A DNA stretch of 56,934 bases from Candidatus Zixiibacteriota bacterium (GTDB lineage: Bacteria; Zixibacteria; MSB-5A5; GN15; JAAZOE01): contig JAZGGI010000007.1 in assembly GCA_036480375.1 (NCBI GenBank), forward strand, positions 1 through 56,934, written 5' to 3'. Below the pieces are notes generated by a model. That model worked only from the letters and a program-made list of their open reading frames with translations, was not told the DNA's origin and searched no databases. The position numbers and the translations under genes were made by a program. Below are positions 1 to 56,934 of the stretch, piece after piece (the first letter of the stretch is position 1; the number at the start of each line of letters is the position of its first letter).

Positions 1-108
1 CAAGGAAAAAGCAAAATGACCGCCTTGGTTGCAGTGATGAGGAAAATGATAACCATTCTTAACACGATGCTCGCAAAAAAAGAAAGGTGGAACCCTAAAT
101 TAGCTTGA
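1..108 (+). pseudogene. IS110-family transposase, C-terminal end only (cut by window edge)
   Basis: Frame 1 is open from the first base to a TGA at 106-108 and encodes 35 residues. They include VAVMRKMITILNTML and end in WNPKLA. This looks like the conserved C-terminus of IS110/IS116/IS902 transposases (DEDD-type catalytic domain followed by a serine-containing C-terminal domain). The rest of the gene lies left of the window, so I cannot say whether the element is intact. The family call rests only on this short tail. A repeat-like palindrome begins about 25 bases after the stop, consistent with an insertion next to or into an intergenic repeat. Confidence 0.6.
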
Positions 109-304
109 CATTAAAGACAGTCGCTACTATAGATTGCCACGTCGCTTTGCTCCTCGCAATGACGAGAGAATTGCTCTCGACGACAACCCGAGGTTGTCGG
201 GGATGTCATCCCTTTTTGGCTGTCGCGCGGTATATCAAATTAAGAGGATAAATTCAAGTTTTTTGAATGTAGTTTGAGTTTGTAAGGTGAATGATATGAA
301 AATA
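109..304. repeat. Non-coding stretch with palindromic intergenic repeats
   Basis: No gene is visible here. At 133-160 an imperfect inverted repeat has ATTGC and GCAAT arms around a segment containing CGTCGCTTTGCTCCTC. At 181-199 CGACAACC and GGTTGTCG form a perfect 8-bp stem with a 3-base loop. It is followed by GGGAT/ATCCC near 200-213. The CGACAAC stem resembles the hairpin at 38243-38274. The layout suggests REP-like intergenic repeats next to the IS110 end. Confidence 0.5.
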
Positions 305-334
305 TAAAAAAAGGCGGGTCTGGGTGGGCCCGCC
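305..334 (-). terminator. Rho-independent terminator of the minor pilin cluster
   Basis: Read on the minus strand, GGCGGG and CCCGCC form a GC-rich stem with a 10-base loop, followed immediately by a run of seven or more T. It lies about 25 bases after the stop of the last pilin-like gene, in the right orientation. Confidence 0.8.
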
Positions 335-359
335 CTGGAATTTTTTATAATAGGTTATT

Positions 360-1529
360 TTATGGTACGCGCCAGGCAACGGGTTGCATGGTTGCTCCAC
401 CTCCGAATGTTAAATCGGCGAGACTTTGGTCATAATGAAAAGTTGCGCTGTTATGGCAAAGGACATCGTTGCCTACAACCGCTCCATAATAATCCGCAGA
501 GTTGCGGAGGTCTATCTGAGCGCTTGGGGCATAGATGACCGCACTCATTTCGGCGCTGTTTTTTAAGACAAAATCATTCTGGATAAACATTTTAAGTTCG
601 CTGGGATTACCGCTGGCATTTATTGTACCGGAATTTTTAATTTCGACGGCCCCGGTAATATATATTTCAACATTGGCTCCCGGCGCTATAGTGACCGATG
701 CGGAATTTTTCAATGTAAAATCGCTAAAATAATACACACCGTCACCAAAGGTTACGTTTCCCGTAGTTTGAAAAGTATGATTCAACGGGTTATATGTATA
801 ACTTCCGGACAAGCCGGAAGAGTTGTCATTACTTGCTTCCATAGCATTGAATGTTGATTGAGGCGTATCGGGAACATCATAAACAGGCGCGGCATCGGTT
901 GTATCACCCAAAACATCACTCCGATTGTGAATAGTGAGTCCTCCGGTCAAAGAAGTAGAAACATCACCTCCCACGGTTGCACCATTCTTGACTATGATAT
1001 TTCCATTCGATCCCAGGTCTCCTCCAAGGTTTTCTTGAGTAGCTTCATAAGTACCCGAGTCCGAATTATATGAATCGATAGTCATATTATTACGAATGTC
1101 AACACTATTCCTTCCGAACATGGCGTGCAAGAATGGATTGAATATAGCGGGCACCAAGGTCACTTCAATCGTCGACAAGCCGTGTTCATATGTTCCAGTA
1201 GCCGTTAAAATGACTGTATCGGCTAAGGTCGTGTCGGTTAAACTGTCTGTGATGGCTACTGTATAAACGCCGTTAGTCCAGGGTTCATCGTTAAATCCGG
1301 CGCGCCATGTAGCGTCATTGGTCAATTTCATAATTGCTCGATTGGCTCCGGCGTTGGCGATATAGAATGATTTATCGGACTGGACTTGATAACCGGATAA
1401 TTCGATGCCGGTATTTGATGTTTCTACTGCCAAGATGCCAAGGAGTGTCAGCATTGCCACCAAACTAAGAGATATTAGTAATGCTCCACCTCTCTCATTT
1501 AATACTTTGTGTCTCATATCATCATCCAT
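360..1529 (-). CDS. PilX-like minor pilin / assembly protein, copy 1
   Basis: This 389-residue protein starts with a short basic leader ending in RGG (residues 13-15), then a hydrophobic helix (about 16-35). That arrangement fits the N-terminal domain of PilX-type minor pilins, processed and assembled through the type IV pilus or type II secretion machinery. The conserved Glu5 of major pilins is absent. A FYIANAGANRA segment near residue 55 matches the AFYxAEAG region of PilX proteins. The C-terminal half is rich in Asn, Ser, Thr and short beta repeats (resembling DUF7305). It is last in a four-gene minus-strand cluster. The gene before it (1582-2751) is a same-length paralogue. The ATG at 1529 follows a G-run (GGGGGGG), a plausible ribosome site. 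Confidence 0.7.
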   Translation of the reverse strand: MDDDMRHKVLNERGGALLISLSLVAMLTLLGILAVETSNTGIELSGYQVQSDKSFYIANAGANRAIMKLTNDATWRAGFNDEPWTNGVYTVAITDSLTDTTLADTVILTATGTYEHGLSTIEVTLVPAIFNPFLHAMFGRNSVDIRNNMTIDSYNSDSGTYEATQENLGGDLGSNGNIIVKNGATVGGDVSTSLTGGLTIHNRSDVLGDTTDAAPVYDVPDTPQSTFNAMEASNDNSSGLSGSYTYNPLNHTFQTTGNVTFGDGVYYFSDFTLKNSASVTIAPGANVEIYITGAVEIKNSGTINASGNPSELKMFIQNDFVLKNSAEMSAVIYAPSAQIDLRNSADYYGAVVGNDVLCHNSATFHYDQSLADLTFGGGATMQPVAWRVP

Positions 1530-1581
1530 ACTGCCCCCCCGGGTATTGTGTATATTGGAACTAATTCTAAATCTCCGAATT

Positions 1582-2751
1582 TTACAATTCCCGCCAGGCG
1601 AAGGACTCGTATTTATCGACTAAACGCCTGGTTATGTTTGCCAGATTGCGGTCATAATGGAAGCAGGCGCCTCTATCCAGTCGAATAGAACCACCTATTA
1701 ATGAGCCGTAAACCTCAGTAGTCTGGTCATACTGGACATGAGCATTGGGCCCGTAAAACGCGCCGTAGAAAATATTGCCCTGGTCGAATTGCATTGTCGG
1801 GCCGCTGGAATAAATCATTGCGTCAGACGGTTTGCCGTTTTCGTTAAAGACAGAGTTTTGAGCGAAGTGTACAGTGCCAGTAACATAAATAGTTATTTGA
1901 GCTCCGGCGGCGAGGGAAATTCGCGAATCAGATCCCAAAGTTAGATCGTTGAAGAAATAGACGCCGCTCTGAAGGACAACATCGCCTGTAGATCCAAGAA
2001 TTAAATCTTTGGTGCCGTTATCATAATTAAAATTACTTCCGGATATTCCAGTCATGGCTTTACTGACTGATTCCGCCCAAGTGTATTCTGAAGCGGGAAT
2101 AATATCCAGTGAGACCGAGTCGGCGGTTGAGGTGGTGTCACCGTTGATGGTATTAAATGGCCCGAGAGAAATTCCGCCTTCGGTCGCGACCTGAATCCCT
2201 CCGCCAAAAGTAACTGATTTACTGGAACTGATAGTGCCGTTAGAACCAATATCGGCCAACGTGTCCAAAACGGTCCCGGCGTATGTGCCGGAATCCGAAT
2301 TGTACGAATCAGTACATGTTTCACGATCCAAATCAATCCAACTGTCGCCAAACATGGCTTTACTAAATGGATTGACAATTACCGGCGTCATGACCACTTC
2401 GATATTGGTGACACCATCTCTGAAAGTCCCGCTGGCGGTTATTAGAATTGTATCGGCCAAAGTTGAATCGGCGGCGCTGTCCTCAACTATCACAGTGTAG
2501 GCTCCATTGGCAAGGGCGACATCGGCAAATCCGGTTCGCCAGGTGTAGTCGCTGACAACTTCCAAGACCGCTCGTTTTGCTCCGGCGTCAGCAATATAGA
2601 ATGATTTATCGGATTCGACCTGATAACCCGACAATTCTATGTCGGTATTGGAAGTTTGCACCGCCAACAGACCGATGATAGTCAGCATAGCCAGGAGACT
2701 GAGCGATATAAACAGGGCTCCGCCGCGATTATTTCGAATTAAATTTATCAT
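1582..2751 (-). CDS. PilX-like minor pilin / assembly protein, copy 2
   Basis: This 389-residue protein begins NNRGG (about residues 7-11) followed by a hydrophobic helix (12-31), the PilX-type N-terminus. It shares with the neighbouring 360-1529 product the segments SNTxIELSGYQV and DKSFYIAxAGAxRA, a DSYNSDSGTY motif mid-protein and a CFHYDxxLA-like C-terminal block, so the two are tandem duplicates that have diverged. The middle and end look beta-rich and probably form the exposed domain. A GAGGATTAG ribosome site precedes the ATG. It sits 16 bases after the PilW-like gene and probably shares its transcript. The exact surface role is unknown. Confidence 0.7.
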   Translation of the reverse strand: MINLIRNNRGGALFISLSLLAMLTIIGLLAVQTSNTDIELSGYQVESDKSFYIADAGAKRAVLEVVSDYTWRTGFADVALANGAYTVIVEDSAADSTLADTILITASGTFRDGVTNIEVVMTPVIVNPFSKAMFGDSWIDLDRETCTDSYNSDSGTYAGTVLDTLADIGSNGTISSSKSVTFGGGIQVATEGGISLGPFNTINGDTTSTADSVSLDIIPASEYTWAESVSKAMTGISGSNFNYDNGTKDLILGSTGDVVLQSGVYFFNDLTLGSDSRISLAAGAQITIYVTGTVHFAQNSVFNENGKPSDAMIYSSGPTMQFDQGNIFYGAFYGPNAHVQYDQTTEVYGSLIGGSIRLDRGACFHYDRNLANITRRLVDKYESFAWREL

Positions 2752-2767
2752 GACTAATCCTCTTTCA

Positions 2768-3349
2768 TTACAGCGTCATATTACGAATCAAAACTCGTTC
2801 GGCCGCAGTATAGACTCGATAACCTTCATTATCCTCATAATCCAAATCAGGGCTTTCGGCCTGAACTTTGACAACTACTTCTATAGTATTGGCGGTTACA
2901 GCCGTAAAATCGATATCATTGATGAAGTCCGAAAATATCTCGGGAGATCCACCATTAACCTGCTTCATCAGCTTTTTGGGATGTAATTCTTCGGGTAAAC
3001 TCGCGATAGCCGGGTATTCAAGGATGGAGTAAGGTTGCAGAAAATAAATAATCGTATCCACCGGTTGGGTAATGCTGGTGAAGACATAGAGGCTGTCGCC
3101 CACTATGGCATAAGAATCATGCGCGCCTACTTTGTATCCGGCGGTACGCAGAGCCTTGACTATTTCCTGAAGGCTGGCTCGGCTATTTTGTTGCATATCC
3201 GAAATCTGTTCCTGAGTCATTGTCTGGCCGTGCATCTTGACATAAAATTGGAAAGCGGCGGCCGAGACGATACCGGTTATCAACAAGGCTATCATAATTT
3301 CAATGACCGTGCTTCCTTTGGAATTCTTTATTTTCTTCATTTCCTTCAA
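2768..3349 (-). CDS. PilW-like type IV pilus/type II secretion minor pilin
   Basis: 193 residues. The N-terminus has a prepilin peptidase site (NSKG/STVIEIMIALL) with Glu at +5 after cleavage and a long hydrophobic helix, the class III signal of type IV pilins and pseudopilins. The phrase QISDMQQNSRASLQEIVKAL after the helix is typical of PilW/PulJ-type minor pilins. The start is either TTG at 3349 or ATG at 3340 (better spaced from an AAGGA); both keep the cleavage site. It lies 7 bases after the PilV-like gene and 16 before the PilX-like pair, so the four genes probably form one operon that builds a pilus tip or secretion pseudopilus. Confidence 0.8.
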   Translation of the reverse strand: MKEMKKIKNSKGSTVIEIMIALLITGIVSAAAFQFYVKMHGQTMTQEQISDMQQNSRASLQEIVKALRTAGYKVGAHDSYAIVGDSLYVFTSITQPVDTIIYFLQPYSILEYPAIASLPEELHPKKLMKQVNGGSPEIFSDFINDIDFTAVTANTIEVVVKVQAESPDLDYEDNEGYRVYTAAERVLIRNMTL

Positions 3350-3356
3350 ACCTCAT

Positions 3357-3818
3357 CTATTGGAATATATATGTACTCGATGACGATGATCTATTCAGAT
3401 TCTGATGATCCAGCCACGATACGGCTACGGTTATCTGGACCAATCCGGCAGGGATAAGAGAGTCGGTGGCGTTGTCTTCCATCACGATGGTTCGCGTGAA
3501 TACTCCTGGATCGCCCGATGAATAACCGGTGCAAACAGTATCGCGGCCCATTTCAGTTTGGCCGACCTCGCCTCTTTCCCAGACAACCAAATCGGCGTCA
3601 TTAAACGGAAGGGCCGGCAACGGGTCCATCCCCTCATAAAGCTCGATTTTTTCCTTGATGAGATTGGAGACAAACGAATTATCACGAGCAATTACGTTTC
3701 CCTTAACGGAAATTATAAACATGGGCGCCAAACCCAACACTCCAAAAGCCAGGATTAAAATCGCGATCATGACTTCGAGTAAACTCACGCCTTTTTCATT
3801 TTTTATCATCTTAGACAT
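3357..3818 (-). CDS. PilV-like type IV pilus minor pilin
   Basis: About 153 residues from the ATG at 3818 (a GTG at 3839 would add seven). The leader ends EKG/VSLLEVMIA, a textbook prepilin peptidase site with Glu at +5, followed by a hydrophobic helix ending GVLGLAPM. The pattern LLEVMIAxLILAFGVLGL is characteristic of PilV/PulI-type minor pilins. The mature domain is short. It is the first gene of the minus-strand pilin cluster. No PilY1, PilE, PilM-Q or prepilin peptidase gene is in the window, so the main apparatus must lie elsewhere. Confidence 0.8.
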   Translation of the reverse strand: MSKMIKNEKGVSLLEVMIAILILAFGVLGLAPMFIISVKGNVIARDNSFVSNLIKEKIELYEGMDPLPALPFNDADLVVWERGEVGQTEMGRDTVCTGYSSGDPGVFTRTIVMEDNATDSLIPAGLVQITVAVSWLDHQNLNRSSSSSTYIFQ

Positions 3819-4076
3819 AAACCTATTCCTCATTTTCACAAGAAATATGTACAGATTCCATGCCGTCCCGGAATATATTGGGGTAGAGGTGTAAAAAGCC
3901 TCGTATCTTATTGTAATGATAATAGATAGGATTGGCGGGCGAGTCCGGACCGGGCCAGTTTTTTTCGGGAATTTTATGGGTCAAAGACTATAATTATTGG
4001 ACGTTTCCCATAGTTCTTAATGCGTAATTGCATTCAAAAACAGCCAAGAATCTTCCCGAGATGGCAAGGCTATTGA

Positions 4077-4961
4077 TCAAGGCCCCACAGATGTAATGTT
4101 TCCACCCTCCAAATAATTTTCCAATCCGTCTTCCAGCAGAGGGAAAAAATCATAACCAGTAATTAGCTCAAGCTGATCAACACACAGGCAATATTCTTCA
4201 AATGTGTATGGCAGGGTATCTGAAGCGTTGGGTATTAGATAAGCCGCCATTGAAAAGACGCTGTCATCATTCATAAAAAGAACTGCTTTATAAAGATGGG
4301 TTGGAATAGCCACCCGATTATTGAGAAAAGTATCCGGCTGCTGATTGGGAGTATCAAAAAAATGTCCGGTGATAATCCATCCATTGCCAATAGACATGAT
4401 ACGATTTCTGATTGACACTTCCAGCGCCTTCCATTTGTACTGATTTATTTTTTCATGCTGGGGGCTTATGTTGGTCCAATAATAAGTTGAAGCGTAGGCC
4501 AGCGAGCAATATCTAAATGCAGCGGCCGGAGCGACATGCCCTTTATCGTAAGGATTATATGAATAATCGTAATCCCGGGCCTGACAATCACTGCTAATAT
4601 CCTGATCAATTTTGTTATTGGCTGAACGAGTGGTATCAAGAGACAGCATTGAATCATTCAAATAATAGGCCGCCCAGTAGGGGATTTTCCAGTCGCAATT
4701 AAAATTGATGGTGAACCATTCTTTTGCCAGCCAGTCGCCCGAATCGCAGGAAATCCCCCAGCGTAAATTAGTCGAATCTGAAAGGATTGTTTGATTACCC
4801 GGATCAAATATTGGCTGGCGATCAGAAAGGTCTGATATGTCATTTGGCCGAATTCGCTGCGACAAATCCGGACCGGCGGTGTCAGTTTTATCGCAACTTA
4901 TTAGTACCGCAAAAAAAAGCGGCGCAGTCATACAAAAGGCGAGAAGGCATATTGATTTCAT
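4077..4961 (-). CDS. DNA/RNA non-specific endonuclease, lipoprotein
   Basis: 294 residues, starting at the ATG at 4961, which follows a GGGAGGT ribosome site. A lipoprotein signal peptide ends LISC (Cys about 23), so the protein should be anchored in the envelope. The nuclease domain shows DKGHVAPA around residue 138, a variant of the DRGHxxPA motif with the catalytic His, then TNISPQ with the metal-binding Asn region, and IPTHLYKAV near the C-terminal third. These are hallmarks of the NucA/Serratia nuclease family (beta-beta-alpha metal fold), which cuts DNA and RNA. Arg to Lys in the motif is the one visible change. It is isolated and probably has its own promoter. Nutrient scavenging from DNA or defence of the surface are plausible roles. 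Confidence 0.85.
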   Translation of the reverse strand: MKSICLLAFCMTAPLFFAVLISCDKTDTAGPDLSQRIRPNDISDLSDRQPIFDPGNQTILSDSTNLRWGISCDSGDWLAKEWFTINFNCDWKIPYWAAYYLNDSMLSLDTTRSANNKIDQDISSDCQARDYDYSYNPYDKGHVAPAAAFRYCSLAYASTYYWTNISPQHEKINQYKWKALEVSIRNRIMSIGNGWIITGHFFDTPNQQPDTFLNNRVAIPTHLYKAVLFMNDDSVFSMAAYLIPNASDTLPYTFEEYCLCVDQLELITGYDFFPLLEDGLENYLEGGNITSVGP

Positions 4962-5030
4962 TGTTACCTCCCGGTTCAATTTTGGATTGTTTTTCGGTGA
5001 TGTTTATAGTGTGATTCCAATAAATAATAA

Positions 5031-5047
5031 ATACTTATTATAAGTAT
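5031..5047. promoter_or_regulatory. 17-bp perfect palindrome upstream of the nuclease gene and recG
   Basis: ATACTTAT and ATAAGTAT flank a single central T. It lies in the divergent spacer 70 bases upstream of the nuclease start and 177 upstream of recG. An operator for a dimeric regulator is possible. The AT-rich composition means chance or a weak hairpin cannot be excluded. Confidence 0.3.
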
Positions 5048-5223
5048 GTCAAGTAAAATAATGCATATACAACTAAAATGGTTTTGATTCGATATCTATG
5101 ATAAATAACAATCGCTGAAGTATTTGGGCATAGATTAATTAACCGTGACGCATTCTTTACTAAGGTCTCTCAAAGTTCTCGTTAATGATTGACTTAAGGG
5201 AAATCCGAGATTAGTTTGTCCTC

Positions 5224-7308
5224 GTGGCGAAGTTGGAATTTACAACCGATATTCAATTTCTCAAAGGAGTCGGTCCCAAGAGGGGAGAAGTTCTCAAAGC
5301 GCATGGCATCGATACCGTCGGGAAATTGCTCTATTATTTTCCTCGAAAATATATTGACCGCTCCGAAGTCGATACCATCGCTTCCCTGCAGGAAAACGAT
5401 TATAAGACGGTTATCGGAAAAGTCCTCGGCAAAGGGCTCCTCAAAGGCGGAAAAACAAGGCTGGAAGTTATTATCGGCGACGAGACCGGGCATTTATCGC
5501 TAATGTGGTTTGCCGGATATAGATATCTGGAGAAGCAATTCAAAAAGGGCGATTTGCTGGCTGTAACCGGGACGGTGACTTATTTTCAGAATTATCAGAT
5601 GCTCCATCCCGAGTATGAGTTTATCGGTGGGGAAGGCGATGAACAGATTCATACCGGCCGAATCGTTCCGATTTATCATGGCACGGCGGAGTTGAACAAA
5701 GTCGGTTTGACATCCCGGACGATTCGCAAACTGATTAAAACCGCGCTGGATTCGCTTGAGGAAAATATTGAAGAATATTTACCGGATGAAATCATTAAAA
5801 ATGAGAAATTAAAATATCTTCCCGAAGCGATTGTCAATATCCATTATCCTGAGGATGCAAAATCCGCTCGGGAGGCGAGGCAACGATTGGCTTTTGATGA
5901 GTTGTTGTTTTTGCAATATCTGATTTATAACCGCAAAGCCAAGTATAAAGAAAAAGAGAAAGCCAAACCGTGCACCCGGCCGGGCAAATTATTTACTCAG
6001 ATATTAGACGGTTTGCCGTTTCAGCTAACGCCGGGACAGAAGAGTAGTGTTGATGATATCGTAAACGATATGACTTCGAAAAAGTCGATGAATCGTTTGC
6101 TGCAGGGTGATGTCGGTTCGGGCAAAACCGTCGTGGCGATACTGGCGGCGGTCCTGGCGGTTGAAAACGGCGGTCAGGCGGCGGTGATGGCTCCGACTGA
6201 GATACTGGCGTCGCAGCATTATTCGGGCTGGAAAGATATTCTGGATAGATGCGGAATTAAATCACGTTTACTAATCGGATCGATCAAAGGAAAAGAAAAA
6301 AAAGAAATTAACAGCGCATTGGAATCGGGCGAGATAGACATTATATTCGGAACCCATGCCATTATCAGCAAAACGGTAACTTTTTCCAATTTGAGTCTGG
6401 TTGTCATTGATGAACAGCATCGTTTCGGCGTCATGCAGAGGAGCAAACTGGCCGAGAAGGGGGACATGCCGGATCGTCTGGTGATGACCGCGACGCCAAT
6501 CCCGCGGACGCTGGCGATGACGCTGTATGGAGATTTAGATGTATCCACCATTCCTGATTTACCTCCGGGAAGAAAACCGGTCCAAACGGTGTGGCGATTC
6601 GCCTCGAAAATCGGTGAGATTTACAAATATATCGATTCGGAATTGAATAAGGGCAACCAGGCTTTTGTTATATATCCGTTGGTTGAGAAATCGGAAAAGA
6701 TGGATTTGCAGGCGGCCGAAGAAGGGTATCAGGAACTTGTCGAACTTTTGCCGCATAGAAAGATCGGACTGGTCCACGGGCGGGTCAAAGCGGATAAGCG
6801 GGATAAAACGATAGACGATTTTCATGACGGGAAGCTCGATATTTTGGCAGCCACAACCGTTATTGAAGTAGGTCTTGATATTCCCAACGCCAATATTTTG
6901 GTGATTCAGCACGCTGAGCGGTTTGGGTTGTCGCAGCTTCATCAGATGAGGGGCCGGGTTGGTCGGGGCGAACGGCAGGGATTGACCGTTGCGGTAGCGT
7001 ATAAACCGATGTCGGATATCGGGCGGAAGCGTCTGGAGTATTTTACGTCAACTACGGACGGTTTTAAGATTGCCGAGGCTGATTTGGAACTGCGAGGTCC
7101 GGGCGAATTTTTTGGCACTCGACAACATGGTTTGCCTGAGTTTCGAGTCGCCAACCTGGTATTGGATCAGGAACTGCTTGTCTCGGCTCGCAAATGGGCG
7201 GAAGTCTTGTTCCGTCATCGCCGCGATAAAGAAAATGAAATACGATTTTTATTGAACCATGCCGCGATTTTTTCTAATATGAATCCGGATTTAGTGGATG
7301 TCGCTTAA
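5224..7308 (+). CDS. recG: ATP-dependent DNA helicase RecG
   Basis: 694 residues, the usual RecG length. RecG remodels stalled replication forks and Holliday junctions. The N-terminal wedge/OB region opens with FLKGVGPKRGEVLKAHGI. The helicase core shows Walker A GDVGSGKT (about 296-303), the motif II box DEQHRFGV (about 395), TATPIPRTL and QMRGRVGRG (about 573). The C-terminus has the expected ELRGPGEFFGTRQHG segment. The start is GTG at 5224, because the family's N-terminus aligns from there. The next gene (DUF1844) starts 21 bases later and probably shares the transcript. Confidence 0.97.
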   Translation: MAKLEFTTDIQFLKGVGPKRGEVLKAHGIDTVGKLLYYFPRKYIDRSEVDTIASLQENDYKTVIGKVLGKGLLKGGKTRLEVIIGDETGHLSLMWFAGYRYLEKQFKKGDLLAVTGTVTYFQNYQMLHPEYEFIGGEGDEQIHTGRIVPIYHGTAELNKVGLTSRTIRKLIKTALDSLEENIEEYLPDEIIKNEKLKYLPEAIVNIHYPEDAKSAREARQRLAFDELLFLQYLIYNRKAKYKEKEKAKPCTRPGKLFTQILDGLPFQLTPGQKSSVDDIVNDMTSKKSMNRLLQGDVGSGKTVVAILAAVLAVENGGQAAVMAPTEILASQHYSGWKDILDRCGIKSRLLIGSIKGKEKKEINSALESGEIDIIFGTHAIISKTVTFSNLSLVVIDEQHRFGVMQRSKLAEKGDMPDRLVMTATPIPRTLAMTLYGDLDVSTIPDLPPGRKPVQTVWRFASKIGEIYKYIDSELNKGNQAFVIYPLVEKSEKMDLQAAEEGYQELVELLPHRKIGLVHGRVKADKRDKTIDDFHDGKLDILAATTVIEVGLDIPNANILVIQHAERFGLSQLHQMRGRVGRGERQGLTVAVAYKPMSDIGRKRLEYFTSTTDGFKIAEADLELRGPGEFFGTRQHGLPEFRVANLVLDQELLVSARKWAEVLFRHRRDKENEIRFLLNHAAIFSNMNPDLVDVA

Positions 7309-7329
7309 TTAAGTAATTGGGAGTATTAT

Positions 7330-7695
7330 ATGACTGATGAGACCAAAACAATTAATCCTCTTTTTCTGCAACTGATTATTTCACTGCAGTCGGCCGCCTG
7401 GTATCAAATGGGAAAGACGATCTCGCCGGTATCTGGAAAAATCGAACGGGACTTGATCCAGGCTAAAGTATCGATTGATCTTTTGAATATGCTTCAGGAA
7501 AAAACCAAGGGAAATTTGCTGGAAGAAGAGCAAAAAATTATCGATTCAACGGTATATAATCTTCAGATGAATTATATTGATGAGTTGGAAAAAGACAAAA
7601 AAGAACCTAAGGCAGAAGATGATATTTCATCAACCGAAAAAGCGTCTGAAGAAAATGATGAAAATTCCGGAACCGACTCGCCGGAAGATAAGTAA
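7330..7695 (+). CDS. DUF1844 family small acidic protein
   Basis: 121 residues. The first 85 match the DUF1844 pattern: NPLFLQLIISLQSAAWYQMGK, then paired helices with DLIQAKVSIDLLNMLQEKT and a conserved IDSTVYNLQMNYI. The last 30 residues are highly charged and low in complexity (Lys/Glu/Asp-rich), probably disordered. No enzymatic motif is visible and the family has no established function that I know of. It lies between recG and murB. The ATG at 7330 follows a weak GGGAG ribosome site. Confidence 0.85.
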   Translation: MTDETKTINPLFLQLIISLQSAAWYQMGKTISPVSGKIERDLIQAKVSIDLLNMLQEKTKGNLLEEEQKIIDSTVYNLQMNYIDELEKDKKEPKAEDDISSTEKASEENDENSGTDSPEDK

Positions 7696-7781
7696 ACTAT
7701 TAGAAAACAATCGCTTAAATATGTCGAAACGGCTTGTTTTTTTTTATCCTATAAGTATATTTTAAGGGGCAAGATGTTGAT

Positions 7782-8708
7782 ATGAACCGATCGGATAAAT
7801 ATACACGTTTTATTGAAGGCTTTGGACGATCGGTCAGGGAAAACGAGTTAATGTCCGCGTACACCACGTTTGGGACAGGAGGACAAGCGGATCTTTTTAT
7901 AGATGCTTCGGATACTGACAGCCTGTCACGGGCTATTGTACTCGCGAGAAAGTTATCGATTCCATATTTTGTAATCGGTCAGGGCAGTAACCTGTTGGTC
8001 AGTGATTCCGGCTATCGTGGATTAATAATTCGGAACTGCATCCGGCGTATTGAGGTACAAGGCAATGATATAATCGCCGGAGCCGGAGAGATGCTCGATG
8101 AGATTGTAGATTTTTCGGCCGAATGTTCATTGACAGGATTTGAATTTGCCGCAGGAATCTGGGGAACGATTGGCGGTGCTGTTTATGGAAATGCCGGAGC
8201 CTATGGCAGTAACGTCGGAAAGATATTAAAGTCCGCGGAAATTTTGACTGAGGACGGTTTTGTAAAAATGGTCAACCGGGAAAATCTGGGATTCGCCTAT
8301 CGGCATTCCCGATTGAAGGAAACTAATGATTTGATAATCTTTGCAACCTTTGGACTTGTACCGGGAAATAAGGATGAAATCAAAGTCAGGATAGAGGAAA
8401 TTCGTGGCGATCGATTGCGGAAACATCCATCGGACGCCTGCAGCGCCGGTTGCTTCTTCAAGAATGTCGAGGATGCGGCGCAGCCTCACGGAAAATTGCC
8501 GGCGGGAAAACTTCTTGATGAAATCGGGGCTAAAGAGATGACTTATGGAGGCGCCGGAGTTTTTGAAAAGCATGCCAACATTATTATCAATAGGGGAAAT
8601 GCGACGTCAAAAGATATCAGACATTTGGCCGATAAATTGAAACGAGAAGTAAAGAAAAAATTTGATATTGATTTGCGAGAAGAAGTTATTTGTCTCGGAG
8701 ATTTTTAA
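7782..8708 (+). CDS. murB: UDP-N-acetylenolpyruvoylglucosamine reductase MurB
   Basis: 308 residues. MurB reduces UDP-GlcNAc-enolpyruvate to UDP-MurNAc with NADPH and FAD, the second committed step of peptidoglycan synthesis in the cytoplasm. FAD-binding motifs are visible: VIGQGSNLLVSD near residue 65 and GTIGGAVYGNAGAYG near 130. The catalytic region near 220 reads SAGCFFKN, where most relatives have SxGSxFKNP, so the usual proton-donating Ser appears to be Cys. The compact C-terminus with GAxVFEKHANIIIN fits the shorter type II enzymes. An AAGGGG site precedes the ATG. Confidence 0.95.
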   Translation: MNRSDKYTRFIEGFGRSVRENELMSAYTTFGTGGQADLFIDASDTDSLSRAIVLARKLSIPYFVIGQGSNLLVSDSGYRGLIIRNCIRRIEVQGNDIIAGAGEMLDEIVDFSAECSLTGFEFAAGIWGTIGGAVYGNAGAYGSNVGKILKSAEILTEDGFVKMVNRENLGFAYRHSRLKETNDLIIFATFGLVPGNKDEIKVRIEEIRGDRLRKHPSDACSAGCFFKNVEDAAQPHGKLPAGKLLDEIGAKEMTYGGAGVFEKHANIIINRGNATSKDIRHLADKLKREVKKKFDIDLREEVICLGDF

Positions 8709-8710
8709 TA

Positions 8711-8719
8711 AAGGAGGTA
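8711..8719 (+). promoter_or_regulatory. Strong Shine-Dalgarno sequence without a matching gene
   Basis: AAAGGAGGT just after murB is a near-perfect ribosome binding site. The nearest downstream start is a TTG opening a four-codon frame (to the TAA around 8743), and the sprA ATG is more than 50 bases away with an in-frame stop between. It could be a leader peptide site, a standby site for sprA or a relic. Confidence 0.35.
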
Positions 8720-8771
8720 TTTATAGCGACTTGATAATTATGTAAACTTAACGCCTTAATTTTTTCGTTTA

Positions 8772-11700
8772 ATGATTATAAGGCTCGACAAATTTATAAT
8801 TCGTATTATCCCCATTATTTTGGGGGTTCTGTGTGTGTGTGTGATAGCGCAGGCTGCGCCTCCTCAATTCCAAGGGTCCTTAAAGTATCCGACAAATATG
8901 TTTACTCCTTTCCCCGACGGCAGGCCGCCTGATTTTCGGAAACGATTAATCGCGACTATTACTCCCGAGGAAAATGTATCCCTGGTGAATTTGCGTTTTG
9001 GAAAGCAATATGAGTTTGTATATGATCCGTCAGATTTTTCCGTCACTTATACCAAGTTACTGCGAGATAACAGTAAACTGACTCCGGTCACTTCCGGATA
9101 TGACTCCTTTCTGACACGGCGTCTTGAATCGAATTTGAACTTGTTGAACTATGAGACAACTCGGGGATCGTTGGCGAAGGCCCAGCGTAATAAGGCGGGT
9201 GGATTATTCCAGATAAGTATTCCCATCCCTTCTCGGGCATTTGAATCGATTTTTGGCGAAGGCGGCGCCAGCCTCAGAGTATCAGGGTATCGAAAAATCT
9301 CATTTATGGGGCGTTCGACCTGGACGGATAAACCTAAAACGGCTTTTAATCGGCAATCGAAATTTCCTACCCTGCAGATGGAACAAATCTATCGCTTCGA
9401 TATTGAGGGAACAATCGGTTCGAAAATCAGCGTCAAGGTCAGTCAGGATTCTCGTAACGATATCCCTCTGGCGAATAGACTGATTCTTCGATACCGCGGT
9501 AATGACGATGACATTTTGCAGACAATTGAAGCGGGAAATACGACCTTGAATTTACCCTCGACCAAGTTTCTCGCTTATTCAACCAGGGTTCAGGGCTTGT
9601 TTGGAATTAAGGCTACCGCTAAACTGGCCGATTTATCAGTCACCGCGATCGTTTCCCAGGAAAAGGGAACAACTGAGTCAATTGAAATTTCGGCCGGGGG
9701 ATCAGCGTCGGCAACAAACATAATAAAGGACATTGGGTACCGGAAAAATACGATATTTGATTTGGGCCGTAAGCCTCTGATACGAGCCTTTTCGGATAAG
9801 TTACCCGAGCCTGACAAATATGATTTCGCGCCCAGGGATTCCATCACCAAAATAATCGTATATCTTGATGACAATACTAATGATGATGCTGAAAGATATT
9901 CGCGCCAATTCGGTATTTGCTATATCGATCCGCAAGACACGGCATCTGACGATATTTCAGGAGTTGAATACCGCAAAGAAGGTTATTTCGAAGTGATGGA
10001 AGATATCGATTATTTCATGCATCCGACCGAACATTATATCCATTTCATGCGTCGCGCTTTGAATTCCAGAGATTTGATGGCGGTCTATCTGGAAATTTAC
10101 CGGGTTGCCACCGGCCAGGTTGACACAATTGGAAGCATTAGCGACACGCTCAGGTTGAAATTGATTAAGCCGGTTAGTATTACAAAAGCCAATCATCATG
10201 TCTGGGAATATGAATGGAAAAACGTTTATTTTCTTGGTGGGACCAATTTAGAGCTCAATGAACTCGATATCAATATATTCCGAGGTACTCCGGTCGGACG
10301 GGCGGTCGATCCGGACGATCTCGAAAATCAGGATGGTATCCCGTATTTGCAGATTCTGGGTCTTGACGGCGGTGATAACTTTGGAAACGGAGCGCCGGAC
10401 GGCGAGCTCGATCGGGTCGTGCATGTCGATGAAATTCTTGGCTTATTGTTCTTTCCCACGAGGCATCCCTTTAATTCTCGATTTGCGCTCGATACTGTCG
10501 GGGATTCATTAGTCTATATATCAAGCGGAGAAATTCCCGAGCAATATGTCGCCTTACAGGATTCGATTCCGGAGATATATGTCAATCCCCAGACGAGCAT
10601 TCAGCAACAATCATCGGGCTATTATTTGGCGGTCGCTACCAAAGGACGCGGGCAATCGGAAATCGCTCTAAATGCCACGAATATTATTGAGGGTTCAGAA
10701 GTTGTTACATGGAACGGCCAAAGACTCACCCGGGGAAAAGATTATCGTATTGACACCGATTTTGGACGGTTAACGTTACTTGACGAAAAGTACACTGATA
10801 TTAATTCGAATTTGTCGATTATGTTTGAAAAGGCTCCTTTCTTTTCATTGGCCAAGAAATCTTTATTTGGAACGCGCCTCGAGTACGCCCCCAGCAATGA
10901 TTTTAGGGCGGGGGCGACGGTTTTATACAAATCGGATAAATCCACGAATCGTAAACCAAGGGTTGGCGAAGAAACGTCGAAAACGCTCGTATGGGACGCC
11001 GATTTAAGGTACCGATTTGAGAACCAGGTATTTACAAAGCTTTTGAATGCGCTTCCTTTTTATTCGTCGGAATCGCCTTCCAAAATGCAAATATCGGCGG
11101 AATTGGCGCAATCACGCCCAAATCCAAATGTCGATGGGCAAGTATATATTGATGACTTTGAAGGGAGTCGCGATAATTTTTCACTTAGCATATTTCGGGG
11201 TGCCTGGCGAAATGCATCGACGCCGGCGTTTATAGATGATTCTCTTAACGTACGCGGTAAGATCGCGTGGCATAATCCAATTGAGCAGATTTCCATCAAT
11301 GAGATTTATCCTCAAAGAGATATTGGTACTGGAGAGCAAGCAGGTACTAATATCCTCGAAATTCAATACAAGCCGGTCGATTATTATATTCGACAAAACG
11401 CTGGGGATACAACCGCAATCGATACTTTAGCCGTCGAACCCGAGGTAACCTGGAATGGATTTATGCGAAACATTCCGGAGGGTGCCGTGTTACAGCTTGC
11501 CCACGCTCAACTCCTTGAAATGCGAATAAATGGTGATGTCGGGATTATGCATATCGATCTGGGGCGTATTACCGAAGATATCAACGGTGACGGAATAATG
11601 ACAACCGAAGATAGAGATGGTTTTAAGGTTCTTGATGAAGGCGAGGATGTCGGTATAGACGGTATTCCGGATTCGCTTGAGCTAGGCTATGATCCGGATA

Positions 11701-14700
11701 ACGGGATCACCGACCCGGCTGAGGATAATTTTAATATTGATGATATCTGGCGGATTAACGGTACCGAAGGCGACGGCACCGAACCGAATGTAGATCCGGA
11801 CGGGGGCTATATTCCCGATACCGAGGATGTCGATAACGATGGTTTTGAAAAGGTAAACGGTTATTTCTCATATAGAATAGATTTGTCGGATACAACGCAG
11901 TTTGAAGTTATTGGAACGCGTAATGAATATAACTGGCGGACAATTCGTATTCCGCTCCGGGATCCCGCCGCAATAGACACAATTATCGGCGAACCGGTCT
12001 GGGAACAGATTCAATTCGCGCGAATATGGTTTGACAGCGCGCCGGCGCAAAATTTGGAAAATCCGTATGTTGTCCGGGTTGCGGATATTGATTTAGTCTC
12101 GACAACCTGGGGTGATTCTCTATTTATCGCCGATTCCATCAGAAGCGGGCCGGTGAGTTTCGATGTGGCTGTGATTAATGATGAAGTCGATGAGCGATAT
12201 ACTTCTCCGCCCGGAGTGGAAGGTTTCTTTGACCAAACGCGCGACGTTGTTGAGGCCGAACAATCTTTATTATTGTCATATTCCAATCTGAACGCGAGAG
12301 TCATGGTGCATTCTCCCGATTCGGGTTTTGTCCTGGCCGCCGATACGGGGCTGGCGGTACGGAAATTTTTCCGGGCCAGTAATTTCATGGGTTACGGGCA
12401 CCTCAAGGCTTTTGTTCACGGCGGCGATCAGACCGATGAAGATTCGGTCATGTTCTTCTTCCGGGTAGGAAACGAGAAGGATTCGTATTATGAATATCGC
12501 ACCGTACTCAATCCGGGCTGGCATAATGATAATCATGTCGATATTGATTTTGATAGGATCACTGGTCTGAAAGCAAAAATAATTGATGATTATAAAAATG
12601 GCTTAGATTCATCGCTTGCTCGAACCGATGAGACGGGGAAATATTATGTGAAGGTTCGCCGTTCTTTGCGTGAACCGTCTTTAACCAATATCCAATACTT
12701 CGCCATGGGCGTGGTCAATCTGGATACAACCGAAGCCGCGACCGGTGAGGTCTGGATTGACGAACTGCGCTTAACGGATGTGCGTGATGATGTCGGAATG
12801 GCGGCCAGTATCAGTCTTAGTGGAAATTTATCTGATCTAATGACCTATAATTTCAATTATTCCAATCGTGACGCCTATTATCGCGGAGTTTCATCGGCTA
12901 CTAAAGGCGGTGCGGCGAATAATCTGGGTTCAGGAACAACCAGGAAAAATTATGCGTTTTCCGGTTCACTCCGAATAGAAAAATTCTTCCCTCGTTCTCT
13001 GGAATTAAAATTACCGATAAACTTTAACTGGTCTCAGGCGGTTCAGGAACCGCTTCTGAGATCAGGAACCGATATCACGGTTCCCGATGAATTGAAGAAA
13101 ATCGAGACGGCTGTCACCATTAATAAAGGATTTACCGTTTCTCAATCATTTAATAAGAAGACGAAGAACATTCTTTTCGCCGCTTTCCTTAATCGTTTAA
13201 AGACGAAATTCCGTTATAATGTTTCAAATGGCCATTCGGCTAATCAGCCGCATTTTTTCCGGGAAAACTACTCGGCCAACGCCTCATTCTCGCTTTCGGT
13301 TAAAAAGGTCCCCAAAATACAACCGTTATTCTGGATGAAATCCTTTAAGGTTCCGTTCGGAATTTCCGGGACTAATCTCTATCTATATCCGACTCAATTT
13401 GAATTGAACGGATCGATGAGCAGTAAATTCTCTCAATCTTTGAATCAAACCGGCGCCAATCCGACAACGATTCGCAGGGATTTTAAAGGCAGTATGAGAA
13501 TGGGTTTCAAGGTCTTCGACAATCTGGCCGGAAATTATAATTTCAGTACCAATCGTGATTTAATTGATCCCAAAACGATAAATATTACTCTTAATCCCAA
13601 GGAATTTAAGCTGGGGGTCGAGCAGAGCTATCGACAGGATTTCAAGGTCAACTATCAGCCGAAAATATTTAGTTTCCTGACCCACAAAATAGACTATTCA
13701 ACCAATTATGCGGATACTTATCGAAGCAGTCAAAATACCGGTCCATATCACAGCGTTTCGAACAAATTAAATATCAATCTAAATCTATCTCTGAAGCATG
13801 GGGCTTTATTTGGTACCAACAAGCGATCGAGAGGTATTCGGCGAACCGCGGATGAGGGGGGTGGTTCGGTATTTAGTATTTTCGGAAAAGCCCTCACCGG
13901 TATCAGGTATATTACCGACGCGATAAAACCTGTTTCGTTCAGATTTGGTGCCGGACGAAGCCTTGCCTACCCATCCTTATCTCAAAAGGCAAATCTTAAA
14001 TTCAGGTTTGGTCTTTCCGAGAGCCCCGGAGTCGATCATATTTCAATTAACACCGGCACCGTTCGCCAATCCAAATCGTTAAATCGATCAATTAGCGCCA
14101 ATTCGGGGGTTAGTTTATTTTCAGGAATAAGCGCGGATCTTAAATATGGCCGAGATGAACGCGAGACATTTTTATCGAGTCCGACGATATCTATAAATCA
14201 AATCTGGCCGAATATAAATTTCAATTTCAGATCAGTCAAAGGCCTCTGGATTATCGGGAAACTCCTGAATAAGATATCACCGAGCTGTAAATATTCGCGA
14301 GTCAAATCCACAAAACAAAGAACAAACGAACCTCATCCTCATAATGAGAATATTAAAGAGTCATTTTCACCGTTGTTTTCATTTTCATTCGTGATGTTCA
14401 AAGCGATGCGATCGTCAATCCGGATCGAGAAAAGCACAACCACGACAAAAAAGATTAACGGCGTTTTAGGCAATGTAACCGATATAACCAAACGCGGTCA
14501 GCAAAGTATTTCATTTAAAACGTCCTATTCATTCAAAAGCCCCCGCGGAATTAAATTACCGATTTTTGGCCGTATAAAATTCCAATCTCAAATGTCTTTG
14601 TCAATTGATGTGTCATACAAGAAGAATAAATCTGAAAGCGCTCGCAAAACGGGCGGTTATAAATTCAATATTACCGAGGATAAGACAAATCTTGCGATTT

Positions 14701-14837
14701 CGCCGCAGGCGTCATACAGTTTCTCGACGACGGTGAAAGGAGGTCTTAGGGCCCGCTGGCAGGATAGCAGCGATTCGATAACCCGCACGAAGAGGCACAC
14801 ACGCGAACTTGGTTTCTGGGTTGAGATGAGATTCTAA
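8772..14837 (+). CDS. sprA: SprA, outer-membrane translocon of the type IX secretion system
   Basis: 2021 residues with a signal peptide (hydrophobic 10-26, cleavage near AQA/APP). SprA forms the very large outer-membrane beta-barrel through which T9SS cargo leaves the cell; it was first described for gliding in Flavobacterium. Supporting features are the N-terminal region with SLRVSGYRKISFMG, the family motif YIDDFEGSRD near residue 790, an acidic calcium-loop-rich stretch at about 935-1025 (DINGDGIMTTED, DNDGFEKVNG), alternating barrel strands over the last 900 residues and a terminal Phe. It is somewhat shorter than Flavobacterium SprA (about 2400). The ATG at 8772 lacks a good ribosome site, but an in-frame TAA at 8757 prevents an earlier start. 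No other T9SS genes are present here. Confidence 0.92.
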   Translation: MIIRLDKFIIRIIPIILGVLCVCVIAQAAPPQFQGSLKYPTNMFTPFPDGRPPDFRKRLIATITPEENVSLVNLRFGKQYEFVYDPSDFSVTYTKLLRDNSKLTPVTSGYDSFLTRRLESNLNLLNYETTRGSLAKAQRNKAGGLFQISIPIPSRAFESIFGEGGASLRVSGYRKISFMGRSTWTDKPKTAFNRQSKFPTLQMEQIYRFDIEGTIGSKISVKVSQDSRNDIPLANRLILRYRGNDDDILQTIEAGNTTLNLPSTKFLAYSTRVQGLFGIKATAKLADLSVTAIVSQEKGTTESIEISAGGSASATNIIKDIGYRKNTIFDLGRKPLIRAFSDKLPEPDKYDFAPRDSITKIIVYLDDNTNDDAERYSRQFGICYIDPQDTASDDISGVEYRKEGYFEVMEDIDYFMHPTEHYIHFMRRALNSRDLMAVYLEIYRVATGQVDTIGSISDTLRLKLIKPVSITKANHHVWEYEWKNVYFLGGTNLELNELDINIFRGTPVGRAVDPDDLENQDGIPYLQILGLDGGDNFGNGAPDGELDRVVHVDEILGLLFFPTRHPFNSRFALDTVGDSLVYISSGEIPEQYVALQDSIPEIYVNPQTSIQQQSSGYYLAVATKGRGQSEIALNATNIIEGSEVVTWNGQRLTRGKDYRIDTDFGRLTLLDEKYTDINSNLSIMFEKAPFFSLAKKSLFGTRLEYAPSNDFRAGATVLYKSDKSTNRKPRVGEETSKTLVWDADLRYRFENQVFTKLLNALPFYSSESPSKMQISAELAQSRPNPNVDGQVYIDDFEGSRDNFSLSIFRGAWRNASTPAFIDDSLNVRGKIAWHNPIEQISINEIYPQRDIGTGEQAGTNILEIQYKPVDYYIRQNAGDTTAIDTLAVEPEVTWNGFMRNIPEGAVLQLAHAQLLEMRINGDVGIMHIDLGRITEDINGDGIMTTEDRDGFKVLDEGEDVGIDGIPDSLELGYDPDNGITDPAEDNFNIDDIWRINGTEGDGTEPNVDPDGGYIPDTEDVDNDGFEKVNGYFSYRIDLSDTTQFEVIGTRNEYNWRTIRIPLRDPAAIDTIIGEPVWEQIQFARIWFDSAPAQNLENPYVVRVADIDLVSTTWGDSLFIADSIRSGPVSFDVAVINDEVDERYTSPPGVEGFFDQTRDVVEAEQSLLLSYSNLNARVMVHSPDSGFVLAADTGLAVRKFFRASNFMGYGHLKAFVHGGDQTDEDSVMFFFRVGNEKDSYYEYRTVLNPGWHNDNHVDIDFDRITGLKAKIIDDYKNGLDSSLARTDETGKYYVKVRRSLREPSLTNIQYFAMGVVNLDTTEAATGEVWIDELRLTDVRDDVGMAASISLSGNLSDLMTYNFNYSNRDAYYRGVSSATKGGAANNLGSGTTRKNYAFSGSLRIEKFFPRSLELKLPINFNWSQAVQEPLLRSGTDITVPDELKKIETAVTINKGFTVSQSFNKKTKNILFAAFLNRLKTKFRYNVSNGHSANQPHFFRENYSANASFSLSVKKVPKIQPLFWMKSFKVPFGISGTNLYLYPTQFELNGSMSSKFSQSLNQTGANPTTIRRDFKGSMRMGFKVFDNLAGNYNFSTNRDLIDPKTINITLNPKEFKLGVEQSYRQDFKVNYQPKIFSFLTHKIDYSTNYADTYRSSQNTGPYHSVSNKLNINLNLSLKHGALFGTNKRSRGIRRTADEGGGSVFSIFGKALTGIRYITDAIKPVSFRFGAGRSLAYPSLSQKANLKFRFGLSESPGVDHISINTGTVRQSKSLNRSISANSGVSLFSGISADLKYGRDERETFLSSPTISINQIWPNINFNFRSVKGLWIIGKLLNKISPSCKYSRVKSTKQRTNEPHPHNENIKESFSPLFSFSFVMFKAMRSSIRIEKSTTTTKKINGVLGNVTDITKRGQQSISFKTSYSFKSPRGIKLPIFGRIKFQSQMSLSIDVSYKKNKSESARKTGGYKFNITEDKTNLAISPQASYSFSTTVKGGLRARWQDSSDSITRTKRHTRELGFWVEMRF

Positions 14838-14947
14838 CATAATCCCGCGAATTATTTTCAGTTGGAGATGAAAATCATAATAGCGCTTGGCTGTCTATTA
14901 CATTATATTGACTCTCGATTATCATCGAAAAATAACGGAATCGACCA

Positions 14948-16330
14948 ATGACTAAAAATAAATCCGAATTATTTTCAGGCTTACGGGATTTTCCTTCAGT
15001 GGAGATTCTCTCGGGGTATCCCCAAATAAAACGATTTGATAACATTATTCCGAAGCCTTTAATTCTGAAAATAATCAAAGAAACGGTAGCGAATGAAAAA
15101 GAAAGGTTCAGAGCCGGTGACAAATCGATTACTATCGAAAAGCTAACAGGCTCAATCTGCGCCGAGATAAACAAGCTGGCACATCAAAATCTGAAACCGG
15201 TCATAAACGGCACCGGCATAATTATACACACCAATTTGGGGCGCGCTCCACTGGCTCATCGTCATCTTGAAGACGCTGTCGAGATGGCCTGCGGCTATAG
15301 CAATCTTGAATATGATATTTATACGGGAAAGAGAGGCAAACGAGGAATCCTGGTCGAGAGTCTGCTATCATCACTTTGCGGGACTGAAAGCGGCACCATG
15401 GTCAACAATAACGCCGCGGCATTATTTGTGATCTTAAATACCCTTGCCAATCGCAAAGAAGTGATTATATCTCGGGGTGAGTTGGTTCAAATCGGGGGAG
15501 GATTCAAGATTCCGGAAATTATGACACGGGCCGGAGTTAAGTTGATAGAAATAGGAACGACGAATCGGACATCATTGAATGATTATAAAAAAGCGATAAC
15601 ATCCAAAACAAAAATGATTCTCAAAGTGCACCGCTCAAATTTTGTCCAAAGCGGTTTTGTTGAGGAGACATCATTGAAATATTTGGCCGGACTGTGTCGA
15701 GAGCATGATATCCTGCTAACCCATGATATCGGTTCGGGTTTGATGTCTCTCCCACCGGGATTCAAAATAAAAAATGAACCGGTCGTTTCCGAATCGGTTC
15801 AGGCCGGAGCCGATTTAACCTGTTTTTCGGGCGATAAGCTCTTTGGGGCGGTTCAGGCAGGATTAATCGTCGGGTCAGATAAATTAGTTAAAAAAATCAA
15901 GAGCAATCCCATATTCAGAACTGTTCGATGCGATAAAATATCGTTCGCGGTCATGGCCAAAATATTGTCCTTGTATTTACAAGGCGAGCGGTTTGAGGAA
16001 ATCCCGATCTGGAAAATGATAAGCGCGACTCCGGCGGAATTAAAGAAACGGGGCGAAGCGATTTTGACCGCCGCTGGAAAGAAAAATATAATTCTCCGGG
16101 CATCGAAAGCTTATCTCGGCGGGGGCAGCACTCCGGAGCAGTCTATCCCTTCGCTGGTCATATCAATTAAAACAAAATCCAATCCAAATAAATTTGCAGC
16201 TTCATTCAGAAATTTTTCACCGCCCATAATCGGCCGGGTTGAAAATGATGAATTCTTAATCGATTTGCGCACGGTATTTCCCAAACACGACGGTGATATT
16301 GTCGCGGCCATAACATACCTGGTAAATTGA
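14948..16330 (+). CDS. selA: L-seryl-tRNA(Sec) selenium transferase SelA
   Basis: 460 residues. SelA is a PLP enzyme that converts Ser-tRNA(Sec) to selenocysteinyl-tRNA using selenophosphate. The N-terminal helical domain is followed by INGTGIIIHTNLGRAPL, a strong SelA signature. The PLP lysine sits in SGDKLFGAVQAG (about residue 296), and HDIGSGL lies before it. Its stop overlaps the start of selB by one base (TGATG), so the two are translationally coupled. Selenophosphate synthetase and tRNA-Sec are not in the window. The organism probably makes selenoproteins, though none is recognised here. Confidence 0.95.
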   Translation: MTKNKSELFSGLRDFPSVEILSGYPQIKRFDNIIPKPLILKIIKETVANEKERFRAGDKSITIEKLTGSICAEINKLAHQNLKPVINGTGIIIHTNLGRAPLAHRHLEDAVEMACGYSNLEYDIYTGKRGKRGILVESLLSSLCGTESGTMVNNNAAALFVILNTLANRKEVIISRGELVQIGGGFKIPEIMTRAGVKLIEIGTTNRTSLNDYKKAITSKTKMILKVHRSNFVQSGFVEETSLKYLAGLCREHDILLTHDIGSGLMSLPPGFKIKNEPVVSESVQAGADLTCFSGDKLFGAVQAGLIVGSDKLVKKIKSNPIFRTVRCDKISFAVMAKILSLYLQGERFEEIPIWKMISATPAELKKRGEAILTAAGKKNIILRASKAYLGGGSTPEQSIPSLVISIKTKSNPNKFAASFRNFSPPIIGRVENDEFLIDLRTVFPKHDGDIVAAITYLVN

Positions 16331-18231
16331 TGATGTTTGTTCTTGGTACGGCCGGACATATTGATCATGGCAAATCCTCATTAATCGAGGCCATTACCGG
16401 CATAGATCCCGATCGCCTGCCGGAGGAAAAACAACGGGGTATGACAATTGACCTTGGGTTTGCCTGGATGAAACTTACCAATGGTGAAGAAATCGGTCTT
16501 GTTGACGTTCCCGGTCATGAGCGATTTGTACGAAATATGGTCGCCGGGGCGGGCGGAATAAACGCCGCCCTTCTGGTTATTGCCGCCGATGATGGTTGGA
16601 TGCCCCAAACCCAGGAACATTTTGATATCCTCAAACTTCTCAACCTCGAATATGGCTTAATCGCATTAACTAAAACTGATTTGGTGGAATCTGATTGGGT
16701 TGGGTTGATATCGTCGGATATCAAAGAAAAGATCAAAGGCTCCTTTCTCGAAAATGCTCCGATTATTCCCTGTTCATCCGAGACCGGCGAAGGCATTCCG
16801 GAAATCGTAAATGCCGTTGGTGAGATGGCTATGCAAATCAAGGCCGTGGAAGATATCGGAAAGCCGCGACTGTTTATCGACAGGTCTTTTATCCTGACCG
16901 GCATCGGTGTTGTCATAACCGGAACCAGCCGGGGAGGAGGATTTTCGGCCGACAGCGAGGTTTATCATTTCCCCTCCGGTGATAAAATACGAATCAGGTC
17001 ATTACAATCTCACGAGAAACAGGTCGATAACGTCGGACCGGGAACGAGAGTAGCAATTAATCTTACGGGGGCTGATAAAGAAAAGGTTAAAAGAGGCGAT
17101 GTCATTTGCGGATTTCCATATAAGAAGAAACCGGAGGTTTTCACGGCGGATATTTCAAACCTCGCCGATTCGGCATTGGTTCTAAGCGAGGGAAGAAAAG
17201 TCCTTCTGATTTATGGCACAACGGAAGCGGAGGCTATCCTAAGACCGGTCTCTGATTCAGGAATTAAGCCAGGCGAAACCGGAATAGCGGTAATAAAATC
17301 ACTGAGCCCAATATGTGCTTTTGTCGGTGATTATTTTATTTTGCGTCTGCCGACTCCTCAAAAAACGATTGGCGGCGGGAAGATACTTGATATTCTTGAG
17401 AATATGCCTCGCCGCAAAGTCTTGAATTCTTTACTGCCGGTTTGGGCAAAAAGGATTGATGGTAGTCTTGAGTCGTTGCTTTTAACCGAACTCGAAAAAC
17501 AATTATTTATGAACGCCAATGACATTCTATTTTATTCCATTTTTTCCGATAGGCAAATTTTTGAAACGCTTAAAACACTCGAAATATCAGGAAAGATTAT
17601 AATAAACGGCGATTATGTCGGTCTGGCCGCGAGAATAAATGATTTGACTGAGAAAATCAGCATATTGCTGGGTAATCTTCACAAGAAAAAGTCATATTTG
17701 AGAGGTATGACCGGGGAAAATATTGCTGGAAGGACAAAACAAGTATTCGACTCGCAGTTTATCCTGTTTCTTAAATATCTTGAGAATGAAAATAAAGCAG
17801 GACGGGTCAATCAATTTTATCATCTACCGGGATTCAAGCCGTCTCTGGACGATGCGATGCGCGATCAATCGGAAAAAATATTGGGAGCAATTAAAACCGC
17901 CGGGCATAGTTATTTGACGATAGCTGAAATCGAAAGGAAATTTGAAAATAGTCGCCGGACAATAAATTTCCTGCGGGACGAGGGAAAAATCCGGATTGTC
18001 GCTCCTGAATTTATCGTAAGTTCTGATTCGTGGAAAGAAATTCTTGAGTATTTGGAGAATAAATTTGACGAAAACGGGAAATTGACATTGGCCGAATTTC
18101 GAAATCATTTCCAGACCACGCGCAAATATGTTCTTCCTCTTTTGGAATTTTTAGACCAAATCAAAATAACCAAACGCGACGGGGATTTTCGCATCAAGGG
18201 AGCCAGTTTCGATGAACGCCATTCTATATAA
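16330..18231 (+). CDS. selB: Selenocysteine-specific elongation factor SelB
   Basis: 633 residues from the ATG overlapping the selA stop (a TTG at 16327 or a second ATG at 16333 are alternatives). SelB delivers Sec-tRNA to UGA codons that carry a SECIS hairpin. The GTPase domain shows G1 [23 protein letters not shown]3 [12 protein letters not shown] and G4 as TKTD, the SelB variant of NKxD. Beta-barrel domains follow. The C-terminal third contains winged-helix repeats that bind SECIS RNA (for example the segment with [20 protein letters not shown]). The amidohydrolase gene starts 20 bases before its end. Confidence 0.95.
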
Positions 18232-19801
18232 CGCCCAAATTTATCCACAGTATCGAGTTTCCCGAAGGCCGACTGTATTAGTAATTACGGGTAAAGTGAT
18301 TTCCGAGATTGGTTATGACGTTTCCCGGATAAAAAGAAATTATCCGCGGCATAAGAAAATAAATGTAAGAGGAAGGGCTATTATCCCCGGTATGGTGGAC
18401 AGCCATACGCATTTCTACTTCTGGGCCAAAACCTTTCACTCGGTTCATCTGGACGGCATTAGATCATACAATGAGGCTCTCGGGAAGATTAGATCTTACG
18501 CCTCCAAAACTCCGCCCGGCGAGTGGATCATCGGCGATGGCTGGTCGGCTGACCGTTGGGATGAATATTATTTGCCGACCGCAAAGGAGCTTGATGCCGT
18601 AACCGGTAATCATCCGGCCGGATTATTCAGTAAAGATCAACATACTATCTGGGTCAATTCCAGGGCTCTGAGAATGGCCGGAATTGACAAAAACTATCCT
18701 GATCCGCCGGGTGGGAAAATCGATCGAGACTCTGCGACGAATGAGCCGCTGGGGATTTTGCGTGAGACACCTGCGTATTTTCCCGTTTATAAGTTGATGA
18801 ATCGGGCCATTCCGGAACAGATTTTAAGGTCGTGGAAAGCCGCTTCAAAAATTGCCTATAGCCGAGGAGTGACCGGATTTCATTCAATGGATGGCCCGGA
18901 AGGGTATGATTATTTTGAGCAATTGAATAACCAGAATAAACTGAGTTTCCGGATTCATTATTATTTCCCGGTAAAAATGCTTGATGAACTTATCGAACAG
19001 GGAATACATAGTGAAATGGGTGATGATAAGCTGAGAATCGGCGGCGTTAAAATATTCGTTGACGGCGCTTTGGGATCGCAAACAGCGCTAATGAAGAAGC
19101 CTTATTTAGGATCAAAAAATAACATTGGTTTGGAAGTCACTAAATTCGGAGATTTAAAAAAGCAGGTTAGGAAAGCCGCCCGAAATAATCTCGCCTGCGC
19201 CGTTCATGCCATCGGAGACCGGGCGGTATCAAATGTTATTTCTGCTTTCGAATTGGTATCGAACAGAAATCTTCGCCACAGAATCGAGCATCTTCAGTTA
19301 ATCTCAAAAGGGGATATTGGCCGTTTGAAAAGAATCGGCGCAATCGCGTCAATGCAGCCGAGCCATTGTCCTTCGGACCGGCAATTGGTGGCCGAGTACT
19401 GGGGTATACGGGGTCAGGGAGCCTATATATTCAAAACTCTTCTGAATCAAAATATCCCGTTGGCCTTCGGTTCGGATTGTCCCATTGAACCGCTTGATCC
19501 TCTGGCCGGGATTAGCGCCGCCGTCAATCGAACCGGTTGCGGCGAACGGGGCGGTAGTTTTTATGCTGAAGAATCGATATCGGTCTCAAATGCGGTTCAT
19601 GGGTTTACGGCCGGACCAGCATACGCTTCGGGCCGGGAGAGTTTTTCCGGCAAAATAGCCCCGGGCTATCAGGCCGACCTGGTTATTCTTGAAGATAATA
19701 TCTTTACGATGCCCAAATCAAAAATATATCAGGCATTAGTGGCGGCGACTATTTTCGACGGAAAGATAGTTTATCAAAATTCCTGTTTAAAAATATTCTA
19801 A
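18212..19801 (+). CDS. YtcJ-like amidohydrolase (amidohydrolase 3 family)
   Basis: 529 residues, predicted cytoplasmic. It is a metal-dependent hydrolase with the TIM-barrel amidohydrolase fold. Visible motifs are the metal site DSHTHFYFW (about residue 66), KIFVDGALGSQTA, AVHAIGDRA, HRIEHLQ and FGSDCPIEPLDP near 420, in the order seen in YtcJ-type enzymes related to N-substituted formamide deformylase. The physiological substrate cannot be predicted. The start overlaps the end of selB by 20 bases, which suggests cotranscription, but no link to selenium metabolism is evident. Confidence 0.88.
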   Translation: MNAILYNAQIYPQYRVSRRPTVLVITGKVISEIGYDVSRIKRNYPRHKKINVRGRAIIPGMVDSHTHFYFWAKTFHSVHLDGIRSYNEALGKIRSYASKTPPGEWIIGDGWSADRWDEYYLPTAKELDAVTGNHPAGLFSKDQHTIWVNSRALRMAGIDKNYPDPPGGKIDRDSATNEPLGILRETPAYFPVYKLMNRAIPEQILRSWKAASKIAYSRGVTGFHSMDGPEGYDYFEQLNNQNKLSFRIHYYFPVKMLDELIEQGIHSEMGDDKLRIGGVKIFVDGALGSQTALMKKPYLGSKNNIGLEVTKFGDLKKQVRKAARNNLACAVHAIGDRAVSNVISAFELVSNRNLRHRIEHLQLISKGDIGRLKRIGAIASMQPSHCPSDRQLVAEYWGIRGQGAYIFKTLLNQNIPLAFGSDCPIEPLDPLAGISAAVNRTGCGERGGSFYAEESISVSNAVHGFTAGPAYASGRESFSGKIAPGYQADLVILEDNIFTMPKSKIYQALVAATIFDGKIVYQNSCLKIF

Positions 19802-19896
19802 TTTTTGTTCGACTGCCCAGAATCCTTAATTATTTGCAATAAGTACTACTTCAGTCTTCGTATTTATATTTTTATCGTACCCATTGAATTTTTATT

Positions 19897-19925
19897 TTGA
19901 TTTTGGTTGTAGATTTTTCTAATAT
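19897..19925 (+). promoter_or_regulatory. Putative sigma-70-type promoter of glnA
   Basis: TTGATT (19897-19902) and TAATAT (19920-19925) are separated by 17 bases, 34 bases upstream of the glnA ATG, in an AT-rich spacer. I looked for a sigma-54 (GG-N10-GC) promoter, common for glnA, and saw none. Confidence 0.4.
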
Positions 19926-19958
19926 ATTAGTTTGGTGAATTTTATGGGAGATTGAAAA

Positions 19959-21284
19959 ATGGTTAAGACAATTGAAGAGGTTCTTGATCGAATTGACGCC
20001 GCCGGTGTGAAATATATTCGCCTCTGTTTTACTGATATTCTCGGGCGAATAAAGGGAATGGCTCTGACCCGGTCGGAGATTCCGGAGGCTTTGGAAGGCG
20101 GACAGGGATTTGACGGTTCATCAATTGAAGGTTTTGTGCGCATTGAAGAATCGGATTTGATGGCAATTCCCGATGTCAAGTCTTTCCGTATTTTCCCCTG
20201 GCTAATCGGTGGGGAACGCGTCGCTATGATGTTTTGCGACATACAAACTCCCGATGGCCAGCCTTACGGCGGTGATCCCCGATATGTCCTCAGGCGCGCG
20301 TTGAAAAAGCTGGATGATAAAAACTGGACTTTCTATACCGGACCGGAGATTGAATATTTCTATTTCAAGAATGACCAGGCGCCTGAAATCATCGATAAAG
20401 GCGGTTACTTTGACTATAATACAGTCGATATCAGCACAACATTACGGAAGAAAACCGTCAATGCTCTCGAGAGTATTGGAATTCCGGTAGAATGCTCGCA
20501 TCATGAAGTAGCCCCCTCGCAACAGGAAATTGATCTGAAATACCAGGACGCCCTGGTTATGGCGGATTTCGCTCAGCTTTATAAATTTATCGTTAAGGAA
20601 ATCGCACAGGATAACGGATATTACGCCACGTTTATGCCCAAGCCCCTTTTTGGTGAAAACGGTTCGGGTATGCATACCCACATGTCAATCTTTGAAAATG
20701 GCCGCAACCTGTTTTTTGACGGCGATAAGCCATATCATCTGTCCGATATGGCCCGTCATTTTCTGGCCGGAATTCTTAAGCATATAAGCGAAATAACGCT
20801 CATTACCAATCAATGGGTAAACTCGTATAAGCGACTTGTCGCTGGATATGAAGCGCCGGTTTATATTTCCTGGGGTCGTCGCAATCGGTCCTCATTGGTG
20901 CGGGTTCCGATGTATCGCGTGGGCAAAGAAAAGTCGACCCGAATCGAGCTTCGCTCTCCCGATCCGGCCTGTAACCCTTATTTGTCTTTCGCAGTAATTC
21001 TGGCGGCCGGTATGAAAGGACTTGAAGGAAAATATGAATTGCCAGAGCCGATAGAGCAAAATATTTTTCATATGACTCCGAACGAGCGGGAAAAGCTGAA
21101 TATTAAAGGACTGCCCGCTACTCTGGAAGAAGCAATCGCCATTACTGAAAAATCAGATTTGATTCGAGAAACTATGGGCGACGATCTTTTTGAGAGATTT
21201 TTGGCCAACAAACGGGTTGAATGGGATGATCACCATATTCGCGTTTCGCAATATGAGATAAAAAAATATCTGCCTTTTCTATAA
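19959..21284 (+). CDS. glnA: Glutamine synthetase type I
   Basis: 441 residues, typical of the GSI-alpha class (about 440; GSI-beta enzymes are nearer 470). The enzyme makes glutamine from glutamate, ammonia and ATP as a dodecamer in the cytoplasm. The active-site segments are GFDGSSIEGFVRIEESD, PEIEYFYF, HHEVAPSQQEID, the GENGSGMHTHMS loop and SPDPACNPYLSFA. I see no 25-residue insertion or adenylylation tyrosine loop of the beta class, so control is probably by feedback or protein partners. It has its own promoter-like sequence, GGGAG upstream of the ATG, and a 99-base gap to the next gene. Confidence 0.96.
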   Translation: MVKTIEEVLDRIDAAGVKYIRLCFTDILGRIKGMALTRSEIPEALEGGQGFDGSSIEGFVRIEESDLMAIPDVKSFRIFPWLIGGERVAMMFCDIQTPDGQPYGGDPRYVLRRALKKLDDKNWTFYTGPEIEYFYFKNDQAPEIIDKGGYFDYNTVDISTTLRKKTVNALESIGIPVECSHHEVAPSQQEIDLKYQDALVMADFAQLYKFIVKEIAQDNGYYATFMPKPLFGENGSGMHTHMSIFENGRNLFFDGDKPYHLSDMARHFLAGILKHISEITLITNQWVNSYKRLVAGYEAPVYISWGRRNRSSLVRVPMYRVGKEKSTRIELRSPDPACNPYLSFAVILAAGMKGLEGKYELPEPIEQNIFHMTPNEREKLNIKGLPATLEEAIAITEKSDLIRETMGDDLFERFLANKRVEWDDHHIRVSQYEIKKYLPFL

Positions 21285-21383
21285 AAAATGATTTTCAGGC
21301 GTAATGTTCAAACAAGATGAATCGCTGACCGCCGGTCAAATCGCGACGGTGGTCAAATCAAGAAAAATTAGCGGGAGAAGAAA

Positions 21384-22175
21384 ATGCCTCACGTTGATAC
21401 CCAGGAAGTTTCAATCTATTACGAAACCAAGGGGCGGGGTTCAACGATTGTTTTTCTTCATGGATTTACTCTTGACAGGCGGATGTGGGGGACGCAGGTC
21501 GAGTATTTTTCAAAAAGGTTTCGGACGCTTGTCTATGATTCTCGCGGTCATGGAAAATCAGGCTGCCCCGAATCGGGATACTCCCGTGCCGATCGCGTAC
21601 GGGATTTGGCTGCCCTGGTAGAAAAATTAAGGCTGGCTCCGTTTCATATCGTCGGACTTTCGATGGGAGGGGCGACTGCCCTGGGTTATGCCATTGACCA
21701 TCCTGAGTCGTTGTTGTCCTTAACCCTGGCCGATACCGCCGCGGCTGGGTTTCAACCTCCGCCCAAATACAAAGATATGCGGGAACGGGTGGAGAGCATG
21801 ACTATTGCCGATATAAAACGGGTCTGGAAACGCAATGCTCTTTTTTATTATGCCCGAAAAAATCCGCAATTGCGCGATGAACTGGCGGAAATGATGGACG
21901 GTCATTGCGGAAATTTATGGACCGATCCCCAAAGAGGGACTTATAAAGACCGCGATGATGTCGTCTTATCATCAAAAATCAAAATTCCGACTCTTATTTT
22001 TATAGGTGAAAAAGATAAATTTTTCCTACCCTTAGCCAAAAAACTTCACCAAAATATAGAAAACAGTGAGATGGATATCGTCTCCGAGGTGGGGCATATG
22101 GTCAATATGGAGGATTCGAACAGATTTAATATGCGTCTGGAGCAATTTTTGGACAGGGTGGAGGAAAACCGGTGA
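21384..22175 (+). CDS. Alpha/beta hydrolase fold protein
   Basis: 263 residues. The first strand-loop reads FLHGFTLDRRMW, an oxyanion-hole HG motif. The nucleophile elbow is GLSMGG (Ser about 93), the acid is likely Asp in GEKDKFF and the catalytic His is in VGHMVNMED (about 237). This complete triad fits small esterases, lactonases or C-C hydrolases of the 3-oxoadipate enol-lactonase-like group. The substrate is unknown. No signal peptide is seen, so it is cytoplasmic. The stop overlaps the GTG start of the following membrane protein gene, which suggests coupled expression. Confidence 0.85.
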   Translation: MPHVDTQEVSIYYETKGRGSTIVFLHGFTLDRRMWGTQVEYFSKRFRTLVYDSRGHGKSGCPESGYSRADRVRDLAALVEKLRLAPFHIVGLSMGGATALGYAIDHPESLLSLTLADTAAAGFQPPPKYKDMRERVESMTIADIKRVWKRNALFYYARKNPQLRDELAEMMDGHCGNLWTDPQRGTYKDRDDVVLSSKIKIPTLIFIGEKDKFFLPLAKKLHQNIENSEMDIVSEVGHMVNMEDSNRFNMRLEQFLDRVEENR

Positions 22176-22738
22176 ATTATTTTGAGATTAATAAAAGGCT
22201 GGCGGCGATTAAAAAATTCAGAAAATTGTATTTGGATTATATCAGTTTCACCAATCGATTTGAGAATCCGGCCGCTCAAATGCTTTTGAAAAAAATGCGG
22301 CCGCTGGTTCCGATGACGATTGACTCGATGCGCGAGGCAAAAGTGGGAACAATCGTGACTCATGACGCTCCCGCCCGTGGATCTAAGCGCTATAAGATCA
22401 ATATTATTAAGGCGATTTTTCGCGAATCACTGGTGCGAAATTTCAATCTGGAAGACGATGCTCCTATGCAGGCCCTGGAAGCAACCGTAGTAAAATATGA
22501 AACCATGAAAAGTCGGGCGTTCTTTCAATTATTCAATCCGTTTTTCTGGTTTATCGAGTTTGTCGGATACGCCGCCGACGGGCCTTATACGTTAATTGAT
22601 AAGGCGGGTATCGATACTACCGAATTTCGCAAAACAGCGGGGGCCAAAACAATAAAATTATTTCTGATGGCCGTTATAATTCTTTTGACAGTCGAATTAA
22701 CGGGGTTGCGGGAATGGCTATGGGCCGCCTTTAATTAG
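22172..22738 (+). CDS. Uncharacterised protein with C-terminal membrane helix
   Basis: 188 residues of no family that I recognise. The start is GTG at 22172, preceded by a good GGAGGAAAA site and overlapping the TGA of the alpha/beta hydrolase (GTGA). The N-terminal 130 residues are basic and helical. A hydrophobic, aromatic patch lies at about 118-130 (rich in Phe and Trp) and a clear transmembrane helix lies at about 163-178 (LFLMAVIILLTVEL). It is probably an inner-membrane protein with a large cytoplasmic N-terminus. The coupling suggests a shared pathway with the hydrolase. Confidence 0.6.
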   Translation: MNYFEINKRLAAIKKFRKLYLDYISFTNRFENPAAQMLLKKMRPLVPMTIDSMREAKVGTIVTHDAPARGSKRYKINIIKAIFRESLVRNFNLEDDAPMQALEATVVKYETMKSRAFFQLFNPFFWFIEFVGYAADGPYTLIDKAGIDTTEFRKTAGAKTIKLFLMAVIILLTVELTGLREWLWAAFN

Positions 22739-22796
22739 CGATTAGTCATGATCCTCGATTTAGGCACAAAATAACAATCCTATCGGGCGGGGTGGA

Positions 22797-23243
22797 ATGG
22801 TCGCGTTTGATTGGGATGGCAAACGATTCGAAATACCAATAAATCAAATTCATCTTGAGAAAGACGCTGGAAAATTGATTCATCGGGATGGGAGTTTTGC
22901 TCATTTAAATCAGGCAATAATCGGTATTTTGGATTTCAATGTCACTTCGACGAAGTTAGCCGGACTTTTGGAACGTATCGAATCCGGAGAAATATCCAGA
23001 TTATTGGCTAAAGAGATATTTTCCGAAATGGCATCTTCCGGAAAATCATCAGATGAGGTTATTGTAAGCCAGTCTCTTGAACCAATTTCGGAAACTTCGG
23101 AATTAGAAAGTATTATTGACTCCATTCTCGGTCAAGAAAATGATAAAGTAAATCAATATAAGTATGGAAAAATCAAACTTTTTGATTATTTTATGGGTCT
23201 GGTAATGAAAAAAACCGGAGGCAGGGCGACCCGAAAAAAATAA
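22797..23243 (+). CDS. GatB-derived mini-protein (internal deletion; GatB/YqeY domain)
   Basis: 148 residues. Residues 1-45 resemble an internal piece of GatB, the catalytic subunit of the Glu/Asp-tRNA amidotransferase: INQIHLEKDAGKLIH corresponds to the family's RxHLEEDAGKLIH, and SFAHLNQAIIGIL to SLVDLNRxGxPLLEI. The sequence then jumps straight to the C-terminal tRNA-binding YqeY-like domain (LAGLLERIESGEISRLLAKEIF and QYKYGKIKLFDYFMGLVMKKTGG). Roughly 250 central residues and the N-terminal cradle of normal GatB are missing. The second Glu of LEED is Lys here. The frame is open and a GGGGTGGA site precedes the ATG, so it may be expressed. It cannot be a complete amidotransferase subunit. 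Retained tRNA binding is an inference. Confidence 0.65.
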   Translation: MVAFDWDGKRFEIPINQIHLEKDAGKLIHRDGSFAHLNQAIIGILDFNVTSTKLAGLLERIESGEISRLLAKEIFSEMASSGKSSDEVIVSQSLEPISETSELESIIDSILGQENDKVNQYKYGKIKLFDYFMGLVMKKTGGRATRKK

Positions 23244-23268
23244 GGATAATTTTGAGGGATAAACTCAA

Positions 23269-23874
23269 ATGAATGAGAAAGTGAGACTGGCTGTTTTCGT
23301 TTCGGGGGGCGGCTCAAATTTGCAATCTATTATGGATAATTGTTCGGCGGGCAATATCGACGCCGAAGTTGTTTTGGTTCTATCCAATAAGAAAAAGGCT
23401 TACGGTCTCGTCCGCGCCTCGGAAGCGGGTATAGATACGGTCGTTTATAAACGCAAAAAATTCTCAAATGGAAATGAGGCCGATGAATTTCTTTTGAATT
23501 TGCTTGATGAATATCGTATCGATATTATCGTTCTGGCCGGATATCTGAAAATGATCGCTCCTCCGGTGATTGATAAATATCGCGGCAGAATAGTCAATAT
23601 TCATCCCGGAACTTTGCCCAAATATGGCGGGAAGGGAATGTTCGGTTCCCGGGTTCATAAAGCCGTTATCGAAGCGGGCGAGAAGGAGACGGCGGTAACG
23701 ATACATTATGTCGATGAGATTTATGATCATGGTCAGATAATGGCTGAACGGAAAATACCGGTTTTGCCCGATGATACTCCCGATGAGCTGGCCGCCCGTG
23801 TGCTGAAAGTGGAGCATGAGCTATATCCCGAAGTAATCAAATTTCTTGTTGAAAAATACAGGAAGGAATCTTAA
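23269..23874 (+). CDS. purN: Phosphoribosylglycinamide formyltransferase PurN
   Basis: 201 residues, normal for the family. PurN transfers a formyl group from 10-formyltetrahydrofolate to GAR, the third step of purine synthesis. The N-terminal FVSGGGSNLQSIMD binds the ribose phosphate. The catalytic Asn and His are in IVNIHPGTLP (about 107-112), and the catalytic Asp lies in HYVDEIYDHGQI. It opens the purN-purC-purH run; purC begins 5 bases after its stop. Confidence 0.96.
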   Translation: MNEKVRLAVFVSGGGSNLQSIMDNCSAGNIDAEVVLVLSNKKKAYGLVRASEAGIDTVVYKRKKFSNGNEADEFLLNLLDEYRIDIIVLAGYLKMIAPPVIDKYRGRIVNIHPGTLPKYGGKGMFGSRVHKAVIEAGEKETAVTIHYVDEIYDHGQIMAERKIPVLPDDTPDELAARVLKVEHELYPEVIKFLVEKYRKES

Positions 23875-23878
23875 AAAA

Positions 23879-24769
23879 ATGGACTCTGTTTTAACAACCG
23901 ATATTAAGGAATACCCATTGTTATCCCGTGGAAAGGTCCGCGATGTATATGACCTCGATGATAAGCTGTTAATTATTGCCACCGATCGCATTTCCGCTTT
24001 TGACGTTGTTCTTCCCAACGGCATTCCCGGGAGAGGAAAAGTATTGACCGGTGTATCGGTGTTCTGGTTCGATTATCTGAAAGACATAATCGATAATCAT
24101 CTTATTTCTGCTAAAGTCGAAGAATATCCCAAAGATTTGCAGCAGTATAAAGATGTCCTCGAGGGCCGTTCGATGCTGGTTACCAGGGCCAATCGAATCG
24201 ACATTGAATGTATTGTTCGGGGTTATATATCCGGTTCGATGTGGAAAGAGTATAAAGAAGCCGTTAAATCGGGGACGACGACAGTGCATGGTTTTGAATT
24301 TCCGGCAGATATGAAGGAATCGGATAAATTAGCGGAGGCGATATTCACGCCATCTACCAAAGCCGAATCAGGACATGATGAAAATATTTCTTATGAAAAA
24401 ATGGTTGATGTTGTCGGGAATGAGACGGCTCAACTATGCCGGGACAAATCGCTGGCGATATATACCAAAGCGGCTGATTTCGCGCGGAAAAAAGGGATTA
24501 TAATAGCCGATACCAAGTTTGAATTTGGATTCGTGGGCGATAAATTAATTGTCATCGATGAAGTTTTGACTCCGGATTCATCGAGATTCTGGCCGGCCGA
24601 CGAATACGAGCCGGGAAAATCTCAGCCTTCGTTTGACAAACAGATTATCCGGGATTATCTTGACGGGCTCGATTGGGACAAGACGCCGCCCGGCCCGAAA
24701 TTGCCCGATGAAATAGTCGATCGGGCGTTGGCGCGTTATACAGAGGTGGTTGACCGTTTAACCGGTTAA
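23879..24769 (+). CDS. purC: SAICAR synthetase PurC
   Basis: 296 residues from the ATG at 23879, which follows GGAAGGAATC; an upstream in-frame start would overlap purN and add unlike sequence. PurC condenses CAIR with aspartate using ATP. The N-terminus LLSRGKVRDVYDLDDKLLIIATDRISAFD is the classical signature region, and GYISGSMWKEY and VLTPDSSRFWP follow. The length matches the long PurC form (about 300 residues) rather than the roughly 240-residue form. It lies between purN and purH. Confidence 0.95.
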   Translation: MDSVLTTDIKEYPLLSRGKVRDVYDLDDKLLIIATDRISAFDVVLPNGIPGRGKVLTGVSVFWFDYLKDIIDNHLISAKVEEYPKDLQQYKDVLEGRSMLVTRANRIDIECIVRGYISGSMWKEYKEAVKSGTTTVHGFEFPADMKESDKLAEAIFTPSTKAESGHDENISYEKMVDVVGNETAQLCRDKSLAIYTKAADFARKKGIIIADTKFEFGFVGDKLIVIDEVLTPDSSRFWPADEYEPGKSQPSFDKQIIRDYLDGLDWDKTPPGPKLPDEIVDRALARYTEVVDRLTG

Positions 24770-24797
24770 AGACCGCAGGCACGGAGGTTATTGGATA

Positions 24798-26372
24798 ATG
24801 CAGGATATGATGAAAATAAAAAGAGTTCTGATATCGGTTTCAGATAAATCGGGTTTGGTAGAATTGGGTGAGAGACTTTGTGAGATGGGCGTAGAGATTA
24901 TCTCAACCGGAGGAACCCTAGCGGCTTTGAAAGAAGCTGGAGTGCATGTTATCTCAATCGCGACATTTACCGGCGCTCCGGAAATTCTTGGCGGTCGGGT
25001 CAAGACTTTGCATCCCAAAGTACATGCCGGCATCTTATACAAACGCGATAGCGAAGAACATCAAAGTGAAATGTTGCAGCAGGAATATAAACCGATAGAT
25101 CTGGCAGTCGTTAATTTATATCCATTCGAGGAAACACTGGCTAATCCCAACTCCACCGACAGCGATAAAATTGAAAATATAGATGTCGGCGGCCCGACGA
25201 TGATAAGAGCGGCGGCCAAAAATTTTGATTCCGTGGCGGTAGTTACAAGTCCGAAAGATTATTCGGAGTTAATTTCGGAAATGCAAGCCAATGAAGGCGC
25301 TTTATCAGGAGAAAGCCGCCGAAATCTTGCCCGTAAAGCGTTTGCCTTAACTTCCCGGTATGACACGGCCATATCAGGGTATTTCTCGGAGACCGGTAAA
25401 AAGGAAAAGCAAATATCCATCGACGATGAGTTTCATTTGGAATATACCAAAGTGCAGGATTTGCGTTATGGTGAAAATCCTCATCAATCAGCCGGATTTT
25501 ACCGCATGAAAGGCTTTAGCGGCGTGACAATTGCCGATGCTGAGCAGCATTCCGGAAAAGAACTGTCATATAACAATATTGCCGATATTGACGCGACCCT
25601 TGATATGATATTGGAATACAATGGTCCTTTCGCGGTTGTTGTCAAACATGCCAATCCATGCGGGGCGGCATCGGCCGAAACCCTGGCCGAAGCTTATCAA
25701 ATGGCTTATGAAACCGATCCATTATCCGCCTTTGGATCAATTATCGGTCTTAACCGTATCGTCGATATGGATACGGCCATGCTGCTTCACAAAACCCCAT
25801 TTGTCGAGTGTATTTTAGCTCCCGGATTTACTGATGAGGCATTGGCCAAATTGAGGCGTAAAAAAGCCCGACGTCTTTTGTCATTGCCGTCAATTCTTGA
25901 TAAATTGCCAAATCCCGACAAGGTATTCAAATTTGTTCGGGGAGGGGTTTTGACTCAGGGATTTGATAATCTCGATGTTGATCCGGATAAGATTACTATC
26001 CCGACTAAGAATAAACCGACCGATGAACAGATGGAATCACTGACTTTCGGCTATAAGCTAATCAAATACGTAAAGTCAAACGCAGTATTGATTTGCAACG
26101 GCAAGGCCGCTGTCGGAATCGGAATGGGACAAACCTCAAGGGTCGATTCGTCGCATCTGGCGGTCAAGAGAGCCGGAGATCGAGCCAAAGGCGGCACTTG
26201 CGCTTCCGACGCCTTTTTCCCCATGCCGGATGGATTGGAAGTTGTCGCCGAGGCGGGGGTTTCGGCCGTTATTCAGCCCGGCGGTTCCAAGGGCGATCCG
26301 GATGTGATTGCCGCGGCTGATAAATACGGTGTGGCCATGGTTTTTACGGGAATCAGACATTTTCGGCACTAA
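24798..26372 (+). CDS. purH: Bifunctional AICAR formyltransferase / IMP cyclohydrolase PurH
   Basis: 524 residues, full length. The N-terminal IMP cyclohydrolase domain shows ALISVSDK-like [27 protein letters not shown] and [14 protein letters not shown]. The C-terminal AICAR transformylase domain shows [10 protein letters not shown], the catalytic [11 protein letters not shown] and [10 protein letters not shown]. It performs the last two steps of IMP synthesis. A GGAGG lies about 10 bases before the ATG. It ends the purine cluster; smg follows after 73 bases. Confidence 0.96.
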
Positions 26373-26445
26373 AAAAAGAAACAAATCCTCTTGCATAACT
26401 GTTTACTAAGATGTAAATTTCTTAGTGACAATTTGAAAGGCGAAC

Positions 26446-26919
26446 TTGCAGGATAAGATACTTGAAATCGTTGTTTACCTGATGAATCAACTGTCTGATC
26501 ACCAGGGGACAATTAATAATATAGATGAGATGTCGGCCGATTTACGTTCTATGGGGTTTACCGATAAGGAAATTTCGTCGGCCTATAGCTGGCTTTTGAA
26601 ACATTTTGAGGATTATCCGGAGAGTTTTTCGATGCCGCATAATGAGATTGATGTCTGCTCGGTACGGATTCTTTCCGAAGCCGAGCGAAAAATTATTATA
26701 CCGGAAGCATACGGGTATCTATTGCAGCTTCGCCAGCTTCGACTTTTATCCGCCGAACAACTTGAATTAATTCTCGATCGCTGTGCGCTGTTTGCCTCAG
26801 ATCCGATCGGTATCGAGGATATAAAGTTTTTCGCGTCGGCGGCCATGTTTGAAACCGGTTCCTCGGAAATGCCTTTTGCAATCTGGGCTGGTGATCCCGA
26901 AAGCGAACCGATCAATTAG
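26446..26919 (+). CDS. smg: Smg / DUF494 family protein
   Basis: 157 residues with the DUF494 pattern: ILEIVVYLMNQL at the N-terminus, then LRSMGFTDKEISSAYSWLL and a helical C-terminal part. The family is named after the small gene smg next to dprA in Escherichia coli, and its biochemical role is not established. The start is TTG at 26446, chosen because the family's N-terminus begins there and GAAAGGCGAAC lies before it. It sits directly between purH and coaBC. Confidence 0.85.
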   Translation: MQDKILEIVVYLMNQLSDHQGTINNIDEMSADLRSMGFTDKEISSAYSWLLKHFEDYPESFSMPHNEIDVCSVRILSEAERKIIIPEAYGYLLQLRQLRLLSAEQLELILDRCALFASDPIGIEDIKFFASAAMFETGSSEMPFAIWAGDPESEPIN

Positions 26920-26933
26920 TCTGGTCGGTCTCG

Positions 26934-28130
26934 ATGGAATTAATCAATAGAAAAATAGTTCTTGGCGTCACGGGCGGTATTGCCGCTTATAAATCTGCGT
27001 ATCTCACGCGACTGCTGATCAAAGCCGGATGCGAAGTGCAGACGATAATGACCGAAGCCGGTACGAAATTTGTTACGCCCCTGACTTTTGAATCACTCAC
27101 CGGACGGCCGGTATCCGTCAAGATGTTCCCCGAAGATCGTTTTGTTGGAACGCATCATATCACTCTGGCCGATTGGCCTGATTTAATTGTCGTCGCTCCG
27201 GCAACGGCGGATTTTATCGCGCAAATAACTCATGGTTTTTGCTCAAGTCTACTTTCGGCCGTCTGCTGTGCTACCAAACGCCCGATACTTCTGGCTCCGG
27301 CAATGAATGAGGGGATGTTTTCCAATCAGGCGGTTCAGAAAAACCTGGGCGAGCTGCATCGCCGCGGTCTTTTAATCATGGATGTTGGCGTCGGTGAGAT
27401 GGCCTGCAAGACCTATGGTCCCGGCAGGATGGCTGAACCTGAGGCGATTCTTGAGCGCATTTCACAAATTCTGAAAAGAACCGGACCGTTGGCGGCGAAA
27501 AATGTAGTCGTTACGGCCGGGCCGTGTCGGGAAGCGATTGATCCGGTTCGGTTTATTTCCAATCGCTCATCGGGGAAGATGGGTTATGCGATTGCCTCCG
27601 AAGCGGTTAAATTGGGCGGTAATGTTAAATTAATATCGGGACCGGTGGTATTGAATACCCCGGACGGAGTAAGTAAAATATCGGTTGAAACGACCGAGGA
27701 AATGGCAACGGCCGTAAATGTATCTTTTGATGATGCGGATTATCTTATCATGGCGGCCGCACCCGCCGATTACAAGCCGACTATTAGTTTTGATCAGAAA
27801 ATAAAGAAATGCGACAAGGGAATGTTGGTTGAATTATCGCCTACAATTGATATATTGAAGTCTCTGATTTCAAAACGCCGTGATAATCAGGTTGTCGTCG
27901 GGTTTGCGCTCGAGACCGAAAACGAGATTGACAACGCGCAAAAGAAATTGGAAGATAAAAAGCTCGATTTTATTGTCGTCAATAAAGCGACCGAAGATGG
28001 GGCCGGGTTTGATAGCGACACCAATCGCGTTACCGTGATTTCAAAATCGGGGCAAACTTGCGAACTTCAAAAAGATGATAAAAATATTATAGCGCGCAAT
28101 TTATGGGAAATAATCCTGCCGCATGAATGA
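26934..28130 (+). CDS. coaBC: Bifunctional phosphopantothenoylcysteine decarboxylase/synthetase CoaBC
   Basis: 398 residues. CoaB joins 4'-phosphopantothenate and Cys with CTP; CoaC decarboxylates the product with FMN, giving 4'-phosphopantetheine for coenzyme A. The CoaC half has GVTGGIAAYKS, the catalytic His in THHITLADWPDLIVVAPATA, PAMNEGMF and the active-site Cys in GEMACKTYGPGRM. The CoaB half has VTAGPCREAIDPVRFISNRSSGKMG and the KKCDK-like lysine loop. The last 8 bases overlap the uracil-DNA glycosylase gene. Confidence 0.96.
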   Translation: MELINRKIVLGVTGGIAAYKSAYLTRLLIKAGCEVQTIMTEAGTKFVTPLTFESLTGRPVSVKMFPEDRFVGTHHITLADWPDLIVVAPATADFIAQITHGFCSSLLSAVCCATKRPILLAPAMNEGMFSNQAVQKNLGELHRRGLLIMDVGVGEMACKTYGPGRMAEPEAILERISQILKRTGPLAAKNVVVTAGPCREAIDPVRFISNRSSGKMGYAIASEAVKLGGNVKLISGPVVLNTPDGVSKISVETTEEMATAVNVSFDDADYLIMAAAPADYKPTISFDQKIKKCDKGMLVELSPTIDILKSLISKRRDNQVVVGFALETENEIDNAQKKLEDKKLDFIVVNKATEDGAGFDSDTNRVTVISKSGQTCELQKDDKNIIARNLWEIILPHE

Positions 28131-28992
28131 TGAATTAAAAGAACTCTATGAACTGGCGTCACGAGCATTATCGTGCCAGGCTGAATTTGGTCATCGGGAA
28201 TTAATCCTCGAAAAATCCACGCTCACGCATTTGAGTAGTATCGAAAACGCACAACCGGGAGAAACAATGGTTAAGACCTCATCATCAATTCCGAAAAATG
28301 ATTCAAAAGAAAATTTACCCGTAAATGAAACCGCGTCCAAACCGATTCCTGATTACGGTAAGATACCACCTATGGAAACTACTACAGATTTACTGACCCA
28401 ATCGGAAGATGTATCTGCGCCGAAATATTCGGATTTGGAATCGCATCGCGAGGCGATATGTGACTGCAGCAAATGTCCTCTGGGGCAGACCCGTACCAAA
28501 TTTGTTTATGGGGTTGGAAATCCCCGGGCGAAAATAATGTTTATCGGCGAAGCGCCCGGGCGCGATGAGGATATGCAGGGCGAGCCGTTTGTCGGTCGGG
28601 CCGGAAAATTGCTCGATAAAATTATCGCGGCCATTGGATTTGCTCGCGAGGATGTTTATATTGCCAATATACTGAAGTGCCGTCCGCCTAATAATCGCGA
28701 TCCGCAACCGGATGAAATGAATTTGTGCATGCCGTATCTGAAAGAGCAGATTCGGCTGATAAAACCGCAGTTCATTTGCGCGTTGGGGCGCATTGCCGTT
28801 CAGGGGTTATTGGATACGACAGCGCCTCTGGGGAGCCTTCGGCGCAAATGGCATCGGTTTGAAGGGATTCCTTTTCTGGCAACTTATCACCCGGCGGCAT
28901 TACTGAGATTTGCTAAATATAAACGGGATACCTGGGAAGATATGCAGGTATTGATGAAAGAATATGAACGGATAAACAATGACGACCAATAG
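28123..28992 (+). CDS. Type 4 (iron-sulfur) uracil-DNA glycosylase
   Basis: 289 residues. The enzyme removes uracil from DNA in base excision repair. The first 100 residues are polar and low in complexity, a linker seen in several bacterial members. The catalytic domain follows: Cys pair [11 protein letters not shown], motif [12 protein letters not shown] (about 138-148), the second Cys pair in [12 protein letters not shown] and NLCMPYL, and motif [10 protein letters not shown] (about 255). The four cysteines should bind a 4Fe-4S cluster. The start overlaps coaBC by 8 bases and the end overlaps dnaB by 14, so the three are a coupled operon. Confidence 0.93.
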
Positions 28993-30394
28993 AACTAAAA
29001 TTGACCGGCAACCACCGCATTCACTGGACGCCGAACAAGCGGTTCTGGGATCGATGCTGACCAGCGAGAGCGCGATCGGTCAGGCGATTGAGGTATTGCA
29101 GTCGAGCCGAAGATTTTACTCGCCCGGTCATCGTAAGATTTTTGATGCCATCTTAGATCTGTTTGAAAAATCACAGCCGGCAGATATTGTAACCGTTTCA
29201 AATCATCTTGAAAAAAACGGGATGCTCGAAGATTGCGGCGGGCGCAAATATCTAACCGAGCTGGCCAGCGGCGTGGCGACTTCGGCCAACGTCGTTTATT
29301 ACGCCGAAAACGTTTTGGAAGCCGCGACACTCCGTGATATGATATACTCTTCGGCGGAAATAATAGACCTTTGTTATCGTCAGGAAAAGAACGCTGATGA
29401 ACTTCTCGATGAGGCCGAGCAGAAAATATTCGATATATCGGAGGGGCGTCTCCGTACCGATTTCGCTAATATTAGAGAATTAGTTCCACATACGTTTTTG
29501 GAAATTGAAGAATACAAAGAAACAAAAGGTGGATTGCTGGGGGCGCCCACAGGCTTCGTCGAATTAGACAACATGACTGCCGGATTACATGCCGGTGATT
29601 TAATAGTAATCGCGGGGCGTCCATCAATGGGTAAGTCGGCGCTGGCTTTAAATATTATTGAAAATTATTGTCTGGAAACGAAAAAGGCCGCTGCATTTTT
29701 CTCTCTGGAAATGTCAAAGGAACAACTGGCGCTTCGCTTAATCTGTGGCCGGGGGAAAATATCATCGCATAGGCTAAGGCGGGGAATGGTCTCAGGGGAT
29801 GAATTGCATCATTTGGCAGTTGCCGCCGGCCCATTTTACGAAGTTGATTTGTTTATAGATGATTCTCCCTCGATGACCGTTTTACAGATGAGAGCCAAAG
29901 CAAGAAGACTTGCTTCAAAGAATGAATTGGGTTTGATAATTATAGACTACCTTCAATTAATGACTGGGAGCCGTTACGCCGAAAACAGGGTACAAGAAAT
30001 CTCAATGATAACCAGAAGCTTGAAAAGTTTGGCCCGTGAACTCAACGTTCCGGTTATTGCCGTCAGTCAGCTGTCGCGCGGGGTTGAGATGCGGCCCAAC
30101 AAGCGCCCGCAATTATCCGATTTGCGTGAATCAGGCGCAATTGAGCAGGATGCTGATTTGGTTATATTTGTGTATCGCGAAGATTATTACCTGGCCAAGG
30201 AATTACCTGAGGATGATCCGAAACGTCTGCAGGCCGAAAATAAAGCTGAACTGATCGTCGCCAAGCAGCGTAACGGCCCGACCGGGAAAATTAATGTTTC
30301 ATTCCTTAAAGAATTCGCACGTTTTGAAAACCTCGCCATAGGCTACCGGGAAGCTCCCGGGCCGCCGGTTGAATCGGGAGATACTCCGTTTTAG
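28979..30394 (+). CDS. dnaB: Replicative DNA helicase DnaB
   Basis: 471 residues. The hexameric helicase unwinds the chromosome ahead of the replisome and recruits primase. The N-terminal domain begins PPHSLDAEQAVLGSML. The RecA-like core has Walker A GRPSMGKSALALN (about 212-220), FFSLEMSKEQLALRL, Walker B LIIIDYLQLM, the arginine/glutamine region VIAVSQLSRGVE and the C-terminal VAKQRNGPTG. No intein or insertion is seen. The mlaE gene starts 5 bases later. Confidence 0.97.
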   Translation: MTTNRTKIDRQPPHSLDAEQAVLGSMLTSESAIGQAIEVLQSSRRFYSPGHRKIFDAILDLFEKSQPADIVTVSNHLEKNGMLEDCGGRKYLTELASGVATSANVVYYAENVLEAATLRDMIYSSAEIIDLCYRQEKNADELLDEAEQKIFDISEGRLRTDFANIRELVPHTFLEIEEYKETKGGLLGAPTGFVELDNMTAGLHAGDLIVIAGRPSMGKSALALNIIENYCLETKKAAAFFSLEMSKEQLALRLICGRGKISSHRLRRGMVSGDELHHLAVAAGPFYEVDLFIDDSPSMTVLQMRAKARRLASKNELGLIIIDYLQLMTGSRYAENRVQEISMITRSLKSLARELNVPVIAVSQLSRGVEMRPNKRPQLSDLRESGAIEQDADLVIFVYREDYYLAKELPEDDPKRLQAENKAELIVAKQRNGPTGKINVSFLKEFARFENLAIGYREAPGPPVESGDTPF

Positions 30395-30399
30395 GTTTT

Positions 30400-31176
30400 A
30401 TGGAAGAAACGCAGCAAATAATTGATATCCGACCGTCCACGCTTATCAAAGGCGTCGGGCGGTTATTTATATTGTTCAGCCGGACGATCGCATCTATCAG
30501 ATTTCTATTTTCATCAATAGGTCTCATCCTCAATCAGATGTATTACATCGGCGTCAAGTCGATCTGGTTGATAGCAATCACTTCGATATTTACCGGAGGC
30601 GTTTCAGCCTGGCAGGCGGCTTATCAGTTTAAAGATTATGTCCCTATCAGGTATCTCGGGGGCGCCGTCGGTAAGGCGGTGCTGATCGAGCTGGCTCCGG
30701 TACTAACGGCGCTGGTGATAGCGGGACGAGTCGGGGCGGGCATCGCCGCCGAACTTGGTTCCATGAAAGTTACCGAACAAATTGACGCGATGGAATCGAT
30801 GGCGGTCGATCCGGTGCGCTATCTCGTCATGCCGCGCTTTCTGGCCGGTTTAATTATGCTTCCGGTTCTGACGATCTTAGCCGATTTTATCGCCATGATG
30901 GGAGCCATGATCGTGGCAGTCAACCTGGTCGGGATGCCAACGGAAACTTTCATAAACGGATTCGAGCAGTTTTTTGTCTTGAGTGATTTTACTTCCGGCT
31001 TGATTAAGGCCGCGGGATTTGGCGCCATTATTTCCATTATGGGCTGCTATCACGGATTCAACACGACGGGAGGCGCGCAGGGAGTCGGGATTTCGACCAC
31101 ACAAGCGGTTGTGTCGGCGGCGGTTTTGGTTTTGGTCGCGGACTATGTTATGGCAACGCTTTTGTTTCAATTATGA
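30400..31176 (+). CDS. mlaE: MlaE/YrbE-family ABC transporter permease
   Basis: 258 residues with five or so membrane helices. MlaE-type permeases move phospholipids between the inner and outer membranes together with an MlaF ATPase and an MCE-domain protein. Typical phrases are ELAPVLTALVIAGRVGAGIAAELGSMKVTEQIDAMESM and a conserved GCYHGFNTTGGAQGVG loop near the C-terminus. Its last 4 bases overlap the ATPase gene. No MlaD-like (MCE) gene follows, so the substrate-binding subunit must be elsewhere. Confidence 0.92.
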   Translation: MEETQQIIDIRPSTLIKGVGRLFILFSRTIASIRFLFSSIGLILNQMYYIGVKSIWLIAITSIFTGGVSAWQAAYQFKDYVPIRYLGGAVGKAVLIELAPVLTALVIAGRVGAGIAAELGSMKVTEQIDAMESMAVDPVRYLVMPRFLAGLIMLPVLTILADFIAMMGAMIVAVNLVGMPTETFINGFEQFFVLSDFTSGLIKAAGFGAIISIMGCYHGFNTTGGAQGVGISTTQAVVSAAVLVLVADYVMATLLFQL

Positions 31177-31919
31177 TTCGAATCGAAAATTTACATAAGA
31201 GTTTTGGCGAACTGCGGGTTCTTTCCGGGATTGATCTAAACATCAATCAAGGCGAGTCGGTTGTCGTTATCGGCCAGTCGGGATGCGGGAAATCAGTCCT
31301 TCTCAAGCATATTGTCGCACTACTTCGGCCCGACAATGGAAATGTGATTGTTGACGGACAGCATATTTTCGATCTTACTCAAAAGCAGTTGATGAAATAC
31401 CGCCGGAGAGTTGGCGTTCTTTTTCAATTTGGAGCCTTGTTTGATTCGATGACGGTTGGTGAAAATGTTGGATTCAGTTTGCGGGAAAGCGCTAAAATGA
31501 AATGGAACGATATCCGGCCAATCGTCGCCGAGAAACTCAAACTTGTCGGGCTGTCCGGTAGCGAAGAGAAAATGCCGTCTGAAATTTCGGGCGGGATGAA
31601 AAAGCGGGTCGCATTGGCACGCGCCATCGCTACCGAGCCGGATATTTTACTTTATGACGAACCGACGACCGGGCTTGATCCGATAACGGCTGATATGATT
31701 AACGAACTGATCGTCGATGTGAATAAAAAATTGGGAGTGACCTCGATAGCAGTGACGCATGATATGGCTTCGGCCTACAAAATCGCGCATAGAATTATTA
31801 TGCTCCACGACGGCAATATTGTCTGGGATGGCACTCCGGATGAAATCAGGCAAACCGATAATGAAACCGTTAAACAATTTATATCCGGCTCCTCAACCGG
31901 CCCGATACAGGTGCAGTGA
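31173..31919 (+). CDS. mlaF: MlaF-family ABC transporter ATP-binding protein
   Basis: 248 residues. Walker A is GQSGCGKSVLLKH (about 34-46), the signature motif is EISGGMKKRVALARA, Walker B is ILLYDEPTTGLDP and the switch His is in AVTHDMASA. The SGGMxKRVxLARA form is characteristic of MlaF-like lipid importers rather than of general ABC ATPases. It overlaps the permease gene by 4 bases. An inverted repeat at 31940-31962 follows the stop. Confidence 0.94.
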   Translation: MIRIENLHKSFGELRVLSGIDLNINQGESVVVIGQSGCGKSVLLKHIVALLRPDNGNVIVDGQHIFDLTQKQLMKYRRRVGVLFQFGALFDSMTVGENVGFSLRESAKMKWNDIRPIVAEKLKLVGLSGSEEKMPSEISGGMKKRVALARAIATEPDILLYDEPTTGLDPITADMINELIVDVNKKLGVTSIAVTHDMASAYKIAHRIIMLHDGNIVWDGTPDEIRQTDNETVKQFISGSSTGPIQVQ

Positions 31920-31939
31920 GATTAGGAAAATATAATATT

Positions 31940-31962
31940 GTCGAAACCGCAGGGGTTTCGAC
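31940..31962. repeat. Intergenic hairpin, family 1
   Basis: GTCGAAACC and GGTTTCGAC form a 9-bp perfect stem around a GCAGG loop, followed by CTACAAGG. It has the same loop and the same CGACCTAC tail as the hairpin at 36645-36667, but a different stem sequence that still pairs. Confidence 0.7.
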
Positions 31963-31983
31963 CTACAAGGGATGAAAAGATAA

Positions 31984-32439
31984 ATGCATAAAACGATGAT
32001 AGTTGGACGACTTAATTTGTTTAGTAAATTATACATGCTTATGGGAATTGTGATAGCATGGTTGTATATAACTTTATATTTAAAGGCACACATTATATCC
32101 AATAATTATATTGGTCTTCTATTATGCCTCTTTGCCTTAATACTAAGTGTCTATTTAATTCTATCTTTAATCAGAACACGAATAATCGTAACAGATAATT
32201 ATATTGAATATAGAAACATTAAAATTTTGCAGATACAATATAATAAAATTGATAGAATAACCGTGGGCACTCAATTTATTTTATATGGTGCAAATGCGAA
32301 AATTCCAATAAGTACATCAATAGATAAAAAAGAGGCGATAATAAATTATTTGATTCAGTCAGTCTGTAAGACTTGGAATTATCCCATAGAGGGAGATTTG
32401 ATAAAATTACAATCTCATTATGGAATTAAAATCAATTAG
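31984..32439 (+). CDS. Small membrane protein with PH-like domain (uncharacterised)
   Basis: 151 residues. Two membrane helices lie at about 15-35 and 40-62, then a roughly 85-residue soluble part. The pattern IIVTDNYIEYRNIKILQIQYNKIDRITVG is like bacterial PH domains (membrane-anchored small beta-sandwiches), in which VTxxxIxYRN and IxYxKIxxI recur. The similarity is by eye and moderate. The gene is notably more AT-rich than its neighbours, which may mean a recent arrival. It is flanked by intergenic palindromes on both sides. No good ribosome site is visible beyond AAGGGATG. Confidence 0.5.
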   Translation: MHKTMIVGRLNLFSKLYMLMGIVIAWLYITLYLKAHIISNNYIGLLLCLFALILSVYLILSLIRTRIIVTDNYIEYRNIKILQIQYNKIDRITVGTQFILYGANAKIPISTSIDKKEAIINYLIQSVCKTWNYPIEGDLIKLQSHYGIKIN

Positions 32440-32448
32440 ACAGGGTGG

Positions 32449-32466
32449 CTCACAGCTTGCTGTGGG
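32449..32466. repeat. CACAGCTTGCTGTG palindrome before the methyltransferase gene (family 2)
   Basis: CACAGC and GCTGTG flank TT, about 20 bases upstream of the TTG start at 32484. The same core stands before the GNAT and tgt genes (34753-34768, 35240-35254), and a diverged form stands before radA (33331-33347). Confidence 0.6.
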
Positions 32467-32483
32467 AAAACGGAAGGTAAATA

Positions 32484-33305
32484 TTGAATAAAAATAAAAA
32501 CAAAGACCTCTTACATAAAAAACTCTGCCCGAAGAGTAGTCAATTCGATATAGAATGGATGCTGGCCAATGAAATGGGGCCAAACGCTATATGGCTGACT
32601 GAAATTCTCGCTGAACGAATGAATTTGAAAAAAGATATGCGCCTTTTAGATCTCGGATGCGGACGGGGGATGACCAGTATATTTTTGGCCAAAACTTACC
32701 AGGTCAATGTTTGCGCGACTGATTTGTGGATTAATGTCGATGATATCTGGTCTGTAGTTTCAGAAGCTGGGATGGAGGACGGTGTATTTCCGATTCAGGC
32801 CGAAGCCCACAACCTCCCCTATGCCGCAAGATATTTTGAATCAATCATTAGTGTTGATTCTTACCAGTATTTTGGTACCGATGATTTGTACCTGGGATAT
32901 ATCACCAGATTTCTTAAAGACGGAGGACAATTGGGACTGGTCATGCCGGCAACGATGAAAGAGTTTGACAAACCTCCGGGCCATCTAATCCACAAACAAG
33001 AATCAGGCGGAATTTTTTGGGATCAAAAAGAATGCCGAACCCTTCACACTCTCGATTGGTGGATAGACCATTTCTCGTACCCGGGAATTGTCGATATTGA
33101 AGTCGCCGAAATCATTCCGGATGGCTGGAAGCTGTGGCTGGAATGGGAGGAGATAAAAGACGGAGGAGGTTTTTCCGGATTCCCCAGTGACGCCGAAACA
33201 ATTTCAGCGGATGCGGGTAAATATTTAGGTTTTGTCTTAATTATCCTGAAAACTATACCGAGAAAAAAGAGCGAACTCGGCCATTCACTTAAAGTACGGC
33301 TTTAA
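32484..33305 (+). CDS. SAM-dependent methyltransferase
   Basis: 273 residues. The Rossmann-type SAM site is clear: LLDLGCGRGMTSIFLAKTY (motif I, about 54-66), then the acidic VCATDLW loop, QAEAHNLPYAARYF and ISVDSYQYFGTDD, as in class I small-molecule methyltransferases (Methyltransf_11/25-like). The substrate cannot be told. The start is TTG at 32484 with a GGAAGG site in front; no ATG exists until well inside the conserved part. A family 2 palindrome lies just upstream. Confidence 0.8.
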   Translation: MNKNKNKDLLHKKLCPKSSQFDIEWMLANEMGPNAIWLTEILAERMNLKKDMRLLDLGCGRGMTSIFLAKTYQVNVCATDLWINVDDIWSVVSEAGMEDGVFPIQAEAHNLPYAARYFESIISVDSYQYFGTDDLYLGYITRFLKDGGQLGLVMPATMKEFDKPPGHLIHKQESGGIFWDQKECRTLHTLDWWIDHFSYPGIVDIEVAEIIPDGWKLWLEWEEIKDGGGFSGFPSDAETISADAGKYLGFVLIILKTIPRKKSELGHSLKVRL

Positions 33306-33330
33306 GCTCAGATAGCTTGGATAGAGTAAT

Positions 33331-33347
33331 CCACAACTTACTTTGTG
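33331..33347. repeat. Diverged family 2 palindrome before radA
   Basis: CCACAA and TTGTGG form a 6-bp stem around CTTACT-like bases, about 20 bases upstream of the radA ATG and overlapping the start of its GGAGGAGAAAGG ribosome site. It resembles the CACAGCTTGCTGTG elements nearby. Confidence 0.5.
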
Positions 33348-33366
33348 GAGGAGAAAGGCGACATAA

Positions 33367-34734
33367 ATGAAGGCGGCTCCGAAAAAAAAGACAGCGTATT
33401 TTTGTACTTCATGCGGGATGATGCACCACCGCTGGCAGGGGCAATGCCGCGAGTGTGGCGAATGGAATACTCTGCATGAAGAGACAATCGTATCTCCGCA
33501 GAAACAGACTCAAATAAAATCACTGAGCAAAAATGAAGCGGTCGCGATGCCTGATATTAAAATCGAAGATCGGTCGCGTCTTCTATGCCGGATAAATGAA
33601 TTTGACCGGGTTCTCGGCGGCGGAGCGGTTCCTGGGTCGGCAATGTTGGTTGGCGGCGAACCGGGGATCGGCAAATCATCACTTCTCCTTCAAGTCGCCG
33701 AAGAGTATTCCCAAAATGGACATAACGTCCTGTACATCTCGGGCGAAGAATCGACGCATCAGATAAAAGAACGGGCCGGGCGGTTTGGCATCACGGGTAA
33801 GTCTATCTCGGTTGCCAATCTCACCGAACTGGAAAGTATCCTTGAATTATGCCGCGGGGATTACGGCGTTATAATCATCGATTCGATTCAAACGGTGGCG
33901 TCGGCGGCGTTTGATTCGCCTCCCGGAACGGTCGGGCAGGTGCGGGAATCATCATCGCGGCTGATCGAACTGGCCAAGCAAACAGGCAAGATATTATTTC
34001 TCGTCGGACATATCACCAAAGACGGCGCCGTCGCGGGGCCGAAGGTGATGGAGCATATGGTTGACGCCGTTTTGTATTTTGAGGGCGACCGCAATCATAT
34101 GTACCGGATTTTGCGCTCGCAGAAAAATCGGTTCGGTCCGGCGGGCGAGATTGGCGTTTTTGAAATGACCGGAAACGGACTGGCCGAAGTGTCAAATCCT
34201 TCGGCGGTATTTTTATCATCTTCGCATGACAGCATCACTCCCGGTCGGATATTATCGTCAGCAGTGGAAGGCAGTCGGTCGTTTCTCGTTGAAGTCGAAG
34301 CGCTGGTAGCGACGTCGCACTACGGCATTCCACAGCGAGTAGCATCCGGCATTGATAATAAACGTTTGGCAATAATCAGCGCCGTATTGGAAAAAAGAGG
34401 AGGAGTTAATTTGGGGGGCAACGATATATTTGTCAATATTGCCGGAGGGTTTCGGATTGACGATACCGCTCTCGATTTGGCGTTTCTATTGGCGGCGGCG
34501 TCATCGCGGCTGAATATCGCCGTTGACGCCAATATGATTGTAATAGGTGAAACGGGATTGTCCGGCGATGTTCGCGGTGTCGGGCACATCGACCGGCGAT
34601 TATCCGAAGCGGCCCGATTGGGAATGACCAAAGCGATGATCCCCAAAGCCAACGCGAATGGTTTGTCAGGAAAAAATAAACTCGAAATCATCCCGGTCGC
34701 CACGATAGAAGAGGCTTTGCAGGTGATAAAGTAG
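33367..34734 (+). CDS. radA: DNA repair protein RadA (Sms)
   Basis: 455 residues. RadA is a DnaB-like branch-migration helicase in recombination. It has an N-terminal zinc finger with Cys13, Cys16, Cys27 and Cys30, Walker A GGEPGIGKSS (about 97-106), the RadA-specific KNRFG motif (about 252-256) and a C-terminal Lon-protease-like domain (from about 280) with GGNDIFVNIAGGF and GLSGDVRGV. Length and motif order are canonical. A GGAGGAGAAAGG site precedes the ATG. Confidence 0.96.
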   Translation: MKAAPKKKTAYFCTSCGMMHHRWQGQCRECGEWNTLHEETIVSPQKQTQIKSLSKNEAVAMPDIKIEDRSRLLCRINEFDRVLGGGAVPGSAMLVGGEPGIGKSSLLLQVAEEYSQNGHNVLYISGEESTHQIKERAGRFGITGKSISVANLTELESILELCRGDYGVIIIDSIQTVASAAFDSPPGTVGQVRESSSRLIELAKQTGKILFLVGHITKDGAVAGPKVMEHMVDAVLYFEGDRNHMYRILRSQKNRFGPAGEIGVFEMTGNGLAEVSNPSAVFLSSSHDSITPGRILSSAVEGSRSFLVEVEALVATSHYGIPQRVASGIDNKRLAIISAVLEKRGGVNLGGNDIFVNIAGGFRIDDTALDLAFLLAAASSRLNIAVDANMIVIGETGLSGDVRGVGHIDRRLSEAARLGMTKAMIPKANANGLSGKNKLEIIPVATIEEALQVIK

Positions 34735-34752
34735 AGGGTTGGAATGACCTGT

Positions 34753-34768
34753 GCCCCACAGCTTGCTA
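34753..34768. repeat. Family 2 palindrome before the GNAT gene
   Basis: CCCCACAGCTTGCTATG retains the CACAGCTTGCT core with a partly decayed right arm, about 22 bases upstream of the ATG at 34791. Confidence 0.5.
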
Positions 34769-34790
34769 TGAGAAAGAAGAAAACAAAATT

Positions 34791-35225
34791 ATGATAACAC
34801 TCCGAGAGATTACTGCGGAATCCCTTAGGTCGATTATTGATCTCAAGGTTGCCGAAAATCAGAAGAGTTTTGTAAAGCCAAATGCAGTGTCTATAGCCCA
34901 GGCGTATTTTGATAAAAACGCTTGGTTTCGCGCTATCTATGACGGTGAAGCGCCGATTGGATTTGTGATGTTATGGCTCGATACAGAAAAAGCGGAGTAC
35001 TGGCTCTGGCGATTTATGATTGACGAAAAATTCCAAAAGAAGGGATTTGGATACCAAGCGATGAAAATTATCATTGAGCATGTCCGAATCCTTCCCAACG
35101 CGACGCGATTTGGCCTTACTTATGCGTCTGGGGATGGCGATCCATCTCAGTTCTATGCCAAGTTGGGATTTGTCGAAACCGGAGAATGGCAAGACGACCA
35201 AAAAGTAATGATGCTTGAGTTATAG
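34791..35225 (+). CDS. GNAT-family N-acetyltransferase
   Basis: 144 residues with the GNAT fold. The acetyl-CoA pyrophosphate loop is FQKKGFGYQAMK (Q/R-x-x-G-x-G/A pattern), after the beta-4 strand YWLWRFMID, and the C-terminal FYAKLGFVETGEW is the usual beta-6/beta-7 segment. The pattern LRExTxESLRxIIDLKVAENQKxFVxPN resembles polyamine acetyltransferases of the BltD/PaiA/SpeG type, so a diamine or polyamine substrate is possible but not shown. It is a single gene between radA and tgt, with intergenic palindromes on both sides. Confidence 0.82.
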   Translation: MITLREITAESLRSIIDLKVAENQKSFVKPNAVSIAQAYFDKNAWFRAIYDGEAPIGFVMLWLDTEKAEYWLWRFMIDEKFQKKGFGYQAMKIIIEHVRILPNATRFGLTYASGDGDPSQFYAKLGFVETGEWQDDQKVMMLEL

Positions 35226-35239
35226 CGGCGCGGACAACA

Positions 35240-35299
35240 GCCCCACAGCTTGCTGAATTGGAATAATTGTCGGGTTTCTCACTTCGCTCGGAACCCGAC
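35240..35299. repeat. Family 2 and family 1 repeats before tgt
   Basis: GCCCCACAGCTTGCT at 35240-35254 has the family 2 core but lacks a good right arm. At 35269-35299 GTCGGGTT pairs with AACCCGAC around a 15-base loop containing TCACTTCGCTCGG, and the CTAC tail follows, as in family 1. Confidence 0.55.
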
Positions 35300-35326
35300 C
35301 TACCGATTGATAATTAGAAAGATAAC

Positions 35327-36463
35327 ATGAAATATCCTGAAGGATTTGAGTTTGAAGTAATACACACTGACGGTGATGCGCGGTTGGGGCGGTTGACAAC
35401 ACCTCATGCTGTTATTGATACGCCCGTTTTTATGCCGGTCGGGACCCAGGGAGCGGTCAAGACGCTGGCGTGCGAAGACCTCGAACAGATGGGGGCGCAG
35501 ATTTTCCTGGTCAATACTTATCATCTCTATTTACGGCCCGGTGTCGATGTTGTCGAAAAGATGGGGCGGGTTCATGGCCTGACGGCCTGGCCTAAGGCGA
35601 TTTTGTCCGACTCGGGCGGGTATCAGGTTTTTTCTCATCGTGACCGGATAAAAATATCGGATGACGGGGTGCGGTTTCAATCGCATTTCGATGGCTCATA
35701 TCATGATTTTACGCCGGAAAAAGTAATCGACATTCAAAGAAAGCTGGGGGCGGATATTATCATGTCGTTCGACGAATGTACGCCGTATCCGGCGACGCGC
35801 GAACAGGCACAGGCCGGACTCAAACGGACCACCGACTGGGCCAAACGGGGGATAGCGGCGTTTGAGAAACTGGAGGAGACCGGTGAGTATCCTCCGCAGT
35901 TACTTCACGGCATCGTTCAGGGTTCGGTTTATGAGGATTTGAGAAAGCAGTCGGTCGATGAACTTCTGAGCTTGGATTTTCCGGGATATTCTATCGGTGG
36001 CCTCTCGGTCGGCGAGCCGAAAGAAGAAATGATTGAGATGCTTGATGTAACGGTGCCGCTTCTGCCAAAAGAAAAGCAACGTTATTTGATGGGTGTCGGG
36101 TATCCGGAAGATATATTGAATGCCGTCGAGCGGGGTATCGATATGTTTGACTGCGTTTTGCCGACTCGCAACGCCCGTACCGGATTGGTGTTTACCAAAA
36201 GCGGCCCGTATAATTTTCGCAACGCATCGGCAACCGACGACGATAAGCCTCTTGATGCCGACTGCAATTGTTATGTGTGTCAGCGGTATAGCCGGGCATA
36301 TTTGAGACATCTGTATTCGGTTTCCGAGATAACAGCGCATCGGCTGGCATCGTATCACAGCGTCAATTTCTTTATCGAGCTCCTCCGCGATATCAGAGCG
36401 GCGATTAGAGAAGACAGGTTTGGGAAGTTTAAGAAGGAGTATTTGGATAAATACAATTATTGA
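35327..36463 (+). CDS. tgt: Queuine/preQ1 tRNA-ribosyltransferase
   Basis: 378 residues, the normal bacterial length. The enzyme swaps guanine 34 for preQ1 in tRNAs for Asp, Asn, His and Tyr. Visible are LSDSGGYQVFS with the catalytic base Asp (about 94), SFDECTPYP, GIVQGSVY, YSIGGLSVGEP, the nucleophile region DCVLPTRNARTG and a zinc site at about 310-345 (CNCYVCQRYSRAYLRHL). Substrate residues match preQ1-using bacterial Tgt. It stands alone, without queC-F neighbours. Repeats lie on both sides. Confidence 0.96.
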   Translation: MKYPEGFEFEVIHTDGDARLGRLTTPHAVIDTPVFMPVGTQGAVKTLACEDLEQMGAQIFLVNTYHLYLRPGVDVVEKMGRVHGLTAWPKAILSDSGGYQVFSHRDRIKISDDGVRFQSHFDGSYHDFTPEKVIDIQRKLGADIIMSFDECTPYPATREQAQAGLKRTTDWAKRGIAAFEKLEETGEYPPQLLHGIVQGSVYEDLRKQSVDELLSLDFPGYSIGGLSVGEPKEEMIEMLDVTVPLLPKEKQRYLMGVGYPEDILNAVERGIDMFDCVLPTRNARTGLVFTKSGPYNFRNASATDDDKPLDADCNCYVCQRYSRAYLRHLYSVSEITAHRLASYHSVNFFIELLRDIRAAIREDRFGKFKKEYLDKYNY

Positions 36464-36506
36464 TTCGTCTTATATATAGATTTACCATTGTCTATAGGAG
36501 GGGATC

Positions 36507-36590
36507 ATGTCAAAATATTTTGCGCTATGCTTTCTAGCAATTACATTGGTGTCGTGTACCAAAAACAATTTGGAAGTTTCAAGAAAGTAG
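36507..36590 (+). CDS. 27-residue lipoprotein-leader ORF, possibly truncated
   Basis: A strong AGGAGGGG site at 36497-36503 leads to an ATG at 36507. The frame encodes a short basic start, a hydrophobic stretch and LVSC, a lipobox, then only ten more residues before TAG at 36588-36590. The hairpin cluster begins at the next base. It could be a tiny entericidin-like lipoprotein or the front of a lipoprotein gene cut by the repeats. No downstream continuation in any frame was recognised. Confidence 0.45.
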   Translation: MSKYFALCFLAITLVSCTKNNLEVSRK

Positions 36591-36667
36591 GGCGGCATCC
36601 CTGTGATGCCGCCGGATAATTCTTTTATCCCGCTGCGCGGGATTGTCGGGAGCGCAGGGCTCCCGAC
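36591..36667. repeat. Cluster of three intergenic hairpins
   Basis: First, GGCGGCATC (36591-36599) pairs with GATGCCGCC (36605-36613). Second, TCCCGC (36628-36633) pairs with GCGGGA (36637-36642). Third, GTCGGGAGC (36645-36653) pairs with GCTCCCGAC (36659-36667) around a GCAGG loop, with the CTAC tail of family 1. No gene is seen from 36591 to 36768. Confidence 0.7.
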
Positions 36668-36768
36668 CTACTGTTTTATTAATTTTTCCCAAAAATCGAA
36701 TAAAATCCTCCCCTTAAGCATATAGATATTATAGAATGCAAATATCAAATCTTGTTTGGGGGTACAAA

Positions 36769-38181
36769 ATGAAAAAGTGTTTTGCGTTTTTTCTAATTGT
36801 TTTATTATGCGGCAATATTGCCGTAGCGCAGTCTAATCAGAATATAATCGGCACATGGAACGGGAAGCTGTCGGTTCAAGAGGTAACGCTGCGACTAACA
36901 TTCCATATATGCGATACGTCCGGAACGCTGACGGCTACGATGGACAGCCCTGACCAGGGGGCTTATGGAATCCCGATGGATTCCTGCGTTTATGAGGAAG
37001 GGAACATAAGGATTACCAATACTCAGATTATGGGAGTCTATACCGGAAAGCTGAGTGATGATAAAAACAGCCTGACGGGAACCTGGGTGCAGGGCGGCAT
37101 GAGCATGGAACTCAATCTCGAACGGGGTGAGAAAGTTACTATTAGCCGTCCGCAGGAGCCGAAACCGCCGTATCCATATCTCGAAGAAGAAATAAGCTAT
37201 CTCAATGAAATAGGCGGTTCATCTTTGGCGGGGACGTTATCCAAACCGAAAACCGGCGGGCCATTCCCGACAGTCCTTCTGATAACCGGATCGGGCATGC
37301 AGGATCGTGATGAGATGGTATTTGGCCATCGGCCGTTTTGGGTTTTGGCCGATCATCTAACGAGAAACGGAATTGCCGTTTTGCGCGTCGATGACCGTGG
37401 AGCCGGAAAATCAACCGGCGAAGTAATGACTGCTACTTCAAAAGATTTTGCCGGAGATGTGAAAGCGGGCGTGGAGTATCTCAAGTCGCGTGATGATGTC
37501 GATAAAAATAAAATCGGGCTCATCGGGCATAGCGAAGGCGGGATGATCGCGCCAATGATAGCTTCAGAATCTGATGATATTGCCTTCATAGTACTTTTAG
37601 CCGGACCGGGAGTGCCGGGACATGAGATTTTGACACGACAGGCAATAGATATTATGAAACTGGACGGAAAAAGCGAAGAGGAAGTTGCACTCTATGGCGA
37701 TCTGCAGAAGAAAATTCTCGGTGTGATCGTCAAAGATATTTCAAATGAAGAAGCCGTTATCGAAATGAAGCAGATATTCAAATCATGGGAAGAAGCATTA
37801 CCTCCGGAAATTTCTCAAGACCTTGATTCGACCATGATTTTTCAGATGCAGCAAAGTTTTGAGCAGGCTTTATTGCCGTGGATGCGATATTTCGTGGCTT
37901 ATGATCCGCGTCCGGCTTTGCAGAAAACAAAATGCCCGGTTCTTGCCATCAATGGCGAAAAGGATGTGCAGGTTTACGCCAGGGATAATTTGTCTGCAAT
38001 TGAGAAAGCTCTTAAAGAGGGCGGTAATTCCAATTATCGCATAGAAGAATTACCTGATTTGAATCACTTGTTCCAAACCTGTAAGACCGGGGCGGTATCG
38101 GAATACAGTGAGATTGAGGAGACGTTTTCACCGATCGCGCTTAATATAATATCGGATTGGATTCATAAAAATATTAAATAG
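36769..38181 (+). CDS. Secreted alpha/beta hydrolase (prolyl oligopeptidase-like)
   Basis: 470 residues from the ATG at 36769, which follows GGGGGTAC; an upstream ATG at 36736 would put eleven residues before the signal peptide. A Sec signal peptide ends near AVA/QS. Residues about 25-125 form a beta-rich domain (GTWNGKL, LTGTWVQGGMSMEL) often found before such hydrolases. The hydrolase domain follows: VLLITGSGMQDRDE, GIAVLRVDDRGAGKS, the nucleophile in GHSEGGMIAPM, Asp in NGEKDVQV and His in LNHLFQ, a full triad. It is probably a periplasmic or surface peptidase/esterase; the substrate is unknown. Confidence 0.85.
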   Translation: MKKCFAFFLIVLLCGNIAVAQSNQNIIGTWNGKLSVQEVTLRLTFHICDTSGTLTATMDSPDQGAYGIPMDSCVYEEGNIRITNTQIMGVYTGKLSDDKNSLTGTWVQGGMSMELNLERGEKVTISRPQEPKPPYPYLEEEISYLNEIGGSSLAGTLSKPKTGGPFPTVLLITGSGMQDRDEMVFGHRPFWVLADHLTRNGIAVLRVDDRGAGKSTGEVMTATSKDFAGDVKAGVEYLKSRDDVDKNKIGLIGHSEGGMIAPMIASESDDIAFIVLLAGPGVPGHEILTRQAIDIMKLDGKSEEEVALYGDLQKKILGVIVKDISNEEAVIEMKQIFKSWEEALPPEISQDLDSTMIFQMQQSFEQALLPWMRYFVAYDPRPALQKTKCPVLAINGEKDVQVYARDNLSAIEKALKEGGNSNYRIEELPDLNHLFQTCKTGAVSEYSEIEETFSPIALNIISDWIHKNIK

Positions 38182-38242
38182 AAGACGACAAGGAAGCCGT
38201 TCTTCAGGCCGATAAAGGTGGCTATCAAATAGTATTGTTTCG

Positions 38243-38274
38243 TTGTGGCGACAACTCCGGAGTTGTCGCTACAA
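38243..38274. repeat. 32-bp near-perfect palindrome between convergent genes
   Basis: TTGT pairs with ACAA, one G.T pair follows, then GCGACAACTCC pairs with GGAGTTGTCGC with no loop. It lies 62 bases after the hydrolase gene and 10 bases past the end of the convergent dockerin gene, so it may end transcription from either side. The CGCTACAAG tail recalls the CGACCTACAAGG tail of family 1. Confidence 0.65.
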
Positions 38275-38284
38275 GATAATATGA

Positions 38285-38881
38285 TTACGGTAATGGCTTG
38301 GCGTCGCCGCTGATAATACGAATCATATAAATCAGGTCGGCAAGCCTCAGGGGCGTACCATCGGCGTTAATATCATAAACAAAATCATCCAGGTATTTGT
38401 CTCCAAGAGCCCTGAGACCAATAATGAAAAAATTGGTAAGCATTATGGCGTCGGCGGCCTCATAAGCGATACCATTATCATTGATGTCTCCCCGAGCATA
38501 TCTTTGAGCTGTCCGTGAGACAACATTTGAGATTTTTGACCAGTTACCGGCCCGATCTACGGATTTAATGGCGAAATAGTATTTGGTATTTTCGACCAAA
38601 CCAAAAACATAACAACTCTGCACAACACCTTTGATTTCGGGGAAGGGTTCTCCGGAAACCTGCGCGGCTCGATACCATCTTTCTTCCGTGATTGAATCTG
38701 TTGAAAACCGCAGATCATAGGCGGCCGCCTTTGATTCCGGTCCGATATCCCTGGGAGCGGTCCAGGTAAGTCGAATAGAAACGCTCCGGGCGATGTTTTC
38801 TTCATCGACCGTATTCGCGCTTACACCCGTCAGTCCCAGGCCAATCCCTGCCAAAATAAGAAATCTACAAAATGTCCTCAC
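38285..38881 (-). CDS. Secreted protein with fibronectin III and dockerin-like domains
   Basis: 198 residues with a signal peptide (hydrophobic 8-22). Residues about 32-125 look like a fibronectin type III domain (IRLTWTAPRD, AYDLRFSTD, YYFAIKSVDRAGNWS). Residues about 128-195 hold two dockerin-like EF-hand repeats: RGDINDNGIAYEAADAIMLTNFF and DINADGTPLRLADLIYMIRII, the latter a classic calcium-loop plus helix. Dockerins bind cohesin modules, and a cohesin-like protein is encoded at 48405. The start is GTG at 38881 with GGATAC before it. No T9SS C-terminal signal is seen. Confidence 0.75.
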   Translation of the reverse strand: MRTFCRFLILAGIGLGLTGVSANTVDEENIARSVSIRLTWTAPRDIGPESKAAAYDLRFSTDSITEERWYRAAQVSGEPFPEIKGVVQSCYVFGLVENTKYYFAIKSVDRAGNWSKISNVVSRTAQRYARGDINDNGIAYEAADAIMLTNFFIIGLRALGDKYLDDFVYDINADGTPLRLADLIYMIRIISGDAKPLP

Positions 38882-39323
38882 GTATCCTATCCCTGGCGTT
38901 ATTCACCTCTTAGGCCGGATCCATTTAGCCTTTTTCGGCAAGCGATTATGTCATCATGCTGAAGATATTACTCAGCAAGTATCAGTAAGTATGCGTGAGC
39001 ACTAACACTCGATATGCGGCTTCCCTTGGGCCGTATAATGGCCCGTTTGTTCCCAAGTAACTTAACGTCGTCAAGTATAGTAATTCGTAAAGTGCAATAC
39101 AAGCTAAAAATAAGGTTATTAGTAAAATATATCAAATTTAACTTAGAAAAGTATTCGTAGATATGGGAGATGATGTGGCAGGTAATCTCTTTGTGATTTG
39201 TAACCTTTTGCCAAACATAAAATTGTGCTAATTTCGAACAGTTAAGATGATGCAGGAGTATGGGGAAAAGCCGATAATTACAGTAGAAACGTATATTCAA
39301 AGACCATTATCACTGGAGTAAAA
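38882..39323. other. Intergenic region between dockerin gene and NtrC-type regulator
   Basis: About 440 bases without a convincing gene; the 110-codon frame on the minus strand has no ribosome site or family resemblance. GGGCC and GGCCC at 39028-39044 form a 5-bp inverted repeat around GTATAAT, possibly an operator over a -10 box. The rest is AT-rich. Confidence 0.4.
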
Positions 39324-40691
39324 ATGTCCTCAATACTTGTAATTGATGATAAGGATTCTATGCGCAAAATGGTGGCCCAGACTCTAAGCGAGGAAGGGTA
39401 TAATGTTTCTATGGCGGCCAATGGCTCGGAAGGTCTGAATTTGGCACGGGATAAGCAATTTGATCTTGTCATTACCGATTTGAAGATGCCCGACGTTGAT
39501 GGCTTGGAGGTCCTCTCCAACGTCAAAGAAATCAATGATGAGACGGCTGTAATCGTAATGACCGCTTATGGCACCATAGAAACCGCCGTGGACGCTATGA
39601 AAAAAGGGGCTGAGGATTTTCTAACTAAACCGTTCGATACGGAGCATATGTTGCTTCTGGTTGAACGGGCGCTGAAATCTCAACGAGTAATTGCCGAGAA
39701 TGAAATCCTCCGAGAGGAGCTTGGCAATCGTCTCGGGATGGGTGAAATAATAGGCTCAAACGAAAAAATGATCGAGGTTCTCAAACTTATCCAAAAGGTT
39801 GCAGTATCGGACACATCGGTTTTGCTTCAGGGTGAGTCGGGCACTGGTAAGGAACTGTTCTCCCGTGCGATTCATAATTTATCGCCTCGCAAGAAGGGGC
39901 CGTTTATAGCAATTAACTGCGCTGCCATTCCCCGCGAGCTTTTGGAAAACGAATTGTTTGGTTCAGAACGAGGGGCTTTTACCGGATCGGTGGCACGCAA
40001 GATTGGGAAATTTGAGATTGCCGACGGCGGTACGATATTTTTGGACGAAATCGGCGACATGGATATTGGGCTTCAGGCTAAACTGCTTCGGGTCCTGCAG
40101 GAAAGAACGGTCGAACGGCTGGGAGGAACTCGTTCGACAAAAATAGATACGCGCGTTATAGCGGCCTCGAATGCAGATCTGAAAGATTTAATAACTCAGA
40201 AGAAATTCAGGGAGGATTTGTATTATCGATTATCGGTGTTTCCGGTAGTAATTCCGCCATTGCGGGTGAGGATAAATGATTTGGAATCTTTGGCCAATCA
40301 CTTTATTGCTCGTTATTGTCGGGAGATGAACAAGAAATCCAAATCATTATCAAAAGACGCTCTGACCTTGATGGAAAAATATCATTGGCCGGGTAATGTC
40401 CGAGAGTTGGAAAATACTATAGAGCGGGCAATAATTCTCTGTGACGGCAAAAAAATCAAGCCGGAACATATGGCTATTAGATTAAAAAGCAACAACGAAA
40501 TACAGCTTCGTGAAGGCGCCGGACTCAAGGAAATCGGGGCTCATGCCCAAGGACAGGCGGAGCGAGCCGCAATTCTCAGAGTATTGAATCAGGTTCGAGG
40601 AAATAAACGCCGTTGTGCCAAAATTCTACAAATTGACTACACAACTTTGTTCGATAAGATTAAGAGATACAAGATTGACGCAAAGAGATAA
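39324..40691 (+). CDS. Sigma-54-dependent response regulator (NtrC family)
   Basis: 455 residues in three domains. The receiver domain (1-120) has DD near residues 8-9, the phosphoacceptor Asp52 in ITDLKMPD and Lys in LTKPFD. The AAA+ domain (about 140-380) has Walker A GESGTGKE (about 170-177), the sigma-54 contact loop reading GAFTGS rather than GAFTGA (about 217-222) and Walker B GGTIFLDEIGD. The C-terminal Fis-type helix-turn-helix is RCAKILQIDYTTLFDKIKRY. It should activate sigma-54 promoters after phosphorylation, but no sensor kinase is adjacent. A terminator follows. Confidence 0.95.
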   Translation: MSSILVIDDKDSMRKMVAQTLSEEGYNVSMAANGSEGLNLARDKQFDLVITDLKMPDVDGLEVLSNVKEINDETAVIVMTAYGTIETAVDAMKKGAEDFLTKPFDTEHMLLLVERALKSQRVIAENEILREELGNRLGMGEIIGSNEKMIEVLKLIQKVAVSDTSVLLQGESGTGKELFSRAIHNLSPRKKGPFIAINCAAIPRELLENELFGSERGAFTGSVARKIGKFEIADGGTIFLDEIGDMDIGLQAKLLRVLQERTVERLGGTRSTKIDTRVIAASNADLKDLITQKKFREDLYYRLSVFPVVIPPLRVRINDLESLANHFIARYCREMNKKSKSLSKDALTLMEKYHWPGNVRELENTIERAIILCDGKKIKPEHMAIRLKSNNEIQLREGAGLKEIGAHAQGQAERAAILRVLNQVRGNKRRCAKILQIDYTTLFDKIKRYKIDAKR

Positions 40692-40705
40692 TAATTCAAT
40701 TGCCA

Positions 40706-40738
40706 AAAAACCCGCCTCGTTGGGCGGGTTTTTTTTTA
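40706..40738 (+). terminator. Rho-independent terminator of the response regulator gene
   Basis: AAACCCGCC and GGCGGGTTT form a 9-bp GC-rich stem around a TCGTTG-type loop, followed by a run of T. It lies 15 bases after the stop. Confidence 0.92.
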
Positions 40739-41105
40739 TGGGGAAAAGAAGAAGTGGCAAAAGTGGTTAGAAGTGAATAAATATAAACGATTTTTCTACC
40801 AGTGTGCCTTTAATTATGAATTCTGCATATTATATAGAATAATCAAATAAGAATTTGGAGATTTACGTATGAATGATTACAGCTGATTCCTATTCACATG
40901 AATTTTGTTTGCAATGTAGAACGCCATAATGGCATACTGGTTCTGAAATTTCCGCTGTCTCAATACATTGCAACCGCTTGAAATACAACGAGATATTATG
41001 CATTTGGCTTAAAATAACCCACTTTTGCATTAAATAACAGTGCAAAACCTCCAAAATTCTGCCTGGATATATACTTAAAATTTTGGTTGCCAGCCGATAA
41101 TTTTA
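40739..41105. other. AT-rich non-coding region upstream of the toxin-like operon
   Basis: No gene is visible. At about 41033-41058 TTTTGCA and TGCAAAA form an inverted repeat separated by about 11 bases, upstream of the promoter; it could be a second operator site. Confidence 0.4.
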
Positions 41106-41134
41106 TTGCCAAATTGGCATTTTGGGCGTATAAT
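41106..41134 (+). promoter_or_regulatory. Promoter with overlapping palindromic operator, toxin-like operon
   Basis: TTGCCA (-35, 41106-41111) and TATAAT (-10, 41129-41134) are exactly 17 bases apart. The palindrome TGCCAAATTGGCA (41107-41119) covers the -35 box. This is what an autoregulated toxin-antitoxin promoter looks like. The first gene starts about 100 bases downstream. Confidence 0.6.
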
Positions 41135-41231
41135 AAACGTGAGCAATGTGGGTAGAAATACTTATCTAAAGCAACAAGCAATGATTGACGATATTGTAGT
41201 AGAAAAGAGATGAATTAAAAAGGATTAAATA

Positions 41232-41561
41232 ATGAAGTCTACTACGAAGAAAAATAGTAACCCTAAGCAGTCAAAGAAGGCTCCTAATTATAGATATATC
41301 GACGAACACGCAAAAGATTTCGCGTTTTTTGACTATGTTAGGGTTAGGTCGGGGGCGCGAGGATCGCTTTTATCGTTTGGTAAGAGCCATCCCGAATCCA
41401 ATGAGTTTATTATTTTTAAGGAAATATTAATACCTTTGGATGTGGCCTACAGTCTAAAAGATATTTTGATAAACCAATTTGATGAAATGGAAGAAAGCGG
41501 TCTAATTAATATCGAGAAACCTTCAAAAAAGAAAAATAAAGAGGTTAAGGATGATGAATAA
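41232..41561 (+). CDS. DUF3467-like small protein, first gene of toxin-like operon
   Basis: 109 residues. The first 20 and last 15 are Lys-rich and probably disordered. The middle, DFAFFDYVRVRSGARGSLLSFG and then FIIFKEILIPLDVAYSLKDIL, weakly resembles DUF3467 (a small family with a YxRVxxSxxxxxLxFG pattern and a later RxxxSP helix). No enzyme motif is visible. An AAAGGAT site precedes the ATG. The stop overlaps the next gene by 11 bases. It could be a regulator or chaperone for the downstream pair; the function is unknown. Confidence 0.5.
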   Translation: MKSTTKKNSNPKQSKKAPNYRYIDEHAKDFAFFDYVRVRSGARGSLLSFGKSHPESNEFIIFKEILIPLDVAYSLKDILINQFDEMEESGLINIEKPSKKKNKEVKDDE

Positions 41562-41799
41562 CCTAACATTTTCTCCTGATTTAGACTTAGATACTGCATC
41601 CGTGGCCATATTGTTTTCTTTTGGTGAAAATCCATTCGCCTCTCTTGTTTTTGACCAGGATACTTCAAGTCAAGTAATTTTAAAAAAGTCGGCTATCAGG
41701 AATATTAATGAAGCCGTCGATCAGCTTGATGATCTAAGTCAATGCCCAACCTATGATACCGTAGAGGGTTTTTTAGAATCATTAAAATGCAGAGAATAG
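41551..41799 (+). CDS. Small acidic protein, candidate antitoxin
   Basis: 82 residues, acidic (many Asp/Glu, few Lys/Arg), unlike its basic neighbours. It has two beta-like stretches at the start (VAILFSFG, FASLVF) and a helix (INEAVDQLDDLSQ) near residues 50-65. No DNA-binding motif is recognised. The position just before a RelE/ParE-like gene, the acidic character and the overlap with the first gene suggest the antitoxin. A GAGGTTAAGG site stands before the ATG. The family is unknown to me. Confidence 0.5.
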   Translation: MMNNLTFSPDLDLDTASVAILFSFGENPFASLVFDQDTSSQVILKKSAIRNINEAVDQLDDLSQCPTYDTVEGFLESLKCRE

Positions 41800-41803
41800 A
41801 CAG

Positions 41804-42142
41804 TTGGCCCCAAATAGGTTTTTTACATTAAGGAAAACACCCAAGTTTGATTCTGCCTATAAAAAACTAATCAAAAGTACTCCTGAAATCGAAGAGAAAA
41901 TAACCCTGTCAATTAAAACCTTTATGAAAGACCCGCTGAATCCCCCAGCCGATTTTAAAGACGAAAAATTCCAAGATAAAAAGCTAAAAAGAAAGCATGG
42001 AAACATACGAAAATTCAAGCCAACCCAAGATTGTCGTTTGGCATATATTAGAAAAGATAGACAGAATGAAATAGTTTTTCTATTCATAGGAACTCGCAAG
42101 GACTTCTATAAAAAAGTAGTAAGACTGCCCAGTATTACATAA
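41804..42142 (+). CDS. RelE/ParE-superfamily toxin-like protein
   Basis: 112 residues, strongly basic. The pattern follows RelE/YafQ/ParE toxins: LRKTPKFDSAYKKLIKSTPEIEEKI (two helices), a KxxKRKHGNIRKFKPTQDCRLAYI strand region and VFLFIGTRKDFYKKV at the end, matching the family's RxxRxxxDYRLIYxI and LLxIGTHDEVY. Such toxins cleave mRNA at the ribosome (RelE) or act on gyrase (ParE). The start is TTG at 41804, 4 bases after the candidate antitoxin stop, so translation is probably coupled. Several family positions are retained, but activity is unproven. Confidence 0.65.
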   Translation: MAPNRFFTLRKTPKFDSAYKKLIKSTPEIEEKITLSIKTFMKDPLNPPADFKDEKFQDKKLKRKHGNIRKFKPTQDCRLAYIRKDRQNEIVFLFIGTRKDFYKKVVRLPSIT

Positions 42143-42323
42143 TATCTGTTTTCTCAAATTGGGACATTACTAAATCGAATTCACGTTGACAAGGATCTCC
42201 TAATAATATCTTACCTTAACTTCATGTTGCCTAAAAAGTGTCCAAAATATTGTCCACGATCTTAGTCATTCGCCAAAAAAAATCGGGATAACTCGGGGGA
42301 AAATGGGATAGATGTAATCTTTA
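42143..42323. other. Intergenic region between toxin-like operon and tRNA-Leu
   Basis: No gene is seen. TGTCC motifs recur around 42238-42256 without a clear structure. Confidence 0.4.
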
Positions 42324-42407
42324 TGCCGAAGGGGGGACTCGAACCCCCACGCCCGTAAGGACACTGCGCCCTGAACACAGCGTGTCTACCAATTCCACCA
42401 CTTCGGC
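42324..42407 (-). tRNA. tRNA-Leu (anticodon CAG)
   Basis: On the minus strand the 84-base sequence has acceptor arms GCCGAAG and CTTCGGC with discriminator A, a D-arm with GGAATTGGTAGACAC, an anticodon stem CTGTG/CGCAG around TTCAGGG (anticodon CAG, reading CUG), a long variable arm (TGTCCTTACGGGCGT) typical of class II tRNAs and the T-arm GGGGGTTCGAGTCCCCC. The CCA end is not encoded. Confidence 0.97.
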
Positions 42408-42582
42408 ATTTTGAACCTTCCAATATATATAAATTACCTGTCAGGGCAATAGTTTTTTGAATTAGATGTTTGGACAATGGAACATTTTATCCGTCTTTCA
42501 ATTATAAGCAATAACGACTTTTTTTATTGTTGGATGGGCAATAAAGAAGTATTCTTTTGCTAATTGAACCGAAGGAGAGTTG

Positions 42583-43941
42583 ATGAGAAAACTATGCATA
42601 ATTTCATCCGCGGTGATAATGTTGTCATCCGCGATTTTCGCTCAATCAGGCTATCAAAAAGATATATACGACGCTCGTGATAAAGTTTTACCGGCTTTGA
42701 TTCATATTCAACCGGTAGTTTATGATTATGTATCCGGCCGGGAGAAAAAGCATTCAACGGTCGGTTCCGGGGTTATAATTTCAAGGAATGGCTATGCCGT
42801 CACTAATTACCATGTGGCCGGTCGGGCCGAGAGAATTATATGTACTCTGCATGATAGAGAGCAGATTCCGGCGGAATTAATCGGCGGCGATCCGGCGACT
42901 GATTTGGCGGTTATAAAGCTCGATCTATCCGATTATAAGGGCAGGATTGAACCGGCCACGATGGGCAATTCCGATGATTTGCAGGTGGGGCAGACAGTTC
43001 TGGCTATGGGCTCGCCGCTGGCGTTATCCCGGTCGGTTTCAATCGGCGTTATATCCACTCTCAATCGTTTCTTTTCGGGGGAAATCAGGCTGCCTTCCGG
43101 GGAGCAGACGGGCCGCTTTAATACCTGGCTTCAGACCGATGCGGCCATCAATCCCGGAAATTCTGGTGGACCACTGGTAAATCTCCGCGGGGAAGTCGTG
43201 GGAATAAATACCCGAGGCGTTTTTTATGCCGAAAATATCGGATTTTCAATACCAATAAATATCGTTAAAGAGGTGTCAACGATTCTAATCGAAAAAGGAA
43301 ACGTTGACCGTAGTTGGATTGGGGTTCATGCGCAGCCTCTACAGGAATTGGAAAACTTCTTTGGCACTGAAACCAATAAGGGCGTTCTCATTGCTTCGGT
43401 TGACCCCGGATCGCCTGCCGAGCAAGCGGGGATTGAAGCGGGCCAGATAATTCTTAGCTTTGACGGGCATGAGGTTTCGGCCCGATTTGAAGAAGAGCTG
43501 CCGTCGTTTTACAAGCGAATATCGATGGCAAATCCGGGCGAAGAGACGGAAGTCGTAATCCTGTCCAACGGAAATAACAAAAGACTCAAGATAACTCCGC
43601 GATTATTGGGCGCTTTGCAGGGCGATGATTTTGATTTTGACCGCTGGGGATTTACGGCCAAATCGATAACGAGGCAAATGGCAATAGATGATCGCCTGAC
43701 TGATACAATTGGAGTGTACATAACACAGGCGGCCGCACCCGGTCCGGCTTTTAACGGCGGGTTGCGCCGGGGTGACGTGATCAAGAAAATCAATAAAGAT
43801 AAAGTGGTGGATTTGAATAACCTGAAAGACCAATATGAATTCCTAAACGGTGAGGAAAAGATTTTATTGACCATCAATAGACGCGATGAAACCCGTTATG
43901 TTTTGCTAAAACTGGATGGAATCGAGGTGGAAAATGATTAA
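42583..43941 (+). CDS. HtrA/DegP-type serine protease with two PDZ domains
   Basis: 452 residues from the ATG at 42583 behind GAAGGAGAG. A signal peptide ends near IFA/QSG. The trypsin-like domain has a full triad: His77 in TNYHVAG, Asp107 in TDLAVIKL and Ser194 in NPGNSGGP. Two PDZ domains follow (about 240-330, with SWIGVHAQ and AEQAGIEAGQIILSFDG; and about 350-450, with GLRRGDVIKKIN). It should act in the periplasm as a protease/chaperone against misfolded proteins. The stop overlaps the next gene, a dead HtrA-like lipoprotein, by 8 bases, so the two are coupled. Confidence 0.93.
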   Translation: MRKLCIISSAVIMLSSAIFAQSGYQKDIYDARDKVLPALIHIQPVVYDYVSGREKKHSTVGSGVIISRNGYAVTNYHVAGRAERIICTLHDREQIPAELIGGDPATDLAVIKLDLSDYKGRIEPATMGNSDDLQVGQTVLAMGSPLALSRSVSIGVISTLNRFFSGEIRLPSGEQTGRFNTWLQTDAAINPGNSGGPLVNLRGEVVGINTRGVFYAENIGFSIPINIVKEVSTILIEKGNVDRSWIGVHAQPLQELENFFGTETNKGVLIASVDPGSPAEQAGIEAGQIILSFDGHEVSARFEEELPSFYKRISMANPGEETEVVILSNGNNKRLKITPRLLGALQGDDFDFDRWGFTAKSITRQMAIDDRLTDTIGVYITQAAAPGPAFNGGLRRGDVIKKINKDKVVDLNNLKDQYEFLNGEEKILLTINRRDETRYVLLKLDGIEVEND

Positions 43942-45352
43942 TAAATTATTTACGATTGCGCTAAGCTGCATTTTAATTTTATCCGGCTGTTTGGTTTTCG
44001 CGAATGACTCTGAGTCTATAACGGATATTAAACAGGTATATGATAAAATAAACAAATCATTGGTAGTTGTTGAATATGTCGCAGAAATGAATTTCATGGG
44101 CCAGAGCGAACGGATGGAAGGTCGCGTACTTGGTTTGGCAGTCGGAGAGAATTTGATCATCTTTGATGGAAGTCCGTTCGGTCATGGTGCAGGCTTCGGA
44201 GCGAGTATGTTTGGGGCTCCCCGGGTGGATAAGCCGACCTCCTTGAAAATCAAGGATTATAAAGGCGATACCTATGAGCTCGATTATATCGGTGTGGATG
44301 ATTACACCTCAATCGCATTCGGGCGGCTGAAAGAATTCGATGTCGGTAAAGTGATCCCGGCCGAGTTTGTGGATACCGATTTGAAGTTAGGTACCAGTAT
44401 TTATATCTTTTGGCTATTGCCGAAGAATTATGAGCCTCGGTTCCAGGTGGCGAAAAGTGTAATAACTAACGTCCTGTCAAAACCCGAAGAGTTTTATTTG
44501 ACCGGTGAAATAAATCAGGATTTTATAATGTCCCCGGTTATAATGCGTAACGGAAAACTGGCGGGAGTAGTCTCACTGGCCGGTCAGGCGTCGAGCTCGC
44601 CTTTCGATTATGGAACAGTTTTTGGCCCGCCCGTAGGGATTATGCCGCTGGAAAAATTCAAGAATCTCCTGGCGCATCCTCCCGCTCCGGACGAATTCAA
44701 GCGGGGATGGCTGGGAGTATCTATGCAGGCTCTTGATCCGGATGTGGCAAGTATGCTCGGTTTCGAAGTTTCGGGTGGCATAATCGTAACCGATATTTTG
44801 AAAAATACTCCCGCGGAAAAAGCTGGAATAAGAACCGGAGATTTTATCGTTGAATTTGATGGCAAACCGATCGAAGTTACTGAACAAGCCGGTCTATCGG
44901 TCTTTCAGAAAAAAATATCCGATGCCGGAGCCGGGGGCACTATTAATTTGAAATATATTCGCCCGGGCGGTGATAAGATCGACACCGGGCATGTAACGAT
45001 TGTATTAACGCAGCGTCCGATTTCTCCTAATGACGCTCCGCGCTACGAAGATAAAAATTATGACCTAACCGTTCGGGATTTGGTTTTCGCCGATTTTAAT
45101 AACCGCGACTTGGATGAAGGTGAAATTCAGGGGATTGTTGTAGAAAAATCTGAATCCGGAGGTTGGGCCTACGTCGGTGGAGTTGGGGGCGGCCATATTA
45201 TTATGAAGATTAATGATCAGGAAGTAAAATCGGTTAAAGATTTTGAGACGATTATGAAGGAGATTGAAGCCAACAAGGAAAGCGAAACCGTATTCATGGT
45301 CTGGAGGCGTCACAAGACACAATTTAAACACGTAAAGACGCACTGGGAATAA
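43934..45352 (+). CDS. Catalytically dead HtrA-like PDZ lipoprotein
   Basis: 472 residues from the ATG at 43934 with GAGGTGG in front. The signal peptide ends LSGC, a lipobox. The region of about 30-230 aligns in layout with the trypsin-like domain of HtrA, but the triad is lost: the His site is in GENLIIFDGS, the DLAV site reads YTSIAFG and the GNSGGP loop reads QDFIMSPV. A clear PDZ domain follows (GWLGVSMQALDPDVASMLG, AEKAGIRTGDFIVEFDG), and a second one is near the C-terminus. It is probably a membrane-tethered adaptor or substrate-recruiting partner for the upstream active protease. Confidence 0.75.
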   Translation: MINKLFTIALSCILILSGCLVFANDSESITDIKQVYDKINKSLVVVEYVAEMNFMGQSERMEGRVLGLAVGENLIIFDGSPFGHGAGFGASMFGAPRVDKPTSLKIKDYKGDTYELDYIGVDDYTSIAFGRLKEFDVGKVIPAEFVDTDLKLGTSIYIFWLLPKNYEPRFQVAKSVITNVLSKPEEFYLTGEINQDFIMSPVIMRNGKLAGVVSLAGQASSSPFDYGTVFGPPVGIMPLEKFKNLLAHPPAPDEFKRGWLGVSMQALDPDVASMLGFEVSGGIIVTDILKNTPAEKAGIRTGDFIVEFDGKPIEVTEQAGLSVFQKKISDAGAGGTINLKYIRPGGDKIDTGHVTIVLTQRPISPNDAPRYEDKNYDLTVRDLVFADFNNRDLDEGEIQGIVVEKSESGGWAYVGGVGGGHIIMKINDQEVKSVKDFETIMKEIEANKESETVFMVWRRHKTQFKHVKTHWE

Positions 45353-45361
45353 ATCTTTAGA

Positions 45362-46759
45362 TTAAAAAAGATATTGGAGACGCACCTGGATATTTCGCCC
45401 GCTGTTTAATTTCAGCGGATTTTTCTTTGATCCATTTGATGCTTCTGCCGGTTCAGTCGGGGCGGAAGAAGTACCGTTATCATCGGATTCAAACTTAGTG
45501 ATTTTTATAGGGAAGAACTGCGAAATATCGCAACTTAAGACAAAACGATTCCATTTTTTTCCGGCGGAGATAAATAATCTGCCGAAATCAACTCGTTTCA
45601 AATTACTGACATATTTTTGCAAATCGGCGACTCCGAATACAAGAAATGCCGGCTGCCAATGACTGAATCTCATATCAGGATAAGCCCGAAATAGATTTAA
45701 CGCAGGACGGAAAAAGCCATTGCGTCCAATCTTGAAATCATTGTCGACGGTCAACTTCCACAAAACTATATCAGCTTGGGCGGTAAAATTACGGCGTAAT
45801 CCCAATAGATCGGTTAATTGATCCCCAAAAGGCCAGCTTTGAACATTTCCGGAAAGATCTCCGGCAAAGTGCATTCGCTCAAAAGACAATTTCCAATTTC
45901 TCAAAACCGGATTGTAAGATACATCACATTGCCATTCGCTCAGATTTCCGATTATTTTTGACAGTTGACCAAACCGGACATTGTCATAATGAAGATTTAT
46001 CTTCCCGCCACCGTTAACTTGACTGACACTGAATTTGACATAGCCCCTGTTTGTTTTTTCAAACATTATCCCGAAGTAACGGTAATTTCCTGAACCGGAT
46101 ATATTTGAGCTATAAGGTTCGTCATTTGGGATTATATCTTCCATAAGATCGATATCATTAACGACACTGAAAAGAGTTAGATTTTCGTGGAGCTTTATTC
46201 TAACCGAAAGCCCGTAATGATACCAATCGACTGAAAATGGGATTGATATTAATTCGGTGTCATAGGAGCTGTCTAAGAACAGCGATTTTGAATTTTTTCC
46301 TATATCTACAGTTAAAAGGAGCGCTTCGACCGGCGTATATGAGAGTTTCGTTCCAAATATAAATTGAGTTCGAGAAATACTGCGGGATACGGTTGCCCGG
46401 GTTCTTAGTTCCAGGACCGAAAACAAGGGCATATCGATATACACTGAGCCCGATTTATCATGATGCGTGATATTTATATTGGTTTTATTGAGACCATTAT
46501 CTCTTAAATTCAGTCTATTATCCGAGATTAACCAGCCAATACGGGCTCCTTTGTAAGGAGTAGATTCGAGGATGCCGCCCACCCGGGATGTAACGAACCG
46601 GCTGTGATGTTCATCATGATTGATAAACATATAATGGCGGAAGGAACTTGTCAGGCTCCTTCCATTATCAATTAGTTCGACCGATTCGGCTGCCGCGTCA
46701 GAACCTGGCGTCAGAGCCAGAAGCAGACCGAATATTATTATGAGAGATCGTAGTCTCAT
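45362..46759 (-). CDS. Putative outer-membrane beta-barrel protein (unknown family)
   Basis: 465 residues. A signal peptide with cleavage near SDA/AAE is followed by many amphipathic strands about ten residues long (alternating polar and hydrophobic, many Tyr/Phe/Trp) and a terminal Phe (VRLQYLF), as in outer-membrane barrels recognised by BamA. A low-complexity Ser/Pro/Glu/Ala loop lies near residues 425-445. No family recognised. It lies 16 bases after a lipoprotein gene (46776-48182), so the two are cotranscribed and probably act together at the outer membrane. Confidence 0.6.
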   Translation of the reverse strand: MRLRSLIIIFGLLLALTPGSDAAAESVELIDNGRSLTSSFRHYMFINHDEHHSRFVTSRVGGILESTPYKGARIGWLISDNRLNLRDNGLNKTNINITHHDKSGSVYIDMPLFSVLELRTRATVSRSISRTQFIFGTKLSYTPVEALLLTVDIGKNSKSLFLDSSYDTELISIPFSVDWYHYGLSVRIKLHENLTLFSVVNDIDLMEDIIPNDEPYSSNISGSGNYRYFGIMFEKTNRGYVKFSVSQVNGGGKINLHYDNVRFGQLSKIIGNLSEWQCDVSYNPVLRNWKLSFERMHFAGDLSGNVQSWPFGDQLTDLLGLRRNFTAQADIVLWKLTVDNDFKIGRNGFFRPALNLFRAYPDMRFSHWQPAFLVFGVADLQKYVSNLKRVDFGRLFISAGKKWNRFVLSCDISQFFPIKITKFESDDNGTSSAPTEPAEASNGSKKNPLKLNSGRNIQVRLQYLF

Positions 46760-46775
46760 TTAATCACAAACTGCC

Positions 46776-48182
46776 TTATTCAAAAATGCACAAATCAAAA
46801 CTGATGGTTTTTTCCCAATCAAGAGCGGTTACTTCGATAAATTCTTTCAGATCAGCGTCGGTTGTAATGCCGGGAAAGATTCCATTTATCGAAGGATTGG
46901 GGAAGATCCATTCTTCATATGAGTTGGCATCCCATGTAATCGTAACCATATCACATGTGTCGACATAGAAGATATTGTAATCATAGGAAATCCATGTGGT
47001 ATCGATAAATGATGATATTTCGGTGCTGTACGGTGGCAGGAGGGAAAAGATGCCGTCGATGGGATTGTCAAACAAATTTGCGGCATCTACCTGCAAAGAG
47101 TCAGCAAAACCATCGTTATCAAAATCGGCGACGACCCATTGTGTCCCGCTCATATAAAACTGGACCGAATCAATGATAACATGTGCTTCGATAAAGTCAT
47201 AGGCTGTCCAGTCGGTAACGATTAATTCATTTGATTGATCGGGATCGGATATTAATTCAGCGGCCAGGGCAGTCAAGGCGTTATCCACAAAAGTGATGGC
47301 TTCAAGAAAACCGGTTTTGGCTGAAGACATCTGAGTCTCGCCATCATCAGCCAAAGACATCCAGTTGTTGCTTTGGTCAAGCATATATGCCAGTCCGGCG
47401 CCGTCATAGCTGGGCAAGTCAATATCATAGGCAATCGCCATGTGGAAAAAGCTCTTAACGACCCGCAATCCGGCGGCAAAAGTCAGGAAATCGGCTCGGT
47501 CAACTTCTATCGAATCAGAAGTTTCGCCGATCATTTCGGGAGTAACCCAGAAAACATAATTGGGAACGTCCAGAACGTGGTCCATATAAGTTGTCGCGCT
47601 TGTGATGGCCGGCATTAGATCGTTGCGAATGATAGCCTGAATTTCAGAAAACTTGGGCGGATTTGAAATCGCCAATGAGGCCAGAGCCAGATTTGTCTGA
47701 GCGAGGAAATTCTTTTCAACCCCCGAAGACTCAAAATCAGTCGGAAATCCGATCATCGCGCCGGTACCGGAGACTTTGTCGGGAAGAGGAATATGCCTTT
47801 TAAAAAACATGCCGGACTCATCCATGACCAATATCGTATCGATTAGATCATTTAAATCCTGACTCTGGGTGATCGATAACATTGATGTTATGGCCGCGCC
47901 GAAACTGGCCTGAGGATTGCCGGGATTGAGATTTTCATAATTGACAAAAATCTGATGCATTTGTGAAAAGTCGAAATTGTCCAGTTGCGGATTTTCCGCA
48001 TACTCCATAGAATCGAACATGGCCTGCATCATGGCTCCAAAAGCAACTATGATCGAATCCATATCGGTTTCAACGGTTGGCGGCGTGGGGCCCCCTGTAG
48101 TATCATCTTCACTGCAGGCACCAAATATAAAAAGGCTGGCGCTCAGCAAACAGATTAAAACCTTCGTAATTTTGGATTGCAT
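46776..48182 (-). CDS. Large lipoprotein of unknown family, partner of beta-barrel protein
   Basis: 468 residues. The signal peptide ends FGAC (Cys about 22) and an acidic, Pro/Thr-rich linker follows (DDTTGG, PTPPT). The rest is mostly helical with many Met, Asp and Ser. A DNDGFADSLQVD loop near residue 365 resembles a calcium loop. The N-terminal half recalls helical repeat lipoproteins (segments such as NYENLNPGNPQASFGAA suggest a TPR-like repeat), but I cannot name a family. An AAGGAGG site stands before the ATG. It is the first gene of a two-gene minus-strand operon. Confidence 0.6.
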   Translation of the reverse strand: MQSKITKVLICLLSASLFIFGACSEDDTTGGPTPPTVETDMDSIIVAFGAMMQAMFDSMEYAENPQLDNFDFSQMHQIFVNYENLNPGNPQASFGAAITSMLSITQSQDLNDLIDTILVMDESGMFFKRHIPLPDKVSGTGAMIGFPTDFESSGVEKNFLAQTNLALASLAISNPPKFSEIQAIIRNDLMPAITSATTYMDHVLDVPNYVFWVTPEMIGETSDSIEVDRADFLTFAAGLRVVKSFFHMAIAYDIDLPSYDGAGLAYMLDQSNNWMSLADDGETQMSSAKTGFLEAITFVDNALTALAAELISDPDQSNELIVTDWTAYDFIEAHVIIDSVQFYMSGTQWVVADFDNDGFADSLQVDAANLFDNPIDGIFSLLPPYSTEISSFIDTTWISYDYNIFYVDTCDMVTITWDANSYEEWIFPNPSINGIFPGITTDADLKEFIEVTALDWEKTISFDLCIFE

Positions 48183-48404
48183 AAAATCCTCCTTGAAGAA
48201 TAAAAATTTGATATGTTTTGTGGAAGTGTTTTTACTTACAGTCCTCCCGAATCCAGTATTATAGATGAATTTATTATGTTTTGCAATGAATTTATGGCAT
48301 AGGGTTTGCAGAATGGAATACGGATTTTGCTAAAACTCAAAGAAAGGCAAACTTTTAGCTCTGTAATTTGTAATATATATTAGACATAGAAAGGAAAGTC
48401 CCGC
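48183..48404. other. Divergent intergenic region
   Basis: About 220 bases between the divergent lipoprotein gene and the T9SS cargo gene. It is AT-rich and no unambiguous promoter is identified. It should hold both promoters. Confidence 0.4.
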
Positions 48405-49238
48405 ATGTTACAACTGGCAAAGCATTTCACCCTTCTGGCATTATTTTTCCTATTTGGGTTGTTTTGTGCCGAATCGCAGGCCGGAACGGTTACGGTCGAG
48501 TCGATTAACGCCTATCCCGGAGAAGAGGTAGTTGTTCCGGTATATTTGAGCGATAATAATATAGATATAGCTTCTATGACGGTTCCGCTCAAATATTCGA
48601 GTCCTGATGTATATGTGGATTCAATTTCGTTTGTCGGCTCGTTGGTTCAGCCCAATATGGCCGCCCTGGCTCATATTGATAATTGCAATCAAACCGTGAG
48701 ATTTACCTACGTGCCCCAAAGCGGTATTCCTTTAATAACCGCCTCCGATGGACTCCTGGCCAATATACATTTTTCAGTTTCAGCCAGTTCATTGGAACAA
48801 ATTGTGAGTATTGATTCGATTAACAGCGTTGAATATTTTGGGGAATTGGAACTCTGGACGCGACTGGAATTAGCTGATTCTACCGGCCTGAATACATATT
48901 TCCCTGATTTTGACGAGGGTTCGCTTGCAATTTTTTCGCCTCTTGACGCCGATGAGGGTTTCGCCGGAATTCCGACGGTACTGGAATTGAAACAAAATTA
49001 CCCCAATCCATTCAATCCGTCGACCACAATTTCTTATTCTTTGCCGGAACAGGCCCATGTTTCTCTCAAGATATATAATATCCTGGGTCAGGAGATTAAG
49101 ACTCTGATAGATGAAACCAAACCGGCGGGACATCATGAAATCGATTGGAGCTCCGGAACGGCGGCCTCGGGCATTTACTTCTATCGGCTGGCCTTTGAGG
49201 ACAAAATCCTCACCAAAAAAATGACGCTGCTGAAGTAA
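48405..49238 (+). CDS. Secreted cohesin-like protein with T9SS type A sorting domain
   Basis: 277 residues. Signal peptide about 1-27 (AESQA/GT). Residues about 28-165 resemble a cohesin domain: VTVESINAYPGEEVVVPVYLSDN, IASMTVPLKYSS and a later LLANIHFSV. The last 85 residues are a T9SS type A C-terminal domain: LKQNYPNPFNPSTTISYSL, VSLKIYNILGQEI, and GIYFYRL before a basic end. This domain directs export through SprA and attachment to the surface. Cohesins bind dockerins, and a dockerin-like protein is encoded at 38285. The ATG follows GAAAGGAAAG. A terminator follows. Confidence 0.8.
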   Translation: MLQLAKHFTLLALFFLFGLFCAESQAGTVTVESINAYPGEEVVVPVYLSDNNIDIASMTVPLKYSSPDVYVDSISFVGSLVQPNMAALAHIDNCNQTVRFTYVPQSGIPLITASDGLLANIHFSVSASSLEQIVSIDSINSVEYFGELELWTRLELADSTGLNTYFPDFDEGSLAIFSPLDADEGFAGIPTVLELKQNYPNPFNPSTTISYSLPEQAHVSLKIYNILGQEIKTLIDETKPAGHHEIDWSSGTAASGIYFYRLAFEDKILTKKMTLLK

Positions 49239-49264
49239 AAATTTGTTCCTTATTTCCGAAAAGA

Positions 49265-49306
49265 ATAAGAGGGTCAGGTTTCTGCCAGCCCTCTTATATT
49301 TTTTTG
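49265..49306 (+). terminator. Rho-independent terminator after the T9SS cargo gene
   Basis: ATAAGAGGG (49265-49273) pairs with CCCTCTTAT (49289-49297) around a 15-base loop, followed by ATTTTTTT. It separates the cargo gene from the kinase gene. Confidence 0.85.
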
Positions 49307-49321
49307 ATTGGGGAATAAGGA

Positions 49322-51007
49322 ATGCCGGAACAAGCGGTTAAACAGCAATTGCCACGGATAGGCGATTATGAAATAATTTCCAGGATTGGCAAGGGGGGCA
49401 TCGCTGAAGTATATAAAGCTCTCCAAACATCCCTCCAGCGGGAAGTCGCCATAAAAGTATTATCTCCGGACTTGGCTCATGATTCGGATATTGTCCAGAG
49501 ATTTGAGCGCGAGTCAATCATGATTGCCAAGCTTAATCACCCCAATATTGTTCATGTGATCGATAAAGGCATTCAGGGTGGGCGTTATTATTTTGTCATG
49601 GAGTATGTCGACGGCACCGATTTTAAGCATATAATTTATAATCCCCGGATAGATATTAAGGCAAAAATCGAGCTAATGGTTCAAGTCTGCAAGGCTCTTG
49701 ATTTTGCTCATAAAAATGATGTGGTTCACCGAGACATAAAGCCGGGCAATATTCTCATTGATAAACAGGGCAACGCCAAGATTGCCGATTTTGGGATCGC
49801 CCAGCTGCGGGATAAAACCGACGTCGAAATGACTTCGTCCGATATCGTAATGGGCACTGTCGCGTATATGTCCCCCGAGCAGAAATTCTCATCTGCTAAT
49901 GTAGATCAGGCTACTGATATATATGCTCTGGGAATTATTCTGTACGAAATCTGCTGCAGTAAAAAACCGGAAGGACATTTTAAGATGCCGTCTGAGATTA
50001 ATTCGATGATCCCGACGGCTATGGATTCGATTATCACCACCTGTCTTGCCGAAAATCCGGGCGAACGCTTTGCCTCCGCCGGGACTCTCAAGGACGCTCT
50101 CCTGAATGCCTTCTCCGGCCAATTATATACTTCGGGACAGGCCGAAGCAACAATGGCACGAGCCGAGTCGTTTATGGGCAAATGCCGTTTTCTCGATACC
50201 ATAAAGGAAGATCGTTTTAGCTCAACGTTTCTGGTGGAGAACAAGGAAACCAAGAAACTGTACATTATAAAAAAGAATAAAAAGGGAGAAGCAGGCAAGC
50301 GCGAGGCGCAGATCCTTTCCAGTCTCCGAAACAAACATATTATCTCAATACTGGGTGCCGGTGGAGACAACTCTAAAACGGTTGTAGTTACTGAGTACGC
50401 TCAGGGTGGATCATTAGCGGACAGGCTGGCCCGGCAGTATTCCTGGAGAGAGGCTATGAAAATCGTGGTCCAGATTGCCGAAGGATTGGAATTTGCTCAT
50501 CATAACAATATAATTCATGGTAATCTGCGGCCCTCAAATATACTATTCGATGAAAATGACGTAGTGAAATTGACCGATTTCGGTTTACCGCCCCATTATT
50601 CCAAGCAAAAGGACTGGTACGCTCCGCCGGAGAAGAAAAGATCCAAGCAAGGGGATATGTTTTCTCTGGGTGTCATTCTCCATTCTCTCTTAACCAATAA
50701 GATTCCTCAACATGACCGGTCGGGAAATCCTTACCTAACCGAAATCGGCAATAAGGTATCGGATAAAGTAAAAGACATTCTTAAAAAACTGCTGCAAATA
50801 CGAGTCGCCAATCGGTATCAATCAATGGAAGAGATGTTGATTGAATATTCCGAATTTATAGCTGAGGAAGGGAAACCCAAAGTCAAAATAGCCCGGAAAG
50901 AGGCCGAGAAGAAAAAGCACAGAAATCTGGTACCGGTTTTTCTTGCCTTGGTAGCAATCTTTATAGGCATTCTATTGGCGGTTTACGGGGATATGATATT
51001 TAATTGA
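49322..51007 (+). CDS. Membrane Ser/Thr protein kinase with kinase and pseudokinase domains
   Basis: 561 residues. The first domain (about 12-265) is a complete Hanks-type kinase: glycine loop RIGKGGIAEVYKA, VAIKVL lysine, HRDIKPGNILID catalytic loop (about 136) and ADFGIAQ. The second (about 290-515) has the same layout but reads HGNLRPSNILFD where HRDxKxxN is expected, so the catalytic Asp is Asn; it also lacks a normal glycine loop. DFG is present as TDFGLPPH. A membrane helix lies near 537-557, followed by a short tail, so the kinase domains face the cytoplasm. The pseudokinase may be regulatory. AATAAGGA precedes the ATG. Confidence 0.87.
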   Translation: MPEQAVKQQLPRIGDYEIISRIGKGGIAEVYKALQTSLQREVAIKVLSPDLAHDSDIVQRFERESIMIAKLNHPNIVHVIDKGIQGGRYYFVMEYVDGTDFKHIIYNPRIDIKAKIELMVQVCKALDFAHKNDVVHRDIKPGNILIDKQGNAKIADFGIAQLRDKTDVEMTSSDIVMGTVAYMSPEQKFSSANVDQATDIYALGIILYEICCSKKPEGHFKMPSEINSMIPTAMDSIITTCLAENPGERFASAGTLKDALLNAFSGQLYTSGQAEATMARAESFMGKCRFLDTIKEDRFSSTFLVENKETKKLYIIKKNKKGEAGKREAQILSSLRNKHIISILGAGGDNSKTVVVTEYAQGGSLADRLARQYSWREAMKIVVQIAEGLEFAHHNNIIHGNLRPSNILFDENDVVKLTDFGLPPHYSKQKDWYAPPEKKRSKQGDMFSLGVILHSLLTNKIPQHDRSGNPYLTEIGNKVSDKVKDILKKLLQIRVANRYQSMEEMLIEYSEFIAEEGKPKVKIARKEAEKKKHRNLVPVFLALVAIFIGILLAVYGDMIFN

Positions 51008-51091
51008 GGCTACTAATTATTCTTTCCTAATTAGGTGTATTTTCCTTGACAGCGAGTGCAAAACTGATATTATAGGGCCTGTATTGTACGC

Positions 51092-51169
51092 GTCCCCATC
51101 GTCTAGTCCGGCCTAGGACACCGCCCTTTCACGGCGGCGACGGGGGTTCAAATCCCCCTGGGGACGCCA
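51092..51169 (+). tRNA. tRNA-Glu (anticodon TTC), insertion site of a mobile element
   Basis: Acceptor arms GTCCCCA and TGGGGAC with discriminator G, anticodon loop in CCGCCCTTTCACGGCGG (anticodon TTC), T-arm GGGGGTTCAAATCCCCC and an encoded CCA at 51167-51169. The D-arm region is CGTCTAGTCCGGCCTAGGACA. On the other strand it also encodes the end of the recombinase gene (stop at 51113-51115). Unlike tRNA-Leu at 42324, the CCA is encoded, possibly because the element supplies the 3' end. Confidence 0.97.
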
Positions 51170-52777
51170 AACATTTTTGGTAAATATCGGCTCAAATAGA
51201 TTCCCTAAGTAAGCGTTCCCCAATAACTTAAATTTTACGCCATTACTCGCCAATTTTTGGCTTACGGAAATTTTCTCCGGGAAGACTTTTGATAGTGCAC
51301 TTCTGAGCAGTGGGATATTGTCCTGCTGTTTAGTAATGATTTTATTAAATCCTAAAATCATATCTTGGACTTTTTCCAGTGTTACCTTTTTGACATGTAC
51401 CGGGGATTGTTTGGCATGTTCGATTTTATTGTTTAATGCTCGAAGGTCTTCTTCTCGCTGTGCGATACGAGAACGCACCGATTCGGACGAATCTCCAGCC
51501 TCAATGTATTGCAATAAATTGTTGAGCTGCCCTTCCACTTTTCGCTTTTCACGTTGCAGTGATTTAGGGTCGAGGGTTGAACCCGTCATAATAACATCTA
51601 TTCTCTCTTGTATCTTTTTTAGTATGAGCTTTGTCATGGATGGTGCGAGAAGTACCTTTCGTAATTCAGAGAGAAATTCAGTTTCGACTATTGACCTTTC
51701 AAGTTTATAACCATTTTCACATACCGAGCGACCCTTATTCCGGGCGGTATTGCAGGTTAAGCTTGAATACCTCCCTGCGTTTACTACAACCATAGAGCCG
51801 CCACAATTAGCACATCGCAATAACCCAGAGAGTAAATACTTCTTTGCGCCTGCAGCAGTCTTGGTACTTCTCGATTTAACGAGAGCCGCCACCGCGTAGA
51901 AATCAGAGTCAGGTACAATGCGTAAATCTTCCGACTTATATTCAACCCAGTCAGTAACTTTATTCACTACCGAACGTCGCATGTCGGGAACGCGCTTATT
52001 GAGTCGCTTGACCTTATTGTATTCCCATGCGCCAATATATTTTTTATTCATCAATATGGTTCTAACAGTTCCGGGCGACCAGTGCCTATTTCCGGTTGGT
52101 GTGTCCGCGCGGGGAGCTGGCACGTTTTCTTGATTTAAACTATGTGCTATTGCGCGGTACCCTAAACCATTTAATCGGAGCCCAAAGATTCGCCTCACGA
52201 CATTGGCTTGCTCAGCATCAACAAATATCTTACTGCCCAATTTTCGAGGATTCCCAAATTTATCCAATTCACCGGACGGGTCTAATACGGATTCAGTCTT
52301 ATATCCATATACGCGGCCCCCTGCAGAATATCCCCGCATGACTTGACCTTTGAGTCCCCGGATGACCTTAGCTTTCATGTCATCAAGGAAAACCTCGTTC
52401 ATAATGCCTTTAAAATAATAGGGTAACTTGCCTGAGGGGAGAGAGGTGTCGATGCCATCGGCAACGGAGACAGTAAATACACCGTATGATTGAAGCTCTT
52501 TGAAAATTACGATTGATTCTCCCATGTCACGACCGAGGCGACTGAGGTCATCGACAATGATGGCTTCGAATTGTTGTAGCGATGCTGCCTTTTTGAGAGC
52601 CAAATAATTTGGGCGGGAAGTGTCGGCCCCACTTAGAGCATAGTCTTTGTAGAGGTGCTCCTCTGACAATTCCCACCCATGCTGATCAATATAGGATTTA
52701 CATTCTCGTATCTGATCTTCTATCGAAGTCTCTTTTTGATTATCTGAAGAGTATCGTGCATATATCGCACATTTCAT
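51113..52777 (-). CDS. Large serine recombinase, C-terminus encoded by antisense of tRNA-Glu
   Basis: 554 residues. The resolvase domain (1-150) has the catalytic Ser in ARYSSDNQ (10 or 11) and DDLSRLGRD. The recombinase domain (about 160-285) is followed by a zinc-ribbon (LLRCANCGGSM ... CNTARNKGRSVCENG, about 310-345) and a coiled coil near 390-455, as in large serine integrases and transposases. The last 18 codons, reading WRPQGDLNPRRRRERAVS, come from the antisense of tRNA-Glu, and the TAG lies in the tRNA. The tail is therefore host-site sequence. GGGGGAATT precedes the ATG. It should catalyse integration and excision. Confidence 0.9.
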   Translation of the reverse strand: MKCAIYARYSSDNQKETSIEDQIRECKSYIDQHGWELSEEHLYKDYALSGADTSRPNYLALKKAASLQQFEAIIVDDLSRLGRDMGESIVIFKELQSYGVFTVSVADGIDTSLPSGKLPYYFKGIMNEVFLDDMKAKVIRGLKGQVMRGYSAGGRVYGYKTESVLDPSGELDKFGNPRKLGSKIFVDAEQANVVRRIFGLRLNGLGYRAIAHSLNQENVPAPRADTPTGNRHWSPGTVRTILMNKKYIGAWEYNKVKRLNKRVPDMRRSVVNKVTDWVEYKSEDLRIVPDSDFYAVAALVKSRSTKTAAGAKKYLLSGLLRCANCGGSMVVVNAGRYSSLTCNTARNKGRSVCENGYKLERSIVETEFLSELRKVLLAPSMTKLILKKIQERIDVIMTGSTLDPKSLQREKRKVEGQLNNLLQYIEAGDSSESVRSRIAQREEDLRALNNKIEHAKQSPVHVKKVTLEKVQDMILGFNKIITKQQDNIPLLRSALSKVFPEKISVSQKLASNGVKFKLLGNAYLGNLFEPIFTKNVWRPQGDLNPRRRRERAVS

Positions 52778-52969
52778 TTTAATTCCCCCAATCCAAGAGT
52801 TGATTCATTATAGACCGAACGTCATTAAAATGCAAGTGTCGGTTTTCCCTCACAACCCTAAAAAGTGTTAAAGTAACCACCATGCTTACATTCCTTTTTC
52901 TTATAAGCTGTTATCTTTCTTTAAATTTGAGGAAATGGGAGACACAAAACTCCCATTTCCAATATTAAA

Positions 52970-54331
52970 TCAAAACGGAAGGTCTGGATCAAATTGCTGC
53001 CGATTTTGCCAAGTATAGCGATATTTCTGAAAATCATCACTCAAAAGCCAATTGAAATCTGCTTTTAATGTGATCCTACTTGGCTCGGGGCCTTCTGATC
53101 TGTCCAAGCTAACCAGTCCAAGTACGGCCAGTTTCTCGAATATCCGCAATGCCTTTGGTTTGCTGATACTCTTGATGCCGGTTAAATCTGATGATGTCAA
53201 ACTGCCTGAACCGGTAGATTTATCAGGATGGTTGTCCAAGAGAAGCTCAACCGTATCACGACGATCATCAGGCATGGTTGATAACGCAACTTCGACAATC
53301 AGCGGCATATCATCCACTGACAAACGTTTTCGATCATTAAGAATCGCATGACCGCGGGCGAGACCATAGAGCACAGAAAACAGCCGATCGGGTTCTTCGG
53401 GAATCGGTTGGCTGTAATTTACTTCTACTTTGCCGCCGCGTTCTTCGTCCCAGTTAGTAATAGCCTGACGTGCCTTGACAGTAAACGAAGACAATTTGAT
53501 AATCTGCCCCACAATATCCTTTGATTCGTTGTGTCTGTCCCAATCAACTTCCCGATAATACCGATTAGGACCATCACCATCAAACTGAGCCATGAAATAT
53601 TCAAGGAAATCTCGCACAACAGCGTGACAAGCCTTTACACGATCACGATAAGCTTCCCGGTCATAAAACTCCTGCAGCATCTTGTTTTGTTTAGCTTCAA
53701 TAGAGAGATTGGATGGAACGGTTAGAAATAACAAGCGGCTGCCAAATTGGCCCATAGTATTCCATACAGCCTGCCGGATTGGCGTTGATGCTCCCAACCA
53801 AGCGAAATAGTAATCGCCTTCATAGCCGCGTTTTCCATGCACTCCGGAATTGGTTGTTAGACCTTCACCGTCAAATACGCGGGTCAATACCGAGAAGTTA
53901 TGTAGCAGCTCGTCTTTGTTAGTGCCGAATATCGGAGCCAATTCTGGCACAACGAGACATTTCCCTCTTATTTTTGGAAGCATATCTACATCGGAGAGTT
54001 TTTCCTTTTTAGTTTTGGCCGAATGGGATACAAATGATGCTGGAGTGAAATTGTCCGAGTGATATATCAGGTCATCGTTGCCATAGAAAAACGACAACAC
54101 TGTAGTTTTCTCTGATGATGCAGGACCAATAATATTCAATCCAACTGGATTCTGCTGATCCTTCAATCCGAGAGTAGCAATAACTGACAGACATGCATCG
54201 GCAAGAAACCAGACTCGCTCATCAAAATTGGCTGTAATTACCTCTTTTATTACCTGGTACTTTTTAATGATGGAGGTTTCATGTCCATCAGCATCTAATC
54301 CAAATTCTCTTGGGGCGATTTCCTGCATCAT
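52970..54331 (-). CDS. AAA-like ATPase/helicase-type protein with degenerate P-loop
   Basis: About 453 residues from the ATG at 54331, which overlaps the stop of the primase-like gene (ATGA) and follows AAGGGGG; an in-frame ATG at 54373 would place 14 more residues over the upstream gene. The fold looks like a phage/plasmid replication ATPase: IGPASSEKTTVLSFFYG at about 65-80 is where the Walker A GxxxxGKT should be, but the last Gly is replaced by Glu. A VVPELAPIF strand resembles Walker B and an IGSRLLF-like FGSRLLFLTVPS follows. A winged-helix-like end (SISKPKALRIFEKLAVLGLV) is near 400. It is probably a primase partner or helicase; no close family can be named. Confidence 0.55.
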   Translation of the reverse strand: MMQEIAPREFGLDADGHETSIIKKYQVIKEVITANFDERVWFLADACLSVIATLGLKDQQNPVGLNIIGPASSEKTTVLSFFYGNDDLIYHSDNFTPASFVSHSAKTKKEKLSDVDMLPKIRGKCLVVPELAPIFGTNKDELLHNFSVLTRVFDGEGLTTNSGVHGKRGYEGDYYFAWLGASTPIRQAVWNTMGQFGSRLLFLTVPSNLSIEAKQNKMLQEFYDREAYRDRVKACHAVVRDFLEYFMAQFDGDGPNRYYREVDWDRHNESKDIVGQIIKLSSFTVKARQAITNWDEERGGKVEVNYSQPIPEEPDRLFSVLYGLARGHAILNDRKRLSVDDMPLIVEVALSTMPDDRRDTVELLLDNHPDKSTGSGSLTSSDLTGIKSISKPKALRIFEKLAVLGLVSLDRSEGPEPSRITLKADFNWLLSDDFQKYRYTWQNRQQFDPDLPF

Positions 54332-54879
54332 TTTACCCCCTTTTGTAGGGAGTGGACACGGTGTGTCAGCCATATTACCTCAGCACCCCAATACTCTAAT
54401 TCATATTCGCAATATTGCATACCAGCGATATGCTTTGCCAATAATAATTGGTTTTCTTTGAGCAATTGACCGAGGATGCGCATTCTTACTCCGTAACTAT
54501 CTCGAAGAGCATTGATGGCGTATATATCCGATTTTAATCCCTCGATAATAGCTGATCGTTTCCTGGATTTCCGTTTCGGTAACGGTCCGGAAGAAGTCAC
54601 TTCTTCGCGTTTCAACTCAATGCCTGTCATGTTTGCAAGATAATCCATTGCATCTTTTCGCCTGCAATTTTGAAGGCGGCAGACTAAATCAATCAGACCA
54701 CCGCTCGCGCCGAATGAAAAGCAATTAAATATTGAATCCCTGTGGGAAAATGATGACGGATTGTTACCACCATGAATTGGACATGGAATACGACCTATCC
54801 TGGAGGTTTCAATTCCATGGTTCTCCAGGATATCACTGATAGTTACACTGTTGAGAATTAAATCAACTCCATTCACCAT
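54328..54879 (-). CDS. CHC2 zinc-finger primase-type protein, truncated
   Basis: About 183 residues from the ATG at 54879, which follows GGGGGTGGT; GTG at 54885 is an alternative. Residues 28-75 match the DnaG N-terminal zinc domain: RIPCPIHGGNNPSSF and FNCFSFGASGGLIDLV. Ligands are Cys33, His36 and Cys53, but the fourth is Phe56 instead of Cys, so zinc binding is doubtful. There is no TOPRIM catalytic domain. The rest is helical and charged. The gene overlaps the ATPase gene (ATGA) and the DUF5659-like gene by 17 bases. It may recognise priming sites for the element's replication. Confidence 0.7.
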   Translation of the reverse strand: MVNGVDLILNSVTISDILENHGIETSRIGRIPCPIHGGNNPSSFSHRDSIFNCFSFGASGGLIDLVCRLQNCRRKDAMDYLANMTGIELKREEVTSSGPLPKRKSRKRSAIIEGLKSDIYAINALRDSYGVRMRILGQLLKENQLLLAKHIAGMQYCEYELEYWGAEVIWLTHRVHSLQKGVK

Positions 54880-55159
54880 TACCACCCCCTTTAGGAGTGT
54901 TCTGGTTCATTACTAAAACTTTCAAATTGCGGAGCTCATTCATTATATCAAGAGCTACAATTTTTGAAGATTCTCCCTTGGAATAAAATGATTGCAAAAT
55001 TTCTTCACCGGGAGAGGAGTGTAAAACAAATGTTTTGCGACGTATACCCGATGATTCTACACGGACAAGCCGAGCATGCTTGGCCGCAATGAGGAATGAA
55101 GTGAGATAAATGTCTGTCGTTCTGTACTCATTTTTACTGTTTTTTTTGTGTATCGACAT
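54863..55159 (-). CDS. DUF5659-like small protein
   Basis: 98 residues. The pattern YRTTDIYLTSFLIAAKHARLVRVESSGIRRKTFVLH followed by a helix with LQSFYSK fits DUF5659, a small family common in phage-like elements upstream of primase genes. The C-terminus is Gly/Asn-rich. Its ATG at 55157-55159 directly follows the TAA of a 46-codon gene (TAAATG), so the genes are tightly packed and translationally coupled. Function unknown. Confidence 0.6.
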   Translation of the reverse strand: MSIHKKNSKNEYRTTDIYLTSFLIAAKHARLVRVESSGIRRKTFVLHSSPGEEILQSFYSKGESSKIVALDIMNELRNLKVLVMNQNTPKGGGNGEWS

Positions 55160-55300
55160 TTAGTAATAAACACCACCTTTAATAATTAGTCCCCCTTGTT
55201 CACGCAGATACTCCTTAACGAGAATCTCTGCAATTACATCTGCCAGCATATCCAGTTCTCTTGGAAGCTGGTTATTAACTTTTGAATCAAGTTGTTTCAA
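55160..55300 (-). CDS. 46-residue protein of the mobile element
   Basis: TTG start at 55298-55300 after a TTAAGGGGTGA ribosome site, stop TAA immediately before the DUF5659-like ATG. The product begins MKQLDSKVNNQLPRELDML, is amphipathic helical in the middle and ends LIIKGGVYY. It is short and no family is known, but the tight packing and the ribosome site support it. An AAAGGTGGTG inside its end may serve the next gene. Confidence 0.5.
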   Translation of the reverse strand: MKQLDSKVNNQLPRELDMLADVIAEILVKEYLREQGGLIIKGGVYY

Positions 55301-55477
55301 TAAAATCACCCCTTAATAATCTATTGTAAGATTGGGCACCCCCTTGTTAAAATGTTTTTATTTTTTATTATGTTTCTCCCCGCATCAAGGCGGACTTTTA
55401 TTTGTTCTCATACAATCTCCTTATGCTAACACTTTGGTTTAAGATTATGTTTATAAATCATCATAACTCATTGTCAT
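55301..55477. other. Intergenic region within the mobile element
   Basis: AT-rich. On the minus strand an AAGGGGGTG motif near 55341 is followed by an eight-codon GTG frame, too short to call. It probably contains the promoter of the small-gene/primase operon. Confidence 0.35.
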
Positions 55478-55888
55478 TTAACCAGTTTTAACGAATAACG
55501 GTTGAGTTGAATCATTGTCTGACGATTCCTCAAGTCGCTTCAAACGATCTTCAATATCGCATACCTCACGGATTTTAATCCATGAATTGATAAGCAGAGT
55601 GATGGCATTAGAAACATTAGGCGCAATATCACCGCGTCTAACCTGGCTAATTGTTACCGATATTAACGCCTCGATATCCTGTGCGGAAGTTATTAAAACA
55701 TCCGGAGTATCTTCGGTCAGGACTTTTGTCGATGCAATTTTACTCTTCTTGCCCCCAATCCTTCCAACCCTGCTGCGTTCTTCTGCCAAATCAGGGTCGT
55801 GATACCAGCAATATGGTCGTCCGCCAATTGCAAACGCTCCACACTGGTTTCCATCTTCTTTAATATGATTACATTTTGGATTTTTCAT
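55478..55888 (-). CDS. Phage-type small zinc-binding protein
   Basis: About 136 residues from the ATG at 55888 (TTG at 55900 is too close to the CAGGGGG site). Residues 1-35 hold Cys6, Cys16, Cys27 and His30 in the pattern C-x9-C-x10-C-x2-H (KNPKCNHIKEDGNQCGAFA and PYCWYHDP), a finger found in many small phage proteins near terminase genes. It is followed by a Gly/Lys patch (RIGGKKSK) and helices with INSWIKIREV. It may be part of a small-terminase-like or regulatory protein. Exact role unknown. Confidence 0.6.
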   Translation of the reverse strand: MKNPKCNHIKEDGNQCGAFAIGGRPYCWYHDPDLAEERSRVGRIGGKKSKIASTKVLTEDTPDVLITSAQDIEALISVTISQVRRGDIAPNVSNAITLLINSWIKIREVCDIEDRLKRLEESSDNDSTQPLFVKTG

Positions 55889-55994
55889 TCGTTTAACCAA
55901 CCCCCTGGGAGATAGTTACTTATGTTTAATATTCTTGTCTCACGAAATACTGACATAATTCACCAATCGCATTGCCATTTTCATTAATCTCCAT

Positions 55995-56255
55995 TCAATT
56001 GATATCATCGACACCTCCTCCATTCCAGGGATTTGCCAACATAAATTCAATCTCTGTTTTATGAACTCCGCCAAACCGTTTCAAGTATTCGATAACAAAC
56101 TCATCCACCGAAGAAGGAATCATTTGTATGCCATATCTTAATAAACCCTGGCGAGCCTTTTGTCGCCTTAATTCAATGATTACCGGATCAATAGCTCCTA
56201 ACTTTGATGTCGCTTTATCCTCAAGTCTATTCAAACGAGCTTCGAAATTCCTCAT
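55995..56255 (-). CDS. Small hypothetical protein of the mobile element
   Basis: 86 residues from the ATG at 56255, which follows AAGAGGTGAC; an in-frame ATG at 56294 overlaps the portal remnant. It opens with a short coiled-coil-like segment (NFEARLNRLEDK), is basic in the middle (RRQKARQGLLRYG) and ends with acidic residues. No family is recognised. It overlaps the end of the portal remnant by 4 bases. Confidence 0.5.
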   Translation of the reverse strand: MRNFEARLNRLEDKATSKLGAIDPVIIELRRQKARQGLLRYGIQMIPSSVDEFVIEYLKRFGGVHKTEIEFMLANPWNGGGVDDIN

Positions 56256-56719
56256 ATTGTCACCTCTTTCGATACAATACTCTGATATTGCCAATAAAGT
56301 CCTATTCGACTATATCCACTTATTTCCTTTAACGGAAACGGTTCAAGGAATACAGTACCAAAAAGACTTCCGGTTTTGATTCCCTGTAAGCCTTTGTCTT
56401 CAAAATGGTCTTTGTAGAGATAAGTATCTAAAGCAAATTCAATCGCTTCGGCAGCTTCAGGTGATTTTTCGCAATTTATTGGAACGTAGGGCCGACTCCC
56501 CATGAGAGCTTTATGTAGGCGGGGAATCATCGTTTCAATGATGGAGTACAGTTTAGGCATAACGATATTAGACCTGTCCGCATCAAAGATAGTTTTATTT
56601 ATGCATTTATATCTTTAATACGGCGACTTATAATCGCTATTCCTATGATTCTGTACTTCGTGCGCTCTTTTCCAAGCGTCTTGAACCAGAGTCAGTGCAA
56701 CAATTTCTTTATTTGGCAA
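56252..56719 (-). pseudogene. Phage portal protein remnant with in-frame stop
   Basis: The longest open part (102 residues, ATG at 56558-56560) contains SIIETMIPRLHKALMGSRPYV and IKTGSLFGTVFLEPF, which resemble the N-terminal region of phage portal proteins. The same frame continues upstream as KTIFDADRSNIVMPKLY, then meets a TAA at 56615-56617. Beyond that it reads ALTLVQDAWKRAHEVQNHR back to a TTG at 56717-56719. So one nonsense codon splits a portal-like N-terminus. The gene also ends after about 150 codons where portals have 400-700. It cannot make a working portal. Confidence 0.6.
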
Positions 56720-56826
56720 TCAATACTACTAACCACACTCCCTGGTTATATAACTCATTATTACAAAATATTTTATTTCTTGTCAATATTTATTTTTTAT
56801 CACTCAGAGAGGTGGTTGCAGGATTT

Positions 56827-56934
56827 TGGACAATGTGTTAAGGTGGAAATGAGACATTATTATGAGGAGCTTAAGTATGAGAAAGCGACGAAGTTTTTCC
56901 GCCGAATTTAAGTCCCGAGTTGCGCTTGAGGCAT
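56827..56934 (+). mobile_element. IS3-family insertion sequence, left end (cut by window edge)
   Basis: TGGACAATGTGTTAAGGTGG starts at 56827 and looks like an IS3-family terminal inverted repeat (TG...). An orfA-type gene follows on the same strand. The right end lies outside the window. The IS sits within the tRNA-Glu element, about 110 bases from the portal remnant. Confidence 0.65.
56877..56934 (+). CDS. IS3-family transposase OrfA, N-terminus (partial)
   Basis: ATG at 56877 after AGGAG. The 19 visible residues read MRKRRSFSAEFKSRVALEA, the hallmark start of OrfA (helix-turn-helix subunit) in IS3-family elements. The rest is outside the window. OrfA normally joins OrfB by frameshifting to give the transposase. 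Confidence 0.85.
   Translation, partial: MRKRRSFSAEFKSRVALEA

Follow-up and report, generated by a model that had tools for sequence, protein, structure and literature searches.

GatCAB is the bacterial Glu-tRNA(Gln)/Asp-tRNA(Asn) amidotransferase. Bacteria that possess both direct routes usually lack it, most gamma-proteobacteria being an example (PMC4206432), and the genome described here fits that pattern. Concerning the YqeY domain, its fusion to the GlnRS of Deinococcus radiodurans increases the affinity for tRNA(Gln) (PMC3927822).

The window—the whole stretch of 56,934 nucleotides analysed here, from a Candidatus Zixiibacteriota bacterium (G000)—contains an ORF, designated mini-GatB, that resembles these systems only in part. 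With the GatB of GatCAB it shares locus and ancestry, keeping residues ~99-141 and those from ~358-370 onwards (numbering of the GatB from G002, a genome of the same family and another genus), but it has lost ~98 N-terminal and 216-228 internal residues and has no GatA partner gene. With the standalone YqeY and the GlnRS-YqeY fusion (Deinococcus, PDB 2hz7) it has in common the C-terminal helical domain (2hz7 match, E 3.3e-9), whereas mini-GatB is derived from gatB in place, retains a core fragment, is unfused and diverges at an accelerated rate. As in the case of in-place remnants left after functional replacement, the partners are deleted, the neighbourhood is conserved, the composition drifts towards AT and the gene is shortened in related lineages; unlike them, it has an uninterrupted frame of 148 codons with a plausible start. 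The features of the locus are as follows:

19959..21284, + strand: glnA (glutamine synthetase), left flank; 79-81% identity to the same-locus glnA of G002 and G003
21285..21383, + strand: site of gatA in G002, here a 99-bp gap without a remnant; tblastn with G002 GatA and GatB finds nothing
21384..22175, + strand: alpha/beta hydrolase, conserved neighbour; Pfam Abhydrolase_1, 63% identical orthologues next to gatB in G002 and next to the remnant in G003
22172..22738, + strand: 188-residue ORF, ancestral neighbour between the hydrolase and gatB or purN; orthologues in relatives
22761..22763, + strand: in-frame TAG directly 5' of the gatB-derived stretch (from the sequence; the six-frame segment begins at 22764)
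22764..22796, + strand: gatB-derived codons before the new ATG (start of the GatB HMM match; alignments)
22797..23243, + strand: mini-GatB ORF, 148 codons (ORF call, Pfam)
22764..22892, + strand: GatB core segment, equal to G002 GatB 99-141; 42% identity over 43 residues, E 6e-8; GatB_N
22893..22931, + strand: junction, residues 33-45, SFAHLNQAIIGIL, with ~216-228 GatB codons missing; placed by profile, uncovered by BLAST
22932..23240, + strand: GatB C-terminal (YqeY) domain; 47% identity to G002 GatB 370-468, GatB_Yqey 101.6 bits
23269..23874, + strand: purN, right flank; 66% identical to the G002 purN, which lies directly 3' of gatB there
23846..26372, + strand: purC and purH, right flank (synteny)

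The mini-GatB ORF starts with ATG and spans 148 codons (22797-23243, + strand), exactly as first delimited, and both the Pfam and the DNA searches agree with the original prediction of an internal GatB segment joined to the YqeY domain. The Pfam family GatB_Yqey covers residues 35-145 (E 4.9e-29, 101.6 bits at a cut-off of 27, profile positions 26-136 of 148). The proposed GatB origin of residues 1-45 is borne out by GatB_N, which matches residues 7-45 (profile 106-147) just below its cut-off of 23.4 at the protein level (20.0 bits, E 4.4e-4) and above it at the DNA level (29.7 bits), where the match begins at 22764, i.e. upstream of the ATG. The cradle domain is nevertheless incomplete, positions 89-147 of the 277 in the GatB_N profile alone being present, and the NCBIfam gatB models score 62-102 bits, under their cut-offs of 314-680. 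In a six-frame search with a GatB profile built from the intact GatBs of relatives, the stop-to-stop frame 22764-23240 yielded two domains corresponding to model positions 108-149 and 369-478.

Two sequence segments had been assigned to the GatB core. The assignment holds for IHLEKDAGKLIH, which corresponds to the GatB motif IHLEEDAGK and retains 7 invariant residues, but not for SFAHLNQAIIGIL (residues 33-45), which by profile placement fits the start of the C-terminal domain better than the core; neither of the pieces aligned by pairwise BLAST with G002 GatB includes it. The loss of about 250 cradle residues noted there amounts to ~216-228 internal residues (~142-357/369) and is accompanied by that of the N-terminal ~98. 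Most of the ATP/Mg cradle of GatB, together with its helical domain, is thereby gone; no direct repeats that might have mediated its deletion were found within 22700-23300. An AlphaFold2 model built with 18 sequences has confident helices from residue 51 (block-mean pLDDT 80-95) and low confidence for residues 1-43 and likewise for the junction; the tail domain could still fold, while the core fragment probably could not form a cradle. Mini-GatB cannot phosphorylate or transamidate aminoacyl-tRNA.

It should be pointed out that the homology to GatB extends 33 nt 5' of the ATG, up to the in-frame TAG at 22761-22763, the codons 22764-22796 reading AQNNNPIGRGG where the intact GatB has SQYDSPIGLGG. 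A purine-rich stretch, GGGCGGGGTGGA (22785-22796), does precede the ATG as the original prediction of a ribosome site had it, but its bases are Gly-Arg-Gly-Gly codons left over from the conserved PIGxGG motif. Judged from the sequence, the site is a look-alike and a by-product of coding sequence, because those codons are old and the TAG stands in frame before them. The case calls for caution in general: even where a frame is open and both its domain and its ribosome site look convincing, it may be a relic, its start signal made from old codons.

Concerning the neighbourhood, the order in G002 (L071) is glnA-gatA-hydrolase-gatB-purN-purC-purH, with gatA (7915-9375) flanked by glnA and the hydrolase, and that in the window is glnA-hydrolase-ORF188-miniGatB-purN-purC-purH, gatA being absent. 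G022, of another family in the same order, also has the 188-residue ORF between the hydrolase and gatB. This ORF (22172-22738) has no match in Pfam or NCBIfam; its orthologues are found beside gatB in G022 (40%) and in the gatB-less G004 (56%), G048 and G032. Throughout the order it is kept at 36-56% identity, with the hydrolase, gatB and purN as its neighbours. Neither a second nor a full-length gatB was found in the window's own genome (97% complete) by profile and DNA searches, the other GatB_N match being GatE, and no gatA exceeds the cut-off, the best candidate being an amidase paralogue (197 bits against 481).

It is thus close to certain that mini-GatB is the in-place remnant of the only gatB of its lineage. 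Since the synteny with G002 and G022 identifies it as the ancestral gatB in place, it is therefore not a duplicate. The proposal of a decaying duplicate consequently stands in its first word, backed by third-position GC content (GC3), conserved sites, branch length and distribution, and falls in its second, the genome holding no second copy and the ancestral position being occupied by this sole gatB-derived gene. Binding to the GatCAB complex, also proposed, is ruled out within the assembly, which has no gatA or full gatB and retains gatC alone. The latter (TIGR00135, 81 bits) is located at 6280-6564 (+) of L076 on contig C27. It is apparently intact in two genera without gatA over the cut-off or a full gatB, the other instance being G001 (C19:203622-203834); gatC may outlast its partner genes or serve another use.

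The same locus in the relatives presents a series of states. In G002, gatB is intact; in the window, 148 codons from the ATG and 11 upstream are left, 159 in all; in G003, representing a second genus, ~85 residues remain, matching residues 59-145 of mini-GatB only, in an open frame that begins right after the hydrolase stop, overlaps purN and has no ATG or GTG. Nothing recognisable of gatB is seen at the locus in G004 and G006, and the matching gaps of G004, G005 and G006 gave no convincing remnants of gatA or gatB. Trees of the flanking genes resolve the family poorly (support 43-54) and do not separate a single loss from several. An orthologue of the same length and architecture is absent from all 60 relatives, the matches being full-length or partial gatBs except for the shorter remnant in G003. 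A scan against 84,980 species genomes, of a kind that catches close relatives only and may leave out the own and near genomes, gave no confirmed match to mini-GatB, and a second such scan with the neighbouring hydrolase returned distant hydrolases only. Across the order, all the relatives at least 90% complete and without GatB encode GlnRS (20/20; split into two fragments in G048). Six genomes of at least 90% completeness have no GlnRS (G007, G010, G015, G018, G020, G024), and all of them have kept gatA, gatB and gatC.

The base composition and divergence of mini-GatB point to relaxed constraint. Its GC3 is 0.318, compared with 0.45-0.48 in the flanking genes and a window mean of 0.449, a value as low being reached by 1 of 1051 same-length gene sub-windows of the window, and its total GC of 36.7% is close to that of intergenic DNA (37.2%); the intact gatB of G002 has a GC3 of 0.548, normal for that genome. 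Sites were counted as conserved where 80% or more of the 23 intact GatBs agree, with leave-one-out comparison. Mini-GatB has altered 11 of 33 such sites in the YqeY domain, against a mean of 13% in intact GatBs (2/34 in G002), and 8 of 22 in the core segment, against 7%, although some outlying intact GatBs (G007, G010, G028, G051) also show high counts. The YqeY branch of mini-GatB measures 1.05 versus 0.47 for G002, while in flanking genes the two branches do not differ (0.23 and 0.22). Pairwise dN/dS is uninformative, dS being saturated. A branch codon model, run from several starts with controls, reached lnL -3362.4 with omega 1 on the mini-GatB branch and -3366.7 with the background ratio, i.e. 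neutrality gains 4.3 log units, and the same change worsens the fit for G002 and G045; the result is supportive in kind, since synonymous sites are saturated and an omega of ~0.2 is still compatible. Within the window, GC3 reaches its minimum (0.245) in a separate 151-codon ORF at 31984-32439, which is a candidate foreign or decaying gene.

As predicted, the frame is open: it is uninterrupted by stops or frameshifts over its 148 codons and over the 159 with the upstream ones, an in-frame stop lying upstream only, at 22761, where the gatB reading frame once ran on. In simulations, a 159-codon frame stays open with P of 0.51, 0.26, 0.14 and 0.09 at 0.1, 0.2, 0.3 and 0.4 substitutions per codon, respectively, and of about 0.01 at 0.8-1.0. 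In mini-GatB, 2/10 and 1/13 near-invariant GatB sites (about 3/23) are changed, which suggests a much shorter neutral period than the excess divergence would, and on that account the open frame would be ordinary (P about 0.1-0.5). Were the excess divergence mostly neutral, the frame would call for an explanation, and were all of it neutral, its being open would be improbable. Taken together, mini-GatB has the ancestral locus, the loss of essential parts, the relaxed constraint and the lack of a functional copy elsewhere that mark a pseudogene, without a frame broken by stops or frameshifts; of a functional GatB it has the YqeY domain, but neither the complete GatB_N nor both partners, gatC being encoded and gatA over the cut-off being absent; and the same-architecture orthologues in other species that would mark a selected standalone YqeY are missing.

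The explanation that we consider quite probable is that mini-GatB is a decaying, non-functional gatB remnant in its original place, presumably without any selected function. The genome encodes GlnRS (776 bits) and AsnRS (502 bits), both probably active, which would load glutamine and asparagine onto tRNA and would thus have made GatCAB dispensable. The locus would then have lost gatA, the first ~98 gatB codons and, in frame, the internal ~216-228. What was left could be read through, since the internal deletion did not shift the frame and since the Gly-rich PIGxGG codons are followed by a Met codon that could serve as a start site. The product would be at most a short-lived and unselected tRNA-binding peptide, and the remnant would be drifting towards loss, a course further advanced in the sister genera. 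Binding of misacylated tRNA, as envisaged in the original prediction, might still occur, yet conservation, base composition and distribution lend it no support. Taken alone, mini-GatB is an ordinary gene loss caught part-way; what gives it weight is that a central translation enzyme can be seen vanishing, with intact, part-deleted, quarter-left and absent states at one locus in one family, all of them in genomes with GlnRS.

A different fate would be the retention of the YqeY domain as a tRNA-binding protein in its own right, e.g. helping GlnRS to hold tRNA(Gln). The D. radiodurans fusion is a precedent for such a role (PMC3927822), the internal deletion leaves the frame intact, the YqeY domain is almost entire, with two thirds of the conserved positions retained and its fold predicted, and the own GlnRS, with a frame of 572 aa of which the core profile of 524 positions takes up most, has little space for an appended YqeY. 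We nevertheless regard it as very unlikely: mini-GatB loses conserved residues at a higher rate than most intact GatBs do, its GC3 resembles that of intergenic DNA, the protein occurs in no other genome—the G003 remnant being shorter and without ATG or GTG, and the closest gatB-less genomes having none—and a separate standalone YqeY is already encoded (L004, 1489-1941). The more specific proposition that a gatB stripped of its catalytic core has been re-used, its YqeY acting in trans as a tRNA(Gln) helper of GlnRS or forming a nascent free-standing YqeY, seems most unlikely. A pattern search for tRNA-Gln in the own genome returned no tRNA-Gln gene and a tmRNA only.

Selection might also act on the open frame and not on the protein, its translation keeping purN expressed through polarity avoidance or through translational coupling over the old gatB-purN junction. 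The gatB stop of G002 does overlap the purN start (L071, 5674-5681), and the remnants in G000 and G003 are both open despite their high divergence, the latter frame overlapping purN; against this, the purN of the window has a purine-rich site of its own, GAGGGA, and is separated from mini-GatB by a 25-bp gap, the purN of G004 and G006 sits behind 230-240 bp without a gatB-derived open frame, and recent decay leaves frames open by chance, all of which makes such coupling very improbable. As to the possibility that gatAB is intact in the genome and was cut down in assembly or sequencing, the full-length gatB of relatives at the same locus, one half of a refuting condition set in the original prediction, is in its favour, but gatA is cleanly gone from a different position, two separate gatB deletions would be required, the remnant carries many substitutions and differs from intact gatB in base composition, other genomes of the family have lost gatAB at the same locus, and neither gene is found elsewhere; its probability is almost negligible. 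The relic of a lost gene thus remains the preferred reading.

A side finding concerns GatD and GatE. The own genome carries gatE (4368-6359, - strand) and gatD (2989-4380, - strand), adjacent and overlapping, on contig C34 (L141), and the NCBIfam models of the archaeal enzymes are passed at their cut-offs (GatE 484 and 402 bits, GatD 511 bits). GatD is widespread in the phylum, 63 of the 98 genomes sampled there exceeding its cut-off, compared with 4 of 14 in a control set with four archaea among its members; within the order, GatE and GlnRS occur together, and the six GlnRS-less genomes are without GatE. GatDE was stated to be confined to Archaea in a 2022 review (PMC9499178), and according to a 2014 paper no bacterium was known with both routes to Gln-tRNA(Gln) (PMC4206432). 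A literature search, with subscription journals mostly outside its coverage, found no report of bacterial GatDE. The GatDE pair in a GlnRS-bearing bacterium is more surprising than mini-GatB and merits a study of its own.

With regard to individual GatD sequences, that of G023 (C15, L152) is intact except for an in-frame TGA at alignment column 244, where five relatives have Cys; it is possible, from the sequence, that the codon represents selenocysteine or a point mutation. In the GatD of G039, a TGA falls on a conserved Gly and is more likely an error or decay. The window itself contains candidate selenocysteine genes resembling selA and selB, recognised by eye, at 14948-18231.
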